64,000 nucleotides of DNA from Acidobacteriota bacterium (GTDB lineage Bacteria > Acidobacteriota > Terriglobia > Acidiferrales > UBA7541): the NCBI GenBank assembly GCA_013289585.1, contig JABCZR010000001.1:434001-498000 (forward strand). Direction: 5' to 3'. A program made the translations under genes and the position numbers. This document shows, in pieces, positions 1 to 64,000 of the stretch; the stretch's first letter is position 1, and every line of letters starts with the position of its first letter. The notes beneath the pieces were generated by a model that made no database searches, had not been told where the DNA came from, and saw nothing but the letters and a program-made list of their open reading frames with translations.

Positions 1-65
1 TATCTAAAAAGGTCGGGCGGGCGGGGAACCAACCATCCAATTTGTTTGGCAGGACTGCGGAGAGG

Positions 66-437
66 CTACCGCCCGTGGCGCAGGTAGTCGTCGGTCTTGT
101 TCAGCCAATCCTCGCGCGGAGGATCGAACACGTCGAGGTCCACGGTATCTTCCAGCGCCCAGGCTTCATGCGGCATCATCGAAGGAATGCACAGCACTTC
201 GCCCCCGCGAACCACGATCTCCTTGCCATCAATGGCAAATTTCAAGGCGCCTTCGAGGATGTACGTCACCTGCTCGTTGTGGTGATGATGCAACGGCACG
301 TGCGCGCCTTTTTTCAGCAGCACGCGCGCCAGCATGATCTTCGCGCCGACCACCATTTCGCGGTCGATCAGCGGGTTCAGTTTTTCGCGTTCGACATTTT
401 TCCACGCGATGTGCTTTGCATTAGCGGGGGTGCTCAT
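66..437 (-). CDS. Single-domain cupin protein
   Basis: A 123-aa protein forming one cupin barrel. The first cupin motif has a four-histidine run at residues 50-53 followed by Glu55. The second ends in GGEVLCIPSMMPH with His90. These residues are the usual metal ligands of the fold. No signal peptide is present, so it is probably cytosolic. Small cupins of this type bind a metal and act as isomerases, dioxygenases or sensors, and nothing here fixes the substrate. It lies 62 bp downstream of the aminotransferase gene on the same strand, so the two may be co-transcribed. The fold is certain and the function is not. Confidence 0.85.
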   Translation of the reverse strand: MSTPANAKHIAWKNVEREKLNPLIDREMVVGAKIMLARVLLKKGAHVPLHHHHNEQVTYILEGALKFAIDGKEIVVRGGEVLCIPSMMPHEAWALEDTVDLDVFDPPREDWLNKTDDYLRHGR

Positions 438-499
438 TGAACGTCTCCGTAAAAATGTGCTGCGTCATGCATCGTTTTGGAAAATCGGCGACCGCAAGA

Positions 500-1684
500 C
501 TACTGCGAAACCGTCGCGCGCCATTGCGTGGAAACGCGCTGCATACGTTCCAGCGCTTCTTCCAGCAAATTCCGCGCGCTGACCAGCGAGAACCTCAGAT
601 AGTTCTTGCCACCAGGTCCGAATGCCGCGCCCGCTATTCCGGCGACGCCGGCCTCCTCGAGGAGCACTTTCTGCAACTCTTCCGCGGAGAGCCCGGTCTC
701 TTCAATATTCACCCAGGCATAAAACGCGCCGTCCGGTGCCTGGCAGCGGAATCCCGGTATGCGCGCGAGCCCGGCGATGAATTGATCGCGGCGCTTGCGG
801 TACTCCGCAACCATGGTATCGACGGCGTTGGTGGAATCGCGCAGCGCTTCGATCGCCGCCACCTGGGTGAATTCCGCCGTGCAGGTAAACGTGTTCAACA
901 CCAGCAGGTCCATCGCATCAATCACCTGCGTGGGCGCCACGGCGTACCCCAGCCGCCAGCCGGTCATCGCGAAGCTTTTCGAAAAACCATCAATAATCAC
1001 CGTGCGTTCCGCCATGACGGGAAGGGACCAGATGGATTTATATTCGCCGGTGAACAGGATGCGCGCGTAAATTTCGTCGGAAAGAATCCAGAGGTCGTGT
1101 TTCACCGCGAGTTTCGCGAGATTTTCCAGCGCCGAATTGCTGAAAACCGTTCCTGTGGGATTATTCGGTGAATTGAAAATGATCATGCTGGTGCGAGCCG
1201 TAATTTTTCTTGCGATTTCTTCAATATCCGGCTGGAATTTATTTTTTTCTTCGAGGCCAAATGGAACCGCCGCGGCGCCGAGCCCACGCGTGAAGGACGG
1301 ATAAATCGGGAAACCCGGATCGGGATAGAGCACTTCGTCGCCCGGTTCGATCAGCGCCATCATCGCCAGGGAAAGCGCCATCTTGCAGCCTGGTGCAATC
1401 AGGACTTGTTCTGTGGCAACATCCAGCCGCCGCGTGCGCTTCAGATACTCCGCAATCGCTTCGCGCAACGCCGGCACGCCGCGCGTCGAGCAGTAACGGT
1501 CTCGCCCCGCAGCAACCGCGTTGCGAATCGCATCCACAACAGGCGCTGCCGGGTGAAAATCCGGTTCGCCCAGTTCCAGATGAATGATCGAACGCCCCTG
1601 GCGCTCGAGCTCTTTGGCGCACGAATAAACGGCCAGTGCGCCTTCGCCGTTCAATTGGGAAACGCGTGATGCGATGCGAGTCAT
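500..1684 (-). CDS. PLP-dependent class I/II aminotransferase (aspartate aminotransferase-like)
   Basis: A 394-aa cytosolic fold-type I aminotransferase. Visible hallmarks are NSPNNPTG (residues 171-178), SDEIY (202-206, with the Asp that contacts the pyridine nitrogen), and SKSFAMTGWRLGYAV, whose Lys236 should form the Schiff base with PLP. Length is normal for the aspartate/aromatic/alanine aminotransferase group. The family swaps amino groups between an amino acid and a 2-oxo acid. Substrate choice cannot be read from sequence, and the gene lies next to a cupin gene rather than a biosynthetic operon. Confidence 0.92.
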   Translation of the reverse strand: MTRIASRVSQLNGEGALAVYSCAKELERQGRSIIHLELGEPDFHPAAPVVDAIRNAVAAGRDRYCSTRGVPALREAIAEYLKRTRRLDVATEQVLIAPGCKMALSLAMMALIEPGDEVLYPDPGFPIYPSFTRGLGAAAVPFGLEEKNKFQPDIEEIARKITARTSMIIFNSPNNPTGTVFSNSALENLAKLAVKHDLWILSDEIYARILFTGEYKSIWSLPVMAERTVIIDGFSKSFAMTGWRLGYAVAPTQVIDAMDLLVLNTFTCTAEFTQVAAIEALRDSTNAVDTMVAEYRKRRDQFIAGLARIPGFRCQAPDGAFYAWVNIEETGLSAEELQKVLLEEAGVAGIAGAAFGPGGKNYLRFSLVSARNLLEEALERMQRVSTQWRATVSQ

Positions 1685-1870
1685 GAGTTTATCCGGGCAA
1701 GAATCTTATCACTTCGCCGCAAATAATGGCGTTGCTGGAATGCGTGGCGAAAGCTTCGCTTGACGCCGGCCTCTCCGGGCGAGACCCTATTCTCAAGTAA
1801 AGGGGCAGGTAACCTCCCCGTTCTTCAGAGCGTCTAATGATTCAGGCCACGTCCCGGTGAGGGCGTAAAC

Positions 1871-3577
1871 ATGATCTCTCGTAGACTGATTCCTTCCATC
1901 GCAATTATCCTGCTGTTGGTTCTGTTTGTAGGCGCACGGCCTGCTGCTGCGGATTCGAGCCACGCTCGTATCATTCGATTGAGCCTCGTGCAAGGCGATG
2001 TACGCTTCACAAGAGAAGCCCATGGCGACCCGCTCACTGACTCTAGCGCGGTGTGGGAGACGGCGCAGCTGAACCTGCCGATCCGCCAGGGTTACGTGAT
2101 TTCCACCGACAACGGCCGCGCCGAAATTGAATTCGAAAACGGCGCAATGGCTTTCCTGAAGGAAAATACAGTCCTGGAGTTTTACGATCTTTCGCTGGAT
2201 GACGGCTCGCGCACCACGCGCCTCGTTCTCCGTCAGGGCAGTGCTTCTTTTTATGTGAATCCTGACGTCAGGGACTATTTCAGCGTCACCGGCGGCGATT
2301 TCACCGTGGAAGCCAACGGCCGGAGCAGTTTCCGGCTGGACAATTTCGATGACGGCAGCACGGTCGAAACCATCAAGGGCCATGTTTCCGTGGTGCACAA
2401 GGATAAGACCACGCGGCTCGAAAAGGGCCAATCGTTTTCAATCAAGGCCGGCGACGATTCCAGCGCAAACATTGGCAGTATCGCGGAGGAAGATGATTTC
2501 GACCGCTGGGTTTCCGGCCAAGTTGACACTGTATCCTCGGCCACCAATGCCGCGCTTCAATACACAGGTTCGCCTTACTACGCCTCCGGTTTCGCCGATC
2601 TCTACACCTACGGCGCCTGGTCGTCTTGCGGCGGTTATGGATTTGGTTGGAGGCCGTTCGGCGTCGGTGCTGCGTGGTCGCCGTTCACGGGGGGGCAATG
2701 GCTCTGGGATCCTGGATTCGGTTGGACCTGGATGAGCTCTCAACCCTGGGGTTGGGCTCCCTATCATTATGGCGGCTGGCTCTTTGATTCTTCATGCGGC
2801 GGATGGTTTTATTCTCCGCCCTTGTATTACGGCGTGCCTGGTCGCGTGTTCAACCCCAGAGGTACTCCGCGCGGCGTCCACCCTCCGCAGCCGGTTTACC
2901 GGCCGGTGACAGGGGTATTTGTCCGCAAAAACGGGAATCTGGGAATTGTGCCGATGCATCCTCTCGATGAAAAAGGGAAGACCCCGTTGAATCTAGAGCA
3001 TGGCGTATTCTCACCTGTTCTCGCAAAGGGAGTGAGCGAGCCGATTGCCGGCGCGGAACAAGGACAAAAATGGCAAACATTAAAGTCGGCCCCGCGTGAA
3101 GCCCTGACGAACAATCTTGCCGCGGCTCCGGCGCCAACTCGCGTTTCGCGAACGGTTGTGGAAGGCAATTCCGGCCCGCGTGTTGTTTCGTTCAGCAAAG
3201 ATTCTTCCATTGTTTACGATCCGCGGGAACACCGGTTTGTGAATGCGAATGCTTCGCCAAATTCCTCTCCTTCCCTGAACGCGAGAGAAGTTCATTCTGA
3301 AAACGGGCTGAATGGCGCCGGCACAGGCGTGAATGCAGGTAAGGGTTCGCCGCGAACCGAGGTGCCTTCCGCGGCGCGCGCTGCCACTCCGCCAACCGCA
3401 CCGCGCAACACCGTCCCTCCGCCCGCCCCGCGTTACTCAGGCGGCGAACGAGGAGGCTCGATTGGAGGCAGCAGTAGGAGTGGTGCAACGTATTCGAGCG
3501 GAGGCAGCAGCGCACGGTCGTCGCCATCACCCTCGTCCTCTGGATCACCGCATCCATCCGGCGGCAGACCCCACTAA
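1871..3577 (+). CDS. Secreted FecR-domain / DUF6600-like protein, first of a tandem pair
   Basis: A 568-aa exported protein. Residues 1-27 are a signal peptide ending near ARPAAA. A FecR-like beta domain follows (about 35-200; LSLVQGDVRF, NGRAEIEFENGAMAFLKE). Next is a Trp/Gly/Tyr-rich stretch (about 245-325, including WGWAPYHYGGW) that resembles DUF6600, then a conserved block P-HP-D-KGK-PLNL-HG-F near residue 365. The tail is low-complexity Ser/Gly/Pro. Unlike true FecR there is no cytoplasmic anti-sigma region or membrane helix, so a signalling role like FecR's is unlikely. It is probably periplasmic or surface-located. The next gene encodes a paralogue. The start is supported by GTGAGGG a few bases upstream. 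Function unknown. Confidence 0.85.
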   Translation: MISRRLIPSIAIILLLVLFVGARPAAADSSHARIIRLSLVQGDVRFTREAHGDPLTDSSAVWETAQLNLPIRQGYVISTDNGRAEIEFENGAMAFLKENTVLEFYDLSLDDGSRTTRLVLRQGSASFYVNPDVRDYFSVTGGDFTVEANGRSSFRLDNFDDGSTVETIKGHVSVVHKDKTTRLEKGQSFSIKAGDDSSANIGSIAEEDDFDRWVSGQVDTVSSATNAALQYTGSPYYASGFADLYTYGAWSSCGGYGFGWRPFGVGAAWSPFTGGQWLWDPGFGWTWMSSQPWGWAPYHYGGWLFDSSCGGWFYSPPLYYGVPGRVFNPRGTPRGVHPPQPVYRPVTGVFVRKNGNLGIVPMHPLDEKGKTPLNLEHGVFSPVLAKGVSEPIAGAEQGQKWQTLKSAPREALTNNLAAAPAPTRVSRTVVEGNSGPRVVSFSKDSSIVYDPREHRFVNANASPNSSPSLNAREVHSENGLNGAGTGVNAGKGSPRTEVPSAARAATPPTAPRNTVPPPAPRYSGGERGGSIGGSSRSGATYSSGGSSARSSPSPSSSGSPHPSGGRPH

Positions 3578-3600
3578 CGGATGATCCATCCCGGATTCGA

Positions 3601-3632
3601 ACGGCCCTGAGGGCTTCAGGGCCGTTTTCTTT
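3601..3632 (+). terminator. Intrinsic terminator between the FecR/DUF6600 paralogues
   Basis: A perfect 10-bp stem (ACGGCCCTGA with its inverted copy, 5-nt loop) is followed by a T-rich run. It sits just after the stop of the first paralogue, so the second gene probably has its own promoter. Confidence 0.8.
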
Positions 3633-3732
3633 TAGCGAGGTACGAAACGCAAATCAGTAAATTGATGAAACCGGTAAAGCCCCGCCTCCGTCCCACCGCA
3701 TGGGTCCCCAATTTTTCAGCAGGAGGGATCGC

Positions 3733-5574
3733 ATGAAAGTTCACGGCACGCGGGTACTTTCCCTCTTCACGTTTTTTGCAATCTCACTTCCCATTTCTCC
3801 TATCCTTACGGCGGCCGAGCAGAATGATGTGCCCTGGGCACGGCTCCGTTTGGTCCAGGGGGATGTGCGGCTGTCGGCGGGTGACGGAAAACACCCGAAT
3901 CTCACGCAGCAGTGGCAACAGGCCGAATCCGAAATTCCCATAGAGCAAGGATTTAGCATCGCGACGGGGGAAGGCCGTGCCGAAATCGAGTTTGCAGATG
4001 GCGGGCAGGCGTATCTTGCGGAGAATTCTCTGCTCTTGTTCAAGCAACTCTCCGAACAAGGAGATAAATTGATTGTGTGCATGTCTCTGGTAACGGGAAC
4101 TGCGACATTGGCACTTGCACCGGCAAGCAATGAGTCATTCTTCCTGGAGACGCCCACGGATAGAATCGAACTCAAGGCTTCGGATAATTTCTTCATGCGC
4201 GTGGACAGTTATCTGGACGGCACAGCGCTGACCCCGCAGGGAGAAAAGGGAGAGAGCATGGTTCGCGACGGCCTCCCAAACTTGCAGATCGCGAAAGGGC
4301 AAACTCTTTTCTTTCTTGGGGGCGAGGTGGTTCCGCTTGCCGGGACAAGCCATCCCGTTTTCGCGGAGGATTGGGATTCGTGGGTCTATACCCGGGTGCA
4401 AGACGGGCGTGCCGCAACCACCGCAGCGCTGAAATCGTCGGGACTTTCTTCCCCTGTTCCCTGGCTGACAGATTTGTACGGGCGTGGCTCGTTTTTCCCT
4501 TGTGAGCCCTACGGTACCTGCTGGGAACCGGCATGGCAGGACGCGGCACAGACGCCGATCGCAGCGTCTCCTGCACCCAACCAGGGATTCCAGCCACAGA
4601 CCATCACATGGCGGCAGTTGGACTGGAGATGGGGTGCGTGCGCGCCGCCGACTTCGACGCTCATTTCCCGCGTCGCTCACACACAGCAAGAACTCGATGA
4701 GTTGCTCCAGTTGAGGTCGCAAGCCAATTCTTATACGCTGCTCAATCAAGGCTGGAGCAATATGGCGTGTCGCCAGGGCGAATGGATTTACCACCATGGG
4801 CACTACGCGATGGTGGTATCCACCAAACCACACCCTCAATGCAAACTGCAGGCATGCAAGAAGGTGCATCCTCCCGTGCATTGGGTGAAGGTCGGCGGAA
4901 AGCTTGGCTTTGTGCCTGCGCATCCGAACGACGTCAAGGGCAAACCGCCACTCAATCTCAAGCACGGAATCTTTGTTCCGCCGGCCAAGCCAGGTGAGCC
5001 ATTTCAGCGAGTAGACTGGGATCCTTCACAAAAGCTAAAAGTTCTGGAGAAGGCGCCAAAGGAATTTCAAGGCGGATCCGCGCCCCATCTGGCGCCAGCG
5101 TCTGCGCCGAAGATCGAGGCGCACTTGATGGCAGAAAAAATCATTGCGAAATCAGCGGCGGCGGCCAGTCCCGGAAATCCGCGGATTACGTATGACTACA
5201 AATCAAAACAATTCCTGCTGGCGGAGAATTCCACGGGCGGCGCGAAATCCAAGGGAGTGCCGGTGGGAGGAATTACAACCCGCGGAGGGGTTTCGAGTTT
5301 TGCGGACGGGCATTCGAGTCAGTACACCGGAGAGATTGCGCGAAGCGGTGTTGCGATGGCTTATGCCGGAGGAGCAAGAAGTTCGGGATCGTACTCCGGC
5401 TCGTCAAACTCCGGAGGTGGAAGAAGTTCAGGATCGTACTCTTCAGGAGGAAGTTCATCCGGGGGATCGTCTTCTCATGCCTCCAGCGGGAGTAGCAGTG
5501 CGGGTGGGGGAAGTTCAGCCAGTTCCGGTAGCTCTGCCAGTTCACACGGTGCCGGCGGCGGCCGCCCCCTCTAA
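3733..5574 (+). CDS. Secreted FecR-domain protein, second of a tandem pair
   Basis: A 613-aa exported paralogue of the preceding gene. The ATG at 3733 is preferred because AGGAGGG lies just upstream. The signal peptide covers about residues 1-28. The FecR-like domain repeats the diagnostic strings LRLVQGDVRLS and GRAEIEFADGGQAYLAENS. The middle differs: the Trp-rich DUF6600-like block is replaced by a region containing QQELDELLQLRSQAN. The block GKLGFVPAHPNDVKGKPPLN then matches the first protein. The C-terminal 90 or so residues are almost only Ser and Gly. It ends 21 bp from a convergent gene. Probably a periplasmic or surface protein of unknown function. Confidence 0.83.
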   Translation: MKVHGTRVLSLFTFFAISLPISPILTAAEQNDVPWARLRLVQGDVRLSAGDGKHPNLTQQWQQAESEIPIEQGFSIATGEGRAEIEFADGGQAYLAENSLLLFKQLSEQGDKLIVCMSLVTGTATLALAPASNESFFLETPTDRIELKASDNFFMRVDSYLDGTALTPQGEKGESMVRDGLPNLQIAKGQTLFFLGGEVVPLAGTSHPVFAEDWDSWVYTRVQDGRAATTAALKSSGLSSPVPWLTDLYGRGSFFPCEPYGTCWEPAWQDAAQTPIAASPAPNQGFQPQTITWRQLDWRWGACAPPTSTLISRVAHTQQELDELLQLRSQANSYTLLNQGWSNMACRQGEWIYHHGHYAMVVSTKPHPQCKLQACKKVHPPVHWVKVGGKLGFVPAHPNDVKGKPPLNLKHGIFVPPAKPGEPFQRVDWDPSQKLKVLEKAPKEFQGGSAPHLAPASAPKIEAHLMAEKIIAKSAAAASPGNPRITYDYKSKQFLLAENSTGGAKSKGVPVGGITTRGGVSSFADGHSSQYTGEIARSGVAMAYAGGARSSGSYSGSSNSGGGRSSGSYSSGGSSSGGSSSHASSGSSSAGGGSSASSGSSASSHGAGGGRPL

Positions 5575-5595
5575 CCCGCTCTACAGACCAGGCTT

Positions 5596-6405
5596 TTACG
5601 AGAAGGTCATTCCCGCATAGCCGACGACCGCGCTGCGATCACCGGAGACGTCAGCCGAGGTCGCGTATTTCACTAACTCTGATCTCCGCACTTTCCATGC
5701 ATTCAGTGCCGTGAGCATGGCTACCGCGGGCCCCAGGCCGCACATCGAAATGTTTTCGTCGCGGCAAGTGTCGTAAAGCCCGCGCGGATTTTGCGCCAGC
5801 AATTGCCCGATCGCTTTGTGGTCCTTCACTCGTGTGGTGGCGTCATCTTCATAGTGATTCAAGTCGGAAGTGGTCAGCAGCAGGACCTCATCGCGAAAGG
5901 ATTCGAGAACCTGCCCGATGGATTCGCCTACGCTGACCAAGGTTTCAAACCGGACCGTTCCCAGAGCGACAGGAACAAATGTAAAACCTGGCGCGAGGAC
6001 TTGCAGAAAGGGCAACTGGACTTCCAGCGAATGCTCCGCGCTGTGCGCCACGCTATCCTCGCGCAGGAGCGGACACGCTGTGCGCAAAGCTTCGGCGAGT
6101 GGTTCATCAATCGGCGCATCGCCGAGCGGCGTGCGCCAGGCTCCGTTCGAAAGGATGGCCACTGGTTCTCCACGCGGATGGTGGCGCACACCTAAAATCA
6201 AGATTCTCTTCGGGATGTAAATTCTCGTAAGCACCGCGCCGGTCACGTGCCCCGAATAGACATATCCGGCATGCGGCACAAGACACGCTCTGACGCGAAC
6301 TGCTTCAGGAGTTGGAACAGATGCCGTGTATTTGTGGACTAGCGTCGTCAGTTCGATTGGATCGGAAGGATAAAAGCGTCCGGAGACGGCAGGCAGGCGA
6401 AACAT
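5596..6405 (-). CDS. Memo-family protein (AmmeMemoRadiSam system protein B)
   Basis: A 269-aa protein of the Memo / class III extradiol-dioxygenase-like fold. It starts FRLPAVSGRFYP, has VPHAGYVYSGH (residues 43-53, with His45 and His53), the stretch HSAEHSLEVQLPFLQ, and SDLNHYE near residue 200. The conserved His residues match the metal-site positions of the family. Bacterial members often sit next to AMMECR1 and a radical SAM gene; neither partner is adjacent here. Biochemical role in bacteria is unsettled. It lies 16 bp downstream of the next gene on the same strand and may be co-transcribed with it. Confidence 0.88.
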   Translation of the reverse strand: MFRLPAVSGRFYPSDPIELTTLVHKYTASVPTPEAVRVRACLVPHAGYVYSGHVTGAVLTRIYIPKRILILGVRHHPRGEPVAILSNGAWRTPLGDAPIDEPLAEALRTACPLLREDSVAHSAEHSLEVQLPFLQVLAPGFTFVPVALGTVRFETLVSVGESIGQVLESFRDEVLLLTTSDLNHYEDDATTRVKDHKAIGQLLAQNPRGLYDTCRDENISMCGLGPAVAMLTALNAWKVRRSELVKYATSADVSGDRSAVVGYAGMTFS

Positions 6406-6421
6406 GCTACAGCATAGCGAA

Positions 6422-6829
6422 TCAAACGGGCTTGGAAGGTTTCCCTTTGATCTTCATGGCCTTCTGGGTTGTGGGGTCGTACAGGATGGTCACTTTGTCG
6501 CCGTACTGATAGCCGCCCTTGTCGACAATCTGCTGCATCCGGGCTGAAGCATTTTCCGAAAGGGCGAAAGTCTGGATCGACATGTCGTTGCCCTTGGCCC
6601 GCACGGTGATCTGCGCGATGGTGGCGTTCTGAACGAAGCCCTCGAATTTGGCCAGCCCGGTCTGTTTGGGCTTGGGCTTGATGGCGTTCACCACGATCGG
6701 CACAGCGGTATCCACGACGACCGGCACCACAGCCGGAGGAACTTGTGCCTCGGCAGGCGAAGAAAAAGCTCCAGCCACTGCCAACAATAACGGCATTCCG
6801 AAGCCGGCGATTTTTACAAAACTCTTCAT
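6422..6829 (-). CDS. Small secreted protein of unknown function
   Basis: A 135-aa protein with a clear signal peptide (residues 1-28, ending AEAQ). A proline/valine-rich linker follows, then a compact domain with beta-strand-like segments (FVQNATIAQITVRAKGND and GDKVTILYDPTTQKAMKIKG). This pattern suggests an OB- or SH3-like barrel, which is inference. Its start overlaps the stop of the upstream gene by 4 nt, so the two are probably translationally coupled. Confidence 0.7.
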   Translation of the reverse strand: MKSFVKIAGFGMPLLLAVAGAFSSPAEAQVPPAVVPVVVDTAVPIVVNAIKPKPKQTGLAKFEGFVQNATIAQITVRAKGNDMSIQTFALSENASARMQQIVDKGGYQYGDKVTILYDPTTQKAMKIKGKPSKPV

Positions 6830-7197
6830 TCCAGTTCGTCCGTAGCAATCCGCAGGGACTTCAGAAAACGCACATCCTGGGGAGTCATTGCGAGCCGGGG
6901 AGCCGGCTTTTTCTCATTATCTTCCGAAAATGGCTCCTGATCCACCTGAATTCTCAAGGATTCCAGGAAGCGGCGGTCCTGCGTCGTCAGCTTGGCTGCT
7001 TCGGCAGCGGCTGCATCGCGCTTCGCGAGCCCGATGGTCGCGTCCAGTTTGAGCACGATATCGTACCCATGGGCGCGCACTCCGGCAATCGCACCGGTGA
7101 TGCGATCAGAATCGGACACCGTATCATTGATCGCGTGTCCCAGTTCGCGGAGCAGGTTCTTCAGGTGATCGTCGAGTTGCAAGGGCGAATCTCCCAT
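6826..7197 (-). CDS. Small protein of unknown function with duplicated FL-SLRI motif
   Basis: A 123-aa soluble protein with no signal peptide. The N-terminal half looks helical (DDHLKNLLRELGHAINDTV). The C-terminal half contains the same short motif twice: TTQDRRFLESLRI and TPQDVRFLKSLRI, spaced by about 30 residues. No family recognised. The stop overlaps the start of the downstream secreted-protein gene by 4 nt. Coding potential is supported by the overlap and internal repeat rather than by known homologues. Confidence 0.65.
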   Translation of the reverse strand: MGDSPLQLDDHLKNLLRELGHAINDTVSDSDRITGAIAGVRAHGYDIVLKLDATIGLAKRDAAAAEAAKLTTQDRRFLESLRIQVDQEPFSEDNEKKPAPRLAMTPQDVRFLKSLRIATDELE

Positions 7198-7362
7198 ACA
7201 TCTTCGGCCATTCTAGGCCCACGTACCATTGGATACAAGTGAGTGTCGCTTCGTTGTCTCCAATCCGTCCACAGTACCTTCGGGCAGGTTTTATAGGCCA
7301 AAGGGTAGGATCTCTGCTACCCGGTTTCTGTGGTCCGCGGCAATTTGCGTTAATATGCTGGT

Positions 7363-7617
7363 ATGTCCACGGTTGCAAGCGCCACGGCCGCGCCGCAGCA
7401 GCAAGGTGGTTTCCGGCGCTTCTGGCGCGCGCTAAGGCAGCTTTTTCACGAGATTACCGGCGCGGTTTTTGGCGTACTGGCATTGGGTTGGTTGAACGCG
7501 GCACTCCGCGCGTGGACTCGGGACGCTGCGCGCTGGCTCGTGGGTCTTGCTGTCGCCATTGCGCTGTTGTTCGTATTTTTCGCGGTAACCTCGTTCCGCA
7601 AATCGCGGAAGGCGTAG
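7363..7617 (+). CDS. Small single-pass membrane protein
   Basis: An 84-aa protein with a basic amphipathic N-terminal region (FRRFWRALRQLFHEITGAVF) and one strong membrane helix near residues 58-78, ending in a short basic tail. No family recognised. It is followed directly by a terminator, so it is probably monocistronic. Confidence 0.6.
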   Translation: MSTVASATAAPQQQGGFRRFWRALRQLFHEITGAVFGVLALGWLNAALRAWTRDAARWLVGLAVAIALLFVFFAVTSFRKSRKA

Positions 7618-7619
7618 AG

Positions 7620-7643
7620 GCCGGGCTTCAGCCCGGCTTTTCT
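7620..7643 (+). terminator. Intrinsic terminator
   Basis: A perfect 8-bp stem (GCCGGGCT and its inverted copy with a 2-nt loop) followed by TTTTCT directly after the small membrane protein gene. Confidence 0.75.
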
Positions 7644-7707
7644 ATGAAATGAAGGGACTATAATTCGCAGCTAGTTTCGATTCTCCAGTTTCGATTTTCC
7701 TACTCCT

Positions 7708-9333
7708 ATGCCCGACAGCAAAACTAAATCCGCTATTCCCACCGAGCGTCAGGAAAGGTTCACCACTCTTTCCGGCCTTCCTGTCGATCAGCTTTACACG
7801 GAAGAAAATCTTTCTGGCTGGAATCCTGACGAAGCCCTAGGCTATCCCGGCGAATTTCCTTACACGCGCGGCATCTATCCCACGATGTACCGCGGGCGTT
7901 TGTGGACTATGCGGCAGTATGCGGGCTTCGGGAGTGCCGCCGAATCCAACCAGCGCTATCGCTACCTCCTGAGCAAAGGCCAGGCGGGCCTTTCCGTTGC
8001 TTTCGATCTGCCCACGCAGATCGGGATGGACTCCGATCATCCGCTCGCTCTGGGCGAAGTCGGCAAAGTCGGTGTCGCGATCGATTCCCTCGAAGACATG
8101 GAGGCGCTCTTCGACGGTATTCCGCTCGAAAAAGTTTCCACCTCAATGACCATCAACGCCACCGCCGCGATTCTTCTTTGCCTCTACGTCGCTGTCGCGA
8201 AAAGGCAAAGCGCCAACCTGGAAAAACTTTCCGGCACGGTTCAGAATGACGTTCTCAAGGAATACATCGCCCGCGGAACGTACATTTATCCAGTACGCCC
8301 GGCGATGCGCATCGTCACGGATATTTTTGCGTGGTGCCGCGACCATCTTCCCAAGTGGAATACGATTTCGATCTCCGGGTACCACATCCGCGAAGCAGGC
8401 TCCACGGCGATCCAGGAAGTTGCTTTCACGCTGGCTGACGGCATCGCTTACGTTTCGGCCGCGCTCGATGCCGGATTGAGCGTGGATGAATCCGCGCCAC
8501 AACTGTCTTTCTTCTTCAATGCGCACAGCGATCTTCTGGAAGAGATCGCCAAGTACCGCGCGGCGCGGCGTCTGTGGGCGAAAATCATGCGCGAGCGTTT
8601 CCGAGCCAAGGATGCGCGCTCGCTTTTGTTGCGCTTTCACGCGCAAACCGCGGGCTCTTCGCTCACCGCGCAGCAGCCGGAAAACAACATCGTGCGCGTG
8701 GCCATTCAGGCGCTTGCCGCGGTTCTGGGCGGCTGCCAGTCGTTGCACACGAATTCGATGGACGAGGCGCTGGCTCTTCCCACGGAAGACGCTGCGTTGA
8801 TTGCTTTGCGCACGCAGCAAATTCTTGCCCACGAAACCGGCGTGACGAATACAGTGGATCCCGTCGCTGGTTCTTACGCCATCGAGCACCTAACCAGCGA
8901 AATTGAAAAAGGCGCGCTTGAATATATTGAGAAGGTCGACGCCATGGGCGGAATGCTGCGCGCCATCGAAGCCGGATTCGTTCAAGGCGAAATCCAGAAG
9001 GCGGCATTTGAATTTCAGCGCGCCGTCGAATCGAAAGAGCAGATTGTCGTCGGCGTAAATGATTTCGTTGCGGAGGAAGAACGCGGCATCCCCACCCTGC
9101 GCATCGACGCCGAAATTGAACGCTCCCAGATCGCACGCCTAAATGCACTGCGCGCCAGGCGTGATTCCGCGCGCGTCCAAGCTGCTCTCGGCGAACTCGC
9201 GCGTCGCGCCGCTAGCACGGAGAATCTCCTCCCCGCCATCCTCACCGCCGTTGAAGCATTCGCCACCGTCGGCGAAATTTCCGACGCCCTGCGTCGCGTC
9301 TTCGGCGAATACCAGGAATCTGTTATTATCTAA
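7708..9333 (+). CDS. Methylmalonyl-CoA mutase large subunit (catalytic TIM-barrel domain only)
   Basis: A 541-aa mutase domain that interconverts methylmalonyl-CoA and succinyl-CoA with adenosylcobalamin. It contains [35 protein letters not shown] and [14 protein letters not shown]. The Tyr in RQYAG and the Arg in AMRI match the substrate-selecting Tyr89 and Arg207 of the Propionibacterium enzyme, whereas isobutyryl-CoA mutases carry Phe and Gln there. The C-terminal cobalamin-binding domain (DxHxxG) is absent, so a separate small B12-binding subunit must be encoded elsewhere. No such gene, epimerase or MeaB-like GTPase is nearby. Confidence 0.92.
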
Positions 9334-9353
9334 ACTGCGGCGGAAGGAGCACT

Positions 9354-10079
9354 ATGCGCGCCCACATTCCGTTCCGCGATTTTCGTCTTGCGGCCATGTT
9401 CTCTCTGCTTCTGATTTGCCTTTTCGCCGCTTCGCCATCCCGAATACAGGCGTACTGCCCTGTTCCTGAAATCAAGGTCAACGGGGAATTCTTCCAAGCT
9501 CAATCAGTCTTCATCGGTGCGGTGACCTCGATTCGAGCGGTCCCGGACAAAGGCGAGGAAGTTGGCGGGTGGTTTTACCGAATCCACGTGAAGGGAATCT
9601 TTCGAGGAAGCGTGCCGCGTGAAACCTCCGTCTTCACCGAAGATGCCAGTAATCGATTTTCGCTCGATCTTAACCACCAATACCTTCTCTTCACTTACAA
9701 GTGGCATGGGCGCTTGTTGATCGACAGTTGCGACAATTCCGCCTTACTCTCGGATGCGCAAAATTCATTGCAAATCTTAAGGAACCTGCGCGATGGAAAA
9801 TTGCCCAGCACCATTGAGGGTTCCCTATACGAAGAAACTGAAGGTATCGACTTGTCCGGCGTCGTTGTCACAATTCGAAGTCGCTCGAAGACTTATAGGG
9901 TGACAACAGATAAAAGTGGCTGGTTTCGTTTTGCGGCTCCACCTGGCATTTATGAAGTTGACTTCCATTCCGGCGAATACTACGAAAACAGCGGTGATGT
10001 CTTTTGGTATAACCCGCGACGGTTCCATCTTCATGCCGGCGAGTGTGCGTCTTTACAATTGGTGTCCGTCCGCCACTGA
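9354..10079 (+). CDS. Secreted protein with NTR/TIMP-like N-terminus and carboxypeptidase-regulatory-like domain
   Basis: A 241-aa exported protein. The signal peptide ends around residue 33, immediately before a Cys, as in TIMP/NTR-like domains. The following segment (QAQSVFIGAVTSI ... YRIHVKGIFRG) has the OB-like pattern of those domains. Residues about 153-241 (STIEGSLYEE ... LSGVVVTIRS ... TTDKSGWFRFAAPPGIYEVD) look like a carboxypeptidase regulatory-like beta-sandwich. GGAAGGAG lies about 6 nt upstream of the ATG. Both domain calls are by pattern. Role unknown, presumably extracytoplasmic. Confidence 0.72.
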   Translation: MRAHIPFRDFRLAAMFSLLLICLFAASPSRIQAYCPVPEIKVNGEFFQAQSVFIGAVTSIRAVPDKGEEVGGWFYRIHVKGIFRGSVPRETSVFTEDASNRFSLDLNHQYLLFTYKWHGRLLIDSCDNSALLSDAQNSLQILRNLRDGKLPSTIEGSLYEETEGIDLSGVVVTIRSRSKTYRVTTDKSGWFRFAAPPGIYEVDFHSGEYYENSGDVFWYNPRRFHLHAGECASLQLVSVRH

Positions 10080-10171
10080 ACAGCATGGCGATTGCGCGTC
10101 TCTTCGACTGGACTAAAGCACAGGCTGTGGCCGCGCTTGCGCTGTAGTATTCTTCCCCTCCGGGAACCCTC

Positions 10172-10747
10172 ATGAAATTGATCCTGGCTTCCGCTTCGCC
10201 TCGCCGCGCCGAGATTCTGCGCGAAGCGGCCATTCCGTTCACGGTGCTTTCTTCGGCCGTGGATGAAACGCCCTTCCCGGGTGAGTCGCCCCAGGATCAT
10301 GTCCAGCGACTGGCCAGTGCCAAGGCAGAGCTCGCCGCTGCGCGGGCTGTTGGCCCGGCCATCGTGATCGCAGCGGATACTGTGGTCACGCTCGAAGGGC
10401 GCATTCTGGGCAAGCCGCGTTCGTCCGACGACGCGCGTCACATGCTCGAAACGCTATCCGGCCGTACGCACTCGGTCGTCACCGGTGTCGCACTCATCCG
10501 ATTGCCGGATGCCGAGCAGCGCACGTTTGTGGAAACCACGCTGGTGCACTTCGACAAACTTTCAGAAGAAGAGCTCAATCGTTATCTCGCTACCGACGAA
10601 CCTTACGACAAAGCAGGCGCCTACGCGATCCAGGGGCGCGCGGGGCGGTTCATTCCGCGGATCGAAGGCTGCTACTTCAACGTCGTGGGATTGCCGCTGG
10701 CCCGCCTCCAGCACTCTCTCAACGAATTGGGCTGGTCCGAAGACTAA
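10172..10747 (+). CDS. maf: Maf-family nucleoside triphosphate pyrophosphatase
   Basis: A 191-aa cytosolic house-cleaning enzyme that hydrolyses non-canonical or pyrimidine NTPs to NMPs and pyrophosphate. The signature LASASPRRAEILREA is at residues 4-18, and AADTVVTLEGRILGKP and DKAGAYAIQGRAG are also present, all conserved in the family. Length is typical. The stop is 79 bp before the start of the VOC-phosphatase gene. Confidence 0.95.
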   Translation: MKLILASASPRRAEILREAAIPFTVLSSAVDETPFPGESPQDHVQRLASAKAELAAARAVGPAIVIAADTVVTLEGRILGKPRSSDDARHMLETLSGRTHSVVTGVALIRLPDAEQRTFVETTLVHFDKLSEEELNRYLATDEPYDKAGAYAIQGRAGRFIPRIEGCYFNVVGLPLARLQHSLNELGWSED

Positions 10748-10826
10748 CCCTGCAATCGCCGGTTCGCCGGCTGCCGTCTTTGCAGTCGCACCCAATGGAA
10801 TCCCATTCCGACTTATAATCCCGTGC

Positions 10827-12134
10827 ATGAGCGACGCGTCTCACGAGCGGATAGATGGCTCCGCGGTTCGCCTCGATCGCCAGGACCCCTACCTGCGGCT
10901 CCAGTCGGTGACGATTTATGTTCGGGATCTCGAACAAAGCCTGACGTTTTACCTCGAAAAACTCGGCTTCCAATTGATTTTTGACGCCCGCGTGCAACCG
11001 AACCTTCGCTGGGTGACCGTGGCCCCGCCGGACGGCACTGCGAATCTCACCCTTGTCGCGCCGGAGTCCGGCTCGGAGCAGTGCAAACTGATTGGACAGC
11101 CAACGCAGGTTACGTTTGTCACGGAGAATGTTCTGGCGAAGTACCGCGAATGGATCAAGCGCGGAGTTCGCTTTCAATTCACACCACGGCTGAAACGTCT
11201 CCGGTATGAGGTGCACGTGCGCGCGGCAACTGCCGCGGATACATCGGTGGCCGGCGCAGACCATTCTCCGATTTGGGGCGGTGTCTTTACCCGCTTCAAG
11301 GATCTCGACGGAAATTCTTTTTCTCTGGTGAGCTTCGACGAGGTGACTCAGGCGGTGGAAGCGCAACGCCGCGACCTCGCCGAGAAACTGGAATTCGAAC
11401 GCCGCGCGGCGCAGGAACTCGAAATCGCAAAGCAAGTCCAGGCCCGGCTATTCCCGCAATCTCAGCCGCCCCTGAAAAGCCTGGAGTACGCGGGGCTTTG
11501 CATCCAGGCGCGCAAGGTCGGCGGTGATTATTACGATTTCCTGAATCTCGGCGAAGGGCGGCTCGGGTTTGTGATCGGCGACATTTCCGGAAAAGGAATC
11601 GCAGCCGCTCTCCTGATGGCCAATCTCCAAGCCAATCTGCGCAGCCAGTGCGCCGTCGCTTTGGATCATCCGCAGCGGCTCTTGCGATCGGTGAACCAGC
11701 TCTTTTGCGACAATACGCCCGATGGCGCCTTTGCAACCCTGTTTTTCGCCGAGTACGACGACACGGCTTGCCGTCTACGCTATGCGAATTGCGGCCATCT
11801 TCCCGCTCTGCTGCTTCATAGCGACAATAGTGTGGAGCGGCTCGAGGCTACGGCCACGGTGCTGGGAATCTTCAAGGATTGGGATTGCGAGATTGGAGAA
11901 CACCAGCTCTGCGAAGGTGACACGCTGGCCCTGTATACCGACGGCATAACCGAATCCTACGACTCGGAAGATGAGCAGTTCGGAGAACAGCGGTTGATCG
12001 AAGCCCTGCAACGACATCGCGGAGGGTCCTGTGAGTCAGCCCTTGCTTGTATTGTCGAGGAGGTTCAGCGCTTCAGCCCGCACGAGCAACACGACGACAT
12101 CACCCTCATTGTGGCCCAACATCGCGGTAACTAG
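10827..12134 (+). CDS. VOC (glyoxalase-fold) domain fused to a SpoIIE/RsbU-type PP2C phosphatase
   Basis: The reading frame is open far upstream, over the 3' end of maf, but the ATG at 10827 is the first after maf and gives 435 aa. Residues about 20-170 form a VOC domain (LQSVTIYVRDLEQSLTFYLE ... FKDLDGNSFSLVSF). A coiled-coil linker follows (about 178-208). Then comes a serine phosphatase domain of the SpoIIE/RsbU class: EIAKQVQARLFPQ, GGDYYDF, GDISGKG, NCGHLPALL, LYTDGITES and HDDITLIV carry the metal-binding Asp residues. Such phosphatases usually act on anti-sigma-factor antagonists. VOC as the sensor module is unusual; the VOC domain may bind a small ligand rather than catalyse. Confidence 0.88.
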   Translation: MSDASHERIDGSAVRLDRQDPYLRLQSVTIYVRDLEQSLTFYLEKLGFQLIFDARVQPNLRWVTVAPPDGTANLTLVAPESGSEQCKLIGQPTQVTFVTENVLAKYREWIKRGVRFQFTPRLKRLRYEVHVRAATAADTSVAGADHSPIWGGVFTRFKDLDGNSFSLVSFDEVTQAVEAQRRDLAEKLEFERRAAQELEIAKQVQARLFPQSQPPLKSLEYAGLCIQARKVGGDYYDFLNLGEGRLGFVIGDISGKGIAAALLMANLQANLRSQCAVALDHPQRLLRSVNQLFCDNTPDGAFATLFFAEYDDTACRLRYANCGHLPALLLHSDNSVERLEATATVLGIFKDWDCEIGEHQLCEGDTLALYTDGITESYDSEDEQFGEQRLIEALQRHRGGSCESALACIVEEVQRFSPHEQHDDITLIVAQHRGN

Positions 12135-12196
12135 TCTCGATCTCTCCGGGGCTAGCTTCGGAATTATTCTTGCCGCAATCGGCGCCAAGCGGACAA

Positions 12197-12235
12197 AAAA
12201 AGAGGCGCCCCAATTCGCACCGGGACGCCTCTTTT
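12197..12235. terminator. Bidirectional intrinsic terminator between convergent genes
   Basis: A 10-bp stem (AAAAGAGGCG and its inverted copy) with A-rich left and T-rich right flanks lies between the convergent phosphatase and repeat-protein genes, so it can serve both strands. Confidence 0.75.
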
Positions 12236-12256
12236 GCCTCAGGGGTGGAGGGAAAC

Positions 12257-12940
12257 TTACTGCTTTGGCTTAGACTGCGGCTGCGTCTTGGCGTTGTGCT
12301 TCTTGTTGTAGATGTTCTTTGACGCGGCGTTCTGCTCTTTGTTCACTTGCTGCTTTTCGCCGGTGGTGAGTTTGCCGCCGTTGGCTGCGCGGTCCGCTTT
12401 CACCTGTTGGTTGATGCCCTTTTGCTGGTTCTCCAGCTTGGCGGTTTCACCGGCAGTCAGTTGCCCGCTCTTGATGCCCTGAGCGATGCGGTCCTGCTGG
12501 TTTTCCTGCCGCTGGCCCACTTTGCTGTTGCCGGGGTTGGCTGTGTTGGCGTTATGCTTGTCGGCGTAGATTTGTTTGGACAACTGATTCTGCTGCCCAT
12601 TGATTTGCGTCTTTTCTGCGCTGGTCAGTTTGCCGCCGTTGGCCGCGCGGTCCGCTTTGGTTTCGCCGTTGATGGCCGCTTCCTTGGTTTCCAGCTTGGA
12701 AGTTTCACCGGCGGTCAGTTGGCCGCTCTTCACGCCTTGGGCGATGCGGTCCTGCTGATTTTCCTTGCGTTGTGCAACAGTCGGCTTCGCCGCCGGAGCT
12801 GGTGTCGCCGCCGGGGCCGCTGCCGGAGCAGAGCTTCCGCTCTGCGATTGCGAAGACGTTTGATCCTGCGCCATGGCCACGCTGCCAGCCAGCAGCACTG
12901 CAACGGGCAAGGCGCTCCACTTCAACCAAGTGAATTTCAT
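12257..12940 (-). CDS. Secreted protein with two long tandem repeats (QDRIAQG-KSGQLTAGE)
   Basis: A 227-aa exported protein. The signal peptide ends near residue 24 (VAMAQ), followed by a Ser/Ala/Pro-rich linker. The mature part is two copies of a roughly 70-residue repeat. Each holds ENQQDRIAQG-KSGQLTAGE, KADRAANGGKLT and a closing IY-KHNA motif. Composition is rich in Gln, Lys, Asn and Ala, with almost no hydrophobic core, suggesting an extended or helical periplasmic protein. Function unknown. Translation probably starts at the ATG at 12940, where AGGAGAGAAAT precedes the start codon. Confidence 0.75.
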   Translation of the reverse strand: MKFTWLKWSALPVAVLLAGSVAMAQDQTSSQSQSGSSAPAAAPAATPAPAAKPTVAQRKENQQDRIAQGVKSGQLTAGETSKLETKEAAINGETKADRAANGGKLTSAEKTQINGQQNQLSKQIYADKHNANTANPGNSKVGQRQENQQDRIAQGIKSGQLTAGETAKLENQQKGINQQVKADRAANGGKLTTGEKQQVNKEQNAASKNIYNKKHNAKTQPQSKPKQ

Positions 12941-13167
12941 ATTTCTCTCCTAGACTTTATTCTTCGAAAAGAAAACGATTCCCAGGCACCTTGTATTACC
13001 CGAGTCTGAGGAGGAAGTTGCGGCTGCGCTACTGGACGGAAGTACAGTTTTGGCGCAATGGATAGGGCTTTTCCGCTACTCTTTGGGCACAAACAGGGAC
13101 TATAGAGCGCGGCAAGTTTGCCCGCTCGCGGCCCAGTGTTCGCTTATTGCATGGATACGAGGCAGCC

Positions 13168-13192
13168 AAAAAAAGCGGGAGCCTGGCTCCCG
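13168..13192 (-). terminator. Intrinsic terminator, minus strand
   Basis: A perfect 8-bp stem (CGGGAGCC and inverted copy, 1-nt centre) preceded on the plus strand by seven A, i.e. a U-run on the minus transcript. Confidence 0.6.
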
Positions 13193-13212
13193 TACTCCAC
13201 AAATCACTGCTT

Positions 13213-13244
13213 AAAAATAAGGAGGCCCCGATCGGGTCGGGGCC
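13213..13244 (-). terminator. Intrinsic terminator downstream of tatA
   Basis: A perfect 8-bp stem (GGCCCCGA and inverted copy, 5-nt loop) with an A-rich left flank, about 40 bp beyond the tatA stop on the minus strand. Confidence 0.65.
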
Positions 13245-13284
13245 CAAAGCGAAATCGCGGATTAAAAATCCGTGAACAGTTGAC

Positions 13285-13497
13285 CTACTTCTTTTCTTCC
13301 GCAGTCTTGTCTGCAGGCGGTGGAGCAGGCGTCTGTGCTGGCGGAGGGGGTGTTTGCGTATTGCCCGCCATTCCGTCCTTGAAGCTGCGAATGCCTTCGC
13401 CAAACCCCTTCATGACTTCCGGGATTCGCTTTCCGCCAAAGAAAATCAGCACCACGGCTAAAACTATCAGCCAATGAAAGACACTAAATTCACCCAT
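13285..13497 (-). CDS. tatA: Sec-independent (Tat) translocase TatA/TatE-type subunit
   Basis: A 70-aa inner-membrane protein that forms the pore-like assembly of the twin-arginine pathway. The start is set at the ATG at 13497 ([12 protein letters not shown]), which places the membrane helix at residues 5-20 as in TatA. The conserved [20 protein letters not shown] follows (hinge FGG-K-P and amphipathic helix), then a Pro/Ala/Thr-rich acidic tail. A longer frame to 13533 adds 12 residues not typical of the family. tatB and tatC are not in the window. A possible client is the Tat-signal protein at 43209. Confidence 0.9.
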
Positions 13498-13591
13498 AAA
13501 ACGCCTCCAAGCGCCCGCCGCGGCGGACGGCACGCCAATTAAACCCTAGCGCAGGTTAACCAGCGCAGCAAGTCTTTGTCACTACTTGCAC

Positions 13592-15502
13592 CTACAGGAT
13601 AACACGCTCTTCCCCCGCTCGGCGCGTTACACGCTCGCGGTCCAGGTATTCGAGCAAGGGGATGGCGTATTTCCGTGTGATGCCTGCCAACTCCTTGAAA
13701 ACAGGGACGGAAATGCGGTCGCCCTTGGCTTTCTTGTAGCCCGAAAGCTGCTCTTTCAGTTGCGCCAGCGCCCCACGGTGGAAAATCAACTCCTGTGTTA
13801 CCCGCACCACGGTTTTTTCCCTGAGCAGGATTTGCAGGAGCTTTTCCGCGCGCTTGGGTTCCACGGTCAACTTGTCCAAAACCTCTTTGACGGACGGCAC
13901 CGCGAGGCCGGCGGAGGCAAATGCCAGTTCGATCTGTTCTTTTGCTTTGGCCTCCTCCGGTTGCAGGGCGATTTCGGAGCCCGCTTTTTTTACGAGTTCG
14001 CCGTGTGCGTCGAGTTTTTTCTGGGCCGCCAATTCTTCGAGCGCGGCGCGAAAAGTCTCGTTTCGAACGCGTCTGCCGAGGCTCGCGCGCAAGTCTTCGC
14101 GCATCATTCCCGGCGAAAGAGGATTTTCTTTCTGGAATTTGTCGACCTTTTCCAGGATCTTCTTGCGAACTTCTTCGAATAATTTTCCGGAAACCAGTAG
14201 CGATGGTTCCGTGGAAACGATTTTCACCCGTCCACTGCTGCTAATATTTGTTGCAGCTTCATGGATTTCTTTTTCCGTCCACGCCGTTCGCGCTACGATT
14301 TCATCGTGCCCCAAACCCAGCAACGCCCGCTCCGTCATGGAAGAGAGAATCTCTTCGCGGCTGCCTCGTTCCAGCGTAGCGAGAAAGGCTGCGCGTCCCA
14401 TGTCCTTTAACATCGGGCGCCGCACCAGGGGATCGAGAACGGCGCCTCCGCCGATGGTCACCACGGGGGAAAACAGGCGGACGATAAAGCGGTCGCCGGG
14501 CAGCACCAGCACTTCGTCCTGCAGCTTCAGGTTTGCGAAGGCGCTTCCACCCGGAGGCAATTCTTTTTCGCCGTGAAGAAAAATCTCGGCAATCGTTTCC
14601 ACTGTTCCTGCGTGAAAATGCACGCGCGTCCCCGGCTTTATTTTTCTGGCGGATGGCAGCAGTTCAAGCCGAACGTCGATCCGGCGCGTCTTCCGGAACT
14701 TCCCGGGAGATGCCAGCACCATGCCGCGCTTCAAAGCCGTGTGATCGATTCCTGCAAGATTCACCGCGGTTCGCTGGCCCGGGGTTGCGCGTTCGACGGT
14801 TTTTCCGCCGGAATGCACCCCGCGCACGCGCAGTTTTTCGCCGCCCGGAAAAAGCTCTACTTCGTCGCCGGGGCCGACGCTTCCCGAGATCAGCGTGCCC
14901 GTCACCACGGAACCAAAGCCTTTCATGGCAAAGGCGCGATCGATCGGCAAACGGAAATATCGCGCTGAATCCTTTCCCTGTATCTCGGTGGCGGCGTTTC
15001 GAAGCGCTTGCTTCAATTCGGCAAGGCCTGCTCCCGTTTTAGCGCTGACCGGCACGATCGTCGCGCGTTCCAGAAACGAGCCGCGCAGGAAATCTTCTGC
15101 CTCCAGCCGCACAAGTTCGAGAGTGTCGGCGTCGACCATGTCGCTCTTCGTCAGCGCTACGACTCCGCGCTGCACTCCCAGAAGGCGGCAAATATCGAAG
15201 TGTTCGAGTGTTTGCGGCTTGATGGATTCATCGGCGGCAATCACCAGGAGCACCACGTCGATCCCCGCGGCGCCCGCTAGCATGTTACTGATGAAGCGCT
15301 CGTGCCCGGGCACATCGACGAATCCAAACCGTACGCTTTCTTCTTCCAGGAAAGCGAAGCCCAGATCAATCGTGATTCCGCGGCGTTTTTCTTCGGCAAG
15401 CCGGTCCGGGTGCGTGCCGGTCAGGGCTTCCACCAGCGTGGATTTGCCGTGATCGATGTGCCCGGCGGTGCCGACAATTACGCTTTTTGTTTCAGTGGGC
15501 AT
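13592..15502 (-). CDS. selB: Selenocysteine-specific translation elongation factor SelB
   Basis: A 636-aa GTPase that delivers Sec-tRNA(Sec) to in-frame UGA codons with a SECIS hairpin. GTPase motifs are GHIDHGKST (residues 14-22), DVPGHERF and LTKSD, followed by beta-barrel domains 2-3. The last 250 or so residues carry the winged-helix repeats that bind SECIS RNA (for example FRAALEELAAQKKL). It ends with a region (AGITRKYAIPLLEYLDRERVTRRAGEERVIL) typical of the fourth winged helix. EF-Tu and IF2 lack these C-terminal modules. selA, selD, tRNA-Sec and selenoprotein genes were not seen in the window. pyrF lies 74 bp upstream on the same strand. Confidence 0.95.
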   Translation of the reverse strand: MPTETKSVIVGTAGHIDHGKSTLVEALTGTHPDRLAEEKRRGITIDLGFAFLEEESVRFGFVDVPGHERFISNMLAGAAGIDVVLLVIAADESIKPQTLEHFDICRLLGVQRGVVALTKSDMVDADTLELVRLEAEDFLRGSFLERATIVPVSAKTGAGLAELKQALRNAATEIQGKDSARYFRLPIDRAFAMKGFGSVVTGTLISGSVGPGDEVELFPGGEKLRVRGVHSGGKTVERATPGQRTAVNLAGIDHTALKRGMVLASPGKFRKTRRIDVRLELLPSARKIKPGTRVHFHAGTVETIAEIFLHGEKELPPGGSAFANLKLQDEVLVLPGDRFIVRLFSPVVTIGGGAVLDPLVRRPMLKDMGRAAFLATLERGSREEILSSMTERALLGLGHDEIVARTAWTEKEIHEAATNISSSGRVKIVSTEPSLLVSGKLFEEVRKKILEKVDKFQKENPLSPGMMREDLRASLGRRVRNETFRAALEELAAQKKLDAHGELVKKAGSEIALQPEEAKAKEQIELAFASAGLAVPSVKEVLDKLTVEPKRAEKLLQILLREKTVVRVTQELIFHRGALAQLKEQLSGYKKAKGDRISVPVFKELAGITRKYAIPLLEYLDRERVTRRAGEERVIL

Positions 15503-15576
15503 AGATGGAAATGCGCGAAGACTTGTGCCGCCTTGGATGCTACTGGAGGAAAGAATCTGTGGTCAAACCGTCAAGG

Positions 15577-16326
15577 CTACTTTGCGGCGCCAATCTCTTC
15601 CACGATGGACTGCGCGGCGGCGCGCGGATCGGGCGCGGCAAGAATGGGGCGGCCCACGACGAGAAAATCGGCGCCGGCGCGAATCGCTTCCGTCGGCGTT
15701 GCTGTACGGGCCTGATCGTCCTGCTCGGCGGACGCGGTTTTTTCTTTCGGACGTACGCCGGGAGTCACAATCAGGAAGTCGCGACCGCATGCCTTTCGAA
15801 TAGCCTTGGCTTCCTGCACGCTGGCGACGACTCCATCCACACCTGCACTCTTCGCAAGCTGCGCCAGCTTGGTTACCCGCAATTTCGGCGCGCCGCTGAT
15901 GCCGACTTCCTTCATCGTTTTCTGGTCCATGCTGGTCAGGATGGTGACTGCCAGCAACCGAGGCCGGTCAGCGCCCATAGGCACTCCTGCGCTGATAGCC
16001 TGCACTGCCGCTTCGAGCATGGCCTTGCCGCCAAGAGCGTGGACGTTGACGAGCTGCACGCCGGTCATCGCCGCCGCGGAGAGCACCGCGCCTGCGACGG
16101 TGTTCGGTATGTCGTGGAATTTGAGGTCGAGGAATATTCCGGTGCCCAGAGCCGCGACTTCCTTGACGGCTGCTGGCCCGGCTGCGGTAAAGAGCTGGTT
16201 TCCGATCTTGAACATGCCCACAAGATCGGCCACTTGCTTCGCGAATTTCAGCGCAGAGGATAGGGAATCGAAATCGAGCGCGACGATCAGGCTGCTGCGG
16301 GGATGGGCGTCGAAAGTCAGGGTCAT
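15577..16326 (-). CDS. pyrF: Orotidine 5'-phosphate decarboxylase
   Basis: A 249-aa TIM-barrel enzyme for the last step of UMP synthesis, decarboxylating OMP. The catalytic segment DLKFHDIPNTV (about residues 67-77) has the Asp-Lys-Asp set. The N-terminal IVALDFDS and C-terminal VTPGVRP and VGRPIL phosphate-binding segments are also present. It is preceded by rlpA (22 bp) and pyrD further upstream on the same strand. That grouping suggests a loose pyrD-rlpA-pyrF-selB transcription unit, separate from pyrRBC. Confidence 0.95.
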   Translation of the reverse strand: MTLTFDAHPRSSLIVALDFDSLSSALKFAKQVADLVGMFKIGNQLFTAAGPAAVKEVAALGTGIFLDLKFHDIPNTVAGAVLSAAAMTGVQLVNVHALGGKAMLEAAVQAISAGVPMGADRPRLLAVTILTSMDQKTMKEVGISGAPKLRVTKLAQLAKSAGVDGVVASVQEAKAIRKACGRDFLIVTPGVRPKEKTASAEQDDQARTATPTEAIRAGADFLVVGRPILAAPDPRAAAQSIVEEIGAAK

Positions 16327-16348
16327 AGTGGACCCCGACTCTTCGGGG

Positions 16349-16774
16349 TCAGTGTTTCTCGGGTAACTGAATCAGTTCAAGCCGGACCTGGCTCACACCG
16401 GAATTGATCAGACCGATTTTCCGGGCGACACGATAGGATACATCAATTTCGCGCCCTTCTTGATAAGGACCCCGGTCATTGATACGTACAAGTTCGAACT
16501 TGCCATTACGTGTGTTCACCACGCGGACCACGGAACCAAAGGGCAGATTGGGGTGCGCCGCCGTCAGGGACTCGCAGTTAAACTGCTCGCCATTGGCGGT
16601 TTTACGCCCATTGAACCCGGGGCCATACCAGCTGGCATTGCCCACCCAGGTCTTGATCGGCTTCACGGGTTGGTTCAGATGCGCTACAAGGGGTGCCTCC
16701 ATCGCTGGAGCGACGAGGAACATAAGGAGAACCCACCGCAGTGCAGCCCAGCTCATGAGTAGTCGATGTCTCAT
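16349..16774 (-). CDS. rlpA: RlpA-like septal ring protein (double-psi beta-barrel)
   Basis: A 141-aa exported protein. The N-terminal hydrophobic stretch (residues 8-26) is a signal peptide or anchor without a lipobox Cys, so it is probably not a lipoprotein, unlike E. coli RlpA. The double-psi beta-barrel carries GNASWYGPGFNGRKTANGE, LPFGSVVRVVN and VRINDRGPYQEGREIDVS, the family signature with the catalytic-type Asp. There is no SPOR domain. RlpA proteins cleave denuded peptidoglycan glycan strands or bind the septum. It sits between pyrD and pyrF. Confidence 0.9.
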   Translation of the reverse strand: MRHRLLMSWAALRWVLLMFLVAPAMEAPLVAHLNQPVKPIKTWVGNASWYGPGFNGRKTANGEQFNCESLTAAHPNLPFGSVVRVVNTRNGKFELVRINDRGPYQEGREIDVSYRVARKIGLINSGVSQVRLELIQLPEKH

Positions 16775-16831
16775 AGTGTGTTCTTTGTGCTACTCGAATC
16801 CAAAAAAGTGTAGCAAGAAAACGTCGTTATG

Positions 16832-17770
16832 TCAACCATTTTCCGCAAGAAATCTATCTCGTATCTCATTCACAGTAAACATCTTACGCTCAAAAAGACT
16901 CTTCGAGAGCCCATCAACCAAGCGCTGACTGGCCCTCGGGTCAGCAAAGCTGGCCGTGCCGACCTGTACTGCACTGGCCCCTACAGCCAGGTATTCAAGC
17001 ACGTCTTCTACCGTCTCGACGCCTCCGAGCCCCAAGACTGGGATTTTCACAGCTTTCCTCGTCTCCCAGACCAGCTTCAGGGTAATGGGTTTAATCGCCG
17101 GACCGGAGAGTCCTCCAGTTTGGTTCCCCAAGTGAGACTTCCAGCTGCGGGAATTGATTGCCATGGCTGGATAAGTGTTTGCCACGGTCAGGGCATCCGC
17201 GCCGGCCTCCTCGGCAGCCCGGGCGATAAGTCCAATGTCTGTAACGAGAGGGGAAAGCTTGACCCAGAGGGGACGTTTGGAAGCGGCTTGCCGGCCTGCG
17301 CTCACAACTTCCGCGACGCAAGCAGGATCGCTGCCGAACTGCATGCCGCCTTTCTTGACATTGGGGCAGGAGATGTTCAGCTCATAGCCTGCCAGCCCGT
17401 CGGCGTCCTCCAGGGCGCGGATCACCTCGACATAGTCCTCGAGGGTGTAGCCAAAGACGTTGGCGATGACCGCCGTATCGAATTTTCGCAGTACCGGGAG
17501 TTTTTCGGCTACGAAGGCTCGCACGCCCACATTCTGGAGCCCGACGGCGTTGAGCATCCCTGATGGAGTTGGGAAGAGGCGGGGGGCGGGAGCCCCTTCG
17601 ATGGGTTCGCGGGAAAGACCCTTGGTGACGAAGCCCCCGAGGCTGTTCAGGTCCACAAGGTGGGCGAATTCGAGGCCGTAACCGAAAGTACCGCTGGCTG
17701 CGAGAATAGGATTCCGAAGGCGCAACGCGCCAATTTTTACGCTTAGATCAACGGCGCCAGCGGAACTCAC
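16832..17770 (-). CDS. pyrD: Dihydroorotate dehydrogenase, class 1B catalytic subunit
   Basis: A 312-aa FMN enzyme oxidising dihydroorotate to orotate. The GTG start at 17770 gives MSSAGAVDLSVKIGALRLRN. Key elements are ILAASGTFGYG, NAVGLQN, NISCPNVKKGG (the Cys is the catalytic base of class 1 enzymes) and GLGGVETVEDVLEYLAVGA (FMN phosphate site). Class 1B enzymes use an FeS/FAD partner, PyrK, to pass electrons to NAD, and no pyrK gene is visible nearby. The C-terminal RKMFTVNEIRDRFLAENG is slightly longer than usual. Confidence 0.93.
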   Translation of the reverse strand: MSSAGAVDLSVKIGALRLRNPILAASGTFGYGLEFAHLVDLNSLGGFVTKGLSREPIEGAPAPRLFPTPSGMLNAVGLQNVGVRAFVAEKLPVLRKFDTAVIANVFGYTLEDYVEVIRALEDADGLAGYELNISCPNVKKGGMQFGSDPACVAEVVSAGRQAASKRPLWVKLSPLVTDIGLIARAAEEAGADALTVANTYPAMAINSRSWKSHLGNQTGGLSGPAIKPITLKLVWETRKAVKIPVLGLGGVETVEDVLEYLAVGASAVQVGTASFADPRASQRLVDGLSKSLFERKMFTVNEIRDRFLAENG

Positions 17771-17868
17771 TTCGCGCAGAAGAATATCACGAAGCCCTTT
17801 CGTGCTGTCGAAATTCTCCTATACATAACTGGACGAGGTCGCGAAGTACTTTCGGGTGGAGAATTATT

Positions 17869-19665
17869 TCAAGGCTTTGGCTTCGGGGCTGTCGGCGATG
17901 CATGATTTGTGTCAGCGTCCGTAGAAACGTGTTTCGTTAGCGCTTCGGCGAGGACGCGGCCGTCGCGGGGGGCTAGGGTGATTCCGCAGAGCGAGGCGAG
18001 GGTAGGCGCGATATCAGCTGGCGTGACGGTGCCGTGATATTCGCCGGGTTGGATGCCCCAGCCCATGAATAGCACGGGGACACGTTGATCGTAAAAGTAA
18101 GGTGTACCGTGGGTGGTACCGTACTGGCGTGGCTTTTTGGCTGTGGAATAATCCCAGGTCCAGTAGGGTTTCGGCACGATCAGGAGATCGCCGCTGCGGG
18201 CTTTCCGGAAGCTGGCGGCTTCGGCGATTCGAATGGGGCTCTGCGTTGCCGGACGATCTTCCAATTCGTCCGCGCGGTAGACATGCACTACTCCCGGCAC
18301 GCTCTGGATCGCTTGGATCACCGCATCCAGCGCAGCGGGATCCGCTTTCAGCCTGTCGTACGTTCCCGGCGTGAAATACACATCGCTGCCGCCTACTTCC
18401 GCGACCGTGGGCTTTGCGTAATTCAACTTCTCCAGTGCATTCTCGATGCGGTCTTGCACTTGTCCGACGCCCAGCCAGCCGGCATCCATCCCGGCTTTCT
18501 GCAAATCATCGGGAATAGGGACCACGCCGTGGTCAGCGCTGAACGCCACAACGTAATTGCCGCGTCCGACAGACTTGTCCAGATGGGCGAAGAGTTGGCC
18601 GAGGTCCTTGTCGAGCCGCACTAGAATGTCCTGAACTTCCCAACTGCGCGGTCCGAACGCATGGCCGACATAGTCCACGGAAGAAAAACTTACACCGAGA
18701 AAGTCCGTGCCCCCTTGTTTTCCAAGCGCCAATTTGTCCACCGCCGCTTCCGCCATTTGCTCCAGGTAAGTGTCCGCGTAGGGACTGGTCTGCCATTGGG
18801 AGTAGAAAGAGGGATCAGCGCCAGTGCTGTCGGGCTTTCCGCGCAAAGGATGGGGGAACGCGGCACCAAAACCCGCGGGAGCGATCGCACCGAGGGCCGT
18901 CTCGTCGTACCAATACGCTGCGTTCGGCAACGTGGGAGCCCAAGTCTTACCGTAATCGGCCGATACCGGATGGGTCTTGGCGTATTCCTCCACGAATGCC
19001 GCGACTGGGTAGGCGGTCGATGTGGTCCATGAGCCCGCTGACGGATCAAACCACGTCACGGAGTCTCCCTGCCGTCCGCCTAGAGTAATAGCCGCGCGCG
19101 CCTTGAGCGAAAACGTAACGACGCGCGTGTCTCCGCCCAATTGAAATTTCAATTCGTCGGCAAATGCAGGCAGGAGCATTTTGGCGACGCTGTCTCCGCC
19201 TTTGACCGTGGCGCCACCATAGGCAACATTTTTTACGTTCGAATCGGAAGTGCAAGTCACATCTTTTTGCAATTCACGGTCCCACCACTCATTCGCAATC
19301 ATGCCGTGCGTCGCTGGAAACGCGCCGGTCGAAATCGTGGCGTGACCTACGCAAGTCTCCGTGGCCGCGTAGGGATAGGCCGCGTCGCGGAACCATGCCC
19401 CTTCGTCCACCAGCCGTTTTAATCCGCCGGTCCATTGACTGCGGAATTTGTCCACATAATCCGCGCGCATCTGGTCCACGACCAAGAGCACGACCAGCTT
19501 GGGCCGCGCCGGTGCTTTGGATGCCTTCGGAGCTTGCGCGCGAGGTGCCGGGGCCTGGGCTGCGGCGCGCGGAACAAAGAGGAGGCTGGCGGTGAGAAAA
19601 AGTGCCGCCGCAACCATCCCGCGTTGGAACGGGGCGCGCTTCAAAAACAGTCTGCTTGGAGCCAT
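17869..19665 (-). CDS. Secreted alkaline phosphatase-superfamily enzyme (PafA-like)
   Basis: A 598-aa exported metallohydrolase. The start is placed at the ATG at 19665; a TTG two codons earlier lies closer to GGGAGG. The signal peptide is about residues 1-36, ending ARAAA-like, followed by an Ala/Pro linker. The phosphatase core has VDQMRADYVDKF (metal Asp), ATETCVGHATIST with the likely Thr nucleophile, the metal-binding SSVDYVGHAFGPRS, FSADHGVVP and GTTHGTPYFYDQRVP. This pattern matches PafA-type phosphomonoesterases. It likely scavenges phosphate in the periplasm or outside. Intergenic distance to pyrD is about 100 bp. Confidence 0.9.
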   Translation of the reverse strand: MAPSRLFLKRAPFQRGMVAAALFLTASLLFVPRAAAQAPAPRAQAPKASKAPARPKLVVLLVVDQMRADYVDKFRSQWTGGLKRLVDEGAWFRDAAYPYAATETCVGHATISTGAFPATHGMIANEWWDRELQKDVTCTSDSNVKNVAYGGATVKGGDSVAKMLLPAFADELKFQLGGDTRVVTFSLKARAAITLGGRQGDSVTWFDPSAGSWTTSTAYPVAAFVEEYAKTHPVSADYGKTWAPTLPNAAYWYDETALGAIAPAGFGAAFPHPLRGKPDSTGADPSFYSQWQTSPYADTYLEQMAEAAVDKLALGKQGGTDFLGVSFSSVDYVGHAFGPRSWEVQDILVRLDKDLGQLFAHLDKSVGRGNYVVAFSADHGVVPIPDDLQKAGMDAGWLGVGQVQDRIENALEKLNYAKPTVAEVGGSDVYFTPGTYDRLKADPAALDAVIQAIQSVPGVVHVYRADELEDRPATQSPIRIAEAASFRKARSGDLLIVPKPYWTWDYSTAKKPRQYGTTHGTPYFYDQRVPVLFMGWGIQPGEYHGTVTPADIAPTLASLCGITLAPRDGRVLAEALTKHVSTDADTNHASPTAPKPKP

Positions 19666-19738
19666 AGCCAACGCCGCCTCCCAATTCCGCCCAAGAGTCT
19701 ACTACGACCGCATTGCCTTTTGATGACTGCGGACTGGA

Positions 19739-19769
19739 TTGACCGCAGCGCGGTCAGGAATGGTAGGAT
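19739..19769 (+). promoter_or_regulatory. Candidate sigma70-type promoter of pyrRBC, implying a near-leaderless transcript
   Basis: TTGACC (19739-19744) and TAGGAT (19764-19769) are spaced by 19 bp, and the pyrR ATG follows 10 nt after the -10. If used, the transcript would begin at or just before the start codon. No Shine-Dalgarno sequence is visible there. This is a pattern match only. Confidence 0.35.
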
Positions 19770-19778
19770 TACCCGAAC

Positions 19779-20327
19779 ATGCGCATTGTCGAAAAGACCC
19801 AATTGATGTCCGCACCGGAAATCGACCGAACCTTGCAGCGTCTGGCGCATGAAATCGTTGAAAAAACCGGCGGAACAAAGCACCTTGCCCTGATTGGCAT
19901 CGTGCGGCGCGGTGTGCCGCTCGCGCAGCGCATCGCGCAGGCCATGCGCGGCATTGACGGCGTCGAGGTTCCCGTCGGCACGCTGGATATCACCTTGTAC
20001 CGCGATGACCTTTCGAAAGTCGCGCCGCAAGCGGTGCTGCGCTCATCGGATATTCCCTTTGGCGTGGACGATATGGACCTCGTGCTTGTCGACGACGTTC
20101 TTTACACCGGCCGCACCATTCGTGCCGCGATGAACGGGATCTTTGACCTGGGCCGGCCGAAGCGTGTTTCTCTGTGCGTGCTGATCGAACGCGGGCATCG
20201 CGAAATGCCCATTGAAGCGCAGTTCATCGGCCGCAGCGTGCAGACCAGCGACTCGGAGATTATCGAAGTTCGGCTGCGGGAAATTGACAAGGAAGAACGC
20301 GTGGTCCTTGTGGACCGCGTGGAATAG
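19779..20327 (+). CDS. pyrR: PyrR: pyrimidine operon regulator / uracil phosphoribosyltransferase
   Basis: A 182-aa protein of the type I PRTase fold. The PRPP loop is LVLVDDVLYTGRTIRAAM, and LIERGHREMPIEAQFIGRSV is typical of PyrR. In Bacillus-type bacteria PyrR binds nascent pyr mRNA and promotes attenuation when UMP is high; it also makes UMP from uracil. It leads a pyrR-pyrB-pyrC cluster. I see no classic PyrR anti-antiterminator in the 100 bp upstream, so regulation may differ or PyrR may act mainly as an enzyme. A second possible start is the ATG at 19806. Confidence 0.94.
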   Translation: MRIVEKTQLMSAPEIDRTLQRLAHEIVEKTGGTKHLALIGIVRRGVPLAQRIAQAMRGIDGVEVPVGTLDITLYRDDLSKVAPQAVLRSSDIPFGVDDMDLVLVDDVLYTGRTIRAAMNGIFDLGRPKRVSLCVLIERGHREMPIEAQFIGRSVQTSDSEIIEVRLREIDKEERVVLVDRVE

Positions 20328-20376
20328 TTTTGAGTTTTTTGATGGAATCAGTTTGCCCCCGATTTGAGAAGGGACA

Positions 20377-21399
20377 TTGACTCAGCGCTTCCGCGATCTC
20401 CTCGCTCTTGAACCGCTCTCCGCGGACGAACTTACATTTCTTCTCGATCAGAGCAAACCGTTTCAGGAAATTCAACGCCATCCGCTGAAAAAACTCGCCA
20501 CACTGCGCGGCAAGACCGTAGCGCTCGCTTTCTTCGAAAATTCCACGCGCACGCGCATCAGCTTTGGCACCGCTGCATCGCGCCTCGGCGCGGACACCAT
20601 GAACCTGCAGGCCGAAGCTTCCAGCCTGAAAAAAGGCGAGTCGCTGCTCGACACCGTCCACACTCTGGACGCGATGAAGCCGGACTGCCTGGTGATGCGG
20701 CACGCTTCATCCGGCGCGGCGGACTTCGTGGCGCAGCATCTCGAAATTCCGGTGATCAACGCGGGCGACGGGACGCACGAGCATCCTTCGCAGGGCTTGC
20801 TGGATGCGCTGACGATTCGCGACCGGCTGGGAACGATCGAAAATCTGAACGTTACGATTCTCGGCGATTTGCAGCACAGCCGCGTGGCGCGTTCGAACAT
20901 TCATCTCCTTGGCAAGTTCGGCTGCAAGTTCACGCTTTGCGGACCGGCGATGTGGGTTCCGCCGGAGCTGGAAAAAATCGGGGCGCCCGGCGTGTCGATT
21001 CGACGCGTTTTTCGAATCGAAGAAGCTCTCGAAGGCGCTGACGTCGTTCTCGTCCTTCGCGTGCAAACGGAACGGCAATACGAACCGTCCATCTCCGCCG
21101 AAGACTACGTGCTTGGCTACCAACTCAACTCCGAGCGCCTTCGCCGCGCCAAGCCCAACGCTCTTGTCCTGCATCCTGGCCCAATGAACCGCGGAAATGA
21201 GATCACACCCGAGGTCGCCGACGGCCCGCAATCCTGCGTGCTCGAGCAAGTCACCAACGGCATTGCCGTTCGAATGGCGCTGCTTTTTCTGCTCATCTCC
21301 GGCCCGCCCGAAGAGGGCGCGCATCCCCTGGCGGAGGCGCTGCCGGCCAAGAATCGCCGCTCCACCGATCAAAAGGACCCCTCGCATGCTGCTCGTTAA
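20377..21399 (+). CDS. pyrB: Aspartate carbamoyltransferase catalytic subunit
   Basis: A 340-aa enzyme joining carbamoyl phosphate and aspartate. It starts with TTG at 20377, preceded by AGAAGGGA. Carbamoyl-phosphate site ENSTRTR is at residues 54-60, HPSQ at 136-139, and the aspartate-side loop LHPGPMNRG is near 267. No regulatory PyrI gene is nearby. The last 30 residues or so, past the conserved core, are an unusual Pro/Ala-rich extension, and its final 14 nt overlap the start of pyrC. Confidence 0.95.
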   Translation: MTQRFRDLLALEPLSADELTFLLDQSKPFQEIQRHPLKKLATLRGKTVALAFFENSTRTRISFGTAASRLGADTMNLQAEASSLKKGESLLDTVHTLDAMKPDCLVMRHASSGAADFVAQHLEIPVINAGDGTHEHPSQGLLDALTIRDRLGTIENLNVTILGDLQHSRVARSNIHLLGKFGCKFTLCGPAMWVPPELEKIGAPGVSIRRVFRIEEALEGADVVLVLRVQTERQYEPSISAEDYVLGYQLNSERLRRAKPNALVLHPGPMNRGNEITPEVADGPQSCVLEQVTNGIAVRMALLFLLISGPPEEGAHPLAEALPAKNRRSTDQKDPSHAAR

Positions 21400-22663
21400 G
21401 AATGGCCGCGTCCTCGATCCCGCGTCGAAGACGGATGCGGCGCTGGACATTCTCCTCGAAGGAGAAAAAATAAGAGAGGTCGCGCCAGCTGGAAAAATCA
21501 CCGCACAGCAAAATATAGAAGTTTTTGATGCGGCGGGACTGATCGTCGCTCCAGGCTTTATCGATCTTCATGCGCATCTTCGCGAGCCAGGCCAAGAGTC
21601 TTCCGAAACGATTGAGACGGGGACGCGTGCGGCGGCGCGCGGTGGATTTACAGCCGTCTGCTGCATGCCCAACACGAAACCTGTGAATGACAATGCGTCG
21701 GTGACGCGCTTCATGCTGGACCGCGCGAAAGTTGCGGGCAGCGTTCGCGTGTGGCCCATTGGAGCCGCATCCGTGGGGAGCAAGGGCGAAGCTATCGCGG
21801 AAATCGCGGCCATGAAGGAAGCGGGAATTGTTGCCGTATCCGATGATGGAAAACCGATCGCCACGGCAAAACTGGCGCGGCAAGTGATGGATTACTGCCG
21901 CTCTCTCGATCTTCCAGTGATCGAGCATGCGGAAGATGTTTCGCTCGCCGCGGGAGCGGTGATGCGCGAAGGCGTTACTTCCACGCGGCTGGGTTTGCGC
22001 GGGATGCCGGCGGCGGCGGAATCGGTGTGCGTCGCCCGGGATGTACAGCTCGCGGAACTAGCGGGCGCGCGACTGCATATTGCGCATCTATCGGCGAAGG
22101 CCTCGCTCGAACAAGTTCGTTGGGCCAAATCGCGCGGACTGCGCGTCAGCTGCGAAGTGACACCTCATCATTTCACCCTGATCGATGAAGATGTAACCTA
22201 CGATTCGCGTTTCAAGATGAATCCGCCGCTCGCGGCACGCGAAGACCGCGAGGCTCTGATCGCGGGGCTTGCCGATGGCACGGTCGACGCCATTGCGACG
22301 GACCACGCGCCTCACGAGCCGGCATTGAAGGATGTGGAGTTCGACAAAGCGCCGTTCGGGATTCTGGGATTCGAAACGGCCATTGCGCTGGCACTGGAAC
22401 AATTGGTTCATAGCGGACGTATTTCGCTGATGAGAATGGTGGAGCTGTTTACGACCGGACCTGCGCGCGTCCTTGGCATGAAACGCAAGATTGCCGCGGG
22501 TCAGCCCGCCGACTTGACGATTTTCACTGCGGATCAGCCCTGGACTTACAACGTAAAGAAATCCGCCAGCAAATCGCGCAACTCGCCGTTCGACGGCCGC
22601 AGCTTCAAAGGTGGAGCGATGGCCACCATTGTCGCGGGCCGCATCGTTCATCAAGTTGTATGA
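21386..22663 (+). CDS. pyrC: Dihydroorotase
   Basis: A 425-aa zinc amidohydrolase cyclising carbamoyl aspartate to dihydroorotate. The frame is open well upstream, but the ATG at 21386 (MLLVKNGRVLDP) fits the family start and overlaps pyrB by 14 nt. Metal motif HAHLREPG is at residues 62-69; GGFTAVCCMPNTKPVND and ATDHAPHEP follow. The layout is that of the long type I (PyrC/AllB-like) dihydroorotases. Its 3' end overlaps the convergent membrane-protein gene by 13 bp. Confidence 0.95.
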   Translation: MLLVKNGRVLDPASKTDAALDILLEGEKIREVAPAGKITAQQNIEVFDAAGLIVAPGFIDLHAHLREPGQESSETIETGTRAAARGGFTAVCCMPNTKPVNDNASVTRFMLDRAKVAGSVRVWPIGAASVGSKGEAIAEIAAMKEAGIVAVSDDGKPIATAKLARQVMDYCRSLDLPVIEHAEDVSLAAGAVMREGVTSTRLGLRGMPAAAESVCVARDVQLAELAGARLHIAHLSAKASLEQVRWAKSRGLRVSCEVTPHHFTLIDEDVTYDSRFKMNPPLAAREDREALIAGLADGTVDAIATDHAPHEPALKDVEFDKAPFGILGFETAIALALEQLVHSGRISLMRMVELFTTGPARVLGMKRKIAAGQPADLTIFTADQPWTYNVKKSASKSRNSPFDGRSFKGGAMATIVAGRIVHQVV

Positions 22664-23439
22664 CCTTCGATCGGTTGCCTCATCTGGAGCATTCGTAGAA
22701 TCAAGAGCCCAGCGGCGCCTGCCGCCAAGTGCTTGAGCGTGTGCCCGCTCACAATGTGTCCCAGAGAGAAAATCTGCTTGTCCGCCGCTTCGCATAATTT
22801 AGCGAGCACGTAAAGTCCGGCCACGGCGAGCAGGTCGGAGCCCCGCGTGTAGCGAGGCGGCGGAAGCAGCGCGGCAAGCAACGCGAGCAACGCGTAAAGT
22901 TGGACCGCCGCGTAGAAGCGAAGATCGCCAGAACCTTGCTGTTCCGACCAACGCCACTGAAGCACGCTTCCTATGCCGACTGCTATCAGCACTGGCAGGA
23001 GCCAGAGGCCAAGTCTTACGTCAACGCGTTGCTGAATCAGCGATGCTACGAGCGGCATGAAAACAATAGTCATCGGCAGCCGGTCCCACACCAGGCGCGC
23101 ATTGTCCGGTGCCAGGTGATAGTAAGCCGAGCCGAACGCCGTAAGCAGCAGGCCCAAAAAAATGAAAACAAACGGCCAGCGCTCACGTGCATCCATGAAG
23201 CGCTTCTGGCTGGACCTGCCGCGCAGAAATACCAACCCCCACGCTCCCGCAACGAGAAACAGAATGTTGGAAGCAACATCGCCGAAGTTCGGGATGCCGA
23301 GCCAGCTTCGCGTGTCGGCGAAGTGATGGTAGGAGAGTGGCTGGGGAGTTTTCGGTAAGAGCATCGCCGCGATTCCAACGGCGGCCGCCAGGAGGACAAA
23401 TGTCCAAAGGGCAGAACGCCTCGAAAGCGTTGGCGGCAT
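22651..23439 (-). CDS. Alkaline phytoceramidase-like multipass membrane protein
   Basis: A 262-aa protein with about seven membrane segments. The ATG at 23439 starts just before the first helix; the frame extends 80 codons further upstream with no membrane-protein character. Signature segments are YHHFADTRSWLGIPNFGDV near the start, GSAYYHLAPDN mid-protein and SGHTLKHLAAG near the C-terminus. These carry the His, Asp and Ser residues that form the Zn site of the CREST/ceramidase superfamily. Substrate in bacteria is unknown. The start codon lies 5 nt after the thiD stop, so the two are likely one operon. Confidence 0.82.
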   Translation of the reverse strand: MPPTLSRRSALWTFVLLAAAVGIAAMLLPKTPQPLSYHHFADTRSWLGIPNFGDVASNILFLVAGAWGLVFLRGRSSQKRFMDARERWPFVFIFLGLLLTAFGSAYYHLAPDNARLVWDRLPMTIVFMPLVASLIQQRVDVRLGLWLLPVLIAVGIGSVLQWRWSEQQGSGDLRFYAAVQLYALLALLAALLPPPRYTRGSDLLAVAGLYVLAKLCEAADKQIFSLGHIVSGHTLKHLAAGAAGLLILRMLQMRQPIEGHTT

Positions 23440-23444
23440 TATTT

Positions 23445-24329
23445 TCAGTGGGCGGTCGGCTCGGCGGCGGGGTGCATGCCGTGCTGGGGGACTTCGTGAA
23501 TGCCGCGGGCGGGCGGCTCGATCTTCTGGCGGAAGAAATGGTCCAGCGGCAGACGGCCTTTTCCGATGGCGTAGGCTTTCTCGATCGCCTTGGTCACATA
23601 AACTTTCGCAAGTGTCGCAGCTTCGAGCAATCCACGGCCAGCCGCCAACTGCGCGGTGAGCGCGGAAGCAAAAGTGCACCCTGTTCCATGCAGATGATCC
23701 TCGTTGGTCTTTTCACCGGCCAGCGCCACTATCTCGGTGCCATCGAAAAGCACATCGGTGGTGCGCTCCATGTGGCCGCCCTTCACGATGACCGCGCGAG
23801 CGCCCATTTCCACGAGCTTCCGCGCCGCGGCTTCCATGTCGGCGACGTCTTTGATGGTCAGGCCCGTCAAGATTTCCGCCTCGGGCACATTTGGAGTGAT
23901 GACGCTGGCACGCTTCAGGAGCTCGGTGGCGACAAACTTGATTCCGCCGGCGTCCAGAAGTTCCGCTCCGCTGGAGGACTTCATCACCGGGTCGTGCACG
24001 ATGTGGGCAAATTTGTGGGCATCGAGGAATTCCGCCACTACCACGGCATTGCCGCGGTTTCCGAGCATGCCGATTTTCACGGCTGCGATTTCGCAATCCT
24101 TGGCCAGCACTTCGAGCTGGGCGCGAAGATCCGCGCTCGGCGTGTTGTGAACGGTTTCCACGCCTTGTGTATTCTGCACAGTAAGCGAAGTGATTGCGGC
24201 GACTCCATAGCAGCCATGCGCGGCAAACGTTTTCAGATCCGCCGCGGTTCCCGCCCCGCAAGAAGGATCGAATCCCGCAATGGTGAGCAGGATCGGAGGC
24301 GCCGGGTGGCTGTGTCCATTCGTGGTCAT
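23445..24329 (-). CDS. thiD: Hydroxymethylpyrimidine / phosphomethylpyrimidine kinase
   Basis: A 294-aa ribokinase-fold enzyme making HMP-pyrophosphate for thiamine. The ATG at 24329 is preferred over a TTG six codons upstream. Motifs are LTIAGFDPSCGAGTAADLK, the PVMKSSSG segment, VIVKGGHMERTTD, and DHLHGTGCTFASALTAQLA with the anion-hole GTGC and catalytic Asp region. No TPP riboswitch core was found upstream. thiE lies 15 kb away on the same strand. Confidence 0.94.
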   Translation of the reverse strand: MTTNGHSHPAPPILLTIAGFDPSCGAGTAADLKTFAAHGCYGVAAITSLTVQNTQGVETVHNTPSADLRAQLEVLAKDCEIAAVKIGMLGNRGNAVVVAEFLDAHKFAHIVHDPVMKSSSGAELLDAGGIKFVATELLKRASVITPNVPEAEILTGLTIKDVADMEAAARKLVEMGARAVIVKGGHMERTTDVLFDGTEIVALAGEKTNEDHLHGTGCTFASALTAQLAAGRGLLEAATLAKVYVTKAIEKAYAIGKGRLPLDHFFRQKIEPPARGIHEVPQHGMHPAAEPTAH

Positions 24330-24431
24330 CGTCTTTTCTTGCTCCAACGACGAAAATAGCCGGTCGCGTCAGGCAGACGGACCGGCAACTGCGAATGTAC
24401 GCGCATCACTTATCGTGCGCAACAGGAAACT

Positions 24432-24884
24432 TCAGCCAGGCAATTCTGGGGGAGAGGAATTAAAACTTTGATTGATTGAGGGTAATTGCAGATATACGAA
24501 AAAGAAAGCGCTTAGGCAGCAAATGCCTACTCCGAGCACGGTCCACCAAGTCTCGCGGAAGAGAAGATAGACGATTCCGAGCAGAAAAAATAGAATCATT
24601 GAGGCTGAAGCTAATCTCCTCCCACGACTCTTCATCCTCCAAAGTTCGACACCTGCAGCAAACGCAATCCAGGCCAGCGTGAAAGAACAGGCTGTGATCA
24701 GCGTCAGCCAGAAGCAGAGCCAAACCCACCCTGCCAGGTCCTCCGGGAGCAACGGGCGCGTGCTATTTATGAAAATCGAATAGAAAGAGAGACCCAGCAA
24801 GACGATACACGCCGGGGAAGCTACGAACGCTATTAAACTCAGAATCGTCACGCCAATCGGCCGGCTTCGAGAGTCGATCGGCAC
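24432..24884 (-). CDS. Four-helix membrane protein of unknown function
   Basis: A 150-aa protein with four hydrophobic segments: about 12-37, 50-78, 92-106 and 110-130. A GTG at 24884 preceded by TAGGAGGAAGCC is the start. No family is recognised; the layout resembles small uncharacterised bacterial membrane proteins. It lies between gdhA and thiD on the same strand. Confidence 0.72.
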   Translation of the reverse strand: MPIDSRSRPIGVTILSLIAFVASPACIVLLGLSFYSIFINSTRPLLPEDLAGWVWLCFWLTLITACSFTLAWIAFAAGVELWRMKSRGRRLASASMILFFLLGIVYLLFRETWWTVLGVGICCLSAFFFVYLQLPSINQSFNSSPPELPG

Positions 24885-24907
24885 GGCTTCCTCCTACGGT
24901 TAGGTGA

Positions 24908-26230
24908 TTACGGAAAAAGGCCACGAACCAACGTGGCCTCCGCGACGCGGCCGACGGCGAGAATCATGGCGCCGGCGCGGGGCGGAACGTGGTGTTTGCG
25001 CATCGTGTCCACCATTTCGTGGAAGGCGCGGACGATGATTTTCTGCAGGCGCGCGTTGACTTCTTCGGCATCCCACATGAGCCCCTCCTGGTTCTGCACC
25101 CATTCGAAATAGCTCACGGTGACGCCGCCGGCATTGGCAAGAATATCCGGCAGCACGGTGATGCCACGCCGCGCGAGGACTTCATCAGCGTGCGGCGTTG
25201 TCGGACCGTTGGAAGCTTCCGCGACAATGCGCGCTTTGACGGCTTCGGCGTTGTGCAACGTGATAACGTTTTCAAGGGCCGCGGGCACCAGGATGTCGCA
25301 CTTCATGGTCAGCAGCTCGTCGTTGGTAATGCGCGAGGCGCCCGGCATGCCGACCACAGTTCCTGAGCGCTCCTTATAACGAATGGCTTTGATGGGATCG
25401 ATGCCGCGGGAATTGGTAACGCCGCCGCGCGTGTCGCTGAGCGCCACAATCTTCGCCTTTTTCTCGGCGAACAACCGCGCCGCCGTCGCACCGGCATTGC
25501 CAAATCCCTGAACGGCCACGGTCGCGCCGCGCAGCGAAATCTTTTTCAGCTTGCAGGCTTCTTCCACGACGTAGACAAGCCCACGCGCCGTAGCTTCGCT
25601 CCGTCCCTCGGAGCCGCCAATGGAAATCGGTTTGCCGGTGACCACCCCGTGCGCGGAATGTCCGATGGTCATGGCATAAGTGTCCATGATCCACGCCATG
25701 GTCTGCGCGTCGGTATAAACATCCGGCGCGGGGATATCCATAGACGGCCCGATGATTGGCAGAATCTCGCTGGCGTAGCGGCGCGTCATGCGCTCGAGTT
25801 CGCTCTTGGACATGCGCTTGGGGTCGCAAATCACGCCACCCTTGGCGCCGCCGAACGGAACATTAACGGTGGCGGTCTTCCACGTCATCCAAGCCGCCAG
25901 TGCTTTCACTTCATCAAGCGTCACGTTGGGGTGATAGCGGATGCCGCCCTTGCCGGGGCCACGCGAGACGTTGTGCTGCACGCGGTAGCCGGTGAACACC
26001 TTGACCTGCCCGTTGTCCATCTTCGTCGGCAGGGAAACTTCCAGGATGCGCTTGGGAGTGCGCAAAATCTGCCGCAGGCCCGGATCGAGCTTCAGGAATT
26101 CCGCCGCCATGTCGAACTGAATCTGTGCGATGCGGAAGGGATTCAGATCTTCGCGAGGAGCGATGCGCGGCACCATCGGCGGTGCGCCTATCTGTCTCGT
26201 TGGGGCTGTGGGCTTTGCGACCGTGGCCAT
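24908..26230 (-). CDS. gdhA: Glu/Leu/Phe/Val family dehydrogenase (glutamate dehydrogenase)
   Basis: A 440-aa hexameric-type amino-acid dehydrogenase catalysing reversible oxidative deamination of glutamate. It has GPGKGGIRYHP (Lys94), the catalytic VPFGGAKGGVICDP (Lys130), MDIPAPDVYTDAQTMAW and a Rossmann loop GFGNAGATAARLF near residue 240. The 'KGGIRYHP' and 'PAPDV-T' patterns fit glutamate rather than branched-chain dehydrogenases. Coenzyme preference is not decided. AAAGGA precedes the ATG by about 9 nt. Confidence 0.93.
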   Translation of the reverse strand: MATVAKPTAPTRQIGAPPMVPRIAPREDLNPFRIAQIQFDMAAEFLKLDPGLRQILRTPKRILEVSLPTKMDNGQVKVFTGYRVQHNVSRGPGKGGIRYHPNVTLDEVKALAAWMTWKTATVNVPFGGAKGGVICDPKRMSKSELERMTRRYASEILPIIGPSMDIPAPDVYTDAQTMAWIMDTYAMTIGHSAHGVVTGKPISIGGSEGRSEATARGLVYVVEEACKLKKISLRGATVAVQGFGNAGATAARLFAEKKAKIVALSDTRGGVTNSRGIDPIKAIRYKERSGTVVGMPGASRITNDELLTMKCDILVPAALENVITLHNAEAVKARIVAEASNGPTTPHADEVLARRGITVLPDILANAGGVTVSYFEWVQNQEGLMWDAEEVNARLQKIIVRAFHEMVDTMRKHHVPPRAGAMILAVGRVAEATLVRGLFP

Positions 26231-26320
26231 CGGCGTCGGTCCTTTCGTCTGCTCGATTTAGCTAAGAATTCTTGATTCCACTTGGCCCCATTTCAGGATT
26301 CGAATGGCCTGAAATGTTCG

Positions 26321-26638
26321 TTATCCATTAGCCGCGAATTTCTTCACGTTGCCCAAGTGCGCATCGCGGCACGCGAGGGAGCAGAAATGGAGGAGTTCGC
26401 CATCCTCTCGCAAGGGAATGGAAAGCGTTTCATCCACGTGCATTCCGCACACAGGGTCGCGCACCAGCCGCCGTGATGATCCAGGCGTCTCGAGGCCCGC
26501 AGAGGCGTCGGCGGTCCGCTCAGTAGCAGCCGTAGAATTACCGAGCAGCCGGCCAACGATCCAACGCAGGAGCCTCACGCCCCAGGAGATGACGAGGACC
26601 CAGAACAGAAAGCGAATGATGCGAGCAATAAAGTCCAT
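26321..26638 (-). CDS. Membrane-anchored YHS-like metal-binding protein
   Basis: A 105-aa protein with one N-terminal membrane helix (residues 5-24), a short polar linker, and a C-terminal YHS-type module. The latter holds DPVCGMHVDE and LLHFCSLACRDAHL, matching the C-G-M and FCS-C pattern of YHS domains that bind metals. No Shine-Dalgarno is obvious. It is probably a small membrane metal-binding protein, function unknown. Confidence 0.75.
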   Translation of the reverse strand: MDFIARIIRFLFWVLVISWGVRLLRWIVGRLLGNSTAATERTADASAGLETPGSSRRLVRDPVCGMHVDETLSIPLREDGELLHFCSLACRDAHLGNVKKFAANG

Positions 26639-26905
26639 GCAAGTAATTGTGTGCTCTACGGCCTATATTTACAAAGCCCCGCCAAGCCGCAGTGAGGCGA
26701 GTGTATGCAAGGCGAAAAGGCGTAGTCAAACGAAAAGGCGTACTTTCAAGAGGTTGCGAGGCGAATTGTGCCTCTCCTCCGGGTGCAAATTCGGCTCAAT
26801 TTAGACGTAAATTGTTCATTTATATATAGTTATGGACAAAAAGCAGAAATTGTCCCACAGAGGGATGCCCAGACACAAAATCATGCCCAAAGCGGTCGCG
26901 AACAA

Positions 26906-28183
26906 TTACTCTGCTGCCGGAATGCGGTCAATTCCCATGTACGGGCGCAAGACTTCCGGGATCACGATGGAGCCGTCTGCTTGCTGGTAATTCTCCACAA
27001 CCGCGATCCAGGTACGGCCGACGGCGAGTCCGGAACCGTTTAACGTGTGTACGAAATCACTCTTGCCCGCGCCTTTGGGCTTGAACCGGATCCCGGCGCG
27101 GCGCGCCTGGAATGCTTCGCAATTCGAACACGAAGAGATTTCGCGAAACTCGTTGCTGGATGGCAGCCAGACTTCCAGGTCGTAAGTCTTCGCCGATGCA
27201 AAACCCATGTCGCCGGTGCAGAGGAGTATCGTGCGATAGTGCAAGCCGAGTTTTTGCAGAATCGTCTCCGCGTTTCTCACCAGGGCTTCGTGTTCTTCGT
27301 AGCTTTTTTCCGGATGAGTAAATTTGAAAAGCTCGACTTTCTGGAATTGGTGCTGACGGAGAATCCCCCGCGTGTCTTTTCCTGCGGCGCCCGCTTCGGA
27401 ACGGAAACAGGCGGTCCACGCGGTGACGTGAATCGGCAGTTTCTCCTCGGGAATCGTTTCGTCGCGATAAAGATTGTGCAATTCCACCTCGGAAGTAGGC
27501 GTCAGCCAGAAGTCGCTGTTTTCCACCTTGAAAAGGTCGGCGGCGAATTTCGGCAATTGGCCGGCGCCCATGAGGGAAGCCGTGTTCACAAGGAATGGAG
27601 GAAGGATTTCCGTGTAGCCGTGTTCGCGCGTGTGCACATCCAGAAAGAAATTCGCCAGAGCGCGTTCGAGTCGCGCGCCCCATCCTTTGTACACGGCGAA
27701 TCGCGCCCCGGTAATTTTCGTCGCGGCGGGGAGATCGAGGATTCCCGTGCCCTCGCCGACATCCCAATGAGGTTTCGGAGTGAAATCGAACTTCGGCGGC
27801 GCGCCCCAACGGCGGACTTCCACATTATCGGCGGCGCTCGTTCCGGCCGGCACGGAGGAGTGCGGAACGTTGGGGATATTGAGCAAGAGTTCTCGTTGCG
27901 TGGTGTCCAGTCCGGCGATGCGTTCATCCGACTGCTTGATCTGTTCGGAGACCTGCTTCATGTCCGCGATCAGCGCGTCGGCGGATTGCTTTTCTTTTTT
28001 GAGCCGCGCAATCTCCTCACTGGCCTTGTTCCGTTGCGCTTTGCGATGTTCGTTCGTGGTGATCAACTCTCGCCGCTCCTTGTCGAGCGCGCGGAAAGCG
28101 TCCAGATCGAGCGAAATGTTGCGTTTCTTCGCCATGTCGGCGAAGACGTCCAGGTGATCCCGGAAATAGCTGAGGTCATGCAT
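26906..28183 (-). CDS. serS: Seryl-tRNA synthetase
   Basis: A 425-aa class II synthetase. The N-terminal coiled-coil arm (about residues 28-105) binds the long variable arm of tRNA-Ser. The catalytic core has motif 2 ([20 protein letters not shown]) and motif 3 near [29 protein letters not shown] is the usual pre-motif 3 segment. The enzyme would also charge tRNA-Sec with serine if the SelB pathway is complete. Length is normal. Confidence 0.97.
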
Positions 28184-28257
28184 GGAGGTAGAAGGATACC
28201 GTAATCTGCGCGGCGCTTGTAGCGCGGGCTCGCGAGCGGTGGATAAGTCAGCGAAGC

Positions 28258-28653
28258 CTATTTCGTGCGCGCGACTTCGCTCATCAATTGGTGAATGTTG
28301 CCCTCGGAATCGTAGAACGCCGCCATCCAGAGGTCATACGTGGCCATCGGGGCGATCAGCCGCGGCGACGCAAATATTTTCGCGCCCAATTCCACGAGGC
28401 GCTGGTATGACGTATTTAGATCCGGGACGCGGAAATAGAGAATCGAGCTGAGATGATCGAACTCCGGCGTCTCCGCCGGACCAAGCATCAGGCGCACGCC
28501 GCCACAATCGAAAAAAGCCAGATTAGGCACCGCGAAAAGCAGCGGCAGGCCCAGCACATCACGATAGAATGCCGTGGCGCGCTGCAGGTCTTTGACAATG
28601 ATGGAGATTTGGCCGATGTTCTGGATGCCCAGGCTTGCGGGTGTGGCGCTCAT
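28258..28653 (-). CDS. VOC-fold (glyoxalase/bleomycin resistance-like) protein
   Basis: A 131-aa single VOC unit pair: [20 protein letters not shown] at the N-terminus and [12 protein letters not shown] at the C-terminus, with metal-type Glu and His positions. GGAGGT lies upstream of the ATG. It is divergent from a MarR-family gene, with a palindrome between them, suggesting induction by a small molecule. Substrate unknown. Confidence 0.87.
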
Positions 28654-28676
28654 GGGTGTTTACCTCCGGGAGCAGA

Positions 28677-28697
28677 TTAGTTAGCATAGCTAACTAA
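28677..28697. promoter_or_regulatory. Palindromic operator between divergent VOC and marR genes
   Basis: A perfect inverted repeat of half-site TTAGTTAGC with a 3-nt spacer fills the 49-bp space between the two start codons. It ends 5 nt before the marR ATG. Size, symmetry and AT-rich half-sites are typical of MarR-family operators, so autoregulation of marR and control of the VOC gene are inferred. Confidence 0.75.
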
Positions 28698-28702
28698 ATT
28701 GT

Positions 28703-29155
28703 ATGACGGATGTCAAGTCAAAAAGCTTCTCAGCGGGGAAGGCCTTCGAGACGGCCGACCGCCTGCACTCCGCGGCCATTCACCTGCTCCGTAGGCTGCG
28801 CGTGCGCGACCGCGAAAGCGGCGTTGGCCCGGCGCAGCTTTCCGCGCTGTCGGTGCTCGTCTTTGGCGGCCCCCGGTCCCTAGGTGAGCTCGCCGATGCC
28901 GAACAGGTCCGTCCCCCCACGATGAGTCGCATCGTTTCAGGACTCGAACGCGAGGGTCTCGTGCGGCGTCACGCCACGGAAGACGGGCGGCGCGTGCGCC
29001 TCGAAGCCAGCGCCAAGGGCACAAAGATCTTGCAGGAAGGGCGAAAGCGGCGGGTCGAATCGCTCGCGAAGGCGCTCTCGTCTCTTTCCGAAAAAGAGCA
29101 GGGGCAGTTGGGCGATTTCCTGGAACTTCTTCAGCAGGTCATTCGTAATCTTTAA
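28703..29155 (+). CDS. MarR-family transcriptional regulator
   Basis: A 150-aa winged-helix dimeric repressor. The central segment LGELADAEQVRPPTMSRIVSGLEREGLVRRHATEDGRRVR contains the recognition helix and wing, with the D-GR-R wing signature. Helices flank it for dimerisation. No cysteine-based redox sensor is present. It most likely binds the palindrome just upstream and represses the VOC gene. Confidence 0.92.
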   Translation: MTDVKSKSFSAGKAFETADRLHSAAIHLLRRLRVRDRESGVGPAQLSALSVLVFGGPRSLGELADAEQVRPPTMSRIVSGLEREGLVRRHATEDGRRVRLEASAKGTKILQEGRKRRVESLAKALSSLSEKEQGQLGDFLELLQQVIRNL

Positions 29156-29457
29156 TGGCTTCACCCGAAAGAGGGTTCCGCGTGAAGCTGCCTCTGGCAG
29201 AAGTACTTCCGTACCAACAAAGAGCCGAGAAGCGGGACCGGGAAGTACTGGCAAGAATGAACCTTGCGAGCTATCGACGCGGCATTCGCCGGCGGGCAAA
29301 CTGAGCGAGTAGTCGGGAGTTGTTTGAGTCTTCTGGAGTATTACTCTGGTAGTGACCTGTCTGCTCCTGTGTGTCGTCCTGCTGCTCGCGAGCGCAGCCG
29401 AACGGCCAGAAGACTTCAAGTAGCTTCAGATTACTGTACCCTCCATCCCCCACGCCC

Positions 29458-29494
29458 GAGCGGCCGCTGCCCCCAGCGGCCGCTCACTTTTTTT
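29458..29494 (+). terminator. Strong intrinsic terminator, plus strand
   Basis: A perfect 12-bp stem (GAGCGGCCGCTG and inverted copy, 4-nt loop) followed by a run of eight T. It could end marR transcription or an unannotated small RNA. Confidence 0.8.
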
Positions 29495-29500
29495 GCCCAT

Positions 29501-29530
29501 AAAAAAAGCTCTGGTTCCAGGAACCAGAGC
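29501..29530 (-). terminator. Intrinsic terminator, minus strand
   Basis: An 11-bp stem (GCTCTGGTTCC and inverted copy, tight centre) preceded by seven A on the plus strand, hence a U-run on the minus transcript. Confidence 0.7.
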
Positions 29531-29592
29531 GACCCTCGGGAGGATTCAGTTGATCAGCGTTCAAGGCGGGCTTAAGAACACCCGGAAAATAG

Positions 29593-29621
29593 AAAAGGGG
29601 GCTGGTGCAAGCCCCCTTTTT
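29593..29621. terminator. Bidirectional intrinsic terminator
   Basis: An 11-bp stem (AAAAGGGGGCT and inverted copy, 6-nt loop) with A-rich left and T-rich right flanks. It may serve the sigma/anti-sigma operon on the minus strand, about 440 bp beyond its last stop. Confidence 0.7.
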
Positions 29622-30063
29622 CTCAATTGACGCCCCAAAACCGGTAACCGAGTCGAGGTTCGGTTCCGGCCACCCCGGGAAGCCAATCTTTTAAGTTGCT
29701 GATTAGAGAGCAAACTGCGTGCCAGCGACGGATATTCCACCAGAAACCGTGGAGTTCATTGAAAGTACGGCGGTTAGGCTGCGCAGCAAGTGTTGAAATG
29801 CGATGTTACAGGACAGAAGTCTACAAAATCTCACAGAATGCTTGCTGGACTCTCCATTCTTTGGGAGCTTTCCGACGATCTGGAAGATTCGTGTACCCAC
29901 AAATCGCGGCTCGATTGACCACGAGGTAAAGATCAAATACTTTAGCCAAGTAAAGAATATCGTTATTGTGAATTTCCGGTGCAAATCCTGTCTTCATTCC
30001 CTTGATTCCCTCTATGCGGCCTCGTTTGAGAGAAGTGTTTCGCGCGTCATCCAGGCACGATTG

Positions 30064-31308
30064 CTAACTCATCGCGAACGCTCGCCGGTAGCGCCGCCAA
30101 AAATACCAGGCCGGAACCGAGAGTAGAAGCAGCCACAGCAACAGGGTGGGAGCGGCCTCGGCAAAAAAGAGGATCAGCGCCAGCAGGCTTTCGAAGGCAT
30201 TGCGAAACCCGTTTACGGACGCGTTGCGGACCTGCGACGCAACCGAGGGCGCGGGCGGACTCAGCTGCGCTTTGTACTCTTCAGCGAGTTTTAAATCGAT
30301 GGTAGCGAACTCCACGCGATGCTCAAGCGTCTGCTGCTCGGCTTCCATCTGTTCGATTTCGCCGCGGACGCGGGCGATCTCTTGCTCGACGGAAAGGACA
30401 TCACTGATCTTCCCGGTGCGTTGCAAAAGAATGGCTTGCAGGCGCTGCTCGGTTTCGCGGGAATTCTTCAAGCGTGCAACTAGATCGGCGTGCTGCTGCG
30501 TGACCTCTTCGCCGTTCTGCGCTTCGGCTTCAACGCGGCCAAGCGCCTTTAATTCGGCTACCACGGTAGTTAGTTGTGGCGCTGGGATGCGCAACGAGGC
30601 CTGTAGCGCTCGCGCTGCGCCTTGCGGCGTAACGACGTTTAGTCCGGCGGCGTATCCGTTGTGGCGCGAGAGGATGGCATCAAGCACCGCGCGCGACGCG
30701 TCAAAATCCTTGACTACGATGGAGAGTGATACCGTGCGTGCGATCATGGGGGTTGGGCGACTACCGGCTCCGGCCTGCGGGCCACCCGACGGCGGGGGTG
30801 GAGGAGGGGCCTCTGCGAAATAATCTGCAGGTCCGCTGCCACTGTTTACTTCCGCGCGATCCACACTGATCGCCTTATGATTATCGAATGGTTTGTGACC
30901 TGTAAGCGCTGCAGTGCTCACCGACTGCGAAGCAGTCTTGGGTCGGAAGGACAGATTTGTAAACGCTCCCGCCACTGCGATAACAATCACCACAAAGGCC
31001 AAAGCTGGAGCCCAAATCCGCTTGCGAACCAGAGTGTCGTGGAGCCAGGATAAACTGACCACTCCTCCTTGCTGCGATCTCCCCGTTTGAACATCCTTGA
31101 GAAAAACGCGTTCTTGAAGCTGACGGGGCGCATCGACATTCCACGCGGCCAACTTCTGCGAAGTGGCGCGAATCGTAGCTTGAACCTCCCGGCACTCGGG
31201 GCATTGGTCGATGTGCGCGGAGAGAGCTTGCGCGCGCTCGGCGGAAAGTTCGCCGTCGAGGAGAGCCATGACTTCTTCGGGAGCGACGGGATGCGTATTG
31301 GTGCTCAT
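30064..31308 (-). CDS. Anti-sigma factor: zinc-finger (zf-HC2) plus DUF4349
   Basis: A 414-aa membrane protein overlapping the sigma factor gene by 4 nt. The N-terminus carries the anti-sigma zinc-finger: ALLDGELSAERAQALSAHID followed by CPEC gives the H-x3-C-x2-C pattern near residue 33. A membrane helix is at about 95-113. The extracytoplasmic region matches DUF4349 (about 190-400), with IVVKDFDASRAVLDAI, a long coiled coil (ETEQRLQAILLQRTGKISDV ... IEQMEAEQQTLEHRVEF), and a closing membrane helix with a basic tail. It presumably holds the sigma factor inactive until an envelope signal arrives. Confidence 0.85.
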   Translation of the reverse strand: MSTNTHPVAPEEVMALLDGELSAERAQALSAHIDQCPECREVQATIRATSQKLAAWNVDAPRQLQERVFLKDVQTGRSQQGGVVSLSWLHDTLVRKRIWAPALAFVVIVIAVAGAFTNLSFRPKTASQSVSTAALTGHKPFDNHKAISVDRAEVNSGSGPADYFAEAPPPPPPSGGPQAGAGSRPTPMIARTVSLSIVVKDFDASRAVLDAILSRHNGYAAGLNVVTPQGAARALQASLRIPAPQLTTVVAELKALGRVEAEAQNGEEVTQQHADLVARLKNSRETEQRLQAILLQRTGKISDVLSVEQEIARVRGEIEQMEAEQQTLEHRVEFATIDLKLAEEYKAQLSPPAPSVASQVRNASVNGFRNAFESLLALILFFAEAAPTLLLWLLLLSVPAWYFWRRYRRAFAMS

Positions 31309-32006
31309 GCACGTTCCCCTTTCTGCGCGGTATCCAGCGAGGTTTCTTTCGTCGAGGGTTCGACAGGCGGCTCGAGAAAATTGCGGAGCGCGGTGCGGGC
31401 ACGGAAAAGACGTGAGCGAACGGTGTTCAATGGGAGCTGCAGGAGATCTGCGATTTCGGCGTAACTCAACTGTTCGAATTCGCGGAGCAAGAGAATTTCT
31501 CGGTCAATGGCCTCGAGTTTTTCGACGGCACGGCGCACCCACAGGGCGGCCTCGGTGGCATCGCGCTTCGAAGGATCGGGCACGGATTTTGGCTGGCCGA
31601 AAAACGCGGCGCGAAAGGCGGCTTTGCGGCGATGAGCACGAAGGATTCTTAGCCCGATGGCGTAGAGATAGGTTCGGAAAAGTGCGCGCGGTTCGTAGCG
31701 AGAAGCGGCGCGCAGCAAAGCGAAGAAAGTTTCCTGCGTGAGCTCTTCCGCGTGGCCGGATTCGGCGACGCGCCGGCGGAAAAATCCATAGATGGGCTGC
31801 TTGTAGCGCGAGAAGAGTTCCGTAAAAGCATCTGACGAGCCTTTCGAAAAAGCCAGCATGAGCCGCTCGTCGCTGACCTCCGTGCTTGCGGAGGCGGGTT
31901 CGCTATCGGAAGCAGCTGCCTTCGACGGGTTGCTGGGTGTCTCGTCCATAACGGTTCGCGGAAGCGCCTCCGAGTTTAGAACGAGAACGGGCAATGGCTC
32001 ATCCAT
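31305..32006 (-). CDS. ECF-type RNA polymerase sigma factor
   Basis: A 233-aa sigma-70 family protein. After an acidic, Ser/Pro-rich N-terminal 50 residues come region 2 (DAFTELFSRYKQPIYGFFRR ... EELTQETFFALLRAASRYEP) and region 4 (LEAIDREILLLREFEQLSYA, EIADLLQLPLNTVRSRLFRA). Its stop overlaps the anti-sigma gene start by 4 nt, the classic sigma/anti-sigma arrangement. Promoter specificity unknown; the sigma gene may be self-activating. Confidence 0.93.
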   Translation of the reverse strand: MDEPLPVLVLNSEALPRTVMDETPSNPSKAAASDSEPASASTEVSDERLMLAFSKGSSDAFTELFSRYKQPIYGFFRRRVAESGHAEELTQETFFALLRAASRYEPRALFRTYLYAIGLRILRAHRRKAAFRAAFFGQPKSVPDPSKRDATEAALWVRRAVEKLEAIDREILLLREFEQLSYAEIADLLQLPLNTVRSRLFRARTALRNFLEPPVEPSTKETSLDTAQKGERA

Positions 32007-32061
32007 GTTAGGCCGCCAGGCTTCTTCACTGAGTGTAATGTCGCGAAGCCCCGAAAAGTTC

Positions 32062-32100
32062 CCAGCACAGGCTGAAATTCTGGATTTCAGCCTGCGCTGG
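32062..32100. repeat. Long perfect-type hairpin between the DUF4349 and sigma genes
   Basis: Eleven perfectly paired bases (CAGGCTGAAAT and inverted copy, 5-nt loop) extend by five more pairs after one mismatch. There is no U-run on either strand, so it is unlikely to be a simple terminator. It may be a palindromic repeat element or an mRNA-processing or stability hairpin. The stem sits in the space just after the DUF4349 stop at 32106, which is upstream of the sigma start on the minus strand. Confidence 0.55.
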
Positions 32101-32105
32101 AATTG

Positions 32106-33116
32106 TCATGGCAGCTTGGGAGACTCGGCTTCCCGGAAGGCCAACAGCGAACGCCGGCGCCAGAGGAGGCGCGCCGGAAAGTAAAGCAGCACCATCCATA
32201 GAGCGAGCAGCGGACCACGGCCAGCCAGGAACAACGCAATCGCTGAGATGCTCTCAAACGCATCGGACAAACCACCAGCCGCAGCAGCTCGAAGCTTTGC
32301 TCCGATCGTCTCGGCGGGAGGGATGCGCTCCTCTCGCAGGGCGAAAAAGACGTTTGCGAAAGAAACGCGGCTTCCGGCAGCGTAGCGCTCCGTCTGAATT
32401 CGCTCGATTTCACCGCGGAGGACGGCAACCTGGCGCTGCAGCGCCGCGGGATCATAATCTTTGTCGGATCGATCCTGCAGTATTCGCTGAAGACGCTGTT
32501 CTTCGTTCTGCGCGTTCACCAGGCGCGCCTCGATTTCACTGTGCTGCTGGGCAATCTCGTCGGCGGCCTCTTCTTCATGCTCCACGAGGCCAACGCCTTT
32601 CAGGTCCGCGAGAACGGAGCGATATTCCGACGAAGGCACGCGCAGCGTCGCGGAGAGTGCGCTTCCCGACGGCTGCCCCACCATGCGCAACTTAGCCACA
32701 TAGCCGCGATGCCGTTCGAGAATCTCTTCCAGACTGGCGCGCGAACGGGCGAACTCCTTGGTGACGACCGAGAGCTCCGCGGAATAGACGATCGGCGGCT
32801 CATGGAGGATATTCGAGGTGTCGGTCGGTCTCATTTTATAAAATTCGGATTGCACTGAAAGTGACGCGGGCGAAGATGCTTCCTTTGTGTCAATGGACAT
32901 GGAACGAAGCCCATCGGGAGCCAGGATTTCGCTGTTTAGGCTTGCGGGATTTGGCGTTACGGGAACAGCCTTGTGCGGGGGCCGAACATCACGGCTGGGC
33001 GTCAGCATGAAAAGGAGAAAAACTCCTGCCAAGACGGCAGCGGCAAGCACCAAACGGCGCCGGGCCGGAGAGAGTTTACGGAAACGAACAACAAGGGACC
33101 GCGGATGGTCTTCCAT
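32106..33116 (-). CDS. DUF4349 membrane protein (second copy)
   Basis: A 336-aa protein; ATG at 33116 has AGGAGG eight nt upstream, and a longer frame to 33218 lacks that support. An N-terminal membrane helix is at about residues 20-38. DUF4349 follows (VVTKEFARSRASLEEILERH), with a coiled coil (IAQQHSEIEARLVNAQNEEQ ... VLRGEIERIQTERYAAGS), and a C-terminal hydrophobic segment before a basic tail. It parallels the C-terminal part of the anti-sigma factor but lacks the zinc finger, so it may modulate or bind the same signal. Confidence 0.82.
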   Translation of the reverse strand: MEDHPRSLVVRFRKLSPARRRLVLAAAVLAGVFLLFMLTPSRDVRPPHKAVPVTPNPASLNSEILAPDGLRSMSIDTKEASSPASLSVQSEFYKMRPTDTSNILHEPPIVYSAELSVVTKEFARSRASLEEILERHRGYVAKLRMVGQPSGSALSATLRVPSSEYRSVLADLKGVGLVEHEEEAADEIAQQHSEIEARLVNAQNEEQRLQRILQDRSDKDYDPAALQRQVAVLRGEIERIQTERYAAGSRVSFANVFFALREERIPPAETIGAKLRAAAAGGLSDAFESISAIALFLAGRGPLLALWMVLLYFPARLLWRRRSLLAFREAESPKLP

Positions 33117-33238
33117 GGCAATGCCTCCTGATACATCAAGGTTAGAACGGGGGCAGCGGAAATCCTTGCGCGGTTTCGACAAAGGAAAATCGGGGCTGGA
33201 AGAAAAACAGAGACGCAAAGATTTCTTAGATAGGAGGG

Positions 33239-34582
33239 TCAGACCCCGATAGCCGAGCGAAGCGCGTTGGCGAGGGACTGGCTGAAGCGCTGGACGTCGG
33301 CGTCGTGTTCGGCTTCGACCATGACGCGGGCGAGCTGTTCGGTACCGGAGTAGCGGAGGACCACACGGCCATTGTCGCCGAGGGCGGACTGCGCTTCGGC
33401 AAGCGCGCGGGAAACTTCCGGGAGCGAGTCCAGTGGCGGTTTCGAACGGACTCTTACGTTGACGATAAGCTGCGGGTAATCCTTAAATCCTTCGACGAGC
33501 GATTCAATCTTGCCGTGCATCGAAACGAGCGAGGCGATCTTGACGGCCGTGAGCAATCCGTCCCCCGCGGGGCTGTCGTCCAGAAAAATAATATGCCCCG
33601 ACTGCTCTCCGCCGAGCACATTTCCACTGCGCAGCATTTCCTCGAGTACATAACGGTCGCCGACGTTGGCGCGCGCCAGCGCGATGCTTTCGCGGGCAAG
33701 TACGCGCTCCAGCCCCAGATTGGACATGGAAGTTGCGACCACGCGATTCCCCACCAGTTTGTTCTGCGCCTTGAGGAACCGCGCGGCGGCAAGCAGAACG
33801 CCGTCTCCATTCACGATTTTTCCACTCTCGCAGACGAAGAGCGCGCGGTCGGCGTCTCCATCAAACGCCACTCCGAGCCTGGCTTTTTCCGCAACGACGC
33901 GCTTCTGCAAGCCTTCGATATGCAGTGAACCACAGCCCGCGTTGATGTTGCGCCCATCGGGCGAAACGCCCGTGGCGACGACATCGGCGCCCAACGAACG
34001 GAAGAGTTGCGGGCCGAGTTTGTAAGCGGCGCCGTTGGCGCAATCCAGAACGATTCGAAAGCCGGAAAGCTTCGCGCCGGGAATCACGCGCCCTCGAAGA
34101 AAGGCGAGATATTCCGCGTCGAGAGATTCATCGGCCACCAGCGAACTCAAAGCTTTTGGCGCGGTTTCGCCTCGATGTTTGAAGATGTCCGCTTCCAGAT
34201 CTTCCTCCGCGGCGTCCGGAAATTTCATGCCCGCGTGAGAAAAAAGCTTTACGCCATTGTCCTGAAAAGGATTGTGCGAAGCGGAGATGACCACTCCCGC
34301 CTGAAAATCATTCTGGCGAACCAGGCAGGCCACGCCGGGAGTGGTGATAATGCCGGCAAACGCCACCGACGCGCCGGCTTGCGCGAGCCCTGCGGCAAGA
34401 AGCCCCGCGATATGCGGGCCGGATTCCCGAGTGTCCATCCCGATTAGAACATGGGCTTTCCCGTGGCTCCGGCAGAGGAAAGCTCCAAGAGAGCGGCCCG
34501 TCGCGTAAAGGGTGGCATCGTCAAGCGGAGGCGTGCCTGGGACGCCGCGGATGCCATCGGTTCCAAAAAGTTCTTTCGCCAT
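33239..34582 (-). CDS. glmM: Phosphoglucosamine mutase
   Basis: A 447-aa alpha-D-phosphohexomutase making glucosamine-1-phosphate for UDP-GlcNAc synthesis. It starts MAKELFGTDGIRGV; the phosphoserine site is Ser102 in VVISASHNPFQDNG. The Mg loop is FDGDADRALF (near residue 240), the sugar loop GGEQSGHII, and the phosphate loop RYSGTEQLARVMVEAE. Length and motif order are standard for GlmM rather than ManB/PgmA. Confidence 0.97.
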   Translation of the reverse strand: MAKELFGTDGIRGVPGTPPLDDATLYATGRSLGAFLCRSHGKAHVLIGMDTRESGPHIAGLLAAGLAQAGASVAFAGIITTPGVACLVRQNDFQAGVVISASHNPFQDNGVKLFSHAGMKFPDAAEEDLEADIFKHRGETAPKALSSLVADESLDAEYLAFLRGRVIPGAKLSGFRIVLDCANGAAYKLGPQLFRSLGADVVATGVSPDGRNINAGCGSLHIEGLQKRVVAEKARLGVAFDGDADRALFVCESGKIVNGDGVLLAAARFLKAQNKLVGNRVVATSMSNLGLERVLARESIALARANVGDRYVLEEMLRSGNVLGGEQSGHIIFLDDSPAGDGLLTAVKIASLVSMHGKIESLVEGFKDYPQLIVNVRVRSKPPLDSLPEVSRALAEAQSALGDNGRVVLRYSGTEQLARVMVEAEHDADVQRFSQSLANALRSAIGV

Positions 34583-34823
34583 GGGGAGAAGCCGGTCCAG
34601 CTAAAATGCGAATACAGGGCGGCCGATTTCTCCGACCTCGGAAAAGTTTAACACACGGCAAAAGGGTGCCCCGCGGCGCAACGGGGTGAATGTCTTTTGT
34701 GTCAACGAGCAGGAAACCGCAGAAGTGCACAGCCCAATCGAAAATTTGCGGCATTGAAACTTCCGTACACGACACCATCGACACTTTGCATGAATGTGCT
34801 AACGTGGAGAACCGGAGTCGCTC

Positions 34824-35894
34824 GTGTCCGTCACGCAAACGCCGCCATCCATCGTCCGCTTCGCCAGCTCGAACTTCAGCTTGCGCATTTTGGCCGCGGC
34901 CATCATTCTGCTTTTCTTCTACTACGCGGCCGGCGTGGTTATCACGCTGCTGCTTTCCATCCTGCTGGCCTACTTTCTCGATCCCGCGGTCGAACTTCTC
35001 GAGCGGATAAGAGTTCCGAGAACGCTCGGCGCCATGGTCATGGTGCTGATCTTGATTGCCGTGCTGTTCGCCGTCGGATATGGCTTGTGGACGCGCACCT
35101 CGGATTTCGAGGCAAACTGGCCGAGATACAGCGGAGTGCTTCGGCAGGCCGCCGGTGCGGTCGAAGGCAAGATCAAAGGAATCGAAGGGCAGGTCTCGCA
35201 GATATCACCGGAGCAGGGTCCAACGCAACCACCTCCGCCTGCTGTGGAACCCGGGATCGTCCACACTTTGATTATGCGAAGTATCGGTTCGCTGTATGCC
35301 CTGTTTCTGGAAGTTACGTTCATGCCCTTCCTCGTTTTTTTCATGCTGGCTGGAAAGCGCGAGTTGTGGCACGGAACTCTGCAGCTTTTTCCATCGTCGC
35401 GGCGGACACAAATCAAAGAGACGCTGGAGGACTTGCGAGACGTCCTGCGCGATTATCTGGTCGGCATGACTCTTGTGACCCTTCTGGTGATTGCCGCCAG
35501 CAGCTTGTTTTTTTGGATCTTGGACCTGGACTACCCCATTCTGACGGGCATCGCTTCCGGATTGCTGAACATGGTTCCTTACATTGGCGCGGTGCTGGCC
35601 TGGCTGCCCGGCTTCATGATCGCATTGGCAAAATGGCGGACTATCGGCAACTTCGTGGGTATGGCCGGTGTTTTGACGGCTATTCACGTTATCGCGCTGA
35701 ATTTTGTGGCACCACAGGTGGTTGGCCGCCGCGTGCGATTGAATGCCGTGGCCATCACCATTTCACTGCTTTTCTGGGGCTGGGTCTGGGGAGGAATGGG
35801 CCTGCTGCTGGCGATTCCCATTACTGCCGCGTTGCGCGTGGTTTGCGATCACACGGAATCCTGGAAGCCGATTGGTCGCTGGCTGAGCGCCTGA
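34824..35894 (+). CDS. AI-2E family transporter
   Basis: A 356-aa multipass membrane protein starting with GTG at 34824. Helices lie around 22-60 and 75-90, then a soluble segment (about 95-150) with a Pro-rich bit, then five or more helices. Conserved strings LLAYFLDPAVELLERIRVPR, GIASGLLNMVPYIGAVLAWLPG and FVAPQVVGRRVRLNAVAITI are typical. Family members export AI-2 or act as Na+/H+ antiporters; the substrate here is unknown. Confidence 0.9.
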   Translation: MSVTQTPPSIVRFASSNFSLRILAAAIILLFFYYAAGVVITLLLSILLAYFLDPAVELLERIRVPRTLGAMVMVLILIAVLFAVGYGLWTRTSDFEANWPRYSGVLRQAAGAVEGKIKGIEGQVSQISPEQGPTQPPPPAVEPGIVHTLIMRSIGSLYALFLEVTFMPFLVFFMLAGKRELWHGTLQLFPSSRRTQIKETLEDLRDVLRDYLVGMTLVTLLVIAASSLFFWILDLDYPILTGIASGLLNMVPYIGAVLAWLPGFMIALAKWRTIGNFVGMAGVLTAIHVIALNFVAPQVVGRRVRLNAVAITISLLFWGWVWGGMGLLLAIPITAALRVVCDHTESWKPIGRWLSA

Positions 35895-35994
35895 CGCCAG
35901 TTTGTTCCAGGCAACTAGCTACCCCATCTCGCACGACAAATAGAAATTCACGAAACGGCCCGTGTACTTCGTGCATTAACTTTTGGGGGTCTCC

Positions 35995-36978
35995 ATGAAG
36001 CGGACGGCGAAGTGGCTTTTTGTTTTCGTGGCGTTGGGAGGCTTCGCAAGCGCGCCCGCGGCCCGCGCCTGGGGATGTAAGGGCCATCAAACGATTACGT
36101 ACTTGGCGGAACTGCACCTGACGCCTGAAGCAAAACAAATGGTCCACCAACTCCTAACCGACAATCCCATCGATCCGGCTCTGAAGCGCTGGTGTGGCAG
36201 CGGAGGGCTGGATGAAATGGCCGATTCCTCAACCTGGGCGGATGACTACCGCGACCTGGACAGAACCGTCAACAAAAACCATCCGACAGCCGATTGGCAT
36301 TACATCGACATTCCGTTCGGGGCGGCAAAAGATCAAGTGGAACAGTTCTGCCCTCCCGGAGGATGCGTCACGAAAGCCATCACGGAGCAACTGGCGATCT
36401 TGAAAAACAAGAACGCCCCCGGGCCGGACCGGGCCATGGCACTGCGGTTTATTCTTCATTTTGTGGGTGACTTGCATCAGCCGCTGCACGCCGCGGACAA
36501 TGACGACCATGGCGGTAACTGCGTGCCGCTCAAATACTTCCGCCGGAATCCGCACCTCCGCAAAGGATCCTATACGCCGAACCTGCACCACATCTGGGAC
36601 ACGGAAATGGTCGAAGCGGGAATGCAAGGAGCGGATCCCGCCGAGTTTGCCGATACGCTGGAAGCCCAATTTGCGGATTCCTTCGCCGGCTGGCAGCAGG
36701 ACGGTGTGCGGGTCGACGCCTGGGCCTGGGAAAGCCACGGGCACGCCATTGAGACAGCCTACGGCGCGCTGGCGGTGAACATTGCGGCGGAGCCGGCGGG
36801 CGTTACCGTGAAAAGCTGCGCCGACGACAACAACATCGGGGATCGAATGCTACACAAGCACATTGTGGTCAGCGCCGCCTATGAGGACACGGCGCAGTCC
36901 GTCATCGAAGAGCGCCTTGCGCAGGCGGGCATACGCCTGGCGATGATCCTCAACGACGTGGCCAAAACGACGCCTTAG
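35995..36978 (+). CDS. Secreted S1/P1-type nuclease
   Basis: A 327-aa exported nuclease. ATG at 35995 is chosen; a TTG four codons earlier lies in the ribosome-site region. The signal peptide ends at ARA, so the mature protein begins with Trp26, the N-terminal Trp being a zinc ligand in S1/P1 enzymes, followed by GCKGHQTITY with His31. Further ligands are in DDYRD, HYIDIPFG, LRFILHFVGDLHQPLHAADN and NLHHIWDTEMVE. It cleaves single-stranded nucleic acids with a three-zinc site, presumably for nutrient scavenging. Confidence 0.93.
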   Translation: MKRTAKWLFVFVALGGFASAPAARAWGCKGHQTITYLAELHLTPEAKQMVHQLLTDNPIDPALKRWCGSGGLDEMADSSTWADDYRDLDRTVNKNHPTADWHYIDIPFGAAKDQVEQFCPPGGCVTKAITEQLAILKNKNAPGPDRAMALRFILHFVGDLHQPLHAADNDDHGGNCVPLKYFRRNPHLRKGSYTPNLHHIWDTEMVEAGMQGADPAEFADTLEAQFADSFAGWQQDGVRVDAWAWESHGHAIETAYGALAVNIAAEPAGVTVKSCADDNNIGDRMLHKHIVVSAAYEDTAQSVIEERLAQAGIRLAMILNDVAKTTP

Positions 36979-36991
36979 TTGAGAGCTAGAG

Positions 36992-37453
36992 CTATGGCGT
37001 GGGGACGGGAGGATTTTCCGGTTTTGCAGGCAACCCGCCCAGAGACTTGATGTAACGGACGAGTTGCCAGCGTTGCGGCTCCGGCAGCTTCGACCAGACC
37101 GGCATTCCCCTCCGAACCACTCCATTGGTCAAAATCCAGAAGATCGCTCCCGGTTCGGCGTTCTGGACTTCGGGTGCCAGCAGGCTGGGTCCTTTCTTCC
37201 CGCCTTCTCCAATGTCGCCGTGACATTCCGAGCAGTGCTGTTCAAATAAGTTCGCTCCCGCAGCCAGCGCGTCGGGATCCTTATCCATGGGGTTGCGCTT
37301 GGCGCGCGCCTTCTCCGGCGCCTTCGCTATCTCGGCGTAGACCAGCCCGTCCTTTTGATATTTGTAGCGGGGTTCCTTCTCCTGCCTTCCGAAAGCCAGC
37401 GAGACGCCGAGAAACGTGATCATGACAGAGAGAGCCGCGACGCAGGCCTTCAC
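36992..37453 (-). CDS. Exported c-type cytochrome
   Basis: A 153-aa protein starting with GTG at 37453. After a signal peptide (about 1-22) there is a single heme site CSECH near residue 75, and a candidate axial Met in RRGMPVWSKLPEPQRWQLVRYIKS, as in class I cytochromes. The tail is Pro-rich. The start overlaps the stop of the upstream barrel-like protein gene by 4 nt, so the two are translationally coupled. Redox partner unknown. Confidence 0.9.
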   Translation of the reverse strand: MKACVAALSVMITFLGVSLAFGRQEKEPRYKYQKDGLVYAEIAKAPEKARAKRNPMDKDPDALAAGANLFEQHCSECHGDIGEGGKKGPSLLAPEVQNAEPGAIFWILTNGVVRRGMPVWSKLPEPQRWQLVRYIKSLGGLPAKPENPPVPTP

Positions 37454-38346
37454 TTGTGGCCCCCGAAAATCCGGCTAATCATCGAACCGAAGCCCGTAAT
37501 CTCTCGCGAGAGGCCCCAGCGAAGCAGGAATCGATGGCTGTTGTCGTTCAATCCAAAACCCGCGGAGAGACGCAAAGTCCAATCCGACGGCAGATTCCAG
37601 GCGATGACCGGCGCAAGATATTGAGACGTGTCATGAAGGCCGAAGCTGTAGCGATCACCGAGGCCTCCGTACATCTCAACCCCGGCGATGAAGTTTTCAC
37701 GGCACAAATTGCAGCGTTTCGCGGAGGCCTTGAGGGCGAGCGGACGGCTGGCTCCCAGCGCGTAGCCAAACTCCCACGGAACACCACCCGTTAGATTCTT
37801 CGCGGCGATCGTGTTTTCCGTGAAGTTCCAGCCCTTTACCGTGCTGGAGAGGATAAGTTTGAACTCCAGTTCGTGCTTCTGCTCTTTCTTCAATTCGGAG
37901 TTGGGAACCGCGTAATCCGCTTCCACGTCGTGGCCTTCCACTTCCTTCATAATCTTGTCGGCCCCACTGATGTTTTCGTATTCGACGTACAGGATGGGAT
38001 TGATGAAGTGCTCATGCTTCAGCGCGCGGAAGCGGTTTTCCCAGCGGAAGCCGGTGAAAAGGGTGCTCTCATTGAAAGTTGTCTGCCCGTCCAGGTAAAC
38101 CTCCGTCGTCCACCAGGCTGTTGCCCCGTATTCGAATTCCATCCAGAAGGAATGAAAGTTGTTGGCCTGGCGCTGGGTGCCAAAAGTGGAGAAATACTCG
38201 ATTTCGAGGTTGCCGGGCTCTTCCAGGTAGTGGTCATAAGCGACGATGTACGGGCTTTCCTGGGCATGAACTGGAGAAGTCAGCAGGGTCGGCGCTAACG
38301 GAAAGATAAAAATACAAAGAACAAGGAAACGAGAAAAAACGGACAC
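37450..38346 (-). CDS. Secreted beta-barrel-like protein of unknown function
   Basis: A 298-aa exported protein. The GTG at 38346 is chosen because AAGGAGG lies just upstream; the frame extends to a TTG at 38361 within that site. The signal peptide ends near VHAQ. The mature part alternates polar and aromatic/hydrophobic residues (NLEIEYFSTFGTQ, WTLRLSAGFGLNDNSHRFLL), a pattern of outer-membrane beta strands. One CNLC pair occurs but no CxxCH. Coupled by a 4-nt overlap to the cytochrome gene, so an electron-transfer or outer-membrane function is possible but unproven. Confidence 0.72.
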   Translation of the reverse strand: MSVFSRFLVLCIFIFPLAPTLLTSPVHAQESPYIVAYDHYLEEPGNLEIEYFSTFGTQRQANNFHSFWMEFEYGATAWWTTEVYLDGQTTFNESTLFTGFRWENRFRALKHEHFINPILYVEYENISGADKIMKEVEGHDVEADYAVPNSELKKEQKHELEFKLILSSTVKGWNFTENTIAAKNLTGGVPWEFGYALGASRPLALKASAKRCNLCRENFIAGVEMYGGLGDRYSFGLHDTSQYLAPVIAWNLPSDWTLRLSAGFGLNDNSHRFLLRWGLSREITGFGSMISRIFGGHK

Positions 38347-38555
38347 GCACCCTCCTTGCAAATGAATTGCAACAATGAAATCAGACTAACTTAGTCCGAT
38401 ATAAATTGCAACTCATTGTCAACTACTGATGCAACCTTCTCGCAACTGGAGATGCTGCTCCCACCAATCGAACTGCCGCGTTGACACTCCCATCCCTGCG
38501 CGTCATCCTTTGCCGCGACTTTTCTATTCGTCAAAAGGGGGAGGAGAGGGCAACC

Positions 38556-39014
38556 GTGGACTCTGCAAAGCTTGTACTGAATCTGCTCGACGAAGCCTAC
38601 GAAAAAAAGACCTGGCATGGGCCCAATCTCAAGCAATCCATCAAGGGTGTGACCGCGCGGCAGGCCGCCTGGCGTCCGCGTCTTGGCAGTCACAATATCT
38701 GGGAGGTGGCGCTGCACGCGGCCTACTGGAAGTATGCGGTGCGTCGAAGAATGGAAGGCGGCAAGCGCGGTTCCTTTGTGTTGAAAGGCAGCAATTTTTT
38801 CCCACGCCCGGAGCAAGGCAAGCTCAACGAAGCGGCGTGGACTGCAGACAAACGGCTGCTCGAGCGTGAGCATCGCGCTTTACGGTCTGCCGTCGCCCAA
38901 ATGCTCCGCACTCCACGTGCGGTAAAGTTCCTGCCGCAGCTTTACGGCATAGCCTGCCACGACATCTACCATGCGGGCCAAATCCGCCTGCTCCGGCGGC
39001 TCATGGAGCGCTGA
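38556..39014 (+). CDS. DinB-like four-helix protein
   Basis: A 152-aa DinB/YfiT-type protein starting with GTG at 38556, preceded by GGAGGAGAGGG. The metal-type His sites are NIWEVALHAAYWK and IACHDIYHAGQIRLLRR, separated by a helix pair, as in DinB. The family includes thiol-dependent S-transferases and stress proteins. The stop abuts the stop of the convergent thiE. Function not determined. Confidence 0.85.
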   Translation: MDSAKLVLNLLDEAYEKKTWHGPNLKQSIKGVTARQAAWRPRLGSHNIWEVALHAAYWKYAVRRRMEGGKRGSFVLKGSNFFPRPEQGKLNEAAWTADKRLLEREHRALRSAVAQMLRTPRAVKFLPQLYGIACHDIYHAGQIRLLRRLMER

Positions 39015-39719
39015 TCAAATTTTCGGTGTGCGTAATGCCTTTAGGAGGGACGCGAGGTCTTGCTCGTCCTGGAAGAGCCTGATGGCGGCAATCCCCGCGG
39101 CGCCCGCTGCCAGGCAGGACGTGGCATTCTCGAGAGTGATTCCTCCAATCGCCAGTACGGGCAAGGAAACCGAGCGGCAAACTTCGGCAAGACGGGCGAG
39201 TCCTTGTGGCGCTCCATAAGCGGCCTTCGACGGCGTAGTGAACACCGGACCAAAGAAAATGTAACCTGCGCCGCCGCTTTCGGCTGACTTCGCGGCCTCC
39301 AGCGAATGGCACGAGACGCCAACCAAAAAATCCACGCCCTCTTCGCGCCTCTCATTGCGGAGGTCCACAAGGCGCCTCGCTTCCCCAACCCGGAGACTGC
39401 TTTCGCCCAGATGGACGCCCCCTGCGCTCTCTGAAAGTGCGATGTCAACGCGATCGTTGACAATGATGCGCATTGGACCCGCTCTGTTCGTTGAAGGCTT
39501 CTCGGCGCGTTGCAGCCCCTCGCGCGTCAGGGAGGCGCATTCTTTTCCGGAAAGATCCTTTTCACGGATCTGAACCCAGTCGACGCCCGCCACTGTGGCC
39601 GCTTCAATCTTGCAAAGGAGAGCTTCGCGTGCGTCCGCGGGATGTTCCAGGGAGAGAGCGCGCCGGTCCGTGACGTAGCAAAGAACCGGTCCAACGATAG
39701 CCTTACGCAGGCGGGACAC
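39015..39719 (-). CDS. thiE: Thiamine phosphate synthase
   Basis: A 234-aa TIM-barrel enzyme joining HMP-PP and thiazole phosphate. The GTG at 39719 is the preferred start; the frame extends upstream into the preceding gene. Motifs are VLCYVTDRRAL, VDWVQIREKDLSGKE, IIVNDRVDIALSESAGGVHLG, VGVSCHSLEAAKSAE, DYIFFGPVF-like GYIFFGPVFTTPSK and PVLAIGGITLENATSCLAAG. It overlaps the small membrane-protein gene by 17 nt, suggesting coupling. ThiD lies at 23.4 kb. Confidence 0.92.
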   Translation of the reverse strand: MSRLRKAIVGPVLCYVTDRRALSLEHPADAREALLCKIEAATVAGVDWVQIREKDLSGKECASLTREGLQRAEKPSTNRAGPMRIIVNDRVDIALSESAGGVHLGESSLRVGEARRLVDLRNERREEGVDFLVGVSCHSLEAAKSAESGGAGYIFFGPVFTTPSKAAYGAPQGLARLAEVCRSVSLPVLAIGGITLENATSCLAAGAAGIAAIRLFQDEQDLASLLKALRTPKI

Positions 39720-39948
39720 GAGTAGCACTCGGCCGCGACCCAATCCACCCCACGGCCAGAAAAATATCCAGCAGCCCGACACCGCTGACGGCGCCACGGA
39801 ACGACGGATGGAGCACGATATGCATCAGCGAAGGAAAATGGCTGAGGAAATAGTTCTGCTCCCAATAAATGGACCACGGCAGATAGAGCAGCAGCGCGCC
39901 CATCTCAAACGCGAGGACCACCAGCAATGCACGATAAATCCGGCTCAT
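39703..39948 (-). CDS. Small two-helix membrane protein
   Basis: An 81-aa protein with a hydrophobic segment at residues 5-25 and a second at 50-68. No family recognised. It ends inside the thiE start region, 17 nt overlapping, so it is probably co-transcribed and may be linked to thiamine synthesis or transport, though this is inference. Confidence 0.6.
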   Translation of the reverse strand: MSRIYRALLVVLAFEMGALLLYLPWSIYWEQNYFLSHFPSLMHIVLHPSFRGAVSGVGLLDIFLAVGWIGSRPSATRVPPA

Positions 39949-39987
39949 CGATGAGAGAAATCCCGTCCTGTCAGGAAAGGTTCAGGG

Positions 39988-42891
39988 TCAGCGAGTAGGC
40001 TTCTGAAGAGCAGCGATGCGCTCGGCCACGTCACGGTAGTCGATGTTCATCGCGTAGACCTGGGAAAAACTCTTTAGTGCCGCATCCTGCTCGCCCGCCG
40101 TCTCCTGAGCCACGCCCAAATCATACCGCAAGGCGAGCGTGCTTTCCGGATCATTGCCAGGCGTTTTCAGCGCGCGCTCATACCAGATCGCGGCGATCCC
40201 CGGCTGGCCCTTTTCCATGAAGGCAAGCCCGAGAAGCGTGCAGCATTGCATGACGTACGGGAACGCGCGGCCGCGCTCCGTGGCTTTAGCGACTTTCTGG
40301 AACTCGCTGATGGCCTCTTCGAGGAGCCCCATTTCGCGGAAAGCGATTCCCAGGTTGTAGTGCGTTTCGAGGTCTTCTTCCTCGGCTCCCATTTCGCCGA
40401 GTTCCGCGCGGAATTCCTCGAACACTTCCTTAAGCGGGCCGGTTTCCACCGGAGAAGGCGGCGTAGCATCGCTTTTCGCCGCAGGCTTGGGCGGGGCACC
40501 GGGCGTCGTTCCTGAAAAGCCCGGGGAGAGCTTGTCCATTCCGAGCCCATCAATCTCGTTTGCGAGATCGGCCAGGAACTGATCGGACGCAAAACCGCTG
40601 CCCGCCGGTGGCGCGGGAGCGGCATTTTGCGCGACCGGTTCCGGATGGGGAGGTGCGACCGGCGTCTCCGGCGGCTTCTGATCGTAAGCCGGAACGAGTG
40701 GCTCGGGGTCCAGCACCAGTTCGTATTCCTGCTCAAGCTCAAATTCAGGCTCTCCCGCCTTAGCCGCTTTGTGCGGAATTTCGGGGGCCGCAGGCTTTTC
40801 TGCTTCGGTCGCCTGCGGAATCTTCGCGGACACTTCGGCGAACGGAGGCTCTTCTGCCGGCACAGCCGGCGTATCCTCCGCCGGAACGCTGGCTGGTTCT
40901 TCGCCAATCTCAAACTCTTCGATGGACTCGACTCCGTGCTGCGCTTCCGGAACTGCTGCAGGTTTCGCCGCTTGCACGGAAGGCGCCTCAACCTTCGCTT
41001 CAACTGCGGGCGGCTCCTCGAGGAGAGTGTCCCATTCCTCGGACAGGTCGACTTCCTGTACCTCTTCTTTTTCTTTGACTTCTTCTTTCACTTCCGGCGG
41101 CGCTGGCGCGGCAGCCACCTCGATCGGCTCTGGCTCGGCCTCTTCCACGGGAACCGCAAACTCCGGTGACGGCTCCGCGCTGACTTCCGGAATCGCAATG
41201 TCGTGTGCGCTCTCGGCGGCAGGCTCTTTCGTGGCAGGTGTTGCGCCGGCGGTAGTGCTCGCCAGTTCCGCGTCGGACAGGCCTGCGGCACGCTGGAAGC
41301 GACGGCGCAATTCGCCGAAACGTTCGGAGCTGCGCGCGTCTCCAGCTTGCTGGTGGATTTGTTCAAGTTGTGCGGCGAGTTCGGCGGTGCGCCGGTCGTC
41401 TCCTGCCCCAAGCACGAAGTCCAGAAGCTTCTCGAGTGTCGGCGTATGGCGCGGCGCACGTCGGAGAATGGCTTCAAGCAATCCAATGGCTTTTTGGGTC
41501 AGCCCGTAGCTGGCGAAGAGATCGACGTCTGTGAGTGATTGTGCGATGAACTTTTGCGTCTCTTCATCCAGCGCAGGTTCCGTGGAAACCGCCGCGGCCT
41601 TGACTGGGACTTGGGGAGCAGTTTCTTCCGGCTCAGGGCGCAGCTTGGCAGCCGGCGGCTCCGGAAGCTCGGCTTGCAAGTGTTCCTCAGGAATCTCAGG
41701 AGCTTCTTCTTTGCTGAGCAGACCCATCTTGCGGAGAACATTATTGAGTTTGCGCTTGGCCGAATCGCTCTCCGGCTCGCGGTCCACGAGCTGCTCGAGG
41801 ACTTGCTTTGCCCGGTCCAGCTGATTGGCGGCGGAAAGCGCATCGCCTAGGTTTGCAAGCGCGTCCGGCAAACGGAAGGAGTCGCTCGTGCGGCCATAGA
41901 GTTCGACAAGCCATTCGAGCGGTTCGATCTTCCCCGGCATCCCCGCGGCGAGCTCGTTAAGGAGCTTCCCAACGACCTCGTGTTCGCCCGCGTCGATCAT
42001 GGGAATGCGCGACTTCTCCAGGATCGCCATGGCTTTTTCGCCCTGCCCCGATCCCAGCAGCGATTCCACTACTTTTTGCATCGGCCCGAAATTCTTTTCG
42101 TCCGCTTCGAAGACGCGCAGCGCCAGCGCCGTTGCTTTATCCCAACTGGAGCTCTTCACATAGAGATCCAGCAGGAGTTCGGTCTGCTCTCCGCCCTTTT
42201 CGAGATCGGGGACTTCGTCGAGAAGTTCCGCGGCCTTCGTCAAATTTCCCTGCGAAGAGTACGAACGCGCTTTGACAATCGTGGCGGGAAGATTTCCGGG
42301 CTCCAGCTTCAGCGCCTTGTCCGCGAGTTTCTCGCACTCGGCATGGTCGCCACGCGCCAGCGCGCGCTGGGCCGCGGAGATGTAGGAGTCCATGGCCTCT
42401 TTGGTCTGGCCCATGGCCTGGTACAAATCGGCGAGCCGTATCTGAATACGAAGATTATCGGGTTCCGCCTGCAGGAGCTTTTTCAGCAGTCCCACTGCTT
42501 CGGGCTGCCGGTTGTTCTTCAGGTGGATTTCCGCCAGCTGGAGAAAGAGAGGCCGCGCTTCGCTCATCACCCCTTGTTGCACGTACAGGTCGGCCAGCTT
42601 TTCCAGGGGCCGGATCTCTTCCGGCGCAAGCTTGGCAATTCGCTTGTAGACGGCAATCGCTTTGGTCAGAAAACCGTCACCGACGAAGATTTGCGCCAGC
42701 CGTTCGAAATAGTCGATCGCCTGGAAAGTTTCGCCTTGGCGAATATACAGCTCGCCGATGGTCATCAGCGTGACCTGATCGCGCGGCTCGAACTTCAAAA
42801 TTTGCTGGTATTCGGCGATAGCCTGGGCGACTTTGCCCTGGTTCAGCAACTTCTGCGCGGCTTCGACGTTCTTACTCTTGTTATAGGCCAT
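39988..42891 (-). CDS. Large tetratricopeptide-repeat protein
   Basis: A 967-aa soluble protein. The N-terminal 400 residues carry many TPR units (for example GKVAQAIAEYQQILKFEP, GLLKKLLQAEPDNLRIQIRL). A long central region (about 405-810) is Glu/Pro/Ala-rich and probably disordered, broken by a folded TPR-like island near 440-520. The C-terminal 100 residues return to TPR (LETHYNLGIAFREMGLLEEA). No signal peptide or catalytic motif. It is likely a scaffold for protein complexes. It lies 39 bp upstream of the small membrane protein and thiE on the same strand. Confidence 0.88.
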   Translation of the reverse strand: MAYNKSKNVEAAQKLLNQGKVAQAIAEYQQILKFEPRDQVTLMTIGELYIRQGETFQAIDYFERLAQIFVGDGFLTKAIAVYKRIAKLAPEEIRPLEKLADLYVQQGVMSEARPLFLQLAEIHLKNNRQPEAVGLLKKLLQAEPDNLRIQIRLADLYQAMGQTKEAMDSYISAAQRALARGDHAECEKLADKALKLEPGNLPATIVKARSYSSQGNLTKAAELLDEVPDLEKGGEQTELLLDLYVKSSSWDKATALALRVFEADEKNFGPMQKVVESLLGSGQGEKAMAILEKSRIPMIDAGEHEVVGKLLNELAAGMPGKIEPLEWLVELYGRTSDSFRLPDALANLGDALSAANQLDRAKQVLEQLVDREPESDSAKRKLNNVLRKMGLLSKEEAPEIPEEHLQAELPEPPAAKLRPEPEETAPQVPVKAAAVSTEPALDEETQKFIAQSLTDVDLFASYGLTQKAIGLLEAILRRAPRHTPTLEKLLDFVLGAGDDRRTAELAAQLEQIHQQAGDARSSERFGELRRRFQRAAGLSDAELASTTAGATPATKEPAAESAHDIAIPEVSAEPSPEFAVPVEEAEPEPIEVAAAPAPPEVKEEVKEKEEVQEVDLSEEWDTLLEEPPAVEAKVEAPSVQAAKPAAVPEAQHGVESIEEFEIGEEPASVPAEDTPAVPAEEPPFAEVSAKIPQATEAEKPAAPEIPHKAAKAGEPEFELEQEYELVLDPEPLVPAYDQKPPETPVAPPHPEPVAQNAAPAPPAGSGFASDQFLADLANEIDGLGMDKLSPGFSGTTPGAPPKPAAKSDATPPSPVETGPLKEVFEEFRAELGEMGAEEEDLETHYNLGIAFREMGLLEEAISEFQKVAKATERGRAFPYVMQCCTLLGLAFMEKGQPGIAAIWYERALKTPGNDPESTLALRYDLGVAQETAGEQDAALKSFSQVYAMNIDYRDVAERIAALQKPTR

Positions 42892-43208
42892 ACGCGAACA
42901 GAGACAAGTCTCCCACTGGAGCGCGCCCCGGGCGTTCTCCTCATCTTGCTACGGCGTCTGAACGAGCCGCAACGCTACCTGGTAACGCTAACAGGCCGGA
43001 AAAAGCCAAGTCAATGAACCCAGAACCTATTGTGAGCAGGCAGTTATCCCCTTACAAACCAGGAAACTCGACAGCGAATACCAGGCGAAGCGCGGCAGGA
43101 ACTGCTTTTCCCTCTCTTTTCTCGCCTTCAAGCTCCTGCGCAAACCAGCCGCTCCCCAGTGGTGATAACATCCGGGGATATTACTCGTGCAGCCTGGGGG
43201 AAGATTTC
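42892..43208. other. Divergent intergenic region of about 320 bp
   Basis: This separates the TPR gene (minus) from the Tat-exported protein (plus) and should hold both promoters. No clear promoter pair, palindrome or RNA element stands out to me. Confidence 0.5.
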
Positions 43209-44192
43209 ATGACCGTGTCTCCATCCCGTCGCAATTTTCTTACCGCTCTCGGTGGAGTGGCCGCTGCCTCGCTCTTTTCATCCCAAGTCAAACCAGCTTT
43301 CCCTCTCCCGGTTTCCAAGGGCCCTTTCAAACTTTCCATCATCACTGATGAGATCAGCCAGGACCTCGGTCACGCTTTGGAAATCGCCACGAAAGAGTTT
43401 GGGCTGGCCTTCGTCGAGCTCCGCAGCATGTGGAACAAGAACATCATCAATCTGGATGAAAAAGAAATTGCCGAAGCGCAAAGACTCTTGAAGAAGTCTT
43501 CCCTTCAGGTCACGGACATCGCCAGCCCACTCCTCAAAACCGATTGCCCGGGAGCTCCGAAATCAAAGTACAGCCCGGAAAAGCCTCAGTTCGGCGCTGA
43601 TTTTCCTTTTGAGAAACAAGGCGAAGTCCTGGAGCGCTCTGTCGCAGCCGCCAAGGCTTTTGGAACTACTCGCGTGAGGTGCTTCGATTTCTGGCGGCTG
43701 GAAAACCAGGAGCCTTTTCGCGCTGCCATCAACGAGGTCCTTCGTAAGACCGCTGCGGATGCGGCGAAGGACGGCATAACTCTCCTTCTCGAGAATGAAT
43801 TTGCCTGCAATACCGCGACCGGTGCGGAAGCTGCCCGTACATTGCACGCCGTCCAGTCGCCCAATCTCCTGCTGAACTGGGATCCCGGCAATGCGGCCTA
43901 CCGTGGTGAAATTGCTTTTCCGAACGGGTTCGAGAAACTTCCCAAGGAACGCATCGGCCATGTGCACTGTAAAGATGTAGTGCGCAAACCCGATGGTTCC
44001 TACGAATGGGCCGCCATGGGCCGCGGAATTATCGATTACGTCGGCCAGTTCCGGGCCTTGGTTCAAGACGGGTACCACGGAGCCATGAGTCTGGAAACCC
44101 ACTGGAACGGCGGAGGCTCGCCGGAAGAATCCTCGCGGCAGAGCATGGCGGGATGGAAGGAACTGTTGGCCAAGGCCGGCGCACTCTCCTAA
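43209..44192 (+). CDS. Tat-exported sugar phosphate isomerase/epimerase-like TIM barrel
   Basis: A 327-aa protein of the xylose isomerase-like (AP endonuclease 2) TIM-barrel family. ATG at 43209 gives a twin-arginine signal SRRNFLTALGGVAAASLF; the frame extends 65 codons further upstream without support. Candidate metal ligands include Glu in LLLENEFACNT, Asp in LLNWDPGNAAY, His in IGHVHCKD, and Glu in MSLETHWNGGG. Such enzymes isomerise or epimerise sugars or inositols in the periplasm. The substrate is unknown. Confidence 0.88.
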   Translation: MTVSPSRRNFLTALGGVAAASLFSSQVKPAFPLPVSKGPFKLSIITDEISQDLGHALEIATKEFGLAFVELRSMWNKNIINLDEKEIAEAQRLLKKSSLQVTDIASPLLKTDCPGAPKSKYSPEKPQFGADFPFEKQGEVLERSVAAAKAFGTTRVRCFDFWRLENQEPFRAAINEVLRKTAADAAKDGITLLLENEFACNTATGAEAARTLHAVQSPNLLLNWDPGNAAYRGEIAFPNGFEKLPKERIGHVHCKDVVRKPDGSYEWAAMGRGIIDYVGQFRALVQDGYHGAMSLETHWNGGGSPEESSRQSMAGWKELLAKAGALS

Positions 44193-44287
44193 AAGAGGCG
44201 GACGCCTGCTTGGCGAGAGTGCCTCCGGCAGACAGCTTTCGGCGCGCGGACCACCCCCTCGCGGCCGCCTAGTGCAAAAACACAGCG

Positions 44288-44941
44288 CTAGATTTCGAGT
44301 GGAAGAGTCGCCTGCGTCGCGCCCGTGGCCCAGCATCCCGATTCGCGCACCGGAGCGAACGAATAGCGGTGAAGTGGCGTCGGGCCGTACACCCTCAGCG
44401 CTTCGAGATGATCAGGAGTTCCATAACCCTTGTGGCGGCCGAGGCCGTACTGTGGGTAGACGGCGTCCCATTCCGCCATGCGCGCGTCACGATGCGTTTT
44501 CGCCAGGATGGATGCAGCCGCGATGGAAACGCTTCGCGCATCGCCCTTGATCAATGATTTCTGCTCGATCAGCACGTCCAGCTCCATGGCATCAATCAGT
44601 AAGTAGTCGGGCGACGTGGTGAGTTGCTGCAGTGCGGCGGTCATGGCCTGGCGGCTGGCTTGATAAATATTCCAGGCGTCGATCCTTTGGGAATCTATTT
44701 CGGCGATCGCCCACGCGATGGCGTGCTCCCGAATGCGTAAGGCCAGCTCCGTGCGGCGATCGGCCGGCAGTTTTTTCGAATCGTCCAGCCCGACGATTCG
44801 CCTCTTCGGATTCAGTATCACCGCGGCGGCCACCACCGGACCAAACAGCGCACCGCGGCCGGCTTCATCAATGCCGGCGATGCGTGTCCAGCCCATTTGG
44901 CGCGCCGCTCGCTCGAAACGGGAAGAGCAGAGTCGGCTCAT
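44288..44941 (-). CDS. rnhB: Ribonuclease HII
   Basis: A 217-aa enzyme cleaving RNA of RNA-DNA hybrids. The ATG at 44941 gives the family's normal length; the frame continues 77 codons upstream without support. Catalytic residues lie in IAGIDEAGRGALFGP (Asp25, Glu26), LLIDAMELDV and the later SILAKTHRDARM (Asp). The final YGLGRHKGYGTPDHLEALRV is typical for RNase HII. Confidence 0.95.
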   Translation of the reverse strand: MSRLCSSRFERAARQMGWTRIAGIDEAGRGALFGPVVAAAVILNPKRRIVGLDDSKKLPADRRTELALRIREHAIAWAIAEIDSQRIDAWNIYQASRQAMTAALQQLTTSPDYLLIDAMELDVLIEQKSLIKGDARSVSIAAASILAKTHRDARMAEWDAVYPQYGLGRHKGYGTPDHLEALRVYGPTPLHRYSFAPVRESGCWATGATQATLPLEI

Positions 44942-45114
44942 AATTTTTTGCTTGGCCTCGATTGTGCCCGGGGCGATTCTAGCATGCCGATGTCCTGTAT
45001 TCTCCCGGTGGTTTCCTTGACTGTGCTGCGGCCTGCGTGCCACGATACCGCGTCGTTTGCTTCCGACTCCCGGCAAAATCCGAGTTTCGACTTCTCCTGA
45101 AGAGGACGTGCCTG

Positions 45115-47199
45115 ATGAATGAGCTAACGTACGGCAAGAACGATCGTGGCCCCGCATCCTTTCGATCTTCAATGAACGCTCTGCTGCGCGCGACGTTCGT
45201 TGCTCTATTTAGCGTTGCGCTGGGATTTTTTGGAGCCGCTTCTCTCTCTGCGCAATCTCGCAAAATCGAGTTAAGCGACCTGGCCAAAATCGCTTCCGTA
45301 TCCGATCCGCAGATTTCTCCCGACGGAAAATCCATCGTCTTTGTGGTTTCGCGCCCGAACCTCGAGGAGGATCGCAGCGATCGCCAGCTTGTCCTGATGG
45401 ATATCGCCACGACGACGCAACACGTGCTCACCTACGATCGCCGTGGTGTGGGCTCGCCGCGCTGGTCACCCAACGGCGACCGTTTGGCATTCGTCGCCGT
45501 TGACGGAGCCGGCAAAGAAGCGAAGCCGCAGGTTTTTGTTTTGTCCATGACCGGCGGTGAAGCTCGAAAAATTACCGATGCTCCCAGCGGCATCGAACAG
45601 TTCGCCTGGCGGCCCAACGGTCACGAGATCGCCTACGTTGCCTCCGACGAGCCCGAGAACAAAAAGGAAATCGAGAAGCATCACGACGCCTTCGAAGTCG
45701 GTGACAACGATTTTCTCGCCACCGAAGCCGCCCTGCCCTCTCACATCTGGATTCTTCCCGCAGACGGCGGAAAAGCTAAGCGGCTCACTTCCGGCGCCTG
45801 GAGCTTGCCAAAAAGCGCTCCGCCCAGTTCGCCGGCTTCTCCCATCTCCTGGTCCCCCGATGGCAAGTGGTTGTTGTTTACCCGACAGGAGCATCCCCAT
45901 CAGGGTGACGCTGACTTGACCACGCTTCAAATTCTGAACGTCGACACGGGCGAAATTCGTAAGCTCACCAAACACGAAAAGTTCGAAAGCTTTGGCCTCT
46001 TCTCTCCCGACGGTGCACGCGTGGCGTACTGGTATCCGCGCGACAGCGATCCCAACAATGAAATCGAGATTTTTGTAACGCAAACCAGCGGCGGCGACGG
46101 TGCCGACGTCACGCGCGCCATCGACCACGACATTCAACGCGTAATCTGGATGCCGGACGGCAATTCACTTCTGGTGGGCGGCCATGACGGAACGACCACC
46201 TCGCTCTGGCTGCAGCCGTTGAGCGGCGCGGCAAAAAAGCTTGCGCTCGGTGATATCAGCCCTTCCTGGGGATTCTGGGTGGACGCCTTCGTCGGCCGCA
46301 AGGGCGATATCGCCTTCACGGGAAGCACGCCGACGCAGCCCTCCGAGTTGTACTACATGACGTCCGCAAACGACTCCCCCAAGCGCCTCACGAACTTCAA
46401 TCATGAAATCTCTACTCTCGCGCTCGGCAAGACCGAACGATTCGAATGGAAAGGCCCCGACAATTTTCAGGAAGATGGCGTGCTCGTCTACCCGCCGGAT
46501 TTCAAGAAAGACAGAAAATATCCCTTGGTGCTGATTATTCACGGCGGCCCGCAGGCCTCTACGACGACACAATTCAGTTTGCTTCCTCAGCTCATGGCCG
46601 CTCAGGGCTTCGTGGTTTTCGAGCCCAACTACCGCGGCAGCGACAACATCAGCAACGCCTATCAGCGCGCCATTTGGAATGATGCCGGCGACGGCCCCGG
46701 CCGCGACGTCATCGCGGGCATCGATGCTCTCAAAAAGCTCGGCTTCATCGACGAATCCAAAATCGGCGTGACCGGCTGGTCCTACGGCGGATACATGACT
46801 TCCTGGCTCATCGGCCACTATCAAATCTGGAAGGCCGCGGTTGCCGGCGCCCCGGTTACCGACCTCTACGACGAATACAATCTCTCCGACGGCAATGTCG
46901 GCGATCGCTACCAATTCAATGGCTCGCCCTACGTCGGAGACAATCTCAAGGACTATCGCGCGCAATCTCCCATCACCTACGCCGCGCAAATGAAAACTCC
47001 CACTCTCATCCTCCACGATACCGGCGACGCCCGCGTCACCGTCTCGCAGGGCTACTCCCTCTACCACGCCCTCAAAGACAATGGCGTTCCCGTGAAGTTC
47101 ATCGCCTTCCCCGTTCCCGGACACTTTCCCGGCGATCCCGTTCGCACCATGGATGCGTTCCGCTACTGGATCGATTGGATGAACAAATACTTGAAGTAG
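45115..47199 (+). CDS. S9 family serine peptidase (dipeptidyl-aminopeptidase/acylaminoacyl-peptidase type), exported
   Basis: A 694-aa enzyme with N-terminal beta-propeller (WD/PD40-like repeats such as VSDPQISPDGKSIVFV, RWSPNGDRLAFVAVD) and C-terminal alpha/beta hydrolase domain. The catalytic Ser is in VTGWSYGGYMTSW, Asp in LILHDTGDARV, His in FPVPGHFPGDP. The start is placed at the ATG at 45115; a second ATG at 45172 begins a more typical signal peptide (MNALLRATFVALFSVALGFF). The protein is probably periplasmic, trimming peptides. The next gene is a paralogue. Confidence 0.9.
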   Translation: MNELTYGKNDRGPASFRSSMNALLRATFVALFSVALGFFGAASLSAQSRKIELSDLAKIASVSDPQISPDGKSIVFVVSRPNLEEDRSDRQLVLMDIATTTQHVLTYDRRGVGSPRWSPNGDRLAFVAVDGAGKEAKPQVFVLSMTGGEARKITDAPSGIEQFAWRPNGHEIAYVASDEPENKKEIEKHHDAFEVGDNDFLATEAALPSHIWILPADGGKAKRLTSGAWSLPKSAPPSSPASPISWSPDGKWLLFTRQEHPHQGDADLTTLQILNVDTGEIRKLTKHEKFESFGLFSPDGARVAYWYPRDSDPNNEIEIFVTQTSGGDGADVTRAIDHDIQRVIWMPDGNSLLVGGHDGTTTSLWLQPLSGAAKKLALGDISPSWGFWVDAFVGRKGDIAFTGSTPTQPSELYYMTSANDSPKRLTNFNHEISTLALGKTERFEWKGPDNFQEDGVLVYPPDFKKDRKYPLVLIIHGGPQASTTTQFSLLPQLMAAQGFVVFEPNYRGSDNISNAYQRAIWNDAGDGPGRDVIAGIDALKKLGFIDESKIGVTGWSYGGYMTSWLIGHYQIWKAAVAGAPVTDLYDEYNLSDGNVGDRYQFNGSPYVGDNLKDYRAQSPITYAAQMKTPTLILHDTGDARVTVSQGYSLYHALKDNGVPVKFIAFPVPGHFPGDPVRTMDAFRYWIDWMNKYLK

Positions 47200-47283
47200 A
47201 ACCTTTCCGGCTGCACTTCGAAGCCATGCGAAAAATAAGCTACGGCTGAACACATCTTTCCGAAATTCTTGGGAGAATATTCC

Positions 47284-49356
47284 ATGCGCCTGCGACTTTA
47301 TCTGAACCTTCCCCGGACCGGCTTGTGCATCGCTTGCACCTTGGCGCTGCTCGCCATGGCTCCTTCCGGCGCAGCACAAGGATTTTCCAGCGCCGACATT
47401 TATCAGTTGCGTTCCGTCGGCGGCGTGCAGCTATCGCCCGACGGCCGCCGCATCGCCTACACCGTCGTTATGCGCGACCGCCCCGGCCGCCCCTACGGCC
47501 AACTTTGGATCATGGATCTTGCCACCCAGAAATCCGCGCGCATCGGCGGCGACAAAGACGGTGGCGGTGCTCCTCTTTTTTCCCCCGACGGCAAATGGTT
47601 CGCCTTTGCCGGAAGGCAAGGCGAGAACTCCGGGCTCTTCATCGCGCACGCGGATGGCTCCAACGTCACCTTTCTCACTTCCTGGAGCGGCACCAACAGC
47701 CCGCTTCCCGGCACGGGCAAAGACGTGGCCTGGTCGCCCGACGGCAAGCAACTCGCGTATATTTCCGCGACCCCCGGCTCAGCGGCTGCCGGCGCGAATA
47801 GCGATCCCATGGTCATCACGCGCTATCTTTACAAGCCGGACGCCGGCGAAGGCATGACCCGCTTCAACGACAATCAGCGCCTGCACATTTTCACCGTCGA
47901 CGTGGCCACGAAAAAAGTGCAGCAACTCACCAAGGGCGACTTCGATGAGCATTCCATCGATTGGTCTCCTGACGGCAAGGAGATCCTCTTCGCTTCGAAT
48001 CGCGAGCCGAATCAGGATGAGTTTTTCAATTACGACATTTTCGCCCTGCAAGTCGCTGACAATAGCATTCGCCGCCTCACCGCCACCGAATACACCGAAT
48101 ACGAGCCGCTCTGGTCCCCCGACGGCAAACACATCGTCTATCGCGGCACGCGCCGCGGCGTCACCGATCGTGAAACCACCATGGAAGACACTCACGTCTG
48201 GGTCATGAACGCTGACGGCAGCGACCGCCGTGAAATCGGCGCCGTCCTCGACAATCGGCAGGGCACGCCGCAGTGGGCCCCGGATGGCCGCGCCGTTTAC
48301 TTCACCGTCCAGGAGCGCGGTAGCGTCCGTCTCGTGCGTCTCCCGATTGCGGGCGGCAAGCCGGAATATGTGGTGAAAGATACCGGGAGCGTTGCCGGTT
48401 GGTCCGTCGGCAAGGATGGCACGCTCGCCTACAGCTTCACTTCACCGCGCGACGCGGCCGAACTTTTTCTAAAGACCGGTGACGGCGCGGCCCGCAAGCT
48501 CACCGATTTGAATGCTCAGCTTTTCGCCGGAAAACAATTCGCCGAAGTCGAATCCTTCACCTTCACCAGTAACGACAACAAATTTGAAGTCGAAGCCTTC
48601 CTCACCAAGCCGCTCGGCATGACTGCCGCCTCGAAGCATCCGCTCATCGTGAACATTCACGGCGGCCCGCACGGCCAGAACGGCCCCGCATTCAATATCA
48701 AAAATCAGGTCTACGCCGCGCATGGCTACGCCGTCTTGAACGTCAACTATCGCGGCTCTACCGGTTACGGCCAGAAGTTCGCCGACGCTGTCTTTGGCGA
48801 TCAGGATGGCAACGAAGCCCAGGACGTTTTGTACGGCGTCAGCGCGGCGGTCCGGCGCAACCTGTGGATCGATCGCGAGCGCATGGGCATCGAGGGCGTC
48901 AGCTACGGCGGCCAATTGACCGAGTGGCTCATCACCCAGACCAACGAATTCAAAGCCGCCATTCCCACCGCCGGCATCGTCAATCTCATCAGCTACAACT
49001 ACATGACCTACTACAATCAGTATGAAGAAATGGAATTCGGCCAGTTCCTCCACCAGGGCAATTTGATGGATGTCGCCTGGGAGCGCTCCGCCCTGAAGCA
49101 CGTGGCCGGCGCGCACACGCCGACTCTGATTTTGCACGGCGAAAACGACAACGACGTGCCCATCGCCGAAGCCGAGCAATTCTTCATCGCTCTCAAGGAC
49201 GTCGGAACCGAAACCGTTTTCGTCCGCTACCCCCGCGAAGGCCACGGCCTCAGCGAACCCAAGCATGTCGTCGATTCCATAGACCGCTCTATCGCCTGGT
49301 ACGAAACGCATTTCCCCAAGCCCGCCGCCGAGAGCATCACCAACGTCCAACCCTGA
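47284..49356 (+). CDS. S9 family serine peptidase (second copy), exported
   Basis: A 690-aa paralogue of the preceding gene. ATG at 47284, with GGGAGAAT just upstream, begins a signal peptide ending about residue 30. The propeller repeats include VQLSPDGRRIAYTVVM and LFSPDGKWFAFAGRQ. The catalytic Ser is in EGVSYGGQLTEWL, Asp in LHGENDNDVPI, His in YPREGHGLSEP. It follows the first copy by about 85 bp in the same direction, so the two form a likely operon of exported peptidases. Confidence 0.92.
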   Translation: MRLRLYLNLPRTGLCIACTLALLAMAPSGAAQGFSSADIYQLRSVGGVQLSPDGRRIAYTVVMRDRPGRPYGQLWIMDLATQKSARIGGDKDGGGAPLFSPDGKWFAFAGRQGENSGLFIAHADGSNVTFLTSWSGTNSPLPGTGKDVAWSPDGKQLAYISATPGSAAAGANSDPMVITRYLYKPDAGEGMTRFNDNQRLHIFTVDVATKKVQQLTKGDFDEHSIDWSPDGKEILFASNREPNQDEFFNYDIFALQVADNSIRRLTATEYTEYEPLWSPDGKHIVYRGTRRGVTDRETTMEDTHVWVMNADGSDRREIGAVLDNRQGTPQWAPDGRAVYFTVQERGSVRLVRLPIAGGKPEYVVKDTGSVAGWSVGKDGTLAYSFTSPRDAAELFLKTGDGAARKLTDLNAQLFAGKQFAEVESFTFTSNDNKFEVEAFLTKPLGMTAASKHPLIVNIHGGPHGQNGPAFNIKNQVYAAHGYAVLNVNYRGSTGYGQKFADAVFGDQDGNEAQDVLYGVSAAVRRNLWIDRERMGIEGVSYGGQLTEWLITQTNEFKAAIPTAGIVNLISYNYMTYYNQYEEMEFGQFLHQGNLMDVAWERSALKHVAGAHTPTLILHGENDNDVPIAEAEQFFIALKDVGTETVFVRYPREGHGLSEPKHVVDSIDRSIAWYETHFPKPAAESITNVQP

Positions 49357-49525
49357 CAGCCCGGAAAGGCAAAAAGAAACACAGCCCCAATTTCTGGTAG
49401 TGCGTCAGTTTCCGATAATCCGACTAACCAAGAGTTGACCGTTGCTGCACTCAAGGCTCTTTCAATCTCACCACAATCCTTGACGAGTTTTAGACTGGTT
49501 GGATCAAGAATTGAGTGAGCGAACT

Positions 49526-50359
49526 ATGCCCTCGACTGAACTTCTGGCGACGGAGAGTCGAAACGTCAACGGTGTCCACAAATTCGATTCGGGGGCCATA
49601 TGGCTAGGTCTTATCGCAGGGAGTATTGGGCTACTACTATTTATAGGCTTGGGAATCGCGGCGGCCAAACAAGGATCGAAATCGGCAGTTCTCTGCTTGC
49701 CCATCTCACTTCTGCTTGTTGCGCTTCTAACGCACATCGGGAGACTTTCGGGGCGCTCCCTCCACGTCAGTGACGAGGGGGTTTCGGTTCGGGACATGAA
49801 GGGAAATCAGATTGGCAGCCTTCAGTGGATGGAATTAGGTAAAGTCACTGAGCGGCGGAAAATGGCCCAGCTTGCGTTGTGGGACAAGAGCGGCGCACGC
49901 CGGGTATTGATCGATCAGCAGTATCAGAACTTTGTCGCGATTCGTTACAGGATTCTAGCTGAATACGCGAAAGCATTCACGCTCAATCCCCTGCCGATAG
50001 TATTTCAAAGATCGAATCCTGTGATGTATGAAAGCTTCATTTTCGCTATGTGCAGCGCGCTCTTCGGCTGGGTTGCGTGGATTGCTTTCCAGCAAGGACA
50101 ACGACTGGCAAGTACATTTTTCCTTTGTTTTGTAGTCGCCAGCTTGGTGTCTCTCCTTAACCTCTTTAAGACACAGGAGGTTTACAAAAAGAGTGTGAGC
50201 GGCGTGGAAATCGGAGACGTGGCGAATCCCCAAAGCGGGACGAAATTCTCGTCGGTTATTTTGCAGGTTATTGGTGGGAAGCAGCTAAAAATAACTTCGA
50301 AATACGGCAGCATCCCGGAAATCTACTTGACGCTCCGAGCATGGTTGGCTCGACCCTAA
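49526..50359 (+). CDS. Membrane protein of unknown function (PH-like soluble region)
   Basis: A 277-aa protein; the ATG at 49526 is chosen, with a TTG at 49499 as an alternative. Two hydrophobic segments lie at about 22-45 and 55-72, then a soluble region with short strands (LHVSDEGVSVRDMKGNQIGS, LQWMELGKVTE), and two further membrane helices near 170-220. The soluble part resembles a bacterial PH-like domain, which is inference. No family is recognised with confidence. A terminator follows. Confidence 0.65.
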   Translation: MPSTELLATESRNVNGVHKFDSGAIWLGLIAGSIGLLLFIGLGIAAAKQGSKSAVLCLPISLLLVALLTHIGRLSGRSLHVSDEGVSVRDMKGNQIGSLQWMELGKVTERRKMAQLALWDKSGARRVLIDQQYQNFVAIRYRILAEYAKAFTLNPLPIVFQRSNPVMYESFIFAMCSALFGWVAWIAFQQGQRLASTFFLCFVVASLVSLLNLFKTQEVYKKSVSGVEIGDVANPQSGTKFSSVILQVIGGKQLKITSKYGSIPEIYLTLRAWLARP

Positions 50360-50383
50360 GCGGAGGCGGAGACTTGCCGGGTG

Positions 50384-50413
50384 CCGCAGCCTTCGGTTTT
50401 AAGGCTGCGGATT
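50384..50413 (+). terminator. Intrinsic terminator
   Basis: A perfect 10-bp stem (CCGCAGCCTT and inverted copy, 7-nt loop) with ATTTT after it, 24 bp downstream of the membrane-protein gene. Confidence 0.75.
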
Positions 50414-50448
50414 TTAACTCTTCTTTCTCTTTTCCTCGTAATTTTCAT

Positions 50449-50479
50449 TTGACCCGCCATATTACCCTCATGGTACAAT
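50449..50479 (+). promoter_or_regulatory. Candidate sigma70 promoter
   Basis: TTGACC at 50449-50454 and TACAAT at 50474-50479 with 19 bp between. It lies between the preceding terminator and the two leader hairpins, so it would drive the frameshifted gene. Confidence 0.5.
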
Positions 50480-50496
50480 ATCTCTGTTGACTACTG

Positions 50497-50529
50497 CGCC
50501 CCGGCCCATCCGGGGCGTTTCTGTTTTTC
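50497..50529 (+). terminator. First leader hairpin (terminator-like)
   Basis: A perfect 8-bp stem (CGCCCCGG and inverted copy, 5-nt loop) followed by TTTCTGTTTTT. It lies inside the 5' leader rather than after a gene, so it could attenuate transcription. Confidence 0.6.
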
Positions 50530-50543
50530 AGGCCATCTTTGTA

Positions 50544-50569
50544 GCGCCGGCGTCCTGCCGGCGCTTTTT
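50544..50569 (+). terminator. Second leader hairpin (terminator-like)
   Basis: A perfect 8-bp stem (GCGCCGGC and inverted copy, 5-nt loop) followed by five T. With the first hairpin it forms a tandem pair just before the ribosome site. Confidence 0.65.
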
Positions 50570-50610
50570 CGTCAACAAATCCAAAAAACTAAACTCTAAA
50601 GGAGATGTTT

Positions 50611-51296
50611 ATGTCCTCTCTCAATAAGAAGGACCGCGTGTCCCTATGTTCATCACTTTCTCCGATGGCCGCCGTTGCCGCACCCCGCGCACCGGCAACC
50701 ATCCCCACTTCTGCTTCGACCACGCCCAAAAAGAAGCCCGCGCCCGCACTGCAGAAACCCTCGGCAAGGACCTGGCCTACTTCTTCTCCGGCGACTACCT
50801 CTCCGCCAACGATCTCAGCGCCGCTCTCGCCCGCCTCATCCCCGCCGTGGTCTCCGGCAATATAAAGCCCAAGACCGCCCGCACCGTCGCCTACCTGGCC
50901 CAAACGCTCCTCCAGTCCATCCGCCTCGCCCAGCACGAATACATCAACGCCTTCGGCACCAACGTCTGGCGCAACGCCATCTGCAACTCCGTCTCCGGCA
51001 ACCACGACTACCTCTTCCCACCCCAGCCTGCCCCTCAACCTCAACCCGCCCCACCGCCAATCCCCACGCCACAACAAAACCCCACGCCCATCTCGACGCA
51101 AACCCCTCCCACCGTTGTCATCCCGAACCCAGTCGCGCCTTTTGCGAGTGGAGGTGAGGGATCTGCTGCTTCTTCCCCCACCGTCACCCCCCCCCCCCCG
51201 CCCCCCGTCAAAAAATGGGACCCCTACGGAATTGACTTCCCACCAGACTGCCGCCTTCTAATAGACGGCAAACCTTGGAACGGGAAACCCCTTTAG
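50611..51296 (+). pseudogene. Frameshifted acidobacterial 'MSSLNKKDRVSLC' family gene
   Basis: AAAGGAG precedes ATG at 50611, which reads MSSLNKKDRVSLC. From about 50649 the protein sense continues one frame over: FITFSDGRRCRTPRTGN, then HPHFCFDHAQKEAR, ETLGKDLAYFFSGDYLSA and AYLAQTLLQSIRLAQHEYIN. I recall intact relatives that join SLC directly to an F-TF-DGRRC segment. One missing T in TGTTC near 50649 would restore this exactly. The C-terminal part is Pro/Thr-rich with a 13-C tract. A zinc-binding role for the C-x~10-C/H cluster is plausible. Either a decayed copy, an error in the sequence, or rescue by the in-frame ATG at 50646 (216 aa). Function unknown. Confidence 0.7.
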
Positions 51297-51461
51297 AATG
51301 AGCACTTACAAGCTATCCCGTATCCGCTGATTCTAAAGCGCTTACACAAAAGCTAAGTCTTTTAGATGCAACACTTACAAAAAAAAGGGGGTGCTACCGG
51401 CTTGGGAATCCTGATCTCTGGTAACCGCTCTCCATTCGCCCAGGGAAATCGCCCCTAAAAC

Positions 51462-51488
51462 AAAAAGAGCCCCGAACTTCGGAGCTCT
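51462..51488 (-). terminator. Intrinsic terminator downstream of rplS
   Basis: A stem of ten pairs with one mismatch (AGAGC-CCGAA type and inverted copy), preceded on the plus strand by AAAACAAAAA, gives a U-run on the minus transcript. It lies about 35 bp after the rplS stop. Confidence 0.7.
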
Positions 51489-51522
51489 CTTCAAGATTTG
51501 TTTGGAACAGTAAAACGCGTCT

Positions 51523-51927
51523 CTACGCCTGTGTCTCGCTACCCGCCGTGGCTACCGCTGCCACTTCCTCGCGGTCCGCCCGCTTGATGCGCGCGGCCTT
51601 GCCCTTCAAATCGCGCAGGTAGTACAGCCGAGCCCGGCGAACTTTGCCCTTGCCGACCACTTCGATCGAGCTGATCGTCGGCGAATGCAGCGGGAAAATG
51701 CGCTCGATCCCCACGCCAAAACTCACGCGCCGCACCGTAAACGTCGCGCTCGACGACCGGCCTTTCTTCGAAATCACCACGCCCTCAAAAGCCTGCAGGC
51801 GTTCTTTCACCTTCTCGCCTTCGCCCTCTTGCAGCCGCACGTTGACGCGCACGGTGTCGCCTGCGCGAAATTCAGGAAGGTCTTTGCGCAGTTGCGCTTC
51901 ATGTAATTTACGTATAACCGGATTCAT
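51523..51927 (-). CDS. rplS: 50S ribosomal protein L19
   Basis: A 134-aa ribosomal protein; ATG at 51927 ([20 protein letters not shown]) matches the L19 start, and the frame extends a few codons more. Characteristic stretches are [40 protein letters not shown] and [10 protein letters not shown]-type [20 protein letters not shown]. In most bacteria it follows trmD directly. Here trmD is 2.9 kb upstream, separated by other genes. The C-terminal 25 residues are a longer, Ala/Glu-rich tail than usual. Confidence 0.96.
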
Positions 51928-52140
51928 GTTCCTGTTTCCTTCTAGACCCACTCAGGCGGGGCCAGCTCTTCAAGACAAACAAGAATTATAGCCAAAATTC
52001 AATAATTTACCTAGCCCAATCAAGACGGATAACCTAGGTTTGACTTCGCCTGCTCCTGCGCGTTATGAATTGTCAGCGCCGGCTTCGTTGGGTGAAACTA
52101 TGCGACCGTCCATGCGTTTTGCAGCTTAGGAGCTCGAAAA

Positions 52141-52587
52141 ATGAGCGTCGACAAACAGGTTGCAGCAAACGTCAAGCAAGCCGTTCCATTCTTCCACGTG
52201 TCCAACATGGAAGAATCGCTCCGCTACTACGTGGATGGTTTGGACTTTGGGATCCGATGGAAATGGATCGACGAAGGCAAACTCCGCTGGTGCTGGCTGG
52301 AAAATGGCGGAGCAGCCTTGATGCTCCAGGAGTTCCGCAAAGAAGGCCATGATTCCTGGAGGCCTAGTTGCAAAGTGGGAGAAGGCGTATCCATCTGTTT
52401 CATGTGCGAAGATGCGCTGGCGATCTACCACGACGCGACGGCACGTGGAATTAAGGTTACAAAAAATCCGTTTGTCGGAAACAGGCTGTGGGTCGTTTCT
52501 TTTTCGGATCCCGATGGCTATCGCATCGACTTTGAAAGCCCTACGGATGTCCCCGAGGAGACAGAGTACTCACCACAAAACAAATAA
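52141..52587 (+). CDS. VOC-fold protein (glyoxalase/bleomycin resistance-like)
   Basis: A 148-aa protein with the paired VOC repeat: AVPFFHVSNMEESLRYYVDG and VVSFSDPDGYRIDFESPTD. Conserved metal positions (His in PFFHV, Glu near DFES) are present. The start ATG follows TTAGGAGCTCG. It is the only gene of this stretch on the plus strand, sitting convergent to the LLM oxidoreductase gene. Substrate unknown. Confidence 0.85.
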   Translation: MSVDKQVAANVKQAVPFFHVSNMEESLRYYVDGLDFGIRWKWIDEGKLRWCWLENGGAALMLQEFRKEGHDSWRPSCKVGEGVSICFMCEDALAIYHDATARGIKVTKNPFVGNRLWVVSFSDPDGYRIDFESPTDVPEETEYSPQNK

Positions 52588-52606
52588 TCAGCAAATTGGC
52601 GTTTGT

Positions 52607-53650
52607 CTAAGTCCGTGCCGGCACGGTGGTAGTCCGCCGAATGACGCTTTTCGCGAAACGCTCCATTTCCTCAAGTTGCGGGCTGAATTGCAGCAGCACA
52701 AGGTCAACGCCGACTGCCTCGAATTGAGCGATCCTTTCGGCGACTTGCTCAGGCGTTCCAACCAGGCCGGAGCGTAGCCCGCGATTGGAAACGGAATAGT
52801 CTTCGAGCGAAACGCGCTGCTCGAGTTGCGTTCCGGCCAGCCACTGCTGGTAGTTGGCGTAGCCCGCCGCGGACTGGTGCACGTCCGTGATGCGCCGCAC
52901 TTCATCCTGCGCTTCGCGTTCCGTTTCTCGAACCACGGCGTAACCCGCCACGCCGAATTTCATCGGAGGCAATTTGTGTTTTGCGCGGCGCTCGCTCAAA
53001 TCCGCGATTTTCTTGCTCACGGTTTCCGGCGGGTCGCCGTGCATGAGGTACGCGTCGCACTTTTCGGCGATCAGCTCCTTTGCCGCGGGAGATTCGCCGC
53101 CCGCATAAATCGTTGGCCGCGGCTTCGAAATGGGTTTCGGCTCCAGGACGTTGTCGTCCACGCGGTAATACTTTCCTGAATACGAGAAATGATCCTGCTT
53201 CCACACGCCATCCACGACGTCAAGCCACTCGGTGGTCCGCGCATAGCGGTCGTCGTGTTGCTCGAACGATACGCCGTATTTTTTCGCTTCATCCGACCAC
53301 CACGAAGAAACCACGTTCAGCGTCAGCCGCCCATTGCTGATGTGATCGATGTTCGCCGCCTGCTTCGCCAGCAGCGCCGGCAAATGAAACGTCGGCCGCA
53401 CCGCCACCATCAATTCAATGCGCTCCGTCACCGCTGCCAACGCCGCTGCCGTGGACCACGCATCCAGCGAAGGCGCCACCACTCCTTTAATGTCGTTGAG
53501 ATTGAGTTCGGCGATCAGCGTCACATCAAAACCAATCTGTTCGCTGCGCTGCGCCAGCTTTTTTACGTACGCCCAGCTCGTCTCCATGTTTTCGTTTTCG
53601 ACGTTGCGCAGCCACCCGCCGAAAACCGGCATCCAGTAGCCGAATCTCAT
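52607..53650 (-). CDS. LLM-class flavin-dependent oxidoreductase
   Basis: A 347-aa luciferase-like TIM-barrel oxidoreductase, related to alkanesulfonate/dimethyl-sulfide monooxygenases (SsuD/NtaA group). Sequence elements are GYWMPVFGGWLRN at the start, AALAAVTERIELMVAVRPTF, NGRLTLNVVSSWWSDEAKKY, YAGGESPAAKELIAEKCDAY and LVGTPEQVAERIAQFEAVGV. It would use FMNH2 or F420H2. Its ATG overlaps the stop of the ATP-grasp gene (ATGA), so the two are translationally coupled. Substrate unknown. Confidence 0.92.
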   Translation of the reverse strand: MRFGYWMPVFGGWLRNVENENMETSWAYVKKLAQRSEQIGFDVTLIAELNLNDIKGVVAPSLDAWSTAAALAAVTERIELMVAVRPTFHLPALLAKQAANIDHISNGRLTLNVVSSWWSDEAKKYGVSFEQHDDRYARTTEWLDVVDGVWKQDHFSYSGKYYRVDDNVLEPKPISKPRPTIYAGGESPAAKELIAEKCDAYLMHGDPPETVSKKIADLSERRAKHKLPPMKFGVAGYAVVRETEREAQDEVRRITDVHQSAAGYANYQQWLAGTQLEQRVSLEDYSVSNRGLRSGLVGTPEQVAERIAQFEAVGVDLVLLQFSPQLEEMERFAKSVIRRTTTVPART

Positions 53651-54681
53651 CGCGGGCCTCCGCTCGCCACAACGCGCTCCGCGCGGCTAGCTTCGTGCTT
53701 CCGCGCTTCCGCAATCAGGAAATCCGCAAGACGCGCGTAAGGATTGAATCCCACTACGCGCACCGGATCCGCCACGAAATTCGACAGCGCATTCACGTCG
53801 TAATAAAGCTGCCGCCCCGTGCACTCATCCACTACATATTCGATGCCGCCGACTTCGACGCCCGCGAGTTCCACAATCCGCTCGACGTCTTCAATCACTT
53901 GCCGCGGCGCGTCGTAGCCTTCGACCTTCATGCCGCTCTTCGGCGCGTCCACCGGGCAAGCGATGCGCGTCAATTCTTCCCCCCGTGTGTTCTGGCAAAT
54001 GTCCGCCGGACACAAGTTGTAACTCTCGCCGGTAATGTGAATCTGGATGGCATAGAGGAATTTCCCGCCAAGCACTTCAACGCGCGTGATGATTCCATCC
54101 CGCGCCGTGAATGCTTCCTGCACCAGCGCCGTGGAATCAATGCCAAAGTAGAGCCGGTTCGCCTCCACCGCCGCGCGTAACTCCGCCGGCGAATTAAACC
54201 GCTCAATCCCCGCCCCGCTCCCCCCGATATTCGGCTTGATCACCACCGGAAATCCAATAGACTCCGCCGCGGCCAATGCCTGCGATGGATGATTGATCAC
54301 CCGCGCCTTTGGATAAGGCAAACCGAGCGTCTCCAGATTCGTCAGCTGCAACGCTTTCGAAATCTCGTGGCTAAAACACTTGTACCCGTTCACCACGCGC
54401 ACGCCTTTTCCTTCGAGATGCGCAAGATAGTTCAGCGTATAAAAAATCCCGTGCCCCAGCCCGCGCTGCCACGCCGATGGGCTCATGCGATTGAACAGCA
54501 GCGAGTAGTCCAGTTCCGGCGAAGACACATCGTAGTTGTGGTGCCGCGCATCCATCTTCAGCCACGGCACGCCGCGCTCATCCATTTGCTGGAACAGCGG
54601 CCGGAACCAGTCCGGATGTTCGTAGTAAATCGCAATCGGCTTTTCCAGCCCGTTATGGTTTTCCTGGATCGGATTGTTCAT
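53647..54681 (-). CDS. ATP-grasp ligase (RimK / glutathione synthetase-like)
   Basis: A 344-aa ATP-grasp protein. The N-terminal domain (IAIYYEHPDWFRPLFQQMDE ... DYSLLFNRMSPSAWQRG) precedes the grasp core: GFPVVIKPNIGGSGAGIERF with the nucleotide-binding Lys and Gly loop, then DVNALSNFVADPVRVVGFNP with the Mg-binding DVNA motif. Typically these enzymes form a peptide-like bond by acyl-phosphate chemistry. Coupled to the LLM oxidoreductase by a 4-nt overlap. No peptide precursor or transporter is adjacent. A biosynthetic role is inferred. Confidence 0.87.
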   Translation of the reverse strand: MNNPIQENHNGLEKPIAIYYEHPDWFRPLFQQMDERGVPWLKMDARHHNYDVSSPELDYSLLFNRMSPSAWQRGLGHGIFYTLNYLAHLEGKGVRVVNGYKCFSHEISKALQLTNLETLGLPYPKARVINHPSQALAAAESIGFPVVIKPNIGGSGAGIERFNSPAELRAAVEANRLYFGIDSTALVQEAFTARDGIITRVEVLGGKFLYAIQIHITGESYNLCPADICQNTRGEELTRIACPVDAPKSGMKVEGYDAPRQVIEDVERIVELAGVEVGGIEYVVDECTGRQLYYDVNALSNFVADPVRVVGFNPYARLADFLIAEARKHEASRAERVVASGGPR

Positions 54682-54793
54682 GAATCCTCAATCTTCAATG
54701 TTCCTGTTGCAGAGCACCTTCAAAGCGAGCGCTCACTCGCGGAGATGCAGCGGCTCTCCCGTCAGCTGGATAAGAACTCCCAGATCTTCCATT

Positions 54794-55564
54794 TTATTCC
54801 CTTCCGAGCAAATCGGGGCGATTCCGGCGCGTTTTCTCGATCGCCGCCGCACGCCGCCACTTCGCCACTTCCGCGTGGTTTCCGCCAATCAGCACGTCCG
54901 GAACACTCCAGCCGCGGTACTCCGCCGGCCGGGTGTAATGCGGAAAATCAAGCAGCATGGAATTTCTAAACCCGGACTCGTCACTCGGCGCTGCCGTTGG
55001 AGGGAACGGCCGAGCTTCGCGGAAGGATTCATTCTGCGAAGACGCTTCGTTCCCCAGCGCGCCCGGGATGAGCCGCGTCACGGCATCGATCACCAGCATC
55101 GCCGGCAGCTCGCCGCCACTAAGCACGAAATTTCCGATGGAAATCTCTTCGGTGGCCAGGTGCTCCGCCACGCGCTCGTCCACACCTTCATAGCGCCCAG
55201 AAATAAAAATCATGCGCTCGAGCAGAGCGTAGCGCCGCGCGGTCTCCTGATCAAATAATTTTCCCGCAGCGGACATCAGTACGATTGCCGTTTTTGGTTC
55301 GTGCGCCGTCGGCCCTGTCGCGTCTCCTACGTTGCGCCCAAGAAGCGACTCCACCGCTTCGAACAGCGGCTCCGGTTTCAGCACCATGCCTTCGCCGCCG
55401 CCGAACGGCCGGTCATCCACCGTGCGATGCCGATCTTTGGTGAACACGCGCAGGTCCTGCACGCTCACCTCGACGAGCCCCGTTTCTCTCGCGCGCCGAA
55501 GTATCCCGTGATCGAGCGGCCCGGCAAAGAACTCCGGAAAAATCGTAATGAGGTCAAAGCGCAT
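54794..55564 (-). CDS. trmD: tRNA (guanine37-N1)-methyltransferase
   Basis: A 256-aa SPOUT enzyme methylating G37 in tRNA. The ATG at 55564 (MRFDLITIFPEFF) is the family start. DDRPFGGGEGMVLKPEP, LMSAAGKLFDQ, FISGRYEGVDERV, EEISIGNFVLSGGELPAMLVID and PHYTRPAEYRG are all conserved, including the knot glycine-rich region and the catalytic Asp region. It belongs to the rpsP-khpA-rimM-trmD-rplS set but stands alone here, with foreign genes on both sides. Confidence 0.96.
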   Translation of the reverse strand: MRFDLITIFPEFFAGPLDHGILRRARETGLVEVSVQDLRVFTKDRHRTVDDRPFGGGEGMVLKPEPLFEAVESLLGRNVGDATGPTAHEPKTAIVLMSAAGKLFDQETARRYALLERMIFISGRYEGVDERVAEHLATEEISIGNFVLSGGELPAMLVIDAVTRLIPGALGNEASSQNESFREARPFPPTAAPSDESGFRNSMLLDFPHYTRPAEYRGWSVPDVLIGGNHAEVAKWRRAAAIEKTRRNRPDLLGRE

Positions 55565-55725
55565 CTCCCGCAAGTGTAGCAAACGGAAGCCGGGCTTCGA
55601 ACTTGGCCGGGAGGAAGGCAGTTGGTGGGAAGTGAATTATTGTCCTTGGAGTGGTGCTACGTTTTGCCGGTCACACGAGTGCGAAGACTCGAAGCCGAGT
55701 AAACCATCGGCAAGATTGGGGCTGC
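55565..55725. other. Intergenic region between trmD and the Cys/His mini-protein
   Basis: About 160 bp holding the upstream region of trmD. No gene, hairpin or promoter that I can support. Confidence 0.4.
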
Positions 55726-55911
55726 TCAGGCTCGAGGGCTACGATGGATTCTTTTCGTTTCAACGGCCTCTGCCGCCGAAAGTTTCCGGTCCACGTGTGG
55801 TTCGGAGCGCAAGCCACCAGAGTGAAGCAAACAGCGCTTTCCCGAATCGACCCCACATGTTGGACAGGGTACGGAGAGGAATAGTGCTGGCGTCAAGTCT
55901 TTCATCCGCAT
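55726..55911 (-). CDS. Small Cys/His-rich protein (acidobacterial type)
   Basis: About 61 aa from the ATG at 55911 (MRMKDLTPALFLSVPCPTCG). A CPTC pair and a later C plus two His (RCLLHSGGLRSEPHVDRK) suggest a zinc-finger-like metal site. I recall similar 'CPTCG...GLR-EPH-DRK' mini-proteins from Acidobacteria. A start at 55929 (TTG) is also possible. Same strand as trmD and the radical SAM gene. Function unknown; the coding call rests on motif match. Confidence 0.55.
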   Translation of the reverse strand: MRMKDLTPALFLSVPCPTCGVDSGKRCLLHSGGLRSEPHVDRKLSAAEAVETKRIHRSPRA

Positions 55912-56061
55912 CGGGACAGAGTGCGACAAGAAACGCCAGATATCTGTTCAAATTGGAACACTTTTCGCGACGACCTTAAATAGTTCGGATTAAGTGAGAG
56001 AAAGTAGAGAATACTTTGCTGCGGCAAACGCCCTTCCAACAAATTAACGGACTTTTCAGAA

Positions 56062-57117
56062 TCAATTCCTTCTTGCTTCAGGTGCGCTGCATTGTTCCTG
56101 ATCCGATCCCAAAATTGGAAACGGAACTTTAGGTTGATTTTTCTCGCGCCGTTTCGCTCGCCTCTGCCCAATCTTTACGGAAGCGGTGAAAATTGCCCCG
56201 ACGGGGACGACGCCACCCCATTTGTGCGCCGCAATTGCTGCCAGCCCCATCGATGCGATGCATCCGCAGGATTGGCAATCGGGGCGCCCGCCAAATTGAC
56301 AGGGAGTAATCAGCGTCTGCAGATCCGCCGACAGCGTCTTGGTTGTGAGTGCAAAAACACATTCTTCGGGTGAATGCGGCGGCGAAGAAAATTGCCGGAT
56401 CAGCCCCTCCTGCATGTCCAGCTTGGGATATTTCTTACGCAATTCGAGCATGTCGGCAACCGCCTGCGCGCGCTCACCAGGTGTGAGCATCTCCGGCAAG
56501 TTATCTCCAACCTGCGGCGTAAACAGGCTGAACCACACTTTTTTGATTTCCGGGCGCGGCGTCCAGAATTTCAGGAATTCTTCCAGGTATCCCGGGCGCT
56601 TCATCATCTGGCCCGTGACCGTGCAATGGATGGTCACGCACTGACCAACAATATTTTTCAAGATGCGTTCGTAAGTGGCTGGCGCGCGCCGCACGTCGTG
56701 TTCCGGTTGCAACCCGTCTATGGACACCACGACATACAGATTCTTCAGGTTGGCCCATGTCGGACTCATCGGGCGGAACGCGCTGGTAACAATTTGCACG
56801 TGGATTCCGCGGCTCAATAGCGGTGGAATCATCTGCTCCAGCTCGCGGTAGCGGACCAGCGGGTCACCGCCGACAATCGACAGGTGCAACGGCTTCAGGC
56901 GGTCCACAACTTCCAGGACGCCATCCACCAGGGCTTGGCCCTTGCGATCGTTCAAGTCACGCAAGGTCTTTCCGCCGCCGAGGTGCGCAGCGTCGTAGGC
57001 GTAGCAGCCCGGACATTGCAAAGGGCATTCTCGGGTAATTTCGATCGAAAGCGACGGGTGTTCGCCCTTAAGAATCTTTCCCCATGCTTGAATAATCTGA
57101 GCAGCGTGCACAGCCAA
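56062..57117 (-). CDS. Radical SAM protein with C-terminal Cys-rich region
   Basis: A 351-aa enzyme. The [4Fe-4S]-SAM motif is Cys31-Cys35-Cys38 (CPLQCPGC), followed by SIVGGDPL and IVTSAFRPMSP typical of the core barrel. The C-terminal region has Cys in PEECVFAL, TPCQFGG, PDCQSCGCIAS and may bind an auxiliary cluster, as in SPASM-like enzymes. The frame begins at a TTG (57117) with a GTG two codons on. No peptide precursor is adjacent. It sits between trmD and the GH44 gene. Substrate unknown. Confidence 0.88.
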   Translation of the reverse strand: MAVHAAQIIQAWGKILKGEHPSLSIEITRECPLQCPGCYAYDAAHLGGGKTLRDLNDRKGQALVDGVLEVVDRLKPLHLSIVGGDPLVRYRELEQMIPPLLSRGIHVQIVTSAFRPMSPTWANLKNLYVVVSIDGLQPEHDVRRAPATYERILKNIVGQCVTIHCTVTGQMMKRPGYLEEFLKFWTPRPEIKKVWFSLFTPQVGDNLPEMLTPGERAQAVADMLELRKKYPKLDMQEGLIRQFSSPPHSPEECVFALTTKTLSADLQTLITPCQFGGRPDCQSCGCIASMGLAAIAAHKWGGVVPVGAIFTASVKIGQRRAKRREKNQPKVPFPILGSDQEQCSAPEARRN

Positions 57118-57253
57118 TAGTCCTTACCAAGAGGGTGTCATTCAAAGTATGCGCCCCCTGCCGTTCGATGTCACGCAGGGCTCCCTGCTCCCCGCCGCAT
57201 TTTCCTAGTCTCTATCCCCGTCGTTCGAACGGAGTGGAGTAAGTCCACATAAC

Positions 57254-57268
57254 TGACACAAAGTGTCA
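57254..57268. promoter_or_regulatory. Candidate operator palindrome, divergent radical SAM / GH44
   Basis: TGACAC and its inverted copy with a 3-nt AAA spacer lie in the 258-bp gap between the two divergent genes. This may be the binding site for a regulator of either gene; no regulator is adjacent. Inverted repeats this short arise by chance, so the call is tentative. Confidence 0.35.
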
Positions 57269-57375
57269 TGGCCCAATTCTGTTCCTTCGAACAGCTTGTT
57301 CCCCCCCGGCCACATTCGTACCCTTGCAGTTGAGAATAAGGGCTCACATCTCCTCCGCCGCGCGGGAGTTACCTG

Positions 57376-59886
57376 ATGGCGTTGCGAACTCTCTCAAACA
57401 GACACCATCGCTTGTGGCTCGTGAGTTTGCTTGCGGTCAATCTGGCAGGCTGCGTCGGCTATGGTGGCGGGAGCAACACCAAACCCGGGGGCGGGTCCGC
57501 CCCCGCGGCACCCACGGGTCTTTCGGCAACGGCCGCGAATGCGCAGGTGAATCTTAGCTGGAGCGCGAGCTCCGGCGCCTCCGCTTACTACGTCAAACGC
57601 TCCACGACGAGTGGCGGCCCCTACACACAAATCGCCGCGCCCATCGCAACAAATTATTCCGACAATAACCTGTCCAATGGCACAAAGTATTTCTACGTCG
57701 TTTCGGCCTACAACTCCTACGGACAGAGCTCCAATTCCGCGGAAGTCGGCGCCACACCTGCCGCGCCCGCAACGCCGCCCGCTGCTCCCACAGGACTACA
57801 AGCTGCTGGCGGCAACGCCCAAGTCAGCCTGACGTGGACCGCCAGCACGGGCGCAACGAGCTACCATGTGAAACGCTCCACCACCAGCGGCAGCGGCTAC
57901 GCGCAAATCGCTGCTCCGACTGCGGCAAATTTCACCGACACAACGGTGACTAACGGCACCACGTACTTCTACGTCGTCTCCGCGCTGAATGCCATCGGCG
58001 AAAGCGCCAACTCCGCGCAAGCGAATGCGACGCCCGTTGCACCCGCAACGCCGCCCGCTGCTCCCACAGGATTACAAGCAACCGGCGGGAATGCTCAAGT
58101 CAGCCTGACGTGGACCGCCAGCACGGGCGCAACGAGCTACCATGTGAAACGCTCCACCACCAGCGGCAGCGGCTACGCTCAAATCTCTGCTCCCACCGCT
58201 GCGAACTACACCGATACGATTGTGACCAACGGCACTACGTACTTCTACGTTGTGTCCGCGCTGAATGCCGTCGGCGAAAGCGCCAACTCCGCGCAAGCCA
58301 CAGCCACACCCGCCAACGTCGCAGCCGATGTGACCATCACCATCGACCCAACAAAATCCAAGCCCATTTCCCCGTACATTTACGGGATGAATTTCTATAA
58401 TGGAGTGACCGGCGCGCCACCGCATTTGACCTTCGATCGCGACGGCGGCAACCGCTGGACCGCCTACAATTGGGAGACCAACGCCTCCAACGCCGGCAGC
58501 GACTATATCTACGACAATGACAACTACCTGAGCAGTAGCACCGTTCCCGCCGAGGCCGTGCGCAGCTTTATCGCCGCGGATCAGAATGCGGGCCTCGCAA
58601 GTCTCATTACCGTGCAGCTCCAGGGCCTGGTTTCCGCTGATGAGAATGGTCCCGTCAGCGTCGCCAATCCTCCCGACCTGACGCGCTTCAAGACCGTCGT
58701 CGACAAAAAGAGCACCGTCTCCAGCACTCCTTTCACGGTCAATCCACCCACGACGGATGCCAACGTCTACATGGACGAATTCGTATGGGCCCTCGACCAG
58801 AAATTCACCGGCCTGCGGATCTTCGGCACGAACCCAACGCACCCGACTTTTTTGAGCCTGGACAATGAACCGGAACTCTGGAATTCCACGCATCTGGAAG
58901 TGCAGGGACACAATCCCGTTACCTCCGACAACTACATCACCAAGACCATCAATCTTTCGAAAGCCTTGAAAGATCAGTTCCCCAATGTTCTGATCTTCGG
59001 CCCCGTTCACTACGGATTCCAGGGTATCTACAATTGGCAAGGCGAGCTGAGCGCCACACCATCCGGCGCCAACTGGTTCCCGGATAAATACCTCCAGGCC
59101 CTGAAGACCGCTTCCACTGCCTATGGAAAACCTCTAGTGGACGTCTACGACTTCCATTGGTACGCGGAGGATTACGATTCGAACGGCACGCGCATCCTGA
59201 ATCTCACCAGCACGACTCTCACCGACGCGCAGATCCAGCTCATCGTTCAAAGTCCGCGCAACCTCTGGGATCCCACGTTCACCGACAGTGGAAACAGCAA
59301 CCCGTGGATTTACCAGGAACTGGGCGGCACACCCATCAACATCCTCGGCCGCCTCCAGGCCAAGATCAACACCGAAAACCCCGGCATGAAAATTTCCGTT
59401 ACGGAGTACGAGAGCGGTGGCTGGAACCACATCGCCGGAACCATCGCGCAGGCCGACAACCTTGGAATTTTTGGAGCCCAGGGCGTTTTCGCCGCCAGCT
59501 TCTGGCCGCCGAACGGCACCTACTCCTACGCGTTGGCGGGATTCCGAGCCTTCCGCGGTTTCGATGGCGCCAGCGCCAGCTTCGGCGACACCTCGCTCCA
59601 GGCGAATTCCAGCAATGTTGCGAATGTAGTTGTTTACGCGAGCCTGGACAGCGCCACGCCGGGCCGCGTCGTCCTCGTGGCCATCAATCGTTCGAACGCC
59701 GCTAAAGTTACCGCCATCAATGGCCAGGCGCTCTCGGGCACCGCGCATCTCTATCAGATGACGGCAAGCACCACCGCGGGACAATCCATCGTCCAGCCCG
59801 TCTCGATTGGAACGATGGCGGCAAGCGGCTCGGCGCTAACGATCACACTTCCGGCCTATAGCGTGACGACCATCGATGTCAGGTGA
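57376..59886 (+). CDS. GH44-type glycoside hydrolase lipoprotein with three FN3 domains
   Basis: An 836-aa lipoprotein. The signal peptide ends in a lipobox (LAGC) near residue 26. Three fibronectin type III domains follow (about 47-130, 135-225, 227-315), the last two nearly identical even in DNA (276-bp period). The catalytic domain (about 318-836) opens DVTITIDPTKSKPISPYIYG. It has SLDNEPELW, the likely Glu acid/base, and ISVTEYESGGWNHIAG, the likely Glu nucleophile, as in family 44 (xyloglucanase/cellulase). It presumably attacks beta-glucans at the cell surface. Inserted between rimM and trmD in opposite orientation. Confidence 0.9.
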   Translation: MALRTLSNRHHRLWLVSLLAVNLAGCVGYGGGSNTKPGGGSAPAAPTGLSATAANAQVNLSWSASSGASAYYVKRSTTSGGPYTQIAAPIATNYSDNNLSNGTKYFYVVSAYNSYGQSSNSAEVGATPAAPATPPAAPTGLQAAGGNAQVSLTWTASTGATSYHVKRSTTSGSGYAQIAAPTAANFTDTTVTNGTTYFYVVSALNAIGESANSAQANATPVAPATPPAAPTGLQATGGNAQVSLTWTASTGATSYHVKRSTTSGSGYAQISAPTAANYTDTIVTNGTTYFYVVSALNAVGESANSAQATATPANVAADVTITIDPTKSKPISPYIYGMNFYNGVTGAPPHLTFDRDGGNRWTAYNWETNASNAGSDYIYDNDNYLSSSTVPAEAVRSFIAADQNAGLASLITVQLQGLVSADENGPVSVANPPDLTRFKTVVDKKSTVSSTPFTVNPPTTDANVYMDEFVWALDQKFTGLRIFGTNPTHPTFLSLDNEPELWNSTHLEVQGHNPVTSDNYITKTINLSKALKDQFPNVLIFGPVHYGFQGIYNWQGELSATPSGANWFPDKYLQALKTASTAYGKPLVDVYDFHWYAEDYDSNGTRILNLTSTTLTDAQIQLIVQSPRNLWDPTFTDSGNSNPWIYQELGGTPINILGRLQAKINTENPGMKISVTEYESGGWNHIAGTIAQADNLGIFGAQGVFAASFWPPNGTYSYALAGFRAFRGFDGASASFGDTSLQANSSNVANVVVYASLDSATPGRVVLVAINRSNAAKVTAINGQALSGTAHLYQMTASTTAGQSIVQPVSIGTMAASGSALTITLPAYSVTTIDVR
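57766..58317 (+). repeat. Two near-identical 276-bp tandem repeats (FN3 units)
   Basis: DNA beginning CCCGCAACGCCGCCCGCTGC recurs at 57766 and 58042, a period of 276 nt (92 codons), with most positions identical. They encode the second and third FN3 domains and indicate recent duplication or gene conversion. Confidence 0.8.
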
Positions 59887-59920
59887 GTTTAGGGCGGAAG
59901 ATATTTCTCGTTTGATCCGT

Positions 59921-60535
59921 TCAGGATTCCGGCTGATTCAGGTCGCGAAGACCTTCCGGCAAAACCACGTCAATCCGCCGCGCTGCGGTATCGATCCTGG
60001 TACAGATATCCACTGCCAACGGAATCAGGAGATCACCTTGAGATGTCTCGACTTCCAGCAGTGGTGTCCCGGGGAAATCTTCGCCGGGAATCTGCACATC
60101 GCGCACCGTCCCGAGCAGTGACGGAACTTCGCCAAGAGAACACGGCGAGGACGCAACAACCGGCGTTGCAGCAGGATTCTCGAATACCGAACATCCAATC
60201 AAATCCGACACAAAATACTGCCCAGCGGGAAGCGTAACGCGCTGTTCGAATGGCAAGAGCACTTCCATCCCGCGATACTTTTCCGCTTCGGAAATCGAAT
60301 TAACGCCTTCGAAATGAAAAACCGCCTGTCCTCGATGGTTCTGGCTCAGCCAGCAGTTTTTCACCGCGACCTGGCGCGGGTCCATCTTGCCTCCGGCAGG
60401 CCCGACAAAAACTTCCTTTAGTTTTGTGAGTCGTTCCGGAAAGTCTGTCAGCAGTTCCGCGGCAACTTCGCCTTTATTTCCGCGCGCCCGCAGAATGCGC
60501 GCCACCAGCACCCACCGTGGAGTTTCAAGGCTCAA
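59921..60535 (-). CDS. rimM: Ribosome maturation factor RimM
   Basis: A 204-aa 30S assembly factor. The N-terminal RimM domain has VLVARILRARGNKGEVAAELL and HFEGVNSISEAEKYRGMEVLL. The C-terminal PRC barrel has YFVSDLIGCSVFEN, LGTVRDVQIPG and LLIPLAVDICTRIDTAARRI. The C-terminal VVLPEGL is the typical end. The start is a TTG at 60535, without a clear ribosome site. khpA and rpsP lie upstream on the same strand. trmD, normally next, is 4.4 kb away. Confidence 0.93.
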   Translation of the reverse strand: MSLETPRWVLVARILRARGNKGEVAAELLTDFPERLTKLKEVFVGPAGGKMDPRQVAVKNCWLSQNHRGQAVFHFEGVNSISEAEKYRGMEVLLPFEQRVTLPAGQYFVSDLIGCSVFENPAATPVVASSPCSLGEVPSLLGTVRDVQIPGEDFPGTPLLEVETSQGDLLIPLAVDICTRIDTAARRIDVVLPEGLRDLNQPES

Positions 60536-60584
60536 GGTTTAGCAGAACCGAATACTTGGATTGGGGAGTATGACCGCAAGGAAG

Positions 60585-60818
60585 TCAATCTTCGAGGATT
60601 TCCAACGTGTAACGCTTCCGGTGTTTCATGCCCGCCGCACCCAGCAGCGTTCGAATGGCCTTGGCCGTACGACCCTGCCGGCCGATCACTTTCCCCAAGT
60701 CCTCCGGATGCACCTTTAGCTCCAGCACAGTGACCTGTGCTCCTTCGCCGGACTTCACCTGTACTTCCTCGGGATGATCCACGAGCGCCCGGGCAATGGT
60801 TTCAACTAGCTCTTTCAT
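60585..60818 (-). CDS. khpA: KH-domain RNA-binding protein KhpA
   Basis: A 77-aa protein with one KH domain. The GxxG-like loop is [17 protein letters not shown]. KhpA binds RNA, often with KhpB, and affects cell size and translation. It lies between rpsP and rimM, its usual place. Confidence 0.94.
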
Positions 60819-60875
60819 TGGGCACCTGGGAATCGCGTCCCAGCCCAGCCGGGACGCGCAACTTTCAGGAAGGCT

Positions 60876-61121
60876 TTATGGCTTCGCGATCTTTTGCAGC
60901 TTCAGAAAGCTCCGCACGGTATCGCTCGGTTGTGCGCCCTGCCCGAGCCAATACTGGATGCGTGCAGCGTCCAGCTTGATCTCCGCCGGCTTCTTCAGCG
61001 GATCATAGGTGCCCACCGCTTCCTTCACGCGGCCGTCGCGCGGCCTAGTCCGCTCAATCACCACCACGCGGTAAAAGGGCTTTTTCTTCTTGCCAATTCT
61101 CGCCAAACGAATCGTTAACAC
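60876..61121 (-). CDS. rpsP: 30S ribosomal protein S16
   Basis: An 81-aa protein; the GTG at 61121 is preceded by AGGAGG about 10 nt upstream and matches the family start VLTIRLARIGKKKKPFYRVV. The frame extends 15 codons further upstream. RDGRVKEAVGTYDPLKKPAE and ARIQYWLGQGAQPSDTV are conserved. It leads the rpsP-khpA-rimM set. Confidence 0.95.
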   Translation of the reverse strand: MLTIRLARIGKKKKPFYRVVVIERTRPRDGRVKEAVGTYDPLKKPAEIKLDAARIQYWLGQGAQPSDTVRSFLKLQKIAKP

Positions 61122-61230
61122 TAAGTCAGTCCTCCTGAACCCATCTATTCTAGCCTGCCTCACCACTCCACGCCAAACAAACTATCAGCCCGGGCTTTGC
61201 GGCCAGGCAGTTATGAACCGGGAAGACCGC

Positions 61231-61263
61231 AAAAAGGAAGCTCCCGGCCGTGGGCCGGGAGCT
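61231..61263 (-). terminator. Intrinsic terminator, minus strand
   Basis: A perfect 11-bp stem (AGCTCCCGGCC and inverted copy, 3-nt loop) with an A-rich left flank, after the secreted repeat-protein gene and before rpsP on the minus strand. Confidence 0.75.
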
Positions 61264-61348
61264 CTCTCCACGCAATACGCAATTCACAGAGGAACTGCCC
61301 TGTTGCCTATGGTTCCCTTAATTTCGCTCACTTGCAGCTTGTGAGGAA

Positions 61349-62014
61349 CTAGTTGTTTCGTCCGTTTGTATCTCGAAATCCCTGTTTGTATCCGTCCCGG
61401 TAAGCGCGCAGGTCGTTCGGGTCGTTGGGTTGCTGGTGATCGCTGCGGCCTGCGCCGGTCTGACGATCGCTTTGGCCATCGCGCAAACCCTGCTCGAAAT
61501 AATTCACGCTAACGGGGCGTTCGGTCGGCTGGTTCGTTGGAATGTTCCGGTATCCGTGTTTGTAACCGTCGCGGTAGGCGAGGCGGTCATCGGAATCGTT
61601 TGGTTGCTGGTGGTCGGTGCGGCTCCCGCCGTACTGGCGATCGTGCTGGCCGTCGCGCAATCCTTGCTCGAAATATTCCATGGTCCTGCTCTGTTCGTTC
61701 CGTTGATTGGTTGGAATGTTTCGGTAGCCATGTTTGTAGCCGTCGCGATAGGCGCTGAGGTCATTGGCATCCCGAGGTTGCCGGTGATCGCTGCGGTTGC
61801 CGCCATACTGGCGGTCGTGCTGGCCGTCCTGCAAGCCCTGCTGGAAAAACCAGCGGGGTCCATGTTCGTTTTCGTTGCGGTCCTGGTCCTGGTGGCGATC
61901 CTGGTCCTGGCCTTGCTGCGCGGGAACCCCGGCAGAAAGACTGGACGTGCCGAACCCGGTGAAGGCCATTCCGAGTGCCAACACCCATACTGACTGCTTT
62001 AAATTTCGATTCAT
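61349..62014 (-). CDS. Secreted protein with three tandem repeats (EQGLRDGQ-DRQ-G)
   Basis: A 221-aa exported protein; ATG at 62014 is preceded by GGAGAGACA, while the open frame runs 64 codons further upstream. The signal peptide ends about residue 28. An Asp/Gln/Arg-rich linker follows. Three repeats of about 50 residues follow, each with FEQGLRDGQ, DRQYGG, DHQQPND and YRDGYKHGYRNIPTN motifs. Composition is Gln, Asp, Arg and Gly-rich, hydrophilic, with no recognised fold. Function unknown. A terminator lies downstream. Confidence 0.75.
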   Translation of the reverse strand: MNRNLKQSVWVLALGMAFTGFGTSSLSAGVPAQQGQDQDRHQDQDRNENEHGPRWFFQQGLQDGQHDRQYGGNRSDHRQPRDANDLSAYRDGYKHGYRNIPTNQRNEQSRTMEYFEQGLRDGQHDRQYGGSRTDHQQPNDSDDRLAYRDGYKHGYRNIPTNQPTERPVSVNYFEQGLRDGQSDRQTGAGRSDHQQPNDPNDLRAYRDGYKQGFRDTNGRNN

Positions 62015-62218
62015 TGTCTCTCCGATTCTGATCTGTTTCTGAACTGTCAGGGATACTGGACGGTGACGCGGACTCTGGTAGGAGTCGAAGGTTTGTCCAC
62101 TCTGAAGGTAGGGTGGCAGATCATGCGCCGGGAGTCTGCCCTCTATAGCACACATCGAGGCCGGGGCGGCTGGGGCTGTGTGAAATAACGGAAAGCCGAT
62201 CCGCATGGGCGACGCTTG

Positions 62219-63601
62219 TTAGCGCAATCGGTTCAGGCCATTGAAGGCTGCAGCCTTGTAACACTCGGCGAGCGTCGGATAGTTGAACACGGTGTTCACG
62301 AAGTAGGTGATTTTGCCTTTCAGCAGGAAAACGGCTTGTCCGATGTGCAGCAGCTCGGCCGCGTCTTCGCCGAAGATATGGACGCCCAAGAGCTCCAGCG
62401 TCTCGCGATGAAACAGAAGTTTTAGCCGTCCATCCGTGTGCCCGCTGATTTGGCCGCGCGCGATCTCCCGGTAGTAGGCCACGCCAACTTCGTAGGGAAC
62501 GTCCGCGTCCGTCAACTGCTCTTCGGTTTTCCCGATGAATGAAATCTGCGGGATTGTGTAAATTCCGTAAGGATAGCCGGCGGGGTCGGTGTGCACATCC
62601 AGATTGAAGGCCCGGGCGGCGGCGATCCGCCCTTGCTCCATGGAAACCGAGGCCAGGCTCGGAAAACCAATTACGTCGCCCACCGCGAAAATGTTCGGCT
62701 GTGCCGTGCGGTAATTCTCATCCACCTTGATGCGCCCGCGGTCGTCGGATTCGATTCCTGCGGCGGCCAGATTCAATCCGTCCACATTTCCCGACCGTCC
62801 AACCGCATACAGAAGCGCGTCGGCATTGATGCGTTTCTTGCTGACGAGATTTGCGGCCACTTTTCCGTCAGGCAATTCCTCAACGCTCTCAACTTCCTCG
62901 TTCAGCCGCAGCGTGGCCCGCTGGTCCCGCATGTGATACGTCAGCGCCTCCACCATTTCCGTGTCTGCAAATTCGAGAAGCCGCGGGCGCTTCTCTACGA
63001 TAATCACACGCACGCCCAGCGTCGCGAACATGCAGGCGTACTCGACGCCAATCACGCCACCGCCCACGACAATCAGCGTCTTTGGCAGCTGCGGCATGCT
63101 CAGGATCTGATCGCTGTTAATGATGTTTCGCCCGTTGATGGGCACTTTCGAATTGACCGCCGGCTTGGTGCCCGTGGCGATCACCACGAACTTGGCTTCG
63201 AATTCCCCATAACTGTTGCTGTTCTCCACGCGGATGTGATTCGCATCGACGAACTTTGCCATCCCGTGGATGAGCTCCACGCCATTGCGCTTCAGTTGGT
63301 CGTGAATCACCCCGACTTCATTTTCCACCACGTGCTGAACCCGGAAGTTCAGGTCCGCCATAGTGATGCTGTCTTTGCCTGTGTAGCTGCTGCCGTAGAA
63401 ACTTTTGTCGTAAAAACCGGAGAGATGCAGGACTGCTTCACGCATGGTCTTGCTGGGGATAGTGCCGCTGTTGATGCAGGCTCCGCCAATCGCGATTTGT
63501 TTCTCGATGATGGCTGCGCGCTTCCCTGCTTTTGCGCCCTGGATGGCCGCGCGCTGCCCGCCTGGCCCGGATCCAATCACGATCAAATCATACGGCTGCA
63601 T
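62219..63601 (-). CDS. sthA: Soluble pyridine nucleotide transhydrogenase (Si-specific)
   Basis: A 460-aa flavoprotein interconverting NADPH and NADH. FAD-binding IVIGSGPGGQRAAIQGAKAG is at the N-terminus, followed by IGGACINSGTIPSKTMREA. That motif has one Cys and lacks the second redox Cys of lipoamide dehydrogenase, as in SthA. NAD-binding VVGGGVIGVEYACMFATLG and the FAD site IFAVGDVIGFPSLASVSMEQG follow. Its start overlaps the ppk1 stop by 14 nt. Confidence 0.92.
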   Translation of the reverse strand: MQPYDLIVIGSGPGGQRAAIQGAKAGKRAAIIEKQIAIGGACINSGTIPSKTMREAVLHLSGFYDKSFYGSSYTGKDSITMADLNFRVQHVVENEVGVIHDQLKRNGVELIHGMAKFVDANHIRVENSNSYGEFEAKFVVIATGTKPAVNSKVPINGRNIINSDQILSMPQLPKTLIVVGGGVIGVEYACMFATLGVRVIIVEKRPRLLEFADTEMVEALTYHMRDQRATLRLNEEVESVEELPDGKVAANLVSKKRINADALLYAVGRSGNVDGLNLAAAGIESDDRGRIKVDENYRTAQPNIFAVGDVIGFPSLASVSMEQGRIAAARAFNLDVHTDPAGYPYGIYTIPQISFIGKTEEQLTDADVPYEVGVAYYREIARGQISGHTDGRLKLLFHRETLELLGVHIFGEDAAELLHIGQAVFLLKGKITYFVNTVFNYPTLAECYKAAAFNGLNRLR

Positions 63602-64000
63602 TCGAGGTGTCCTGCCCTGTCGTATCGCCCTCGCCGTTTGCCGGTCCGGCGGCGATGTCCTTTGAAGTATAAGCGACCGCGGACCTGGGCAGGATTGCGT
63701 TGCGCTGCGGGTCTCCTGTGCCCGCCGCCAGACGCATCAGATGATCTTGCGCGGAGAAGCCGTGCCCGTTGCGTGCCGCGCGCGGGTAGGAGTACCTGCC
63801 GTCGGAGGCGAGGATACGCGCTTTCCGCGTATCCCCCAGATACGAAGACAGAATTTCCGTGCACACTCTTTCGCAATGCTGCGGATCCTTCAGCGGAAAG
63901 AGCACTTCCACCCGTTCATAGAGATTCCGGGGCATCCAATCGGCGCTGCCGAGAAAAATTTCCGGCTTGCCGCTGTTCTCGAAATAAAAGATGCGGCTGT
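63588..64000 (-). CDS. ppk1: Polyphosphate kinase 1, C-terminal part (truncated by window edge)
   Basis: The frame is open to the end of the window, giving at least 137 residues. The segment SRIFYFENSGKPEIFLGSAD, followed by WMPRNLYERVEVLFPL, is the conserved C-terminal PPK1 domain with the DWM-RNL-RRVE-type phosphate-binding residues. The enzyme makes polyphosphate from ATP. The remaining C-terminal tail is longer and polar. The gene's 5' part lies outside the window. Confidence 0.93.
   Translation of the reverse strand, partial: SRIFYFENSGKPEIFLGSADWMPRNLYERVEVLFPLKDPQHCERVCTEILSSYLGDTRKARILASDGRYSYPRAARNGHGFSAQDHLMRLAAGTGDPQRNAILPRSAVAYTSKDIAAGPANGEGDTTGQDTSNAAV

Follow-up and report, generated by a model that had tools for sequence, protein, structure and literature searches.

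A conserved ATP-grasp ligase and luciferase-family monooxygenase gene pair from an Acidobacteriota genome as a candidate organosulfur salvage module

A pair of overlapping genes encoding an ATP-grasp ligase and a luciferase-family flavin monooxygenase (LLM) was analysed in a stretch of 64,000 nucleotides, hereafter the window, from an Acidobacteriota bacterium (assembly GCA_013289585.1, contig JABCZR010000001.1, positions 434,001 to 498,000). The ligase and the LLM form a strongly conserved unit across several bacterial phyla, and we put the probability at roughly 0.55 that this unit is a salvage module for organosulfur amino acids which serves the cell when cysteine or sulfur is short. Literature searches for the pair found no description in print, and it is probably a route of sulfur recovery without earlier description. 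The original prediction had suggested a small biosynthetic or detoxification module in which amide-bond formation is combined with oxidation; the joining of amide-bond formation to flavin-dependent oxidation is retained here, the genes being coupled, but sulfur salvage is judged likelier than biosynthesis or detoxification because some relatives carry sulfur-related partner genes or are predicted to be under the control of cysteine attenuators or SAM riboswitches.

Layout and conservation of the gene pair

Both predicted open reading frames were confirmed on the minus strand, and the ATGA overlap between them (Table 1) likely couples their translation.

Table 1 Features of the window that bear on the gene pair
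Feature	Position	Strand	Remarks
ATP-grasp ligase gene	53647..54681	-	344 aa; first gene of the pair; LysX/ArgX/RimK-like fold
LCPADIC, ligase residues 223-229	53995..54015	-	Family signature LCPA(D/E)xC
LLM gene	52607..53650	-	347 aa; lies second in the pair; FMNH2-dependent two-component type of the SfnG/SsuD clade
H132-D-D-R135-Y136 of the LLM	53243..53257	-	Aligns with H123, R126 and Y127 of MsuD
ATGA start/stop overlap	53647..53650	-	Read from sequence; LLM start ATG 53650-53648, ligase stop TGA 53649-53647
GGAGG, Shine-Dalgarno-like site of the LLM gene	53657..53661	-	Read from sequence, just 5' of the LLM start
trmD	54794..55582	-	Upstream neighbour of the pair in the window's genus; context, outside the module
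trmD-to-pair intergenic stretch	54682..54793	-	Site of a poly-Cys leader and terminator in relatives L043 and L047
Radical SAM gene	56062..57117	-	trmD lies between it and the pair
rplS	51523..51951	-	Downstream neighbour in the window's genus; named by eye from sequence; outside the module

It had been stated in advance that rare co-occurrence of the two genes in other genomes would speak against a module, and the reverse was found. The LLM was present in 59 of 299 genomes of the class, and the ligase was also present in all 59 and adjacent in 58. Retrieval that started from the LLM in samples of Gemmatimonadota and Bacteroidota yielded 48 fetched loci, all with a ligase beside the LLM, and in these phyla the pairing persists at identities of 47-48 % for the LLM and 32-34 % for the ATP-grasp protein. 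The pair is also present in a locus from Chloroflexota (L280). Among ATP-grasp loci in named genome records, 69 of 80 have an adjacent LLM on the same strand, which is far above chance, and the two genes overlap or abut in 71 of 113 homologous pairs, with start codons of our own choice. The protein distances of ligase and LLM are correlated (r 0.72; 0.45 without L212), which shows coupling and not function. The ATP-grasp family occurs without this LLM in 34 of the 93 class genomes having a match. In two Deinococcus plasmids the gene ahead of the LLM belongs to another ATP-grasp family (E 0.001 to the window ligase), and in L279 a relative of that family is found 2.8 kb away from the LLM. A search of Deinococcota with the LLM gave 0 of 111 at E 1e-70, in a set that contained no known positive, although two Deinococcus plasmids do carry the LLM, and a search of Planctomycetota gave 1 of 255, this being the centre of the sample itself. 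The nearby radical SAM gene, originally proposed as a possible member of the module, had no relative in any of 80 loci (3-21 kb of DNA each, E <= 1e-5) and was rejected as a third member on this result.

Families and conserved residues of the two enzymes

By profile the ligase is an ATP-grasp enzyme of the RimK/LysX type, scoring 63 bits against TIGR00768 (cut-off 143) and 55 bits against the LysX model TIGR02144 (cut-off 276), both below the cut-offs. Its structure model (pLDDT 89) matched LysX 3vpd with Z 26.9 and rmsd 2.5 over 274 aligned residues of 281, and ArgX 3vpb with Z 26.8 and rmsd 2.4 over 276 aligned residues, with Z 24.4-26.9 over the best 11 solved-structure matches listed, and this whole-length match of the model indicates a RimK/LysX-like ATP-grasp fold. 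The fold is thus common to the window ligase, LysX/ArgX and RimK, but in addition to the low model scores the window ligase carries the signature LCPA(D/E)xC where 3vpd, by sequence alignment, has the stretch N-T-A-R-G-G. The two cysteines of the signature, Cys224 and Cys229, are present without exception in the 48 pair members aligned, and the signature was also found in L280 and in all 20 tested loci with an ATP-grasp gene that lacks an adjacent LLM (L107 and L169 being the same stretch). LysX/RimK-like enzymes use glutamate-type carboxylates, and the LysW-dependent amino-group carrier system employs a small carrier protein ending in an EDWGE-like motif; no ORF ending in E-D/E-W/F-G-E was found in the window or in the examined loci of relatives.

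The LLM belongs to the Bac_luciferase family (PF00296, E 8.6e-67), and its nearest named families in the profile search are SfnG (dimethylsulfone monooxygenase TIGR04021, 266 bits, cut-off 383) and SsuD (TIGR03565, 197 bits, cut-off 518), both scores being below the cut-offs. The structure model (pLDDT 88) matched 3rao (Z 45.7, 57 % identity), 8vw6 (Z 44.6), SfnG 8t0w (Z 41.3, 33 % identity) and MsuD 7k14 (Z 37.8), and SfnG, MsuD and SsuD, the clade of the LLM, are C-S-cleaving enzymes. In MsuD, H123, R126 and Y127 form the FMN-phosphate region, and W195, R225 and R296 together with an RGGA loop bind the sulfonate (PMC8234197). The corresponding FMN-phosphate residues of the LLM, H132, R135 and Y136, are invariant, which agrees with the LLM being a two-component FMNH2-dependent monooxygenase. 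The sulfonate residues are by sequence alignment H204, A235 and N289 in the LLM and the RGGA loop is NRGL, although an invariant R290 could take the place of R296 given a shift of one position in the loop. A plain alkanesulfonate is an unlikely substrate because these ligands are not kept, and assignment of the LLM as an SsuD-type sulfonate oxygenase was rejected on motif and score. The LLM therefore shares fold, clade and FMN-phosphate residues with SfnG, MsuD and SsuD, and some pair operons contain an SsuE-like reductase, but it differs from them in its scores, in its sulfonate-binding positions and in having a fixed ATP-grasp partner.

Predicted cysteine attenuators, SAM riboswitches and partner genes

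A short ORF with a run of cysteines was found upstream of 28 of 105 distinct pairs (77 were below the leader threshold) compared with 14 of 707 control genes, a comparison in which the Fisher values overstate independence because the pairs are related by descent. Cysteine was by far the most enriched of the 20 amino acids in the upstream short ORFs of the pairs, and 20 dinucleotide shuffles gave a mean of 0.45 cysteine leaders per 105. When an intrinsic terminator behind the leader was also required, 21 of the 105 pairs and 3 of the 707 controls qualified at 4 Cys per 8 residues, and 23 pairs (13 of 49 representatives) and 4 control genes at 3 Cys per 8 residues. The 105 pairs are what remained of 113 once pairs whose upstream sequence fell short of 150 nt, and pairs whose ATP-grasp protein duplicated one already in the count, had been removed. 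The controls, from 103 loci with numbers of L051 or higher, were given longest-ORF starts, whereas the pairs, 16 of whose loci fall within L032-L050, were given a start close to the match of the protein. With the longest-ORF start applied to all 105 pairs as well, 26 had a leader and 17 (4 per 8) or 19 (3 per 8) had leader and terminator; restriction to pairs from L051 up gave 26 of 89 with a leader and 19 of 89 with leader and terminator. Of the three controls with leader and terminator, one is the gene that opens a pair operon (L051), and the three controls with at least 5 Cys are L051 and two divergent neighbours of a pair (L056, L060). Among 20 loci with an ATP-grasp gene but no adjacent LLM, a cysteine leader was seen only in L059 and in L061, which is truncated by a contig end; none was seen in L280, where the LLM is adjacent. 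A cysteine-responsive transcription attenuator, recognised as a Cys-run ORF followed by an intrinsic terminator, is hence predicted for part of the family. The pair of the window itself, which sits behind trmD, has neither a cysteine leader nor a terminator in the intergenic stretch.

SAM-I riboswitches (Rfam model RF00162, gathering score 44.4) were predicted upstream in 3 of 35 scanned loci, namely L076 (74.2 bits), L211 (71.4 bits) and L210 (74.5 bits), at 408-475 nt before the ATP-grasp gene, and in neither the other 32 loci nor positions 44000-64000 of the window. A cruder hand-made pattern matched 0 of these 3 riboswitches, all of which the Rfam models caught.

Neighbouring genes were clustered after 8 duplicate loci had been dropped, and any one partner gene was present in few loci only. 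An SsuE-like FMN reductase gene lies directly upstream of the pair in 14 distinct Gemmatimonadota loci (tblastn); the protein of L072, the one that was scored, reached 145.8 bits, short of the cut-off of 164. In the 14 distinct loci with the reductase as first gene, leader and terminator were found in L051 only, and at least 4 Cys per 12 residues in five. No PF03358 FMN reductase was found in the genome of the window. Importers are among the partners adjoining the pair, namely an amino-acid permease and MetQNI-like genes (L166, L099, L158); the original observation that no transporter or regulator is adjacent applies to the window but not to some of its relatives. Additional genes in some operons include cysteate lyase and racemase. 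CuyA and CuyB are both above cut-off in L113 (Deinococcus deserti), and a CuyA-like gene follows the LLM in L064. The cysteate pathway was rejected as a general context, since CuyA relatives do not track the pair (they occur in 18 of 299 class genomes, none of them scores above the cut-off, and just two of the 18, G197 and G254, belong to the 59 genomes with the pair) and CuyA/CuyB are clear only in L113.

Proposed function and comparison with known systems

In the salvage route proposed here, the ATP-grasp enzyme would most likely join an amino acid to a sulfur-bearing amino acid or derivative, and the LLM, receiving FMNH2 from an SsuE-type or other reductase, would insert oxygen next to the sulfur and break the C-S bond of the conjugate. 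The sulfur so freed would return to cysteine, and a peptidase or amidase would take off the conjugated group. We infer the action of both enzymes in series on one molecule, the precedence of conjugation, the C-S target and the identity of the substrate. A broader version, which we hold tentatively and at somewhat below even odds, is that the pair represents a cross-phylum sulfur-supply pathway without prior description, in which a distinct LCPA(D/E)xC ATP-grasp subfamily tags an organosulfur amino acid by an amide, a dedicated FMNH2 monooxygenase cleaves the C-S bond, expression in many lineages is governed by SAM riboswitches or poly-cysteine attenuators, and ATP-dependent ligation takes the role of N-acetylation in Bacillus.

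It is rather unlikely that the pair makes a small, secreted specialised metabolite, peptidic and perhaps sulfur-containing, as in the hvr (pantaphos) or butirosin systems. The hvr clusters do combine an ATP-grasp gene with a flavin (luciferase-type) monooxygenase gene (PMC7858074), and the original statement that no described pathway is known to use this pair agrees with the literature searches for exactly these families but not for such combinations in general. ATP-grasp relatives without an LLM adjoin ABC-exporter-like genes in L173-L175 and a MATE-like family occurs at varying positions in 4 of 104 loci (both judged by eye), but no fixed position beside the pair is repeatedly taken by an exporter, a carrier protein or a further tailoring gene, the adjoining partners include the importers, and cysteine attenuation usually switches a gene on at low cysteine, which fits supply better than consumption. 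Also quite unlikely is a division of tasks, the LLM being an ordinary SsuD/SfnG-like sulfonate or sulfone monooxygenase and the ATP-grasp enzyme separately making a sulfur-stress compound such as a low-molecular-weight thiol or a gamma-glutamyl storage peptide; the closest named families and the SsuE-like reductase of some operons agree with this, whereas the sub-threshold SfnG and SsuD scores, the unconserved sulfonate ligands, and gene overlap and near-perfect pairing tighter than such a division would lead one to expect argue against it. Repair or detoxification of sulfur amino acids or peptides that carry damage in the form of S-alkyl or S-succino adducts, with the sulfur recovered incidentally, would involve the same class of chemistry as YxeK and CmoJ (PMC9706529, PMC10863075), and an MsrA-like gene, read from sequence, lies upstream in L091; it is improbable, as regulation that is predicted to follow the supply of cysteine and SAM speaks for nutrition and not for damage, and no N-acetyltransferase or NAC deacetylase was recognised by eye among operon or recurrent neighbours. 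Modification of a peptide or protein in a RiPP-like or RimK-like manner, suggested by the resemblance of the ligase fold to RimK and PsnB, is very improbable, as no precursor-like ORF occurs among the recurrent neighbours (ORFs of at least 50 aa) and the upstream short ORFs are cysteine leaders, many with terminators.

Acidobacteriota and Gemmatimonadota are abundant in soil and have received little study, their acquisition of organic sulfur included. A fixed pair with a predicted built-in cysteine sensor in many relatives is a directly testable candidate: the growth condition can be predicted from the regulation, the bond from the oxygenase clade and the conjugate from the ligase. Sulfur salvage by the pair would, if true, add an ATP-dependent protection step to the strategy of acylation, oxygenation and deacylation, and would offer a possible function for the structural-genomics protein 3RAO and its relatives.

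That strategy is a known route for S-substituted cysteines (PMC9706529, PMC10863075). The Scm/Yxe system for S-(2-succino)cysteine and the Cmo system for S-alkylcysteine of Bacillus serve sulfur nutrition by blocking the amino group, cutting the C-S bond with an FMN-dependent luciferase-family monooxygenase, and deblocking (PMC9706529, PMC10863075, PMC12757645). The blocking acetyl group comes from an N-acetyltransferase in these systems, whereas in the window pair the oxygenase has an ATP-grasp ligase as its constant partner, and CmoJ (YtnJ) matches the LLM with E of only ~3e-16, the LLM falling in the SfnG/3rao clade. In butirosin formation by BtrJ/BtrO/BtrV, an ATP-grasp enzyme adds a gamma-glutamyl group, a luciferase-type enzyme with a flavin reductase hydroxylates the protected substrate, and the group is removed; these steps resemble those proposed for the pair, but the substrate of BtrO is carrier-protein-bound and the purpose is antibiotic synthesis. 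Polycysteine leader attenuators, in which a short poly-Cys ORF ahead of an operon responds to cysteine, were reportedly described in mycobacteria by Canestrari in 2020. Such an ORF ahead of the operon is common to the mycobacterial and the predicted pair leaders, but the latter belong to other phyla and other genes and often have an intrinsic terminator behind them.

Gene arrangement and co-conservation

The pair consists of an ATP-grasp ligase gene followed by a luciferase-family monooxygenase (LLM) gene, and the ATGA overlap through which the original prediction coupled them is present in the window sequence, common to the ligase end and the LLM start, with GGAGG directly ahead of the latter. 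Pfam and NCBIfam profile searches identified the LLM as Bac_luciferase, with SfnG (266 bits, cut-off 383) and SsuD (197 bits, cut-off 518) as closest named models, and the ligase scored 63 bits against the RimK model (cut-off 143) and 55 bits against LysX (cut-off 276). Both enzymes belong to known superfamilies, and in these profile searches neither reaches a curated functional family.

Features of the gene pair and its surroundings in the window
Feature	Position	Strand	Length
ATP-grasp ligase ORF, first gene of pair	53647-54681	-	344 aa
LLM ORF, second gene of pair	52607-53650	-	347 aa
Glyoxalase-fold protein gene	52141-52587	+	
trmD	54794-55582	-	
Radical SAM gene	56062-57117	-	

In 17 of 20 close loci of the window's genus (L032-L050, L066) trmD precedes and rplS follows the pair; contig ends truncate L044 and L066, and in L050 trmD is missing from that place. 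Within the rimM-trmD-rplS region of this genus (window 51523-60535; L032-L050), the pair is thus inserted after trmD and ahead of rplS; in the window, rimM and trmD are further separated by the radical SAM gene and a gene for an 836-aa protein. The glyoxalase-fold gene is convergent to the LLM gene and adjoins the pair in several genus relatives too (e.g. L033, L037).

The LLM, called at E ≤ 1e-90, was found in 59 genomes of a 299-genome class sample, all 59 of which had an ATP-grasp match at 52-100 % identity, in a few cases a fragment at a contig end, and no class genome held an LLM at this threshold without the ATP-grasp gene. By coordinates, the two genes were adjacent on the same strand in 58 of the 59, the exception (G272) having them 0.6 Mb apart. 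In 34 further class genomes the ATP-grasp match was a more distant one (33-52 % identity; best E between 1e-48 and 3e-93), and the LLM was absent at E ≤ 1e-90; the 52 % identity was reached in G222 and G193.

Among 80 loci retrieved with the ATP-grasp protein from named genome records (by record title Acidobacteriota, Gemmatimonadota, Bacteroidota, Planctomycetota, Verrucomicrobiota, Eisenbacteria and others), the LLM gene was adjacent on the same strand in 69. Among the other 11, L061 and L110 end with the contig, L087 and L110 have an LLM elsewhere in the genome, L091 has an LLM fragment, and the genomes of L059, L061, L085, L095, L105, L107, L108 and L109 have no LLM at E ≤ 1e-30. The radical SAM gene, proposed earlier as a possible part of the module, is not conserved, with a relative in 0 of the 80.

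LLM-based retrieval from other phyla, each named after the record title of the search centre (E limits 1e-60 to 1e-80), gave 44/150 Gemmatimonadota, 6/296 Bacteroidota, 2/261 Chloroflexota, 1/255 Planctomycetota (the search centre itself) and 0/111 Deinococcota. ATP-grasp adjoined LLM on the same strand in 48 of 48 LLM-retrieved loci (43 of the 44 Gemmatimonadota and five of the six Bacteroidota examined), some from genomes also among the 80; L098 belongs to the sixth Bacteroidota genome and has the two genes adjacent too. The same arrangement was found in the divergent pairs L212, L213 and L257 (LLM 47-48 %, ATP-grasp 32-34 % identity) and in L280 (Chloroflexota). The intergenic gap was ≤ 0 in 71 of 113 pairs and ≤ 14 nt in 104. 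The co-conservation check proposed with the original prediction came out in its favour in both the class genomes and the LLM-retrieved loci, and the two genes almost certainly form a functional unit.

On plasmids of Deinococcus deserti and D. peraridilitoris, the LLM (61 % and 58 % identity) is preceded by a 426-aa ATP-grasp protein barely similar to the window's ligase (E 0.001), and L279 encodes a 45 % relative of this 426-aa protein at a distance of 2.8 kb from its LLM gene, across an opposite-strand gene. Judged from sequence, a different ATP-grasp family can take the place of the window-type ligase beside the same LLM, which argues that ligation itself is needed. In L173-L175, ATP-grasp relatives (39-41 %) without LLM immediately follow ABC-transporter ATPase genes that, judged by eye, appear to belong to an exporter cluster, and a 29 % relative with an LCPADxC motif on Pediococcus acidilactici plasmids (L115 5980-6918) adjoins a dicarboxylate symporter gene and a thioredoxin-domain gene.

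Structural models and signature residues

The ligase model matched LysX (Z 26.9) and ArgX (Z 26.8) best. Its signature LCPA(D/E)xC, present in 48/48 aligned members and in 20/20 tested loci without adjacent LLM, aligns with N-T-A-R-G-G of the LysX structure 3vpd. The loop is modelled less confidently (pLDDT block means 58-82, residues 211-250), and the signature may form a metal site or act in thiol chemistry or substrate binding. The LLM model matched 3rao (Z 45.7), 8vw6 (44.6), SfnG (41.3) and MsuD (37.8). Residues of the MsuD FMN-phosphate region are retained as H132, R135 and Y136, whereas the MsuD sulfonate ligands W195, R225 and R296 (PMC8234197) align with H204, A235 and N289. The family's own invariant charged or polar residues include R15, N16, E20, E48, N52, D53, H204 and R290, a set that would suit a charged, amino-acid-like substrate.

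Predicted upstream regulation

SAM-I riboswitches (Rfam) were found upstream of the ATP-grasp gene, on the same strand, in 3 of 35 selected loci, all Bacteroidota (L076, 74.2 bits; L211, 71.4; L210, 74.5), with the 3' end 408-475 nt ahead of the ATP-grasp start and a largest intervening ORF of 50 aa in the two loci checked. Two sulfotransferase-like proteins, named by eye, are encoded upstream of the riboswitch and pair in L076 (6790-7686 and 8260-9135; Salinimicrobium nanhaiense). Inspection of the riboswitch-bearing regions revealed short ORFs with terminal Cys runs, which prompted a systematic test for leaders (short ORFs with at least 4 Cys in 8 residues, ≤ 420 nt upstream) in 105 distinct pairs, with 707 other genes predicted in its vicinity as controls. 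Leaders preceded 28/105 pairs and 14/707 control genes, the sequences being related by descent and p-values a guide only; 20 dinucleotide-preserving shuffles gave a mean of 0.45/105 and a maximum of 2. When all 20 amino acids were compared, upstream short ORFs were enriched in Cys far more than in any other, with small excesses for Ile (6/105 vs 6/707) and Met (3/105 vs 0/707).

A GC-rich hairpin and T run often lie between leader and ATP-grasp start. Such terminators were within 130 nt in 39/105 pairs and 29/707 genes, and leader plus terminator in 21/105 and 3/707 (23 and 4 at 3 Cys per 8); with the start-codon rule matched to the controls, 26/105 pairs had a leader and 17/105 both. Both occurred in 13/49 representatives (<78 % identity), these 13 coming from Acidobacteriota, Gemmatimonadota and the Bacteroidota sample; L106 (Eisenbacteria) has a leader and, when folded, a longer-looped hairpin with a T run. 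The arrangement is the layout of a predicted cysteine-responsive attenuator; polycysteine leaders reportedly act in this way in mycobacteria.

In the window, the leader and terminator tests and the Rfam scan found no leader, terminator or riboswitch at the pair. Leader and terminator lie between trmD and the pair in L043 and L047 (2 of 16 genus loci examined); the other genus loci have therefore probably lost the switch. Poly-Cys leader ORFs also precede ATP-grasp genes without LLM in reach at L059 and L061, the latter truncated where its contig stops. At L056 and L060, the divergently oriented redoxin- and SusC-type genes have their own upstream Cys-rich short ORF, which suggests that they share a cysteine regulon with the pair.

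Partner genes and proposed function

Neighbour clustering showed most neighbours of the pair not to be conserved. In 14 distinct Gemmatimonadota loci, the gene immediately upstream encodes an SsuE-like FMN reductase. In L166 and L099 the pair is followed by MetQ-, MetN- and MetI-like genes, which in L158 stand ahead of it in divergent orientation (L166 MetQ and MetI are above Pfam and below NCBIfam cut-offs); L166 and L099 also contain an aminotransferase gene, as does L162 next to an LLM that stands alone. Several Bacteroidota pairs have amino-acid permease genes nearby, and a large protein read from its sequence as a putative M14-type peptidase, with no NCBIfam match, is encoded at seven loci (L060, L067, L068, L095, L098, L100, L103), of which L095 is an Acidobacteriaceae locus without LLM. 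The D. deserti operon runs CuyA (535 bits, cut-off 450), CuyB (271, cut-off 190), ligase, LLM, and a CuyA-like gene (184 bits, cut by the contig end) follows the LLM in L064. CuyA relatives, in 18/299 class genomes and none over the cut-off, do not track the pair, so cysteate need not be the general substrate.

The predicted cysteine and SAM control, the sulfur-related partners, the C-S-cleaving clade (MsuD, SsuD, SfnG) and the fixed ligase together point to sulfur salvage, and we assign a probability of about 0.65 to a role of the pair in sulfur nutrition. The pair would salvage sulfur from an organosulfur amino acid, conjugation by the ligase providing a handle or protecting step and the LLM cleaving a C-S bond; that the two act in series in this way is slightly favoured. 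Candidate substrate classes are S-alkylcysteine-type, methionine-derived and cysteate-type compounds.

The original prediction knew of no described pathway for exactly this pair, and no description was found in the limited paper collection searched. A gamma-glutamyl protecting group is used in butirosin. As a published precedent, cysteine adducts are acetylated, oxygenated and deacetylated (PMC9706529, PMC10863075, PMC12757645), and an ATP-grasp enzyme and a flavin monooxygenase co-occur in hvr clusters (PMC7858074).
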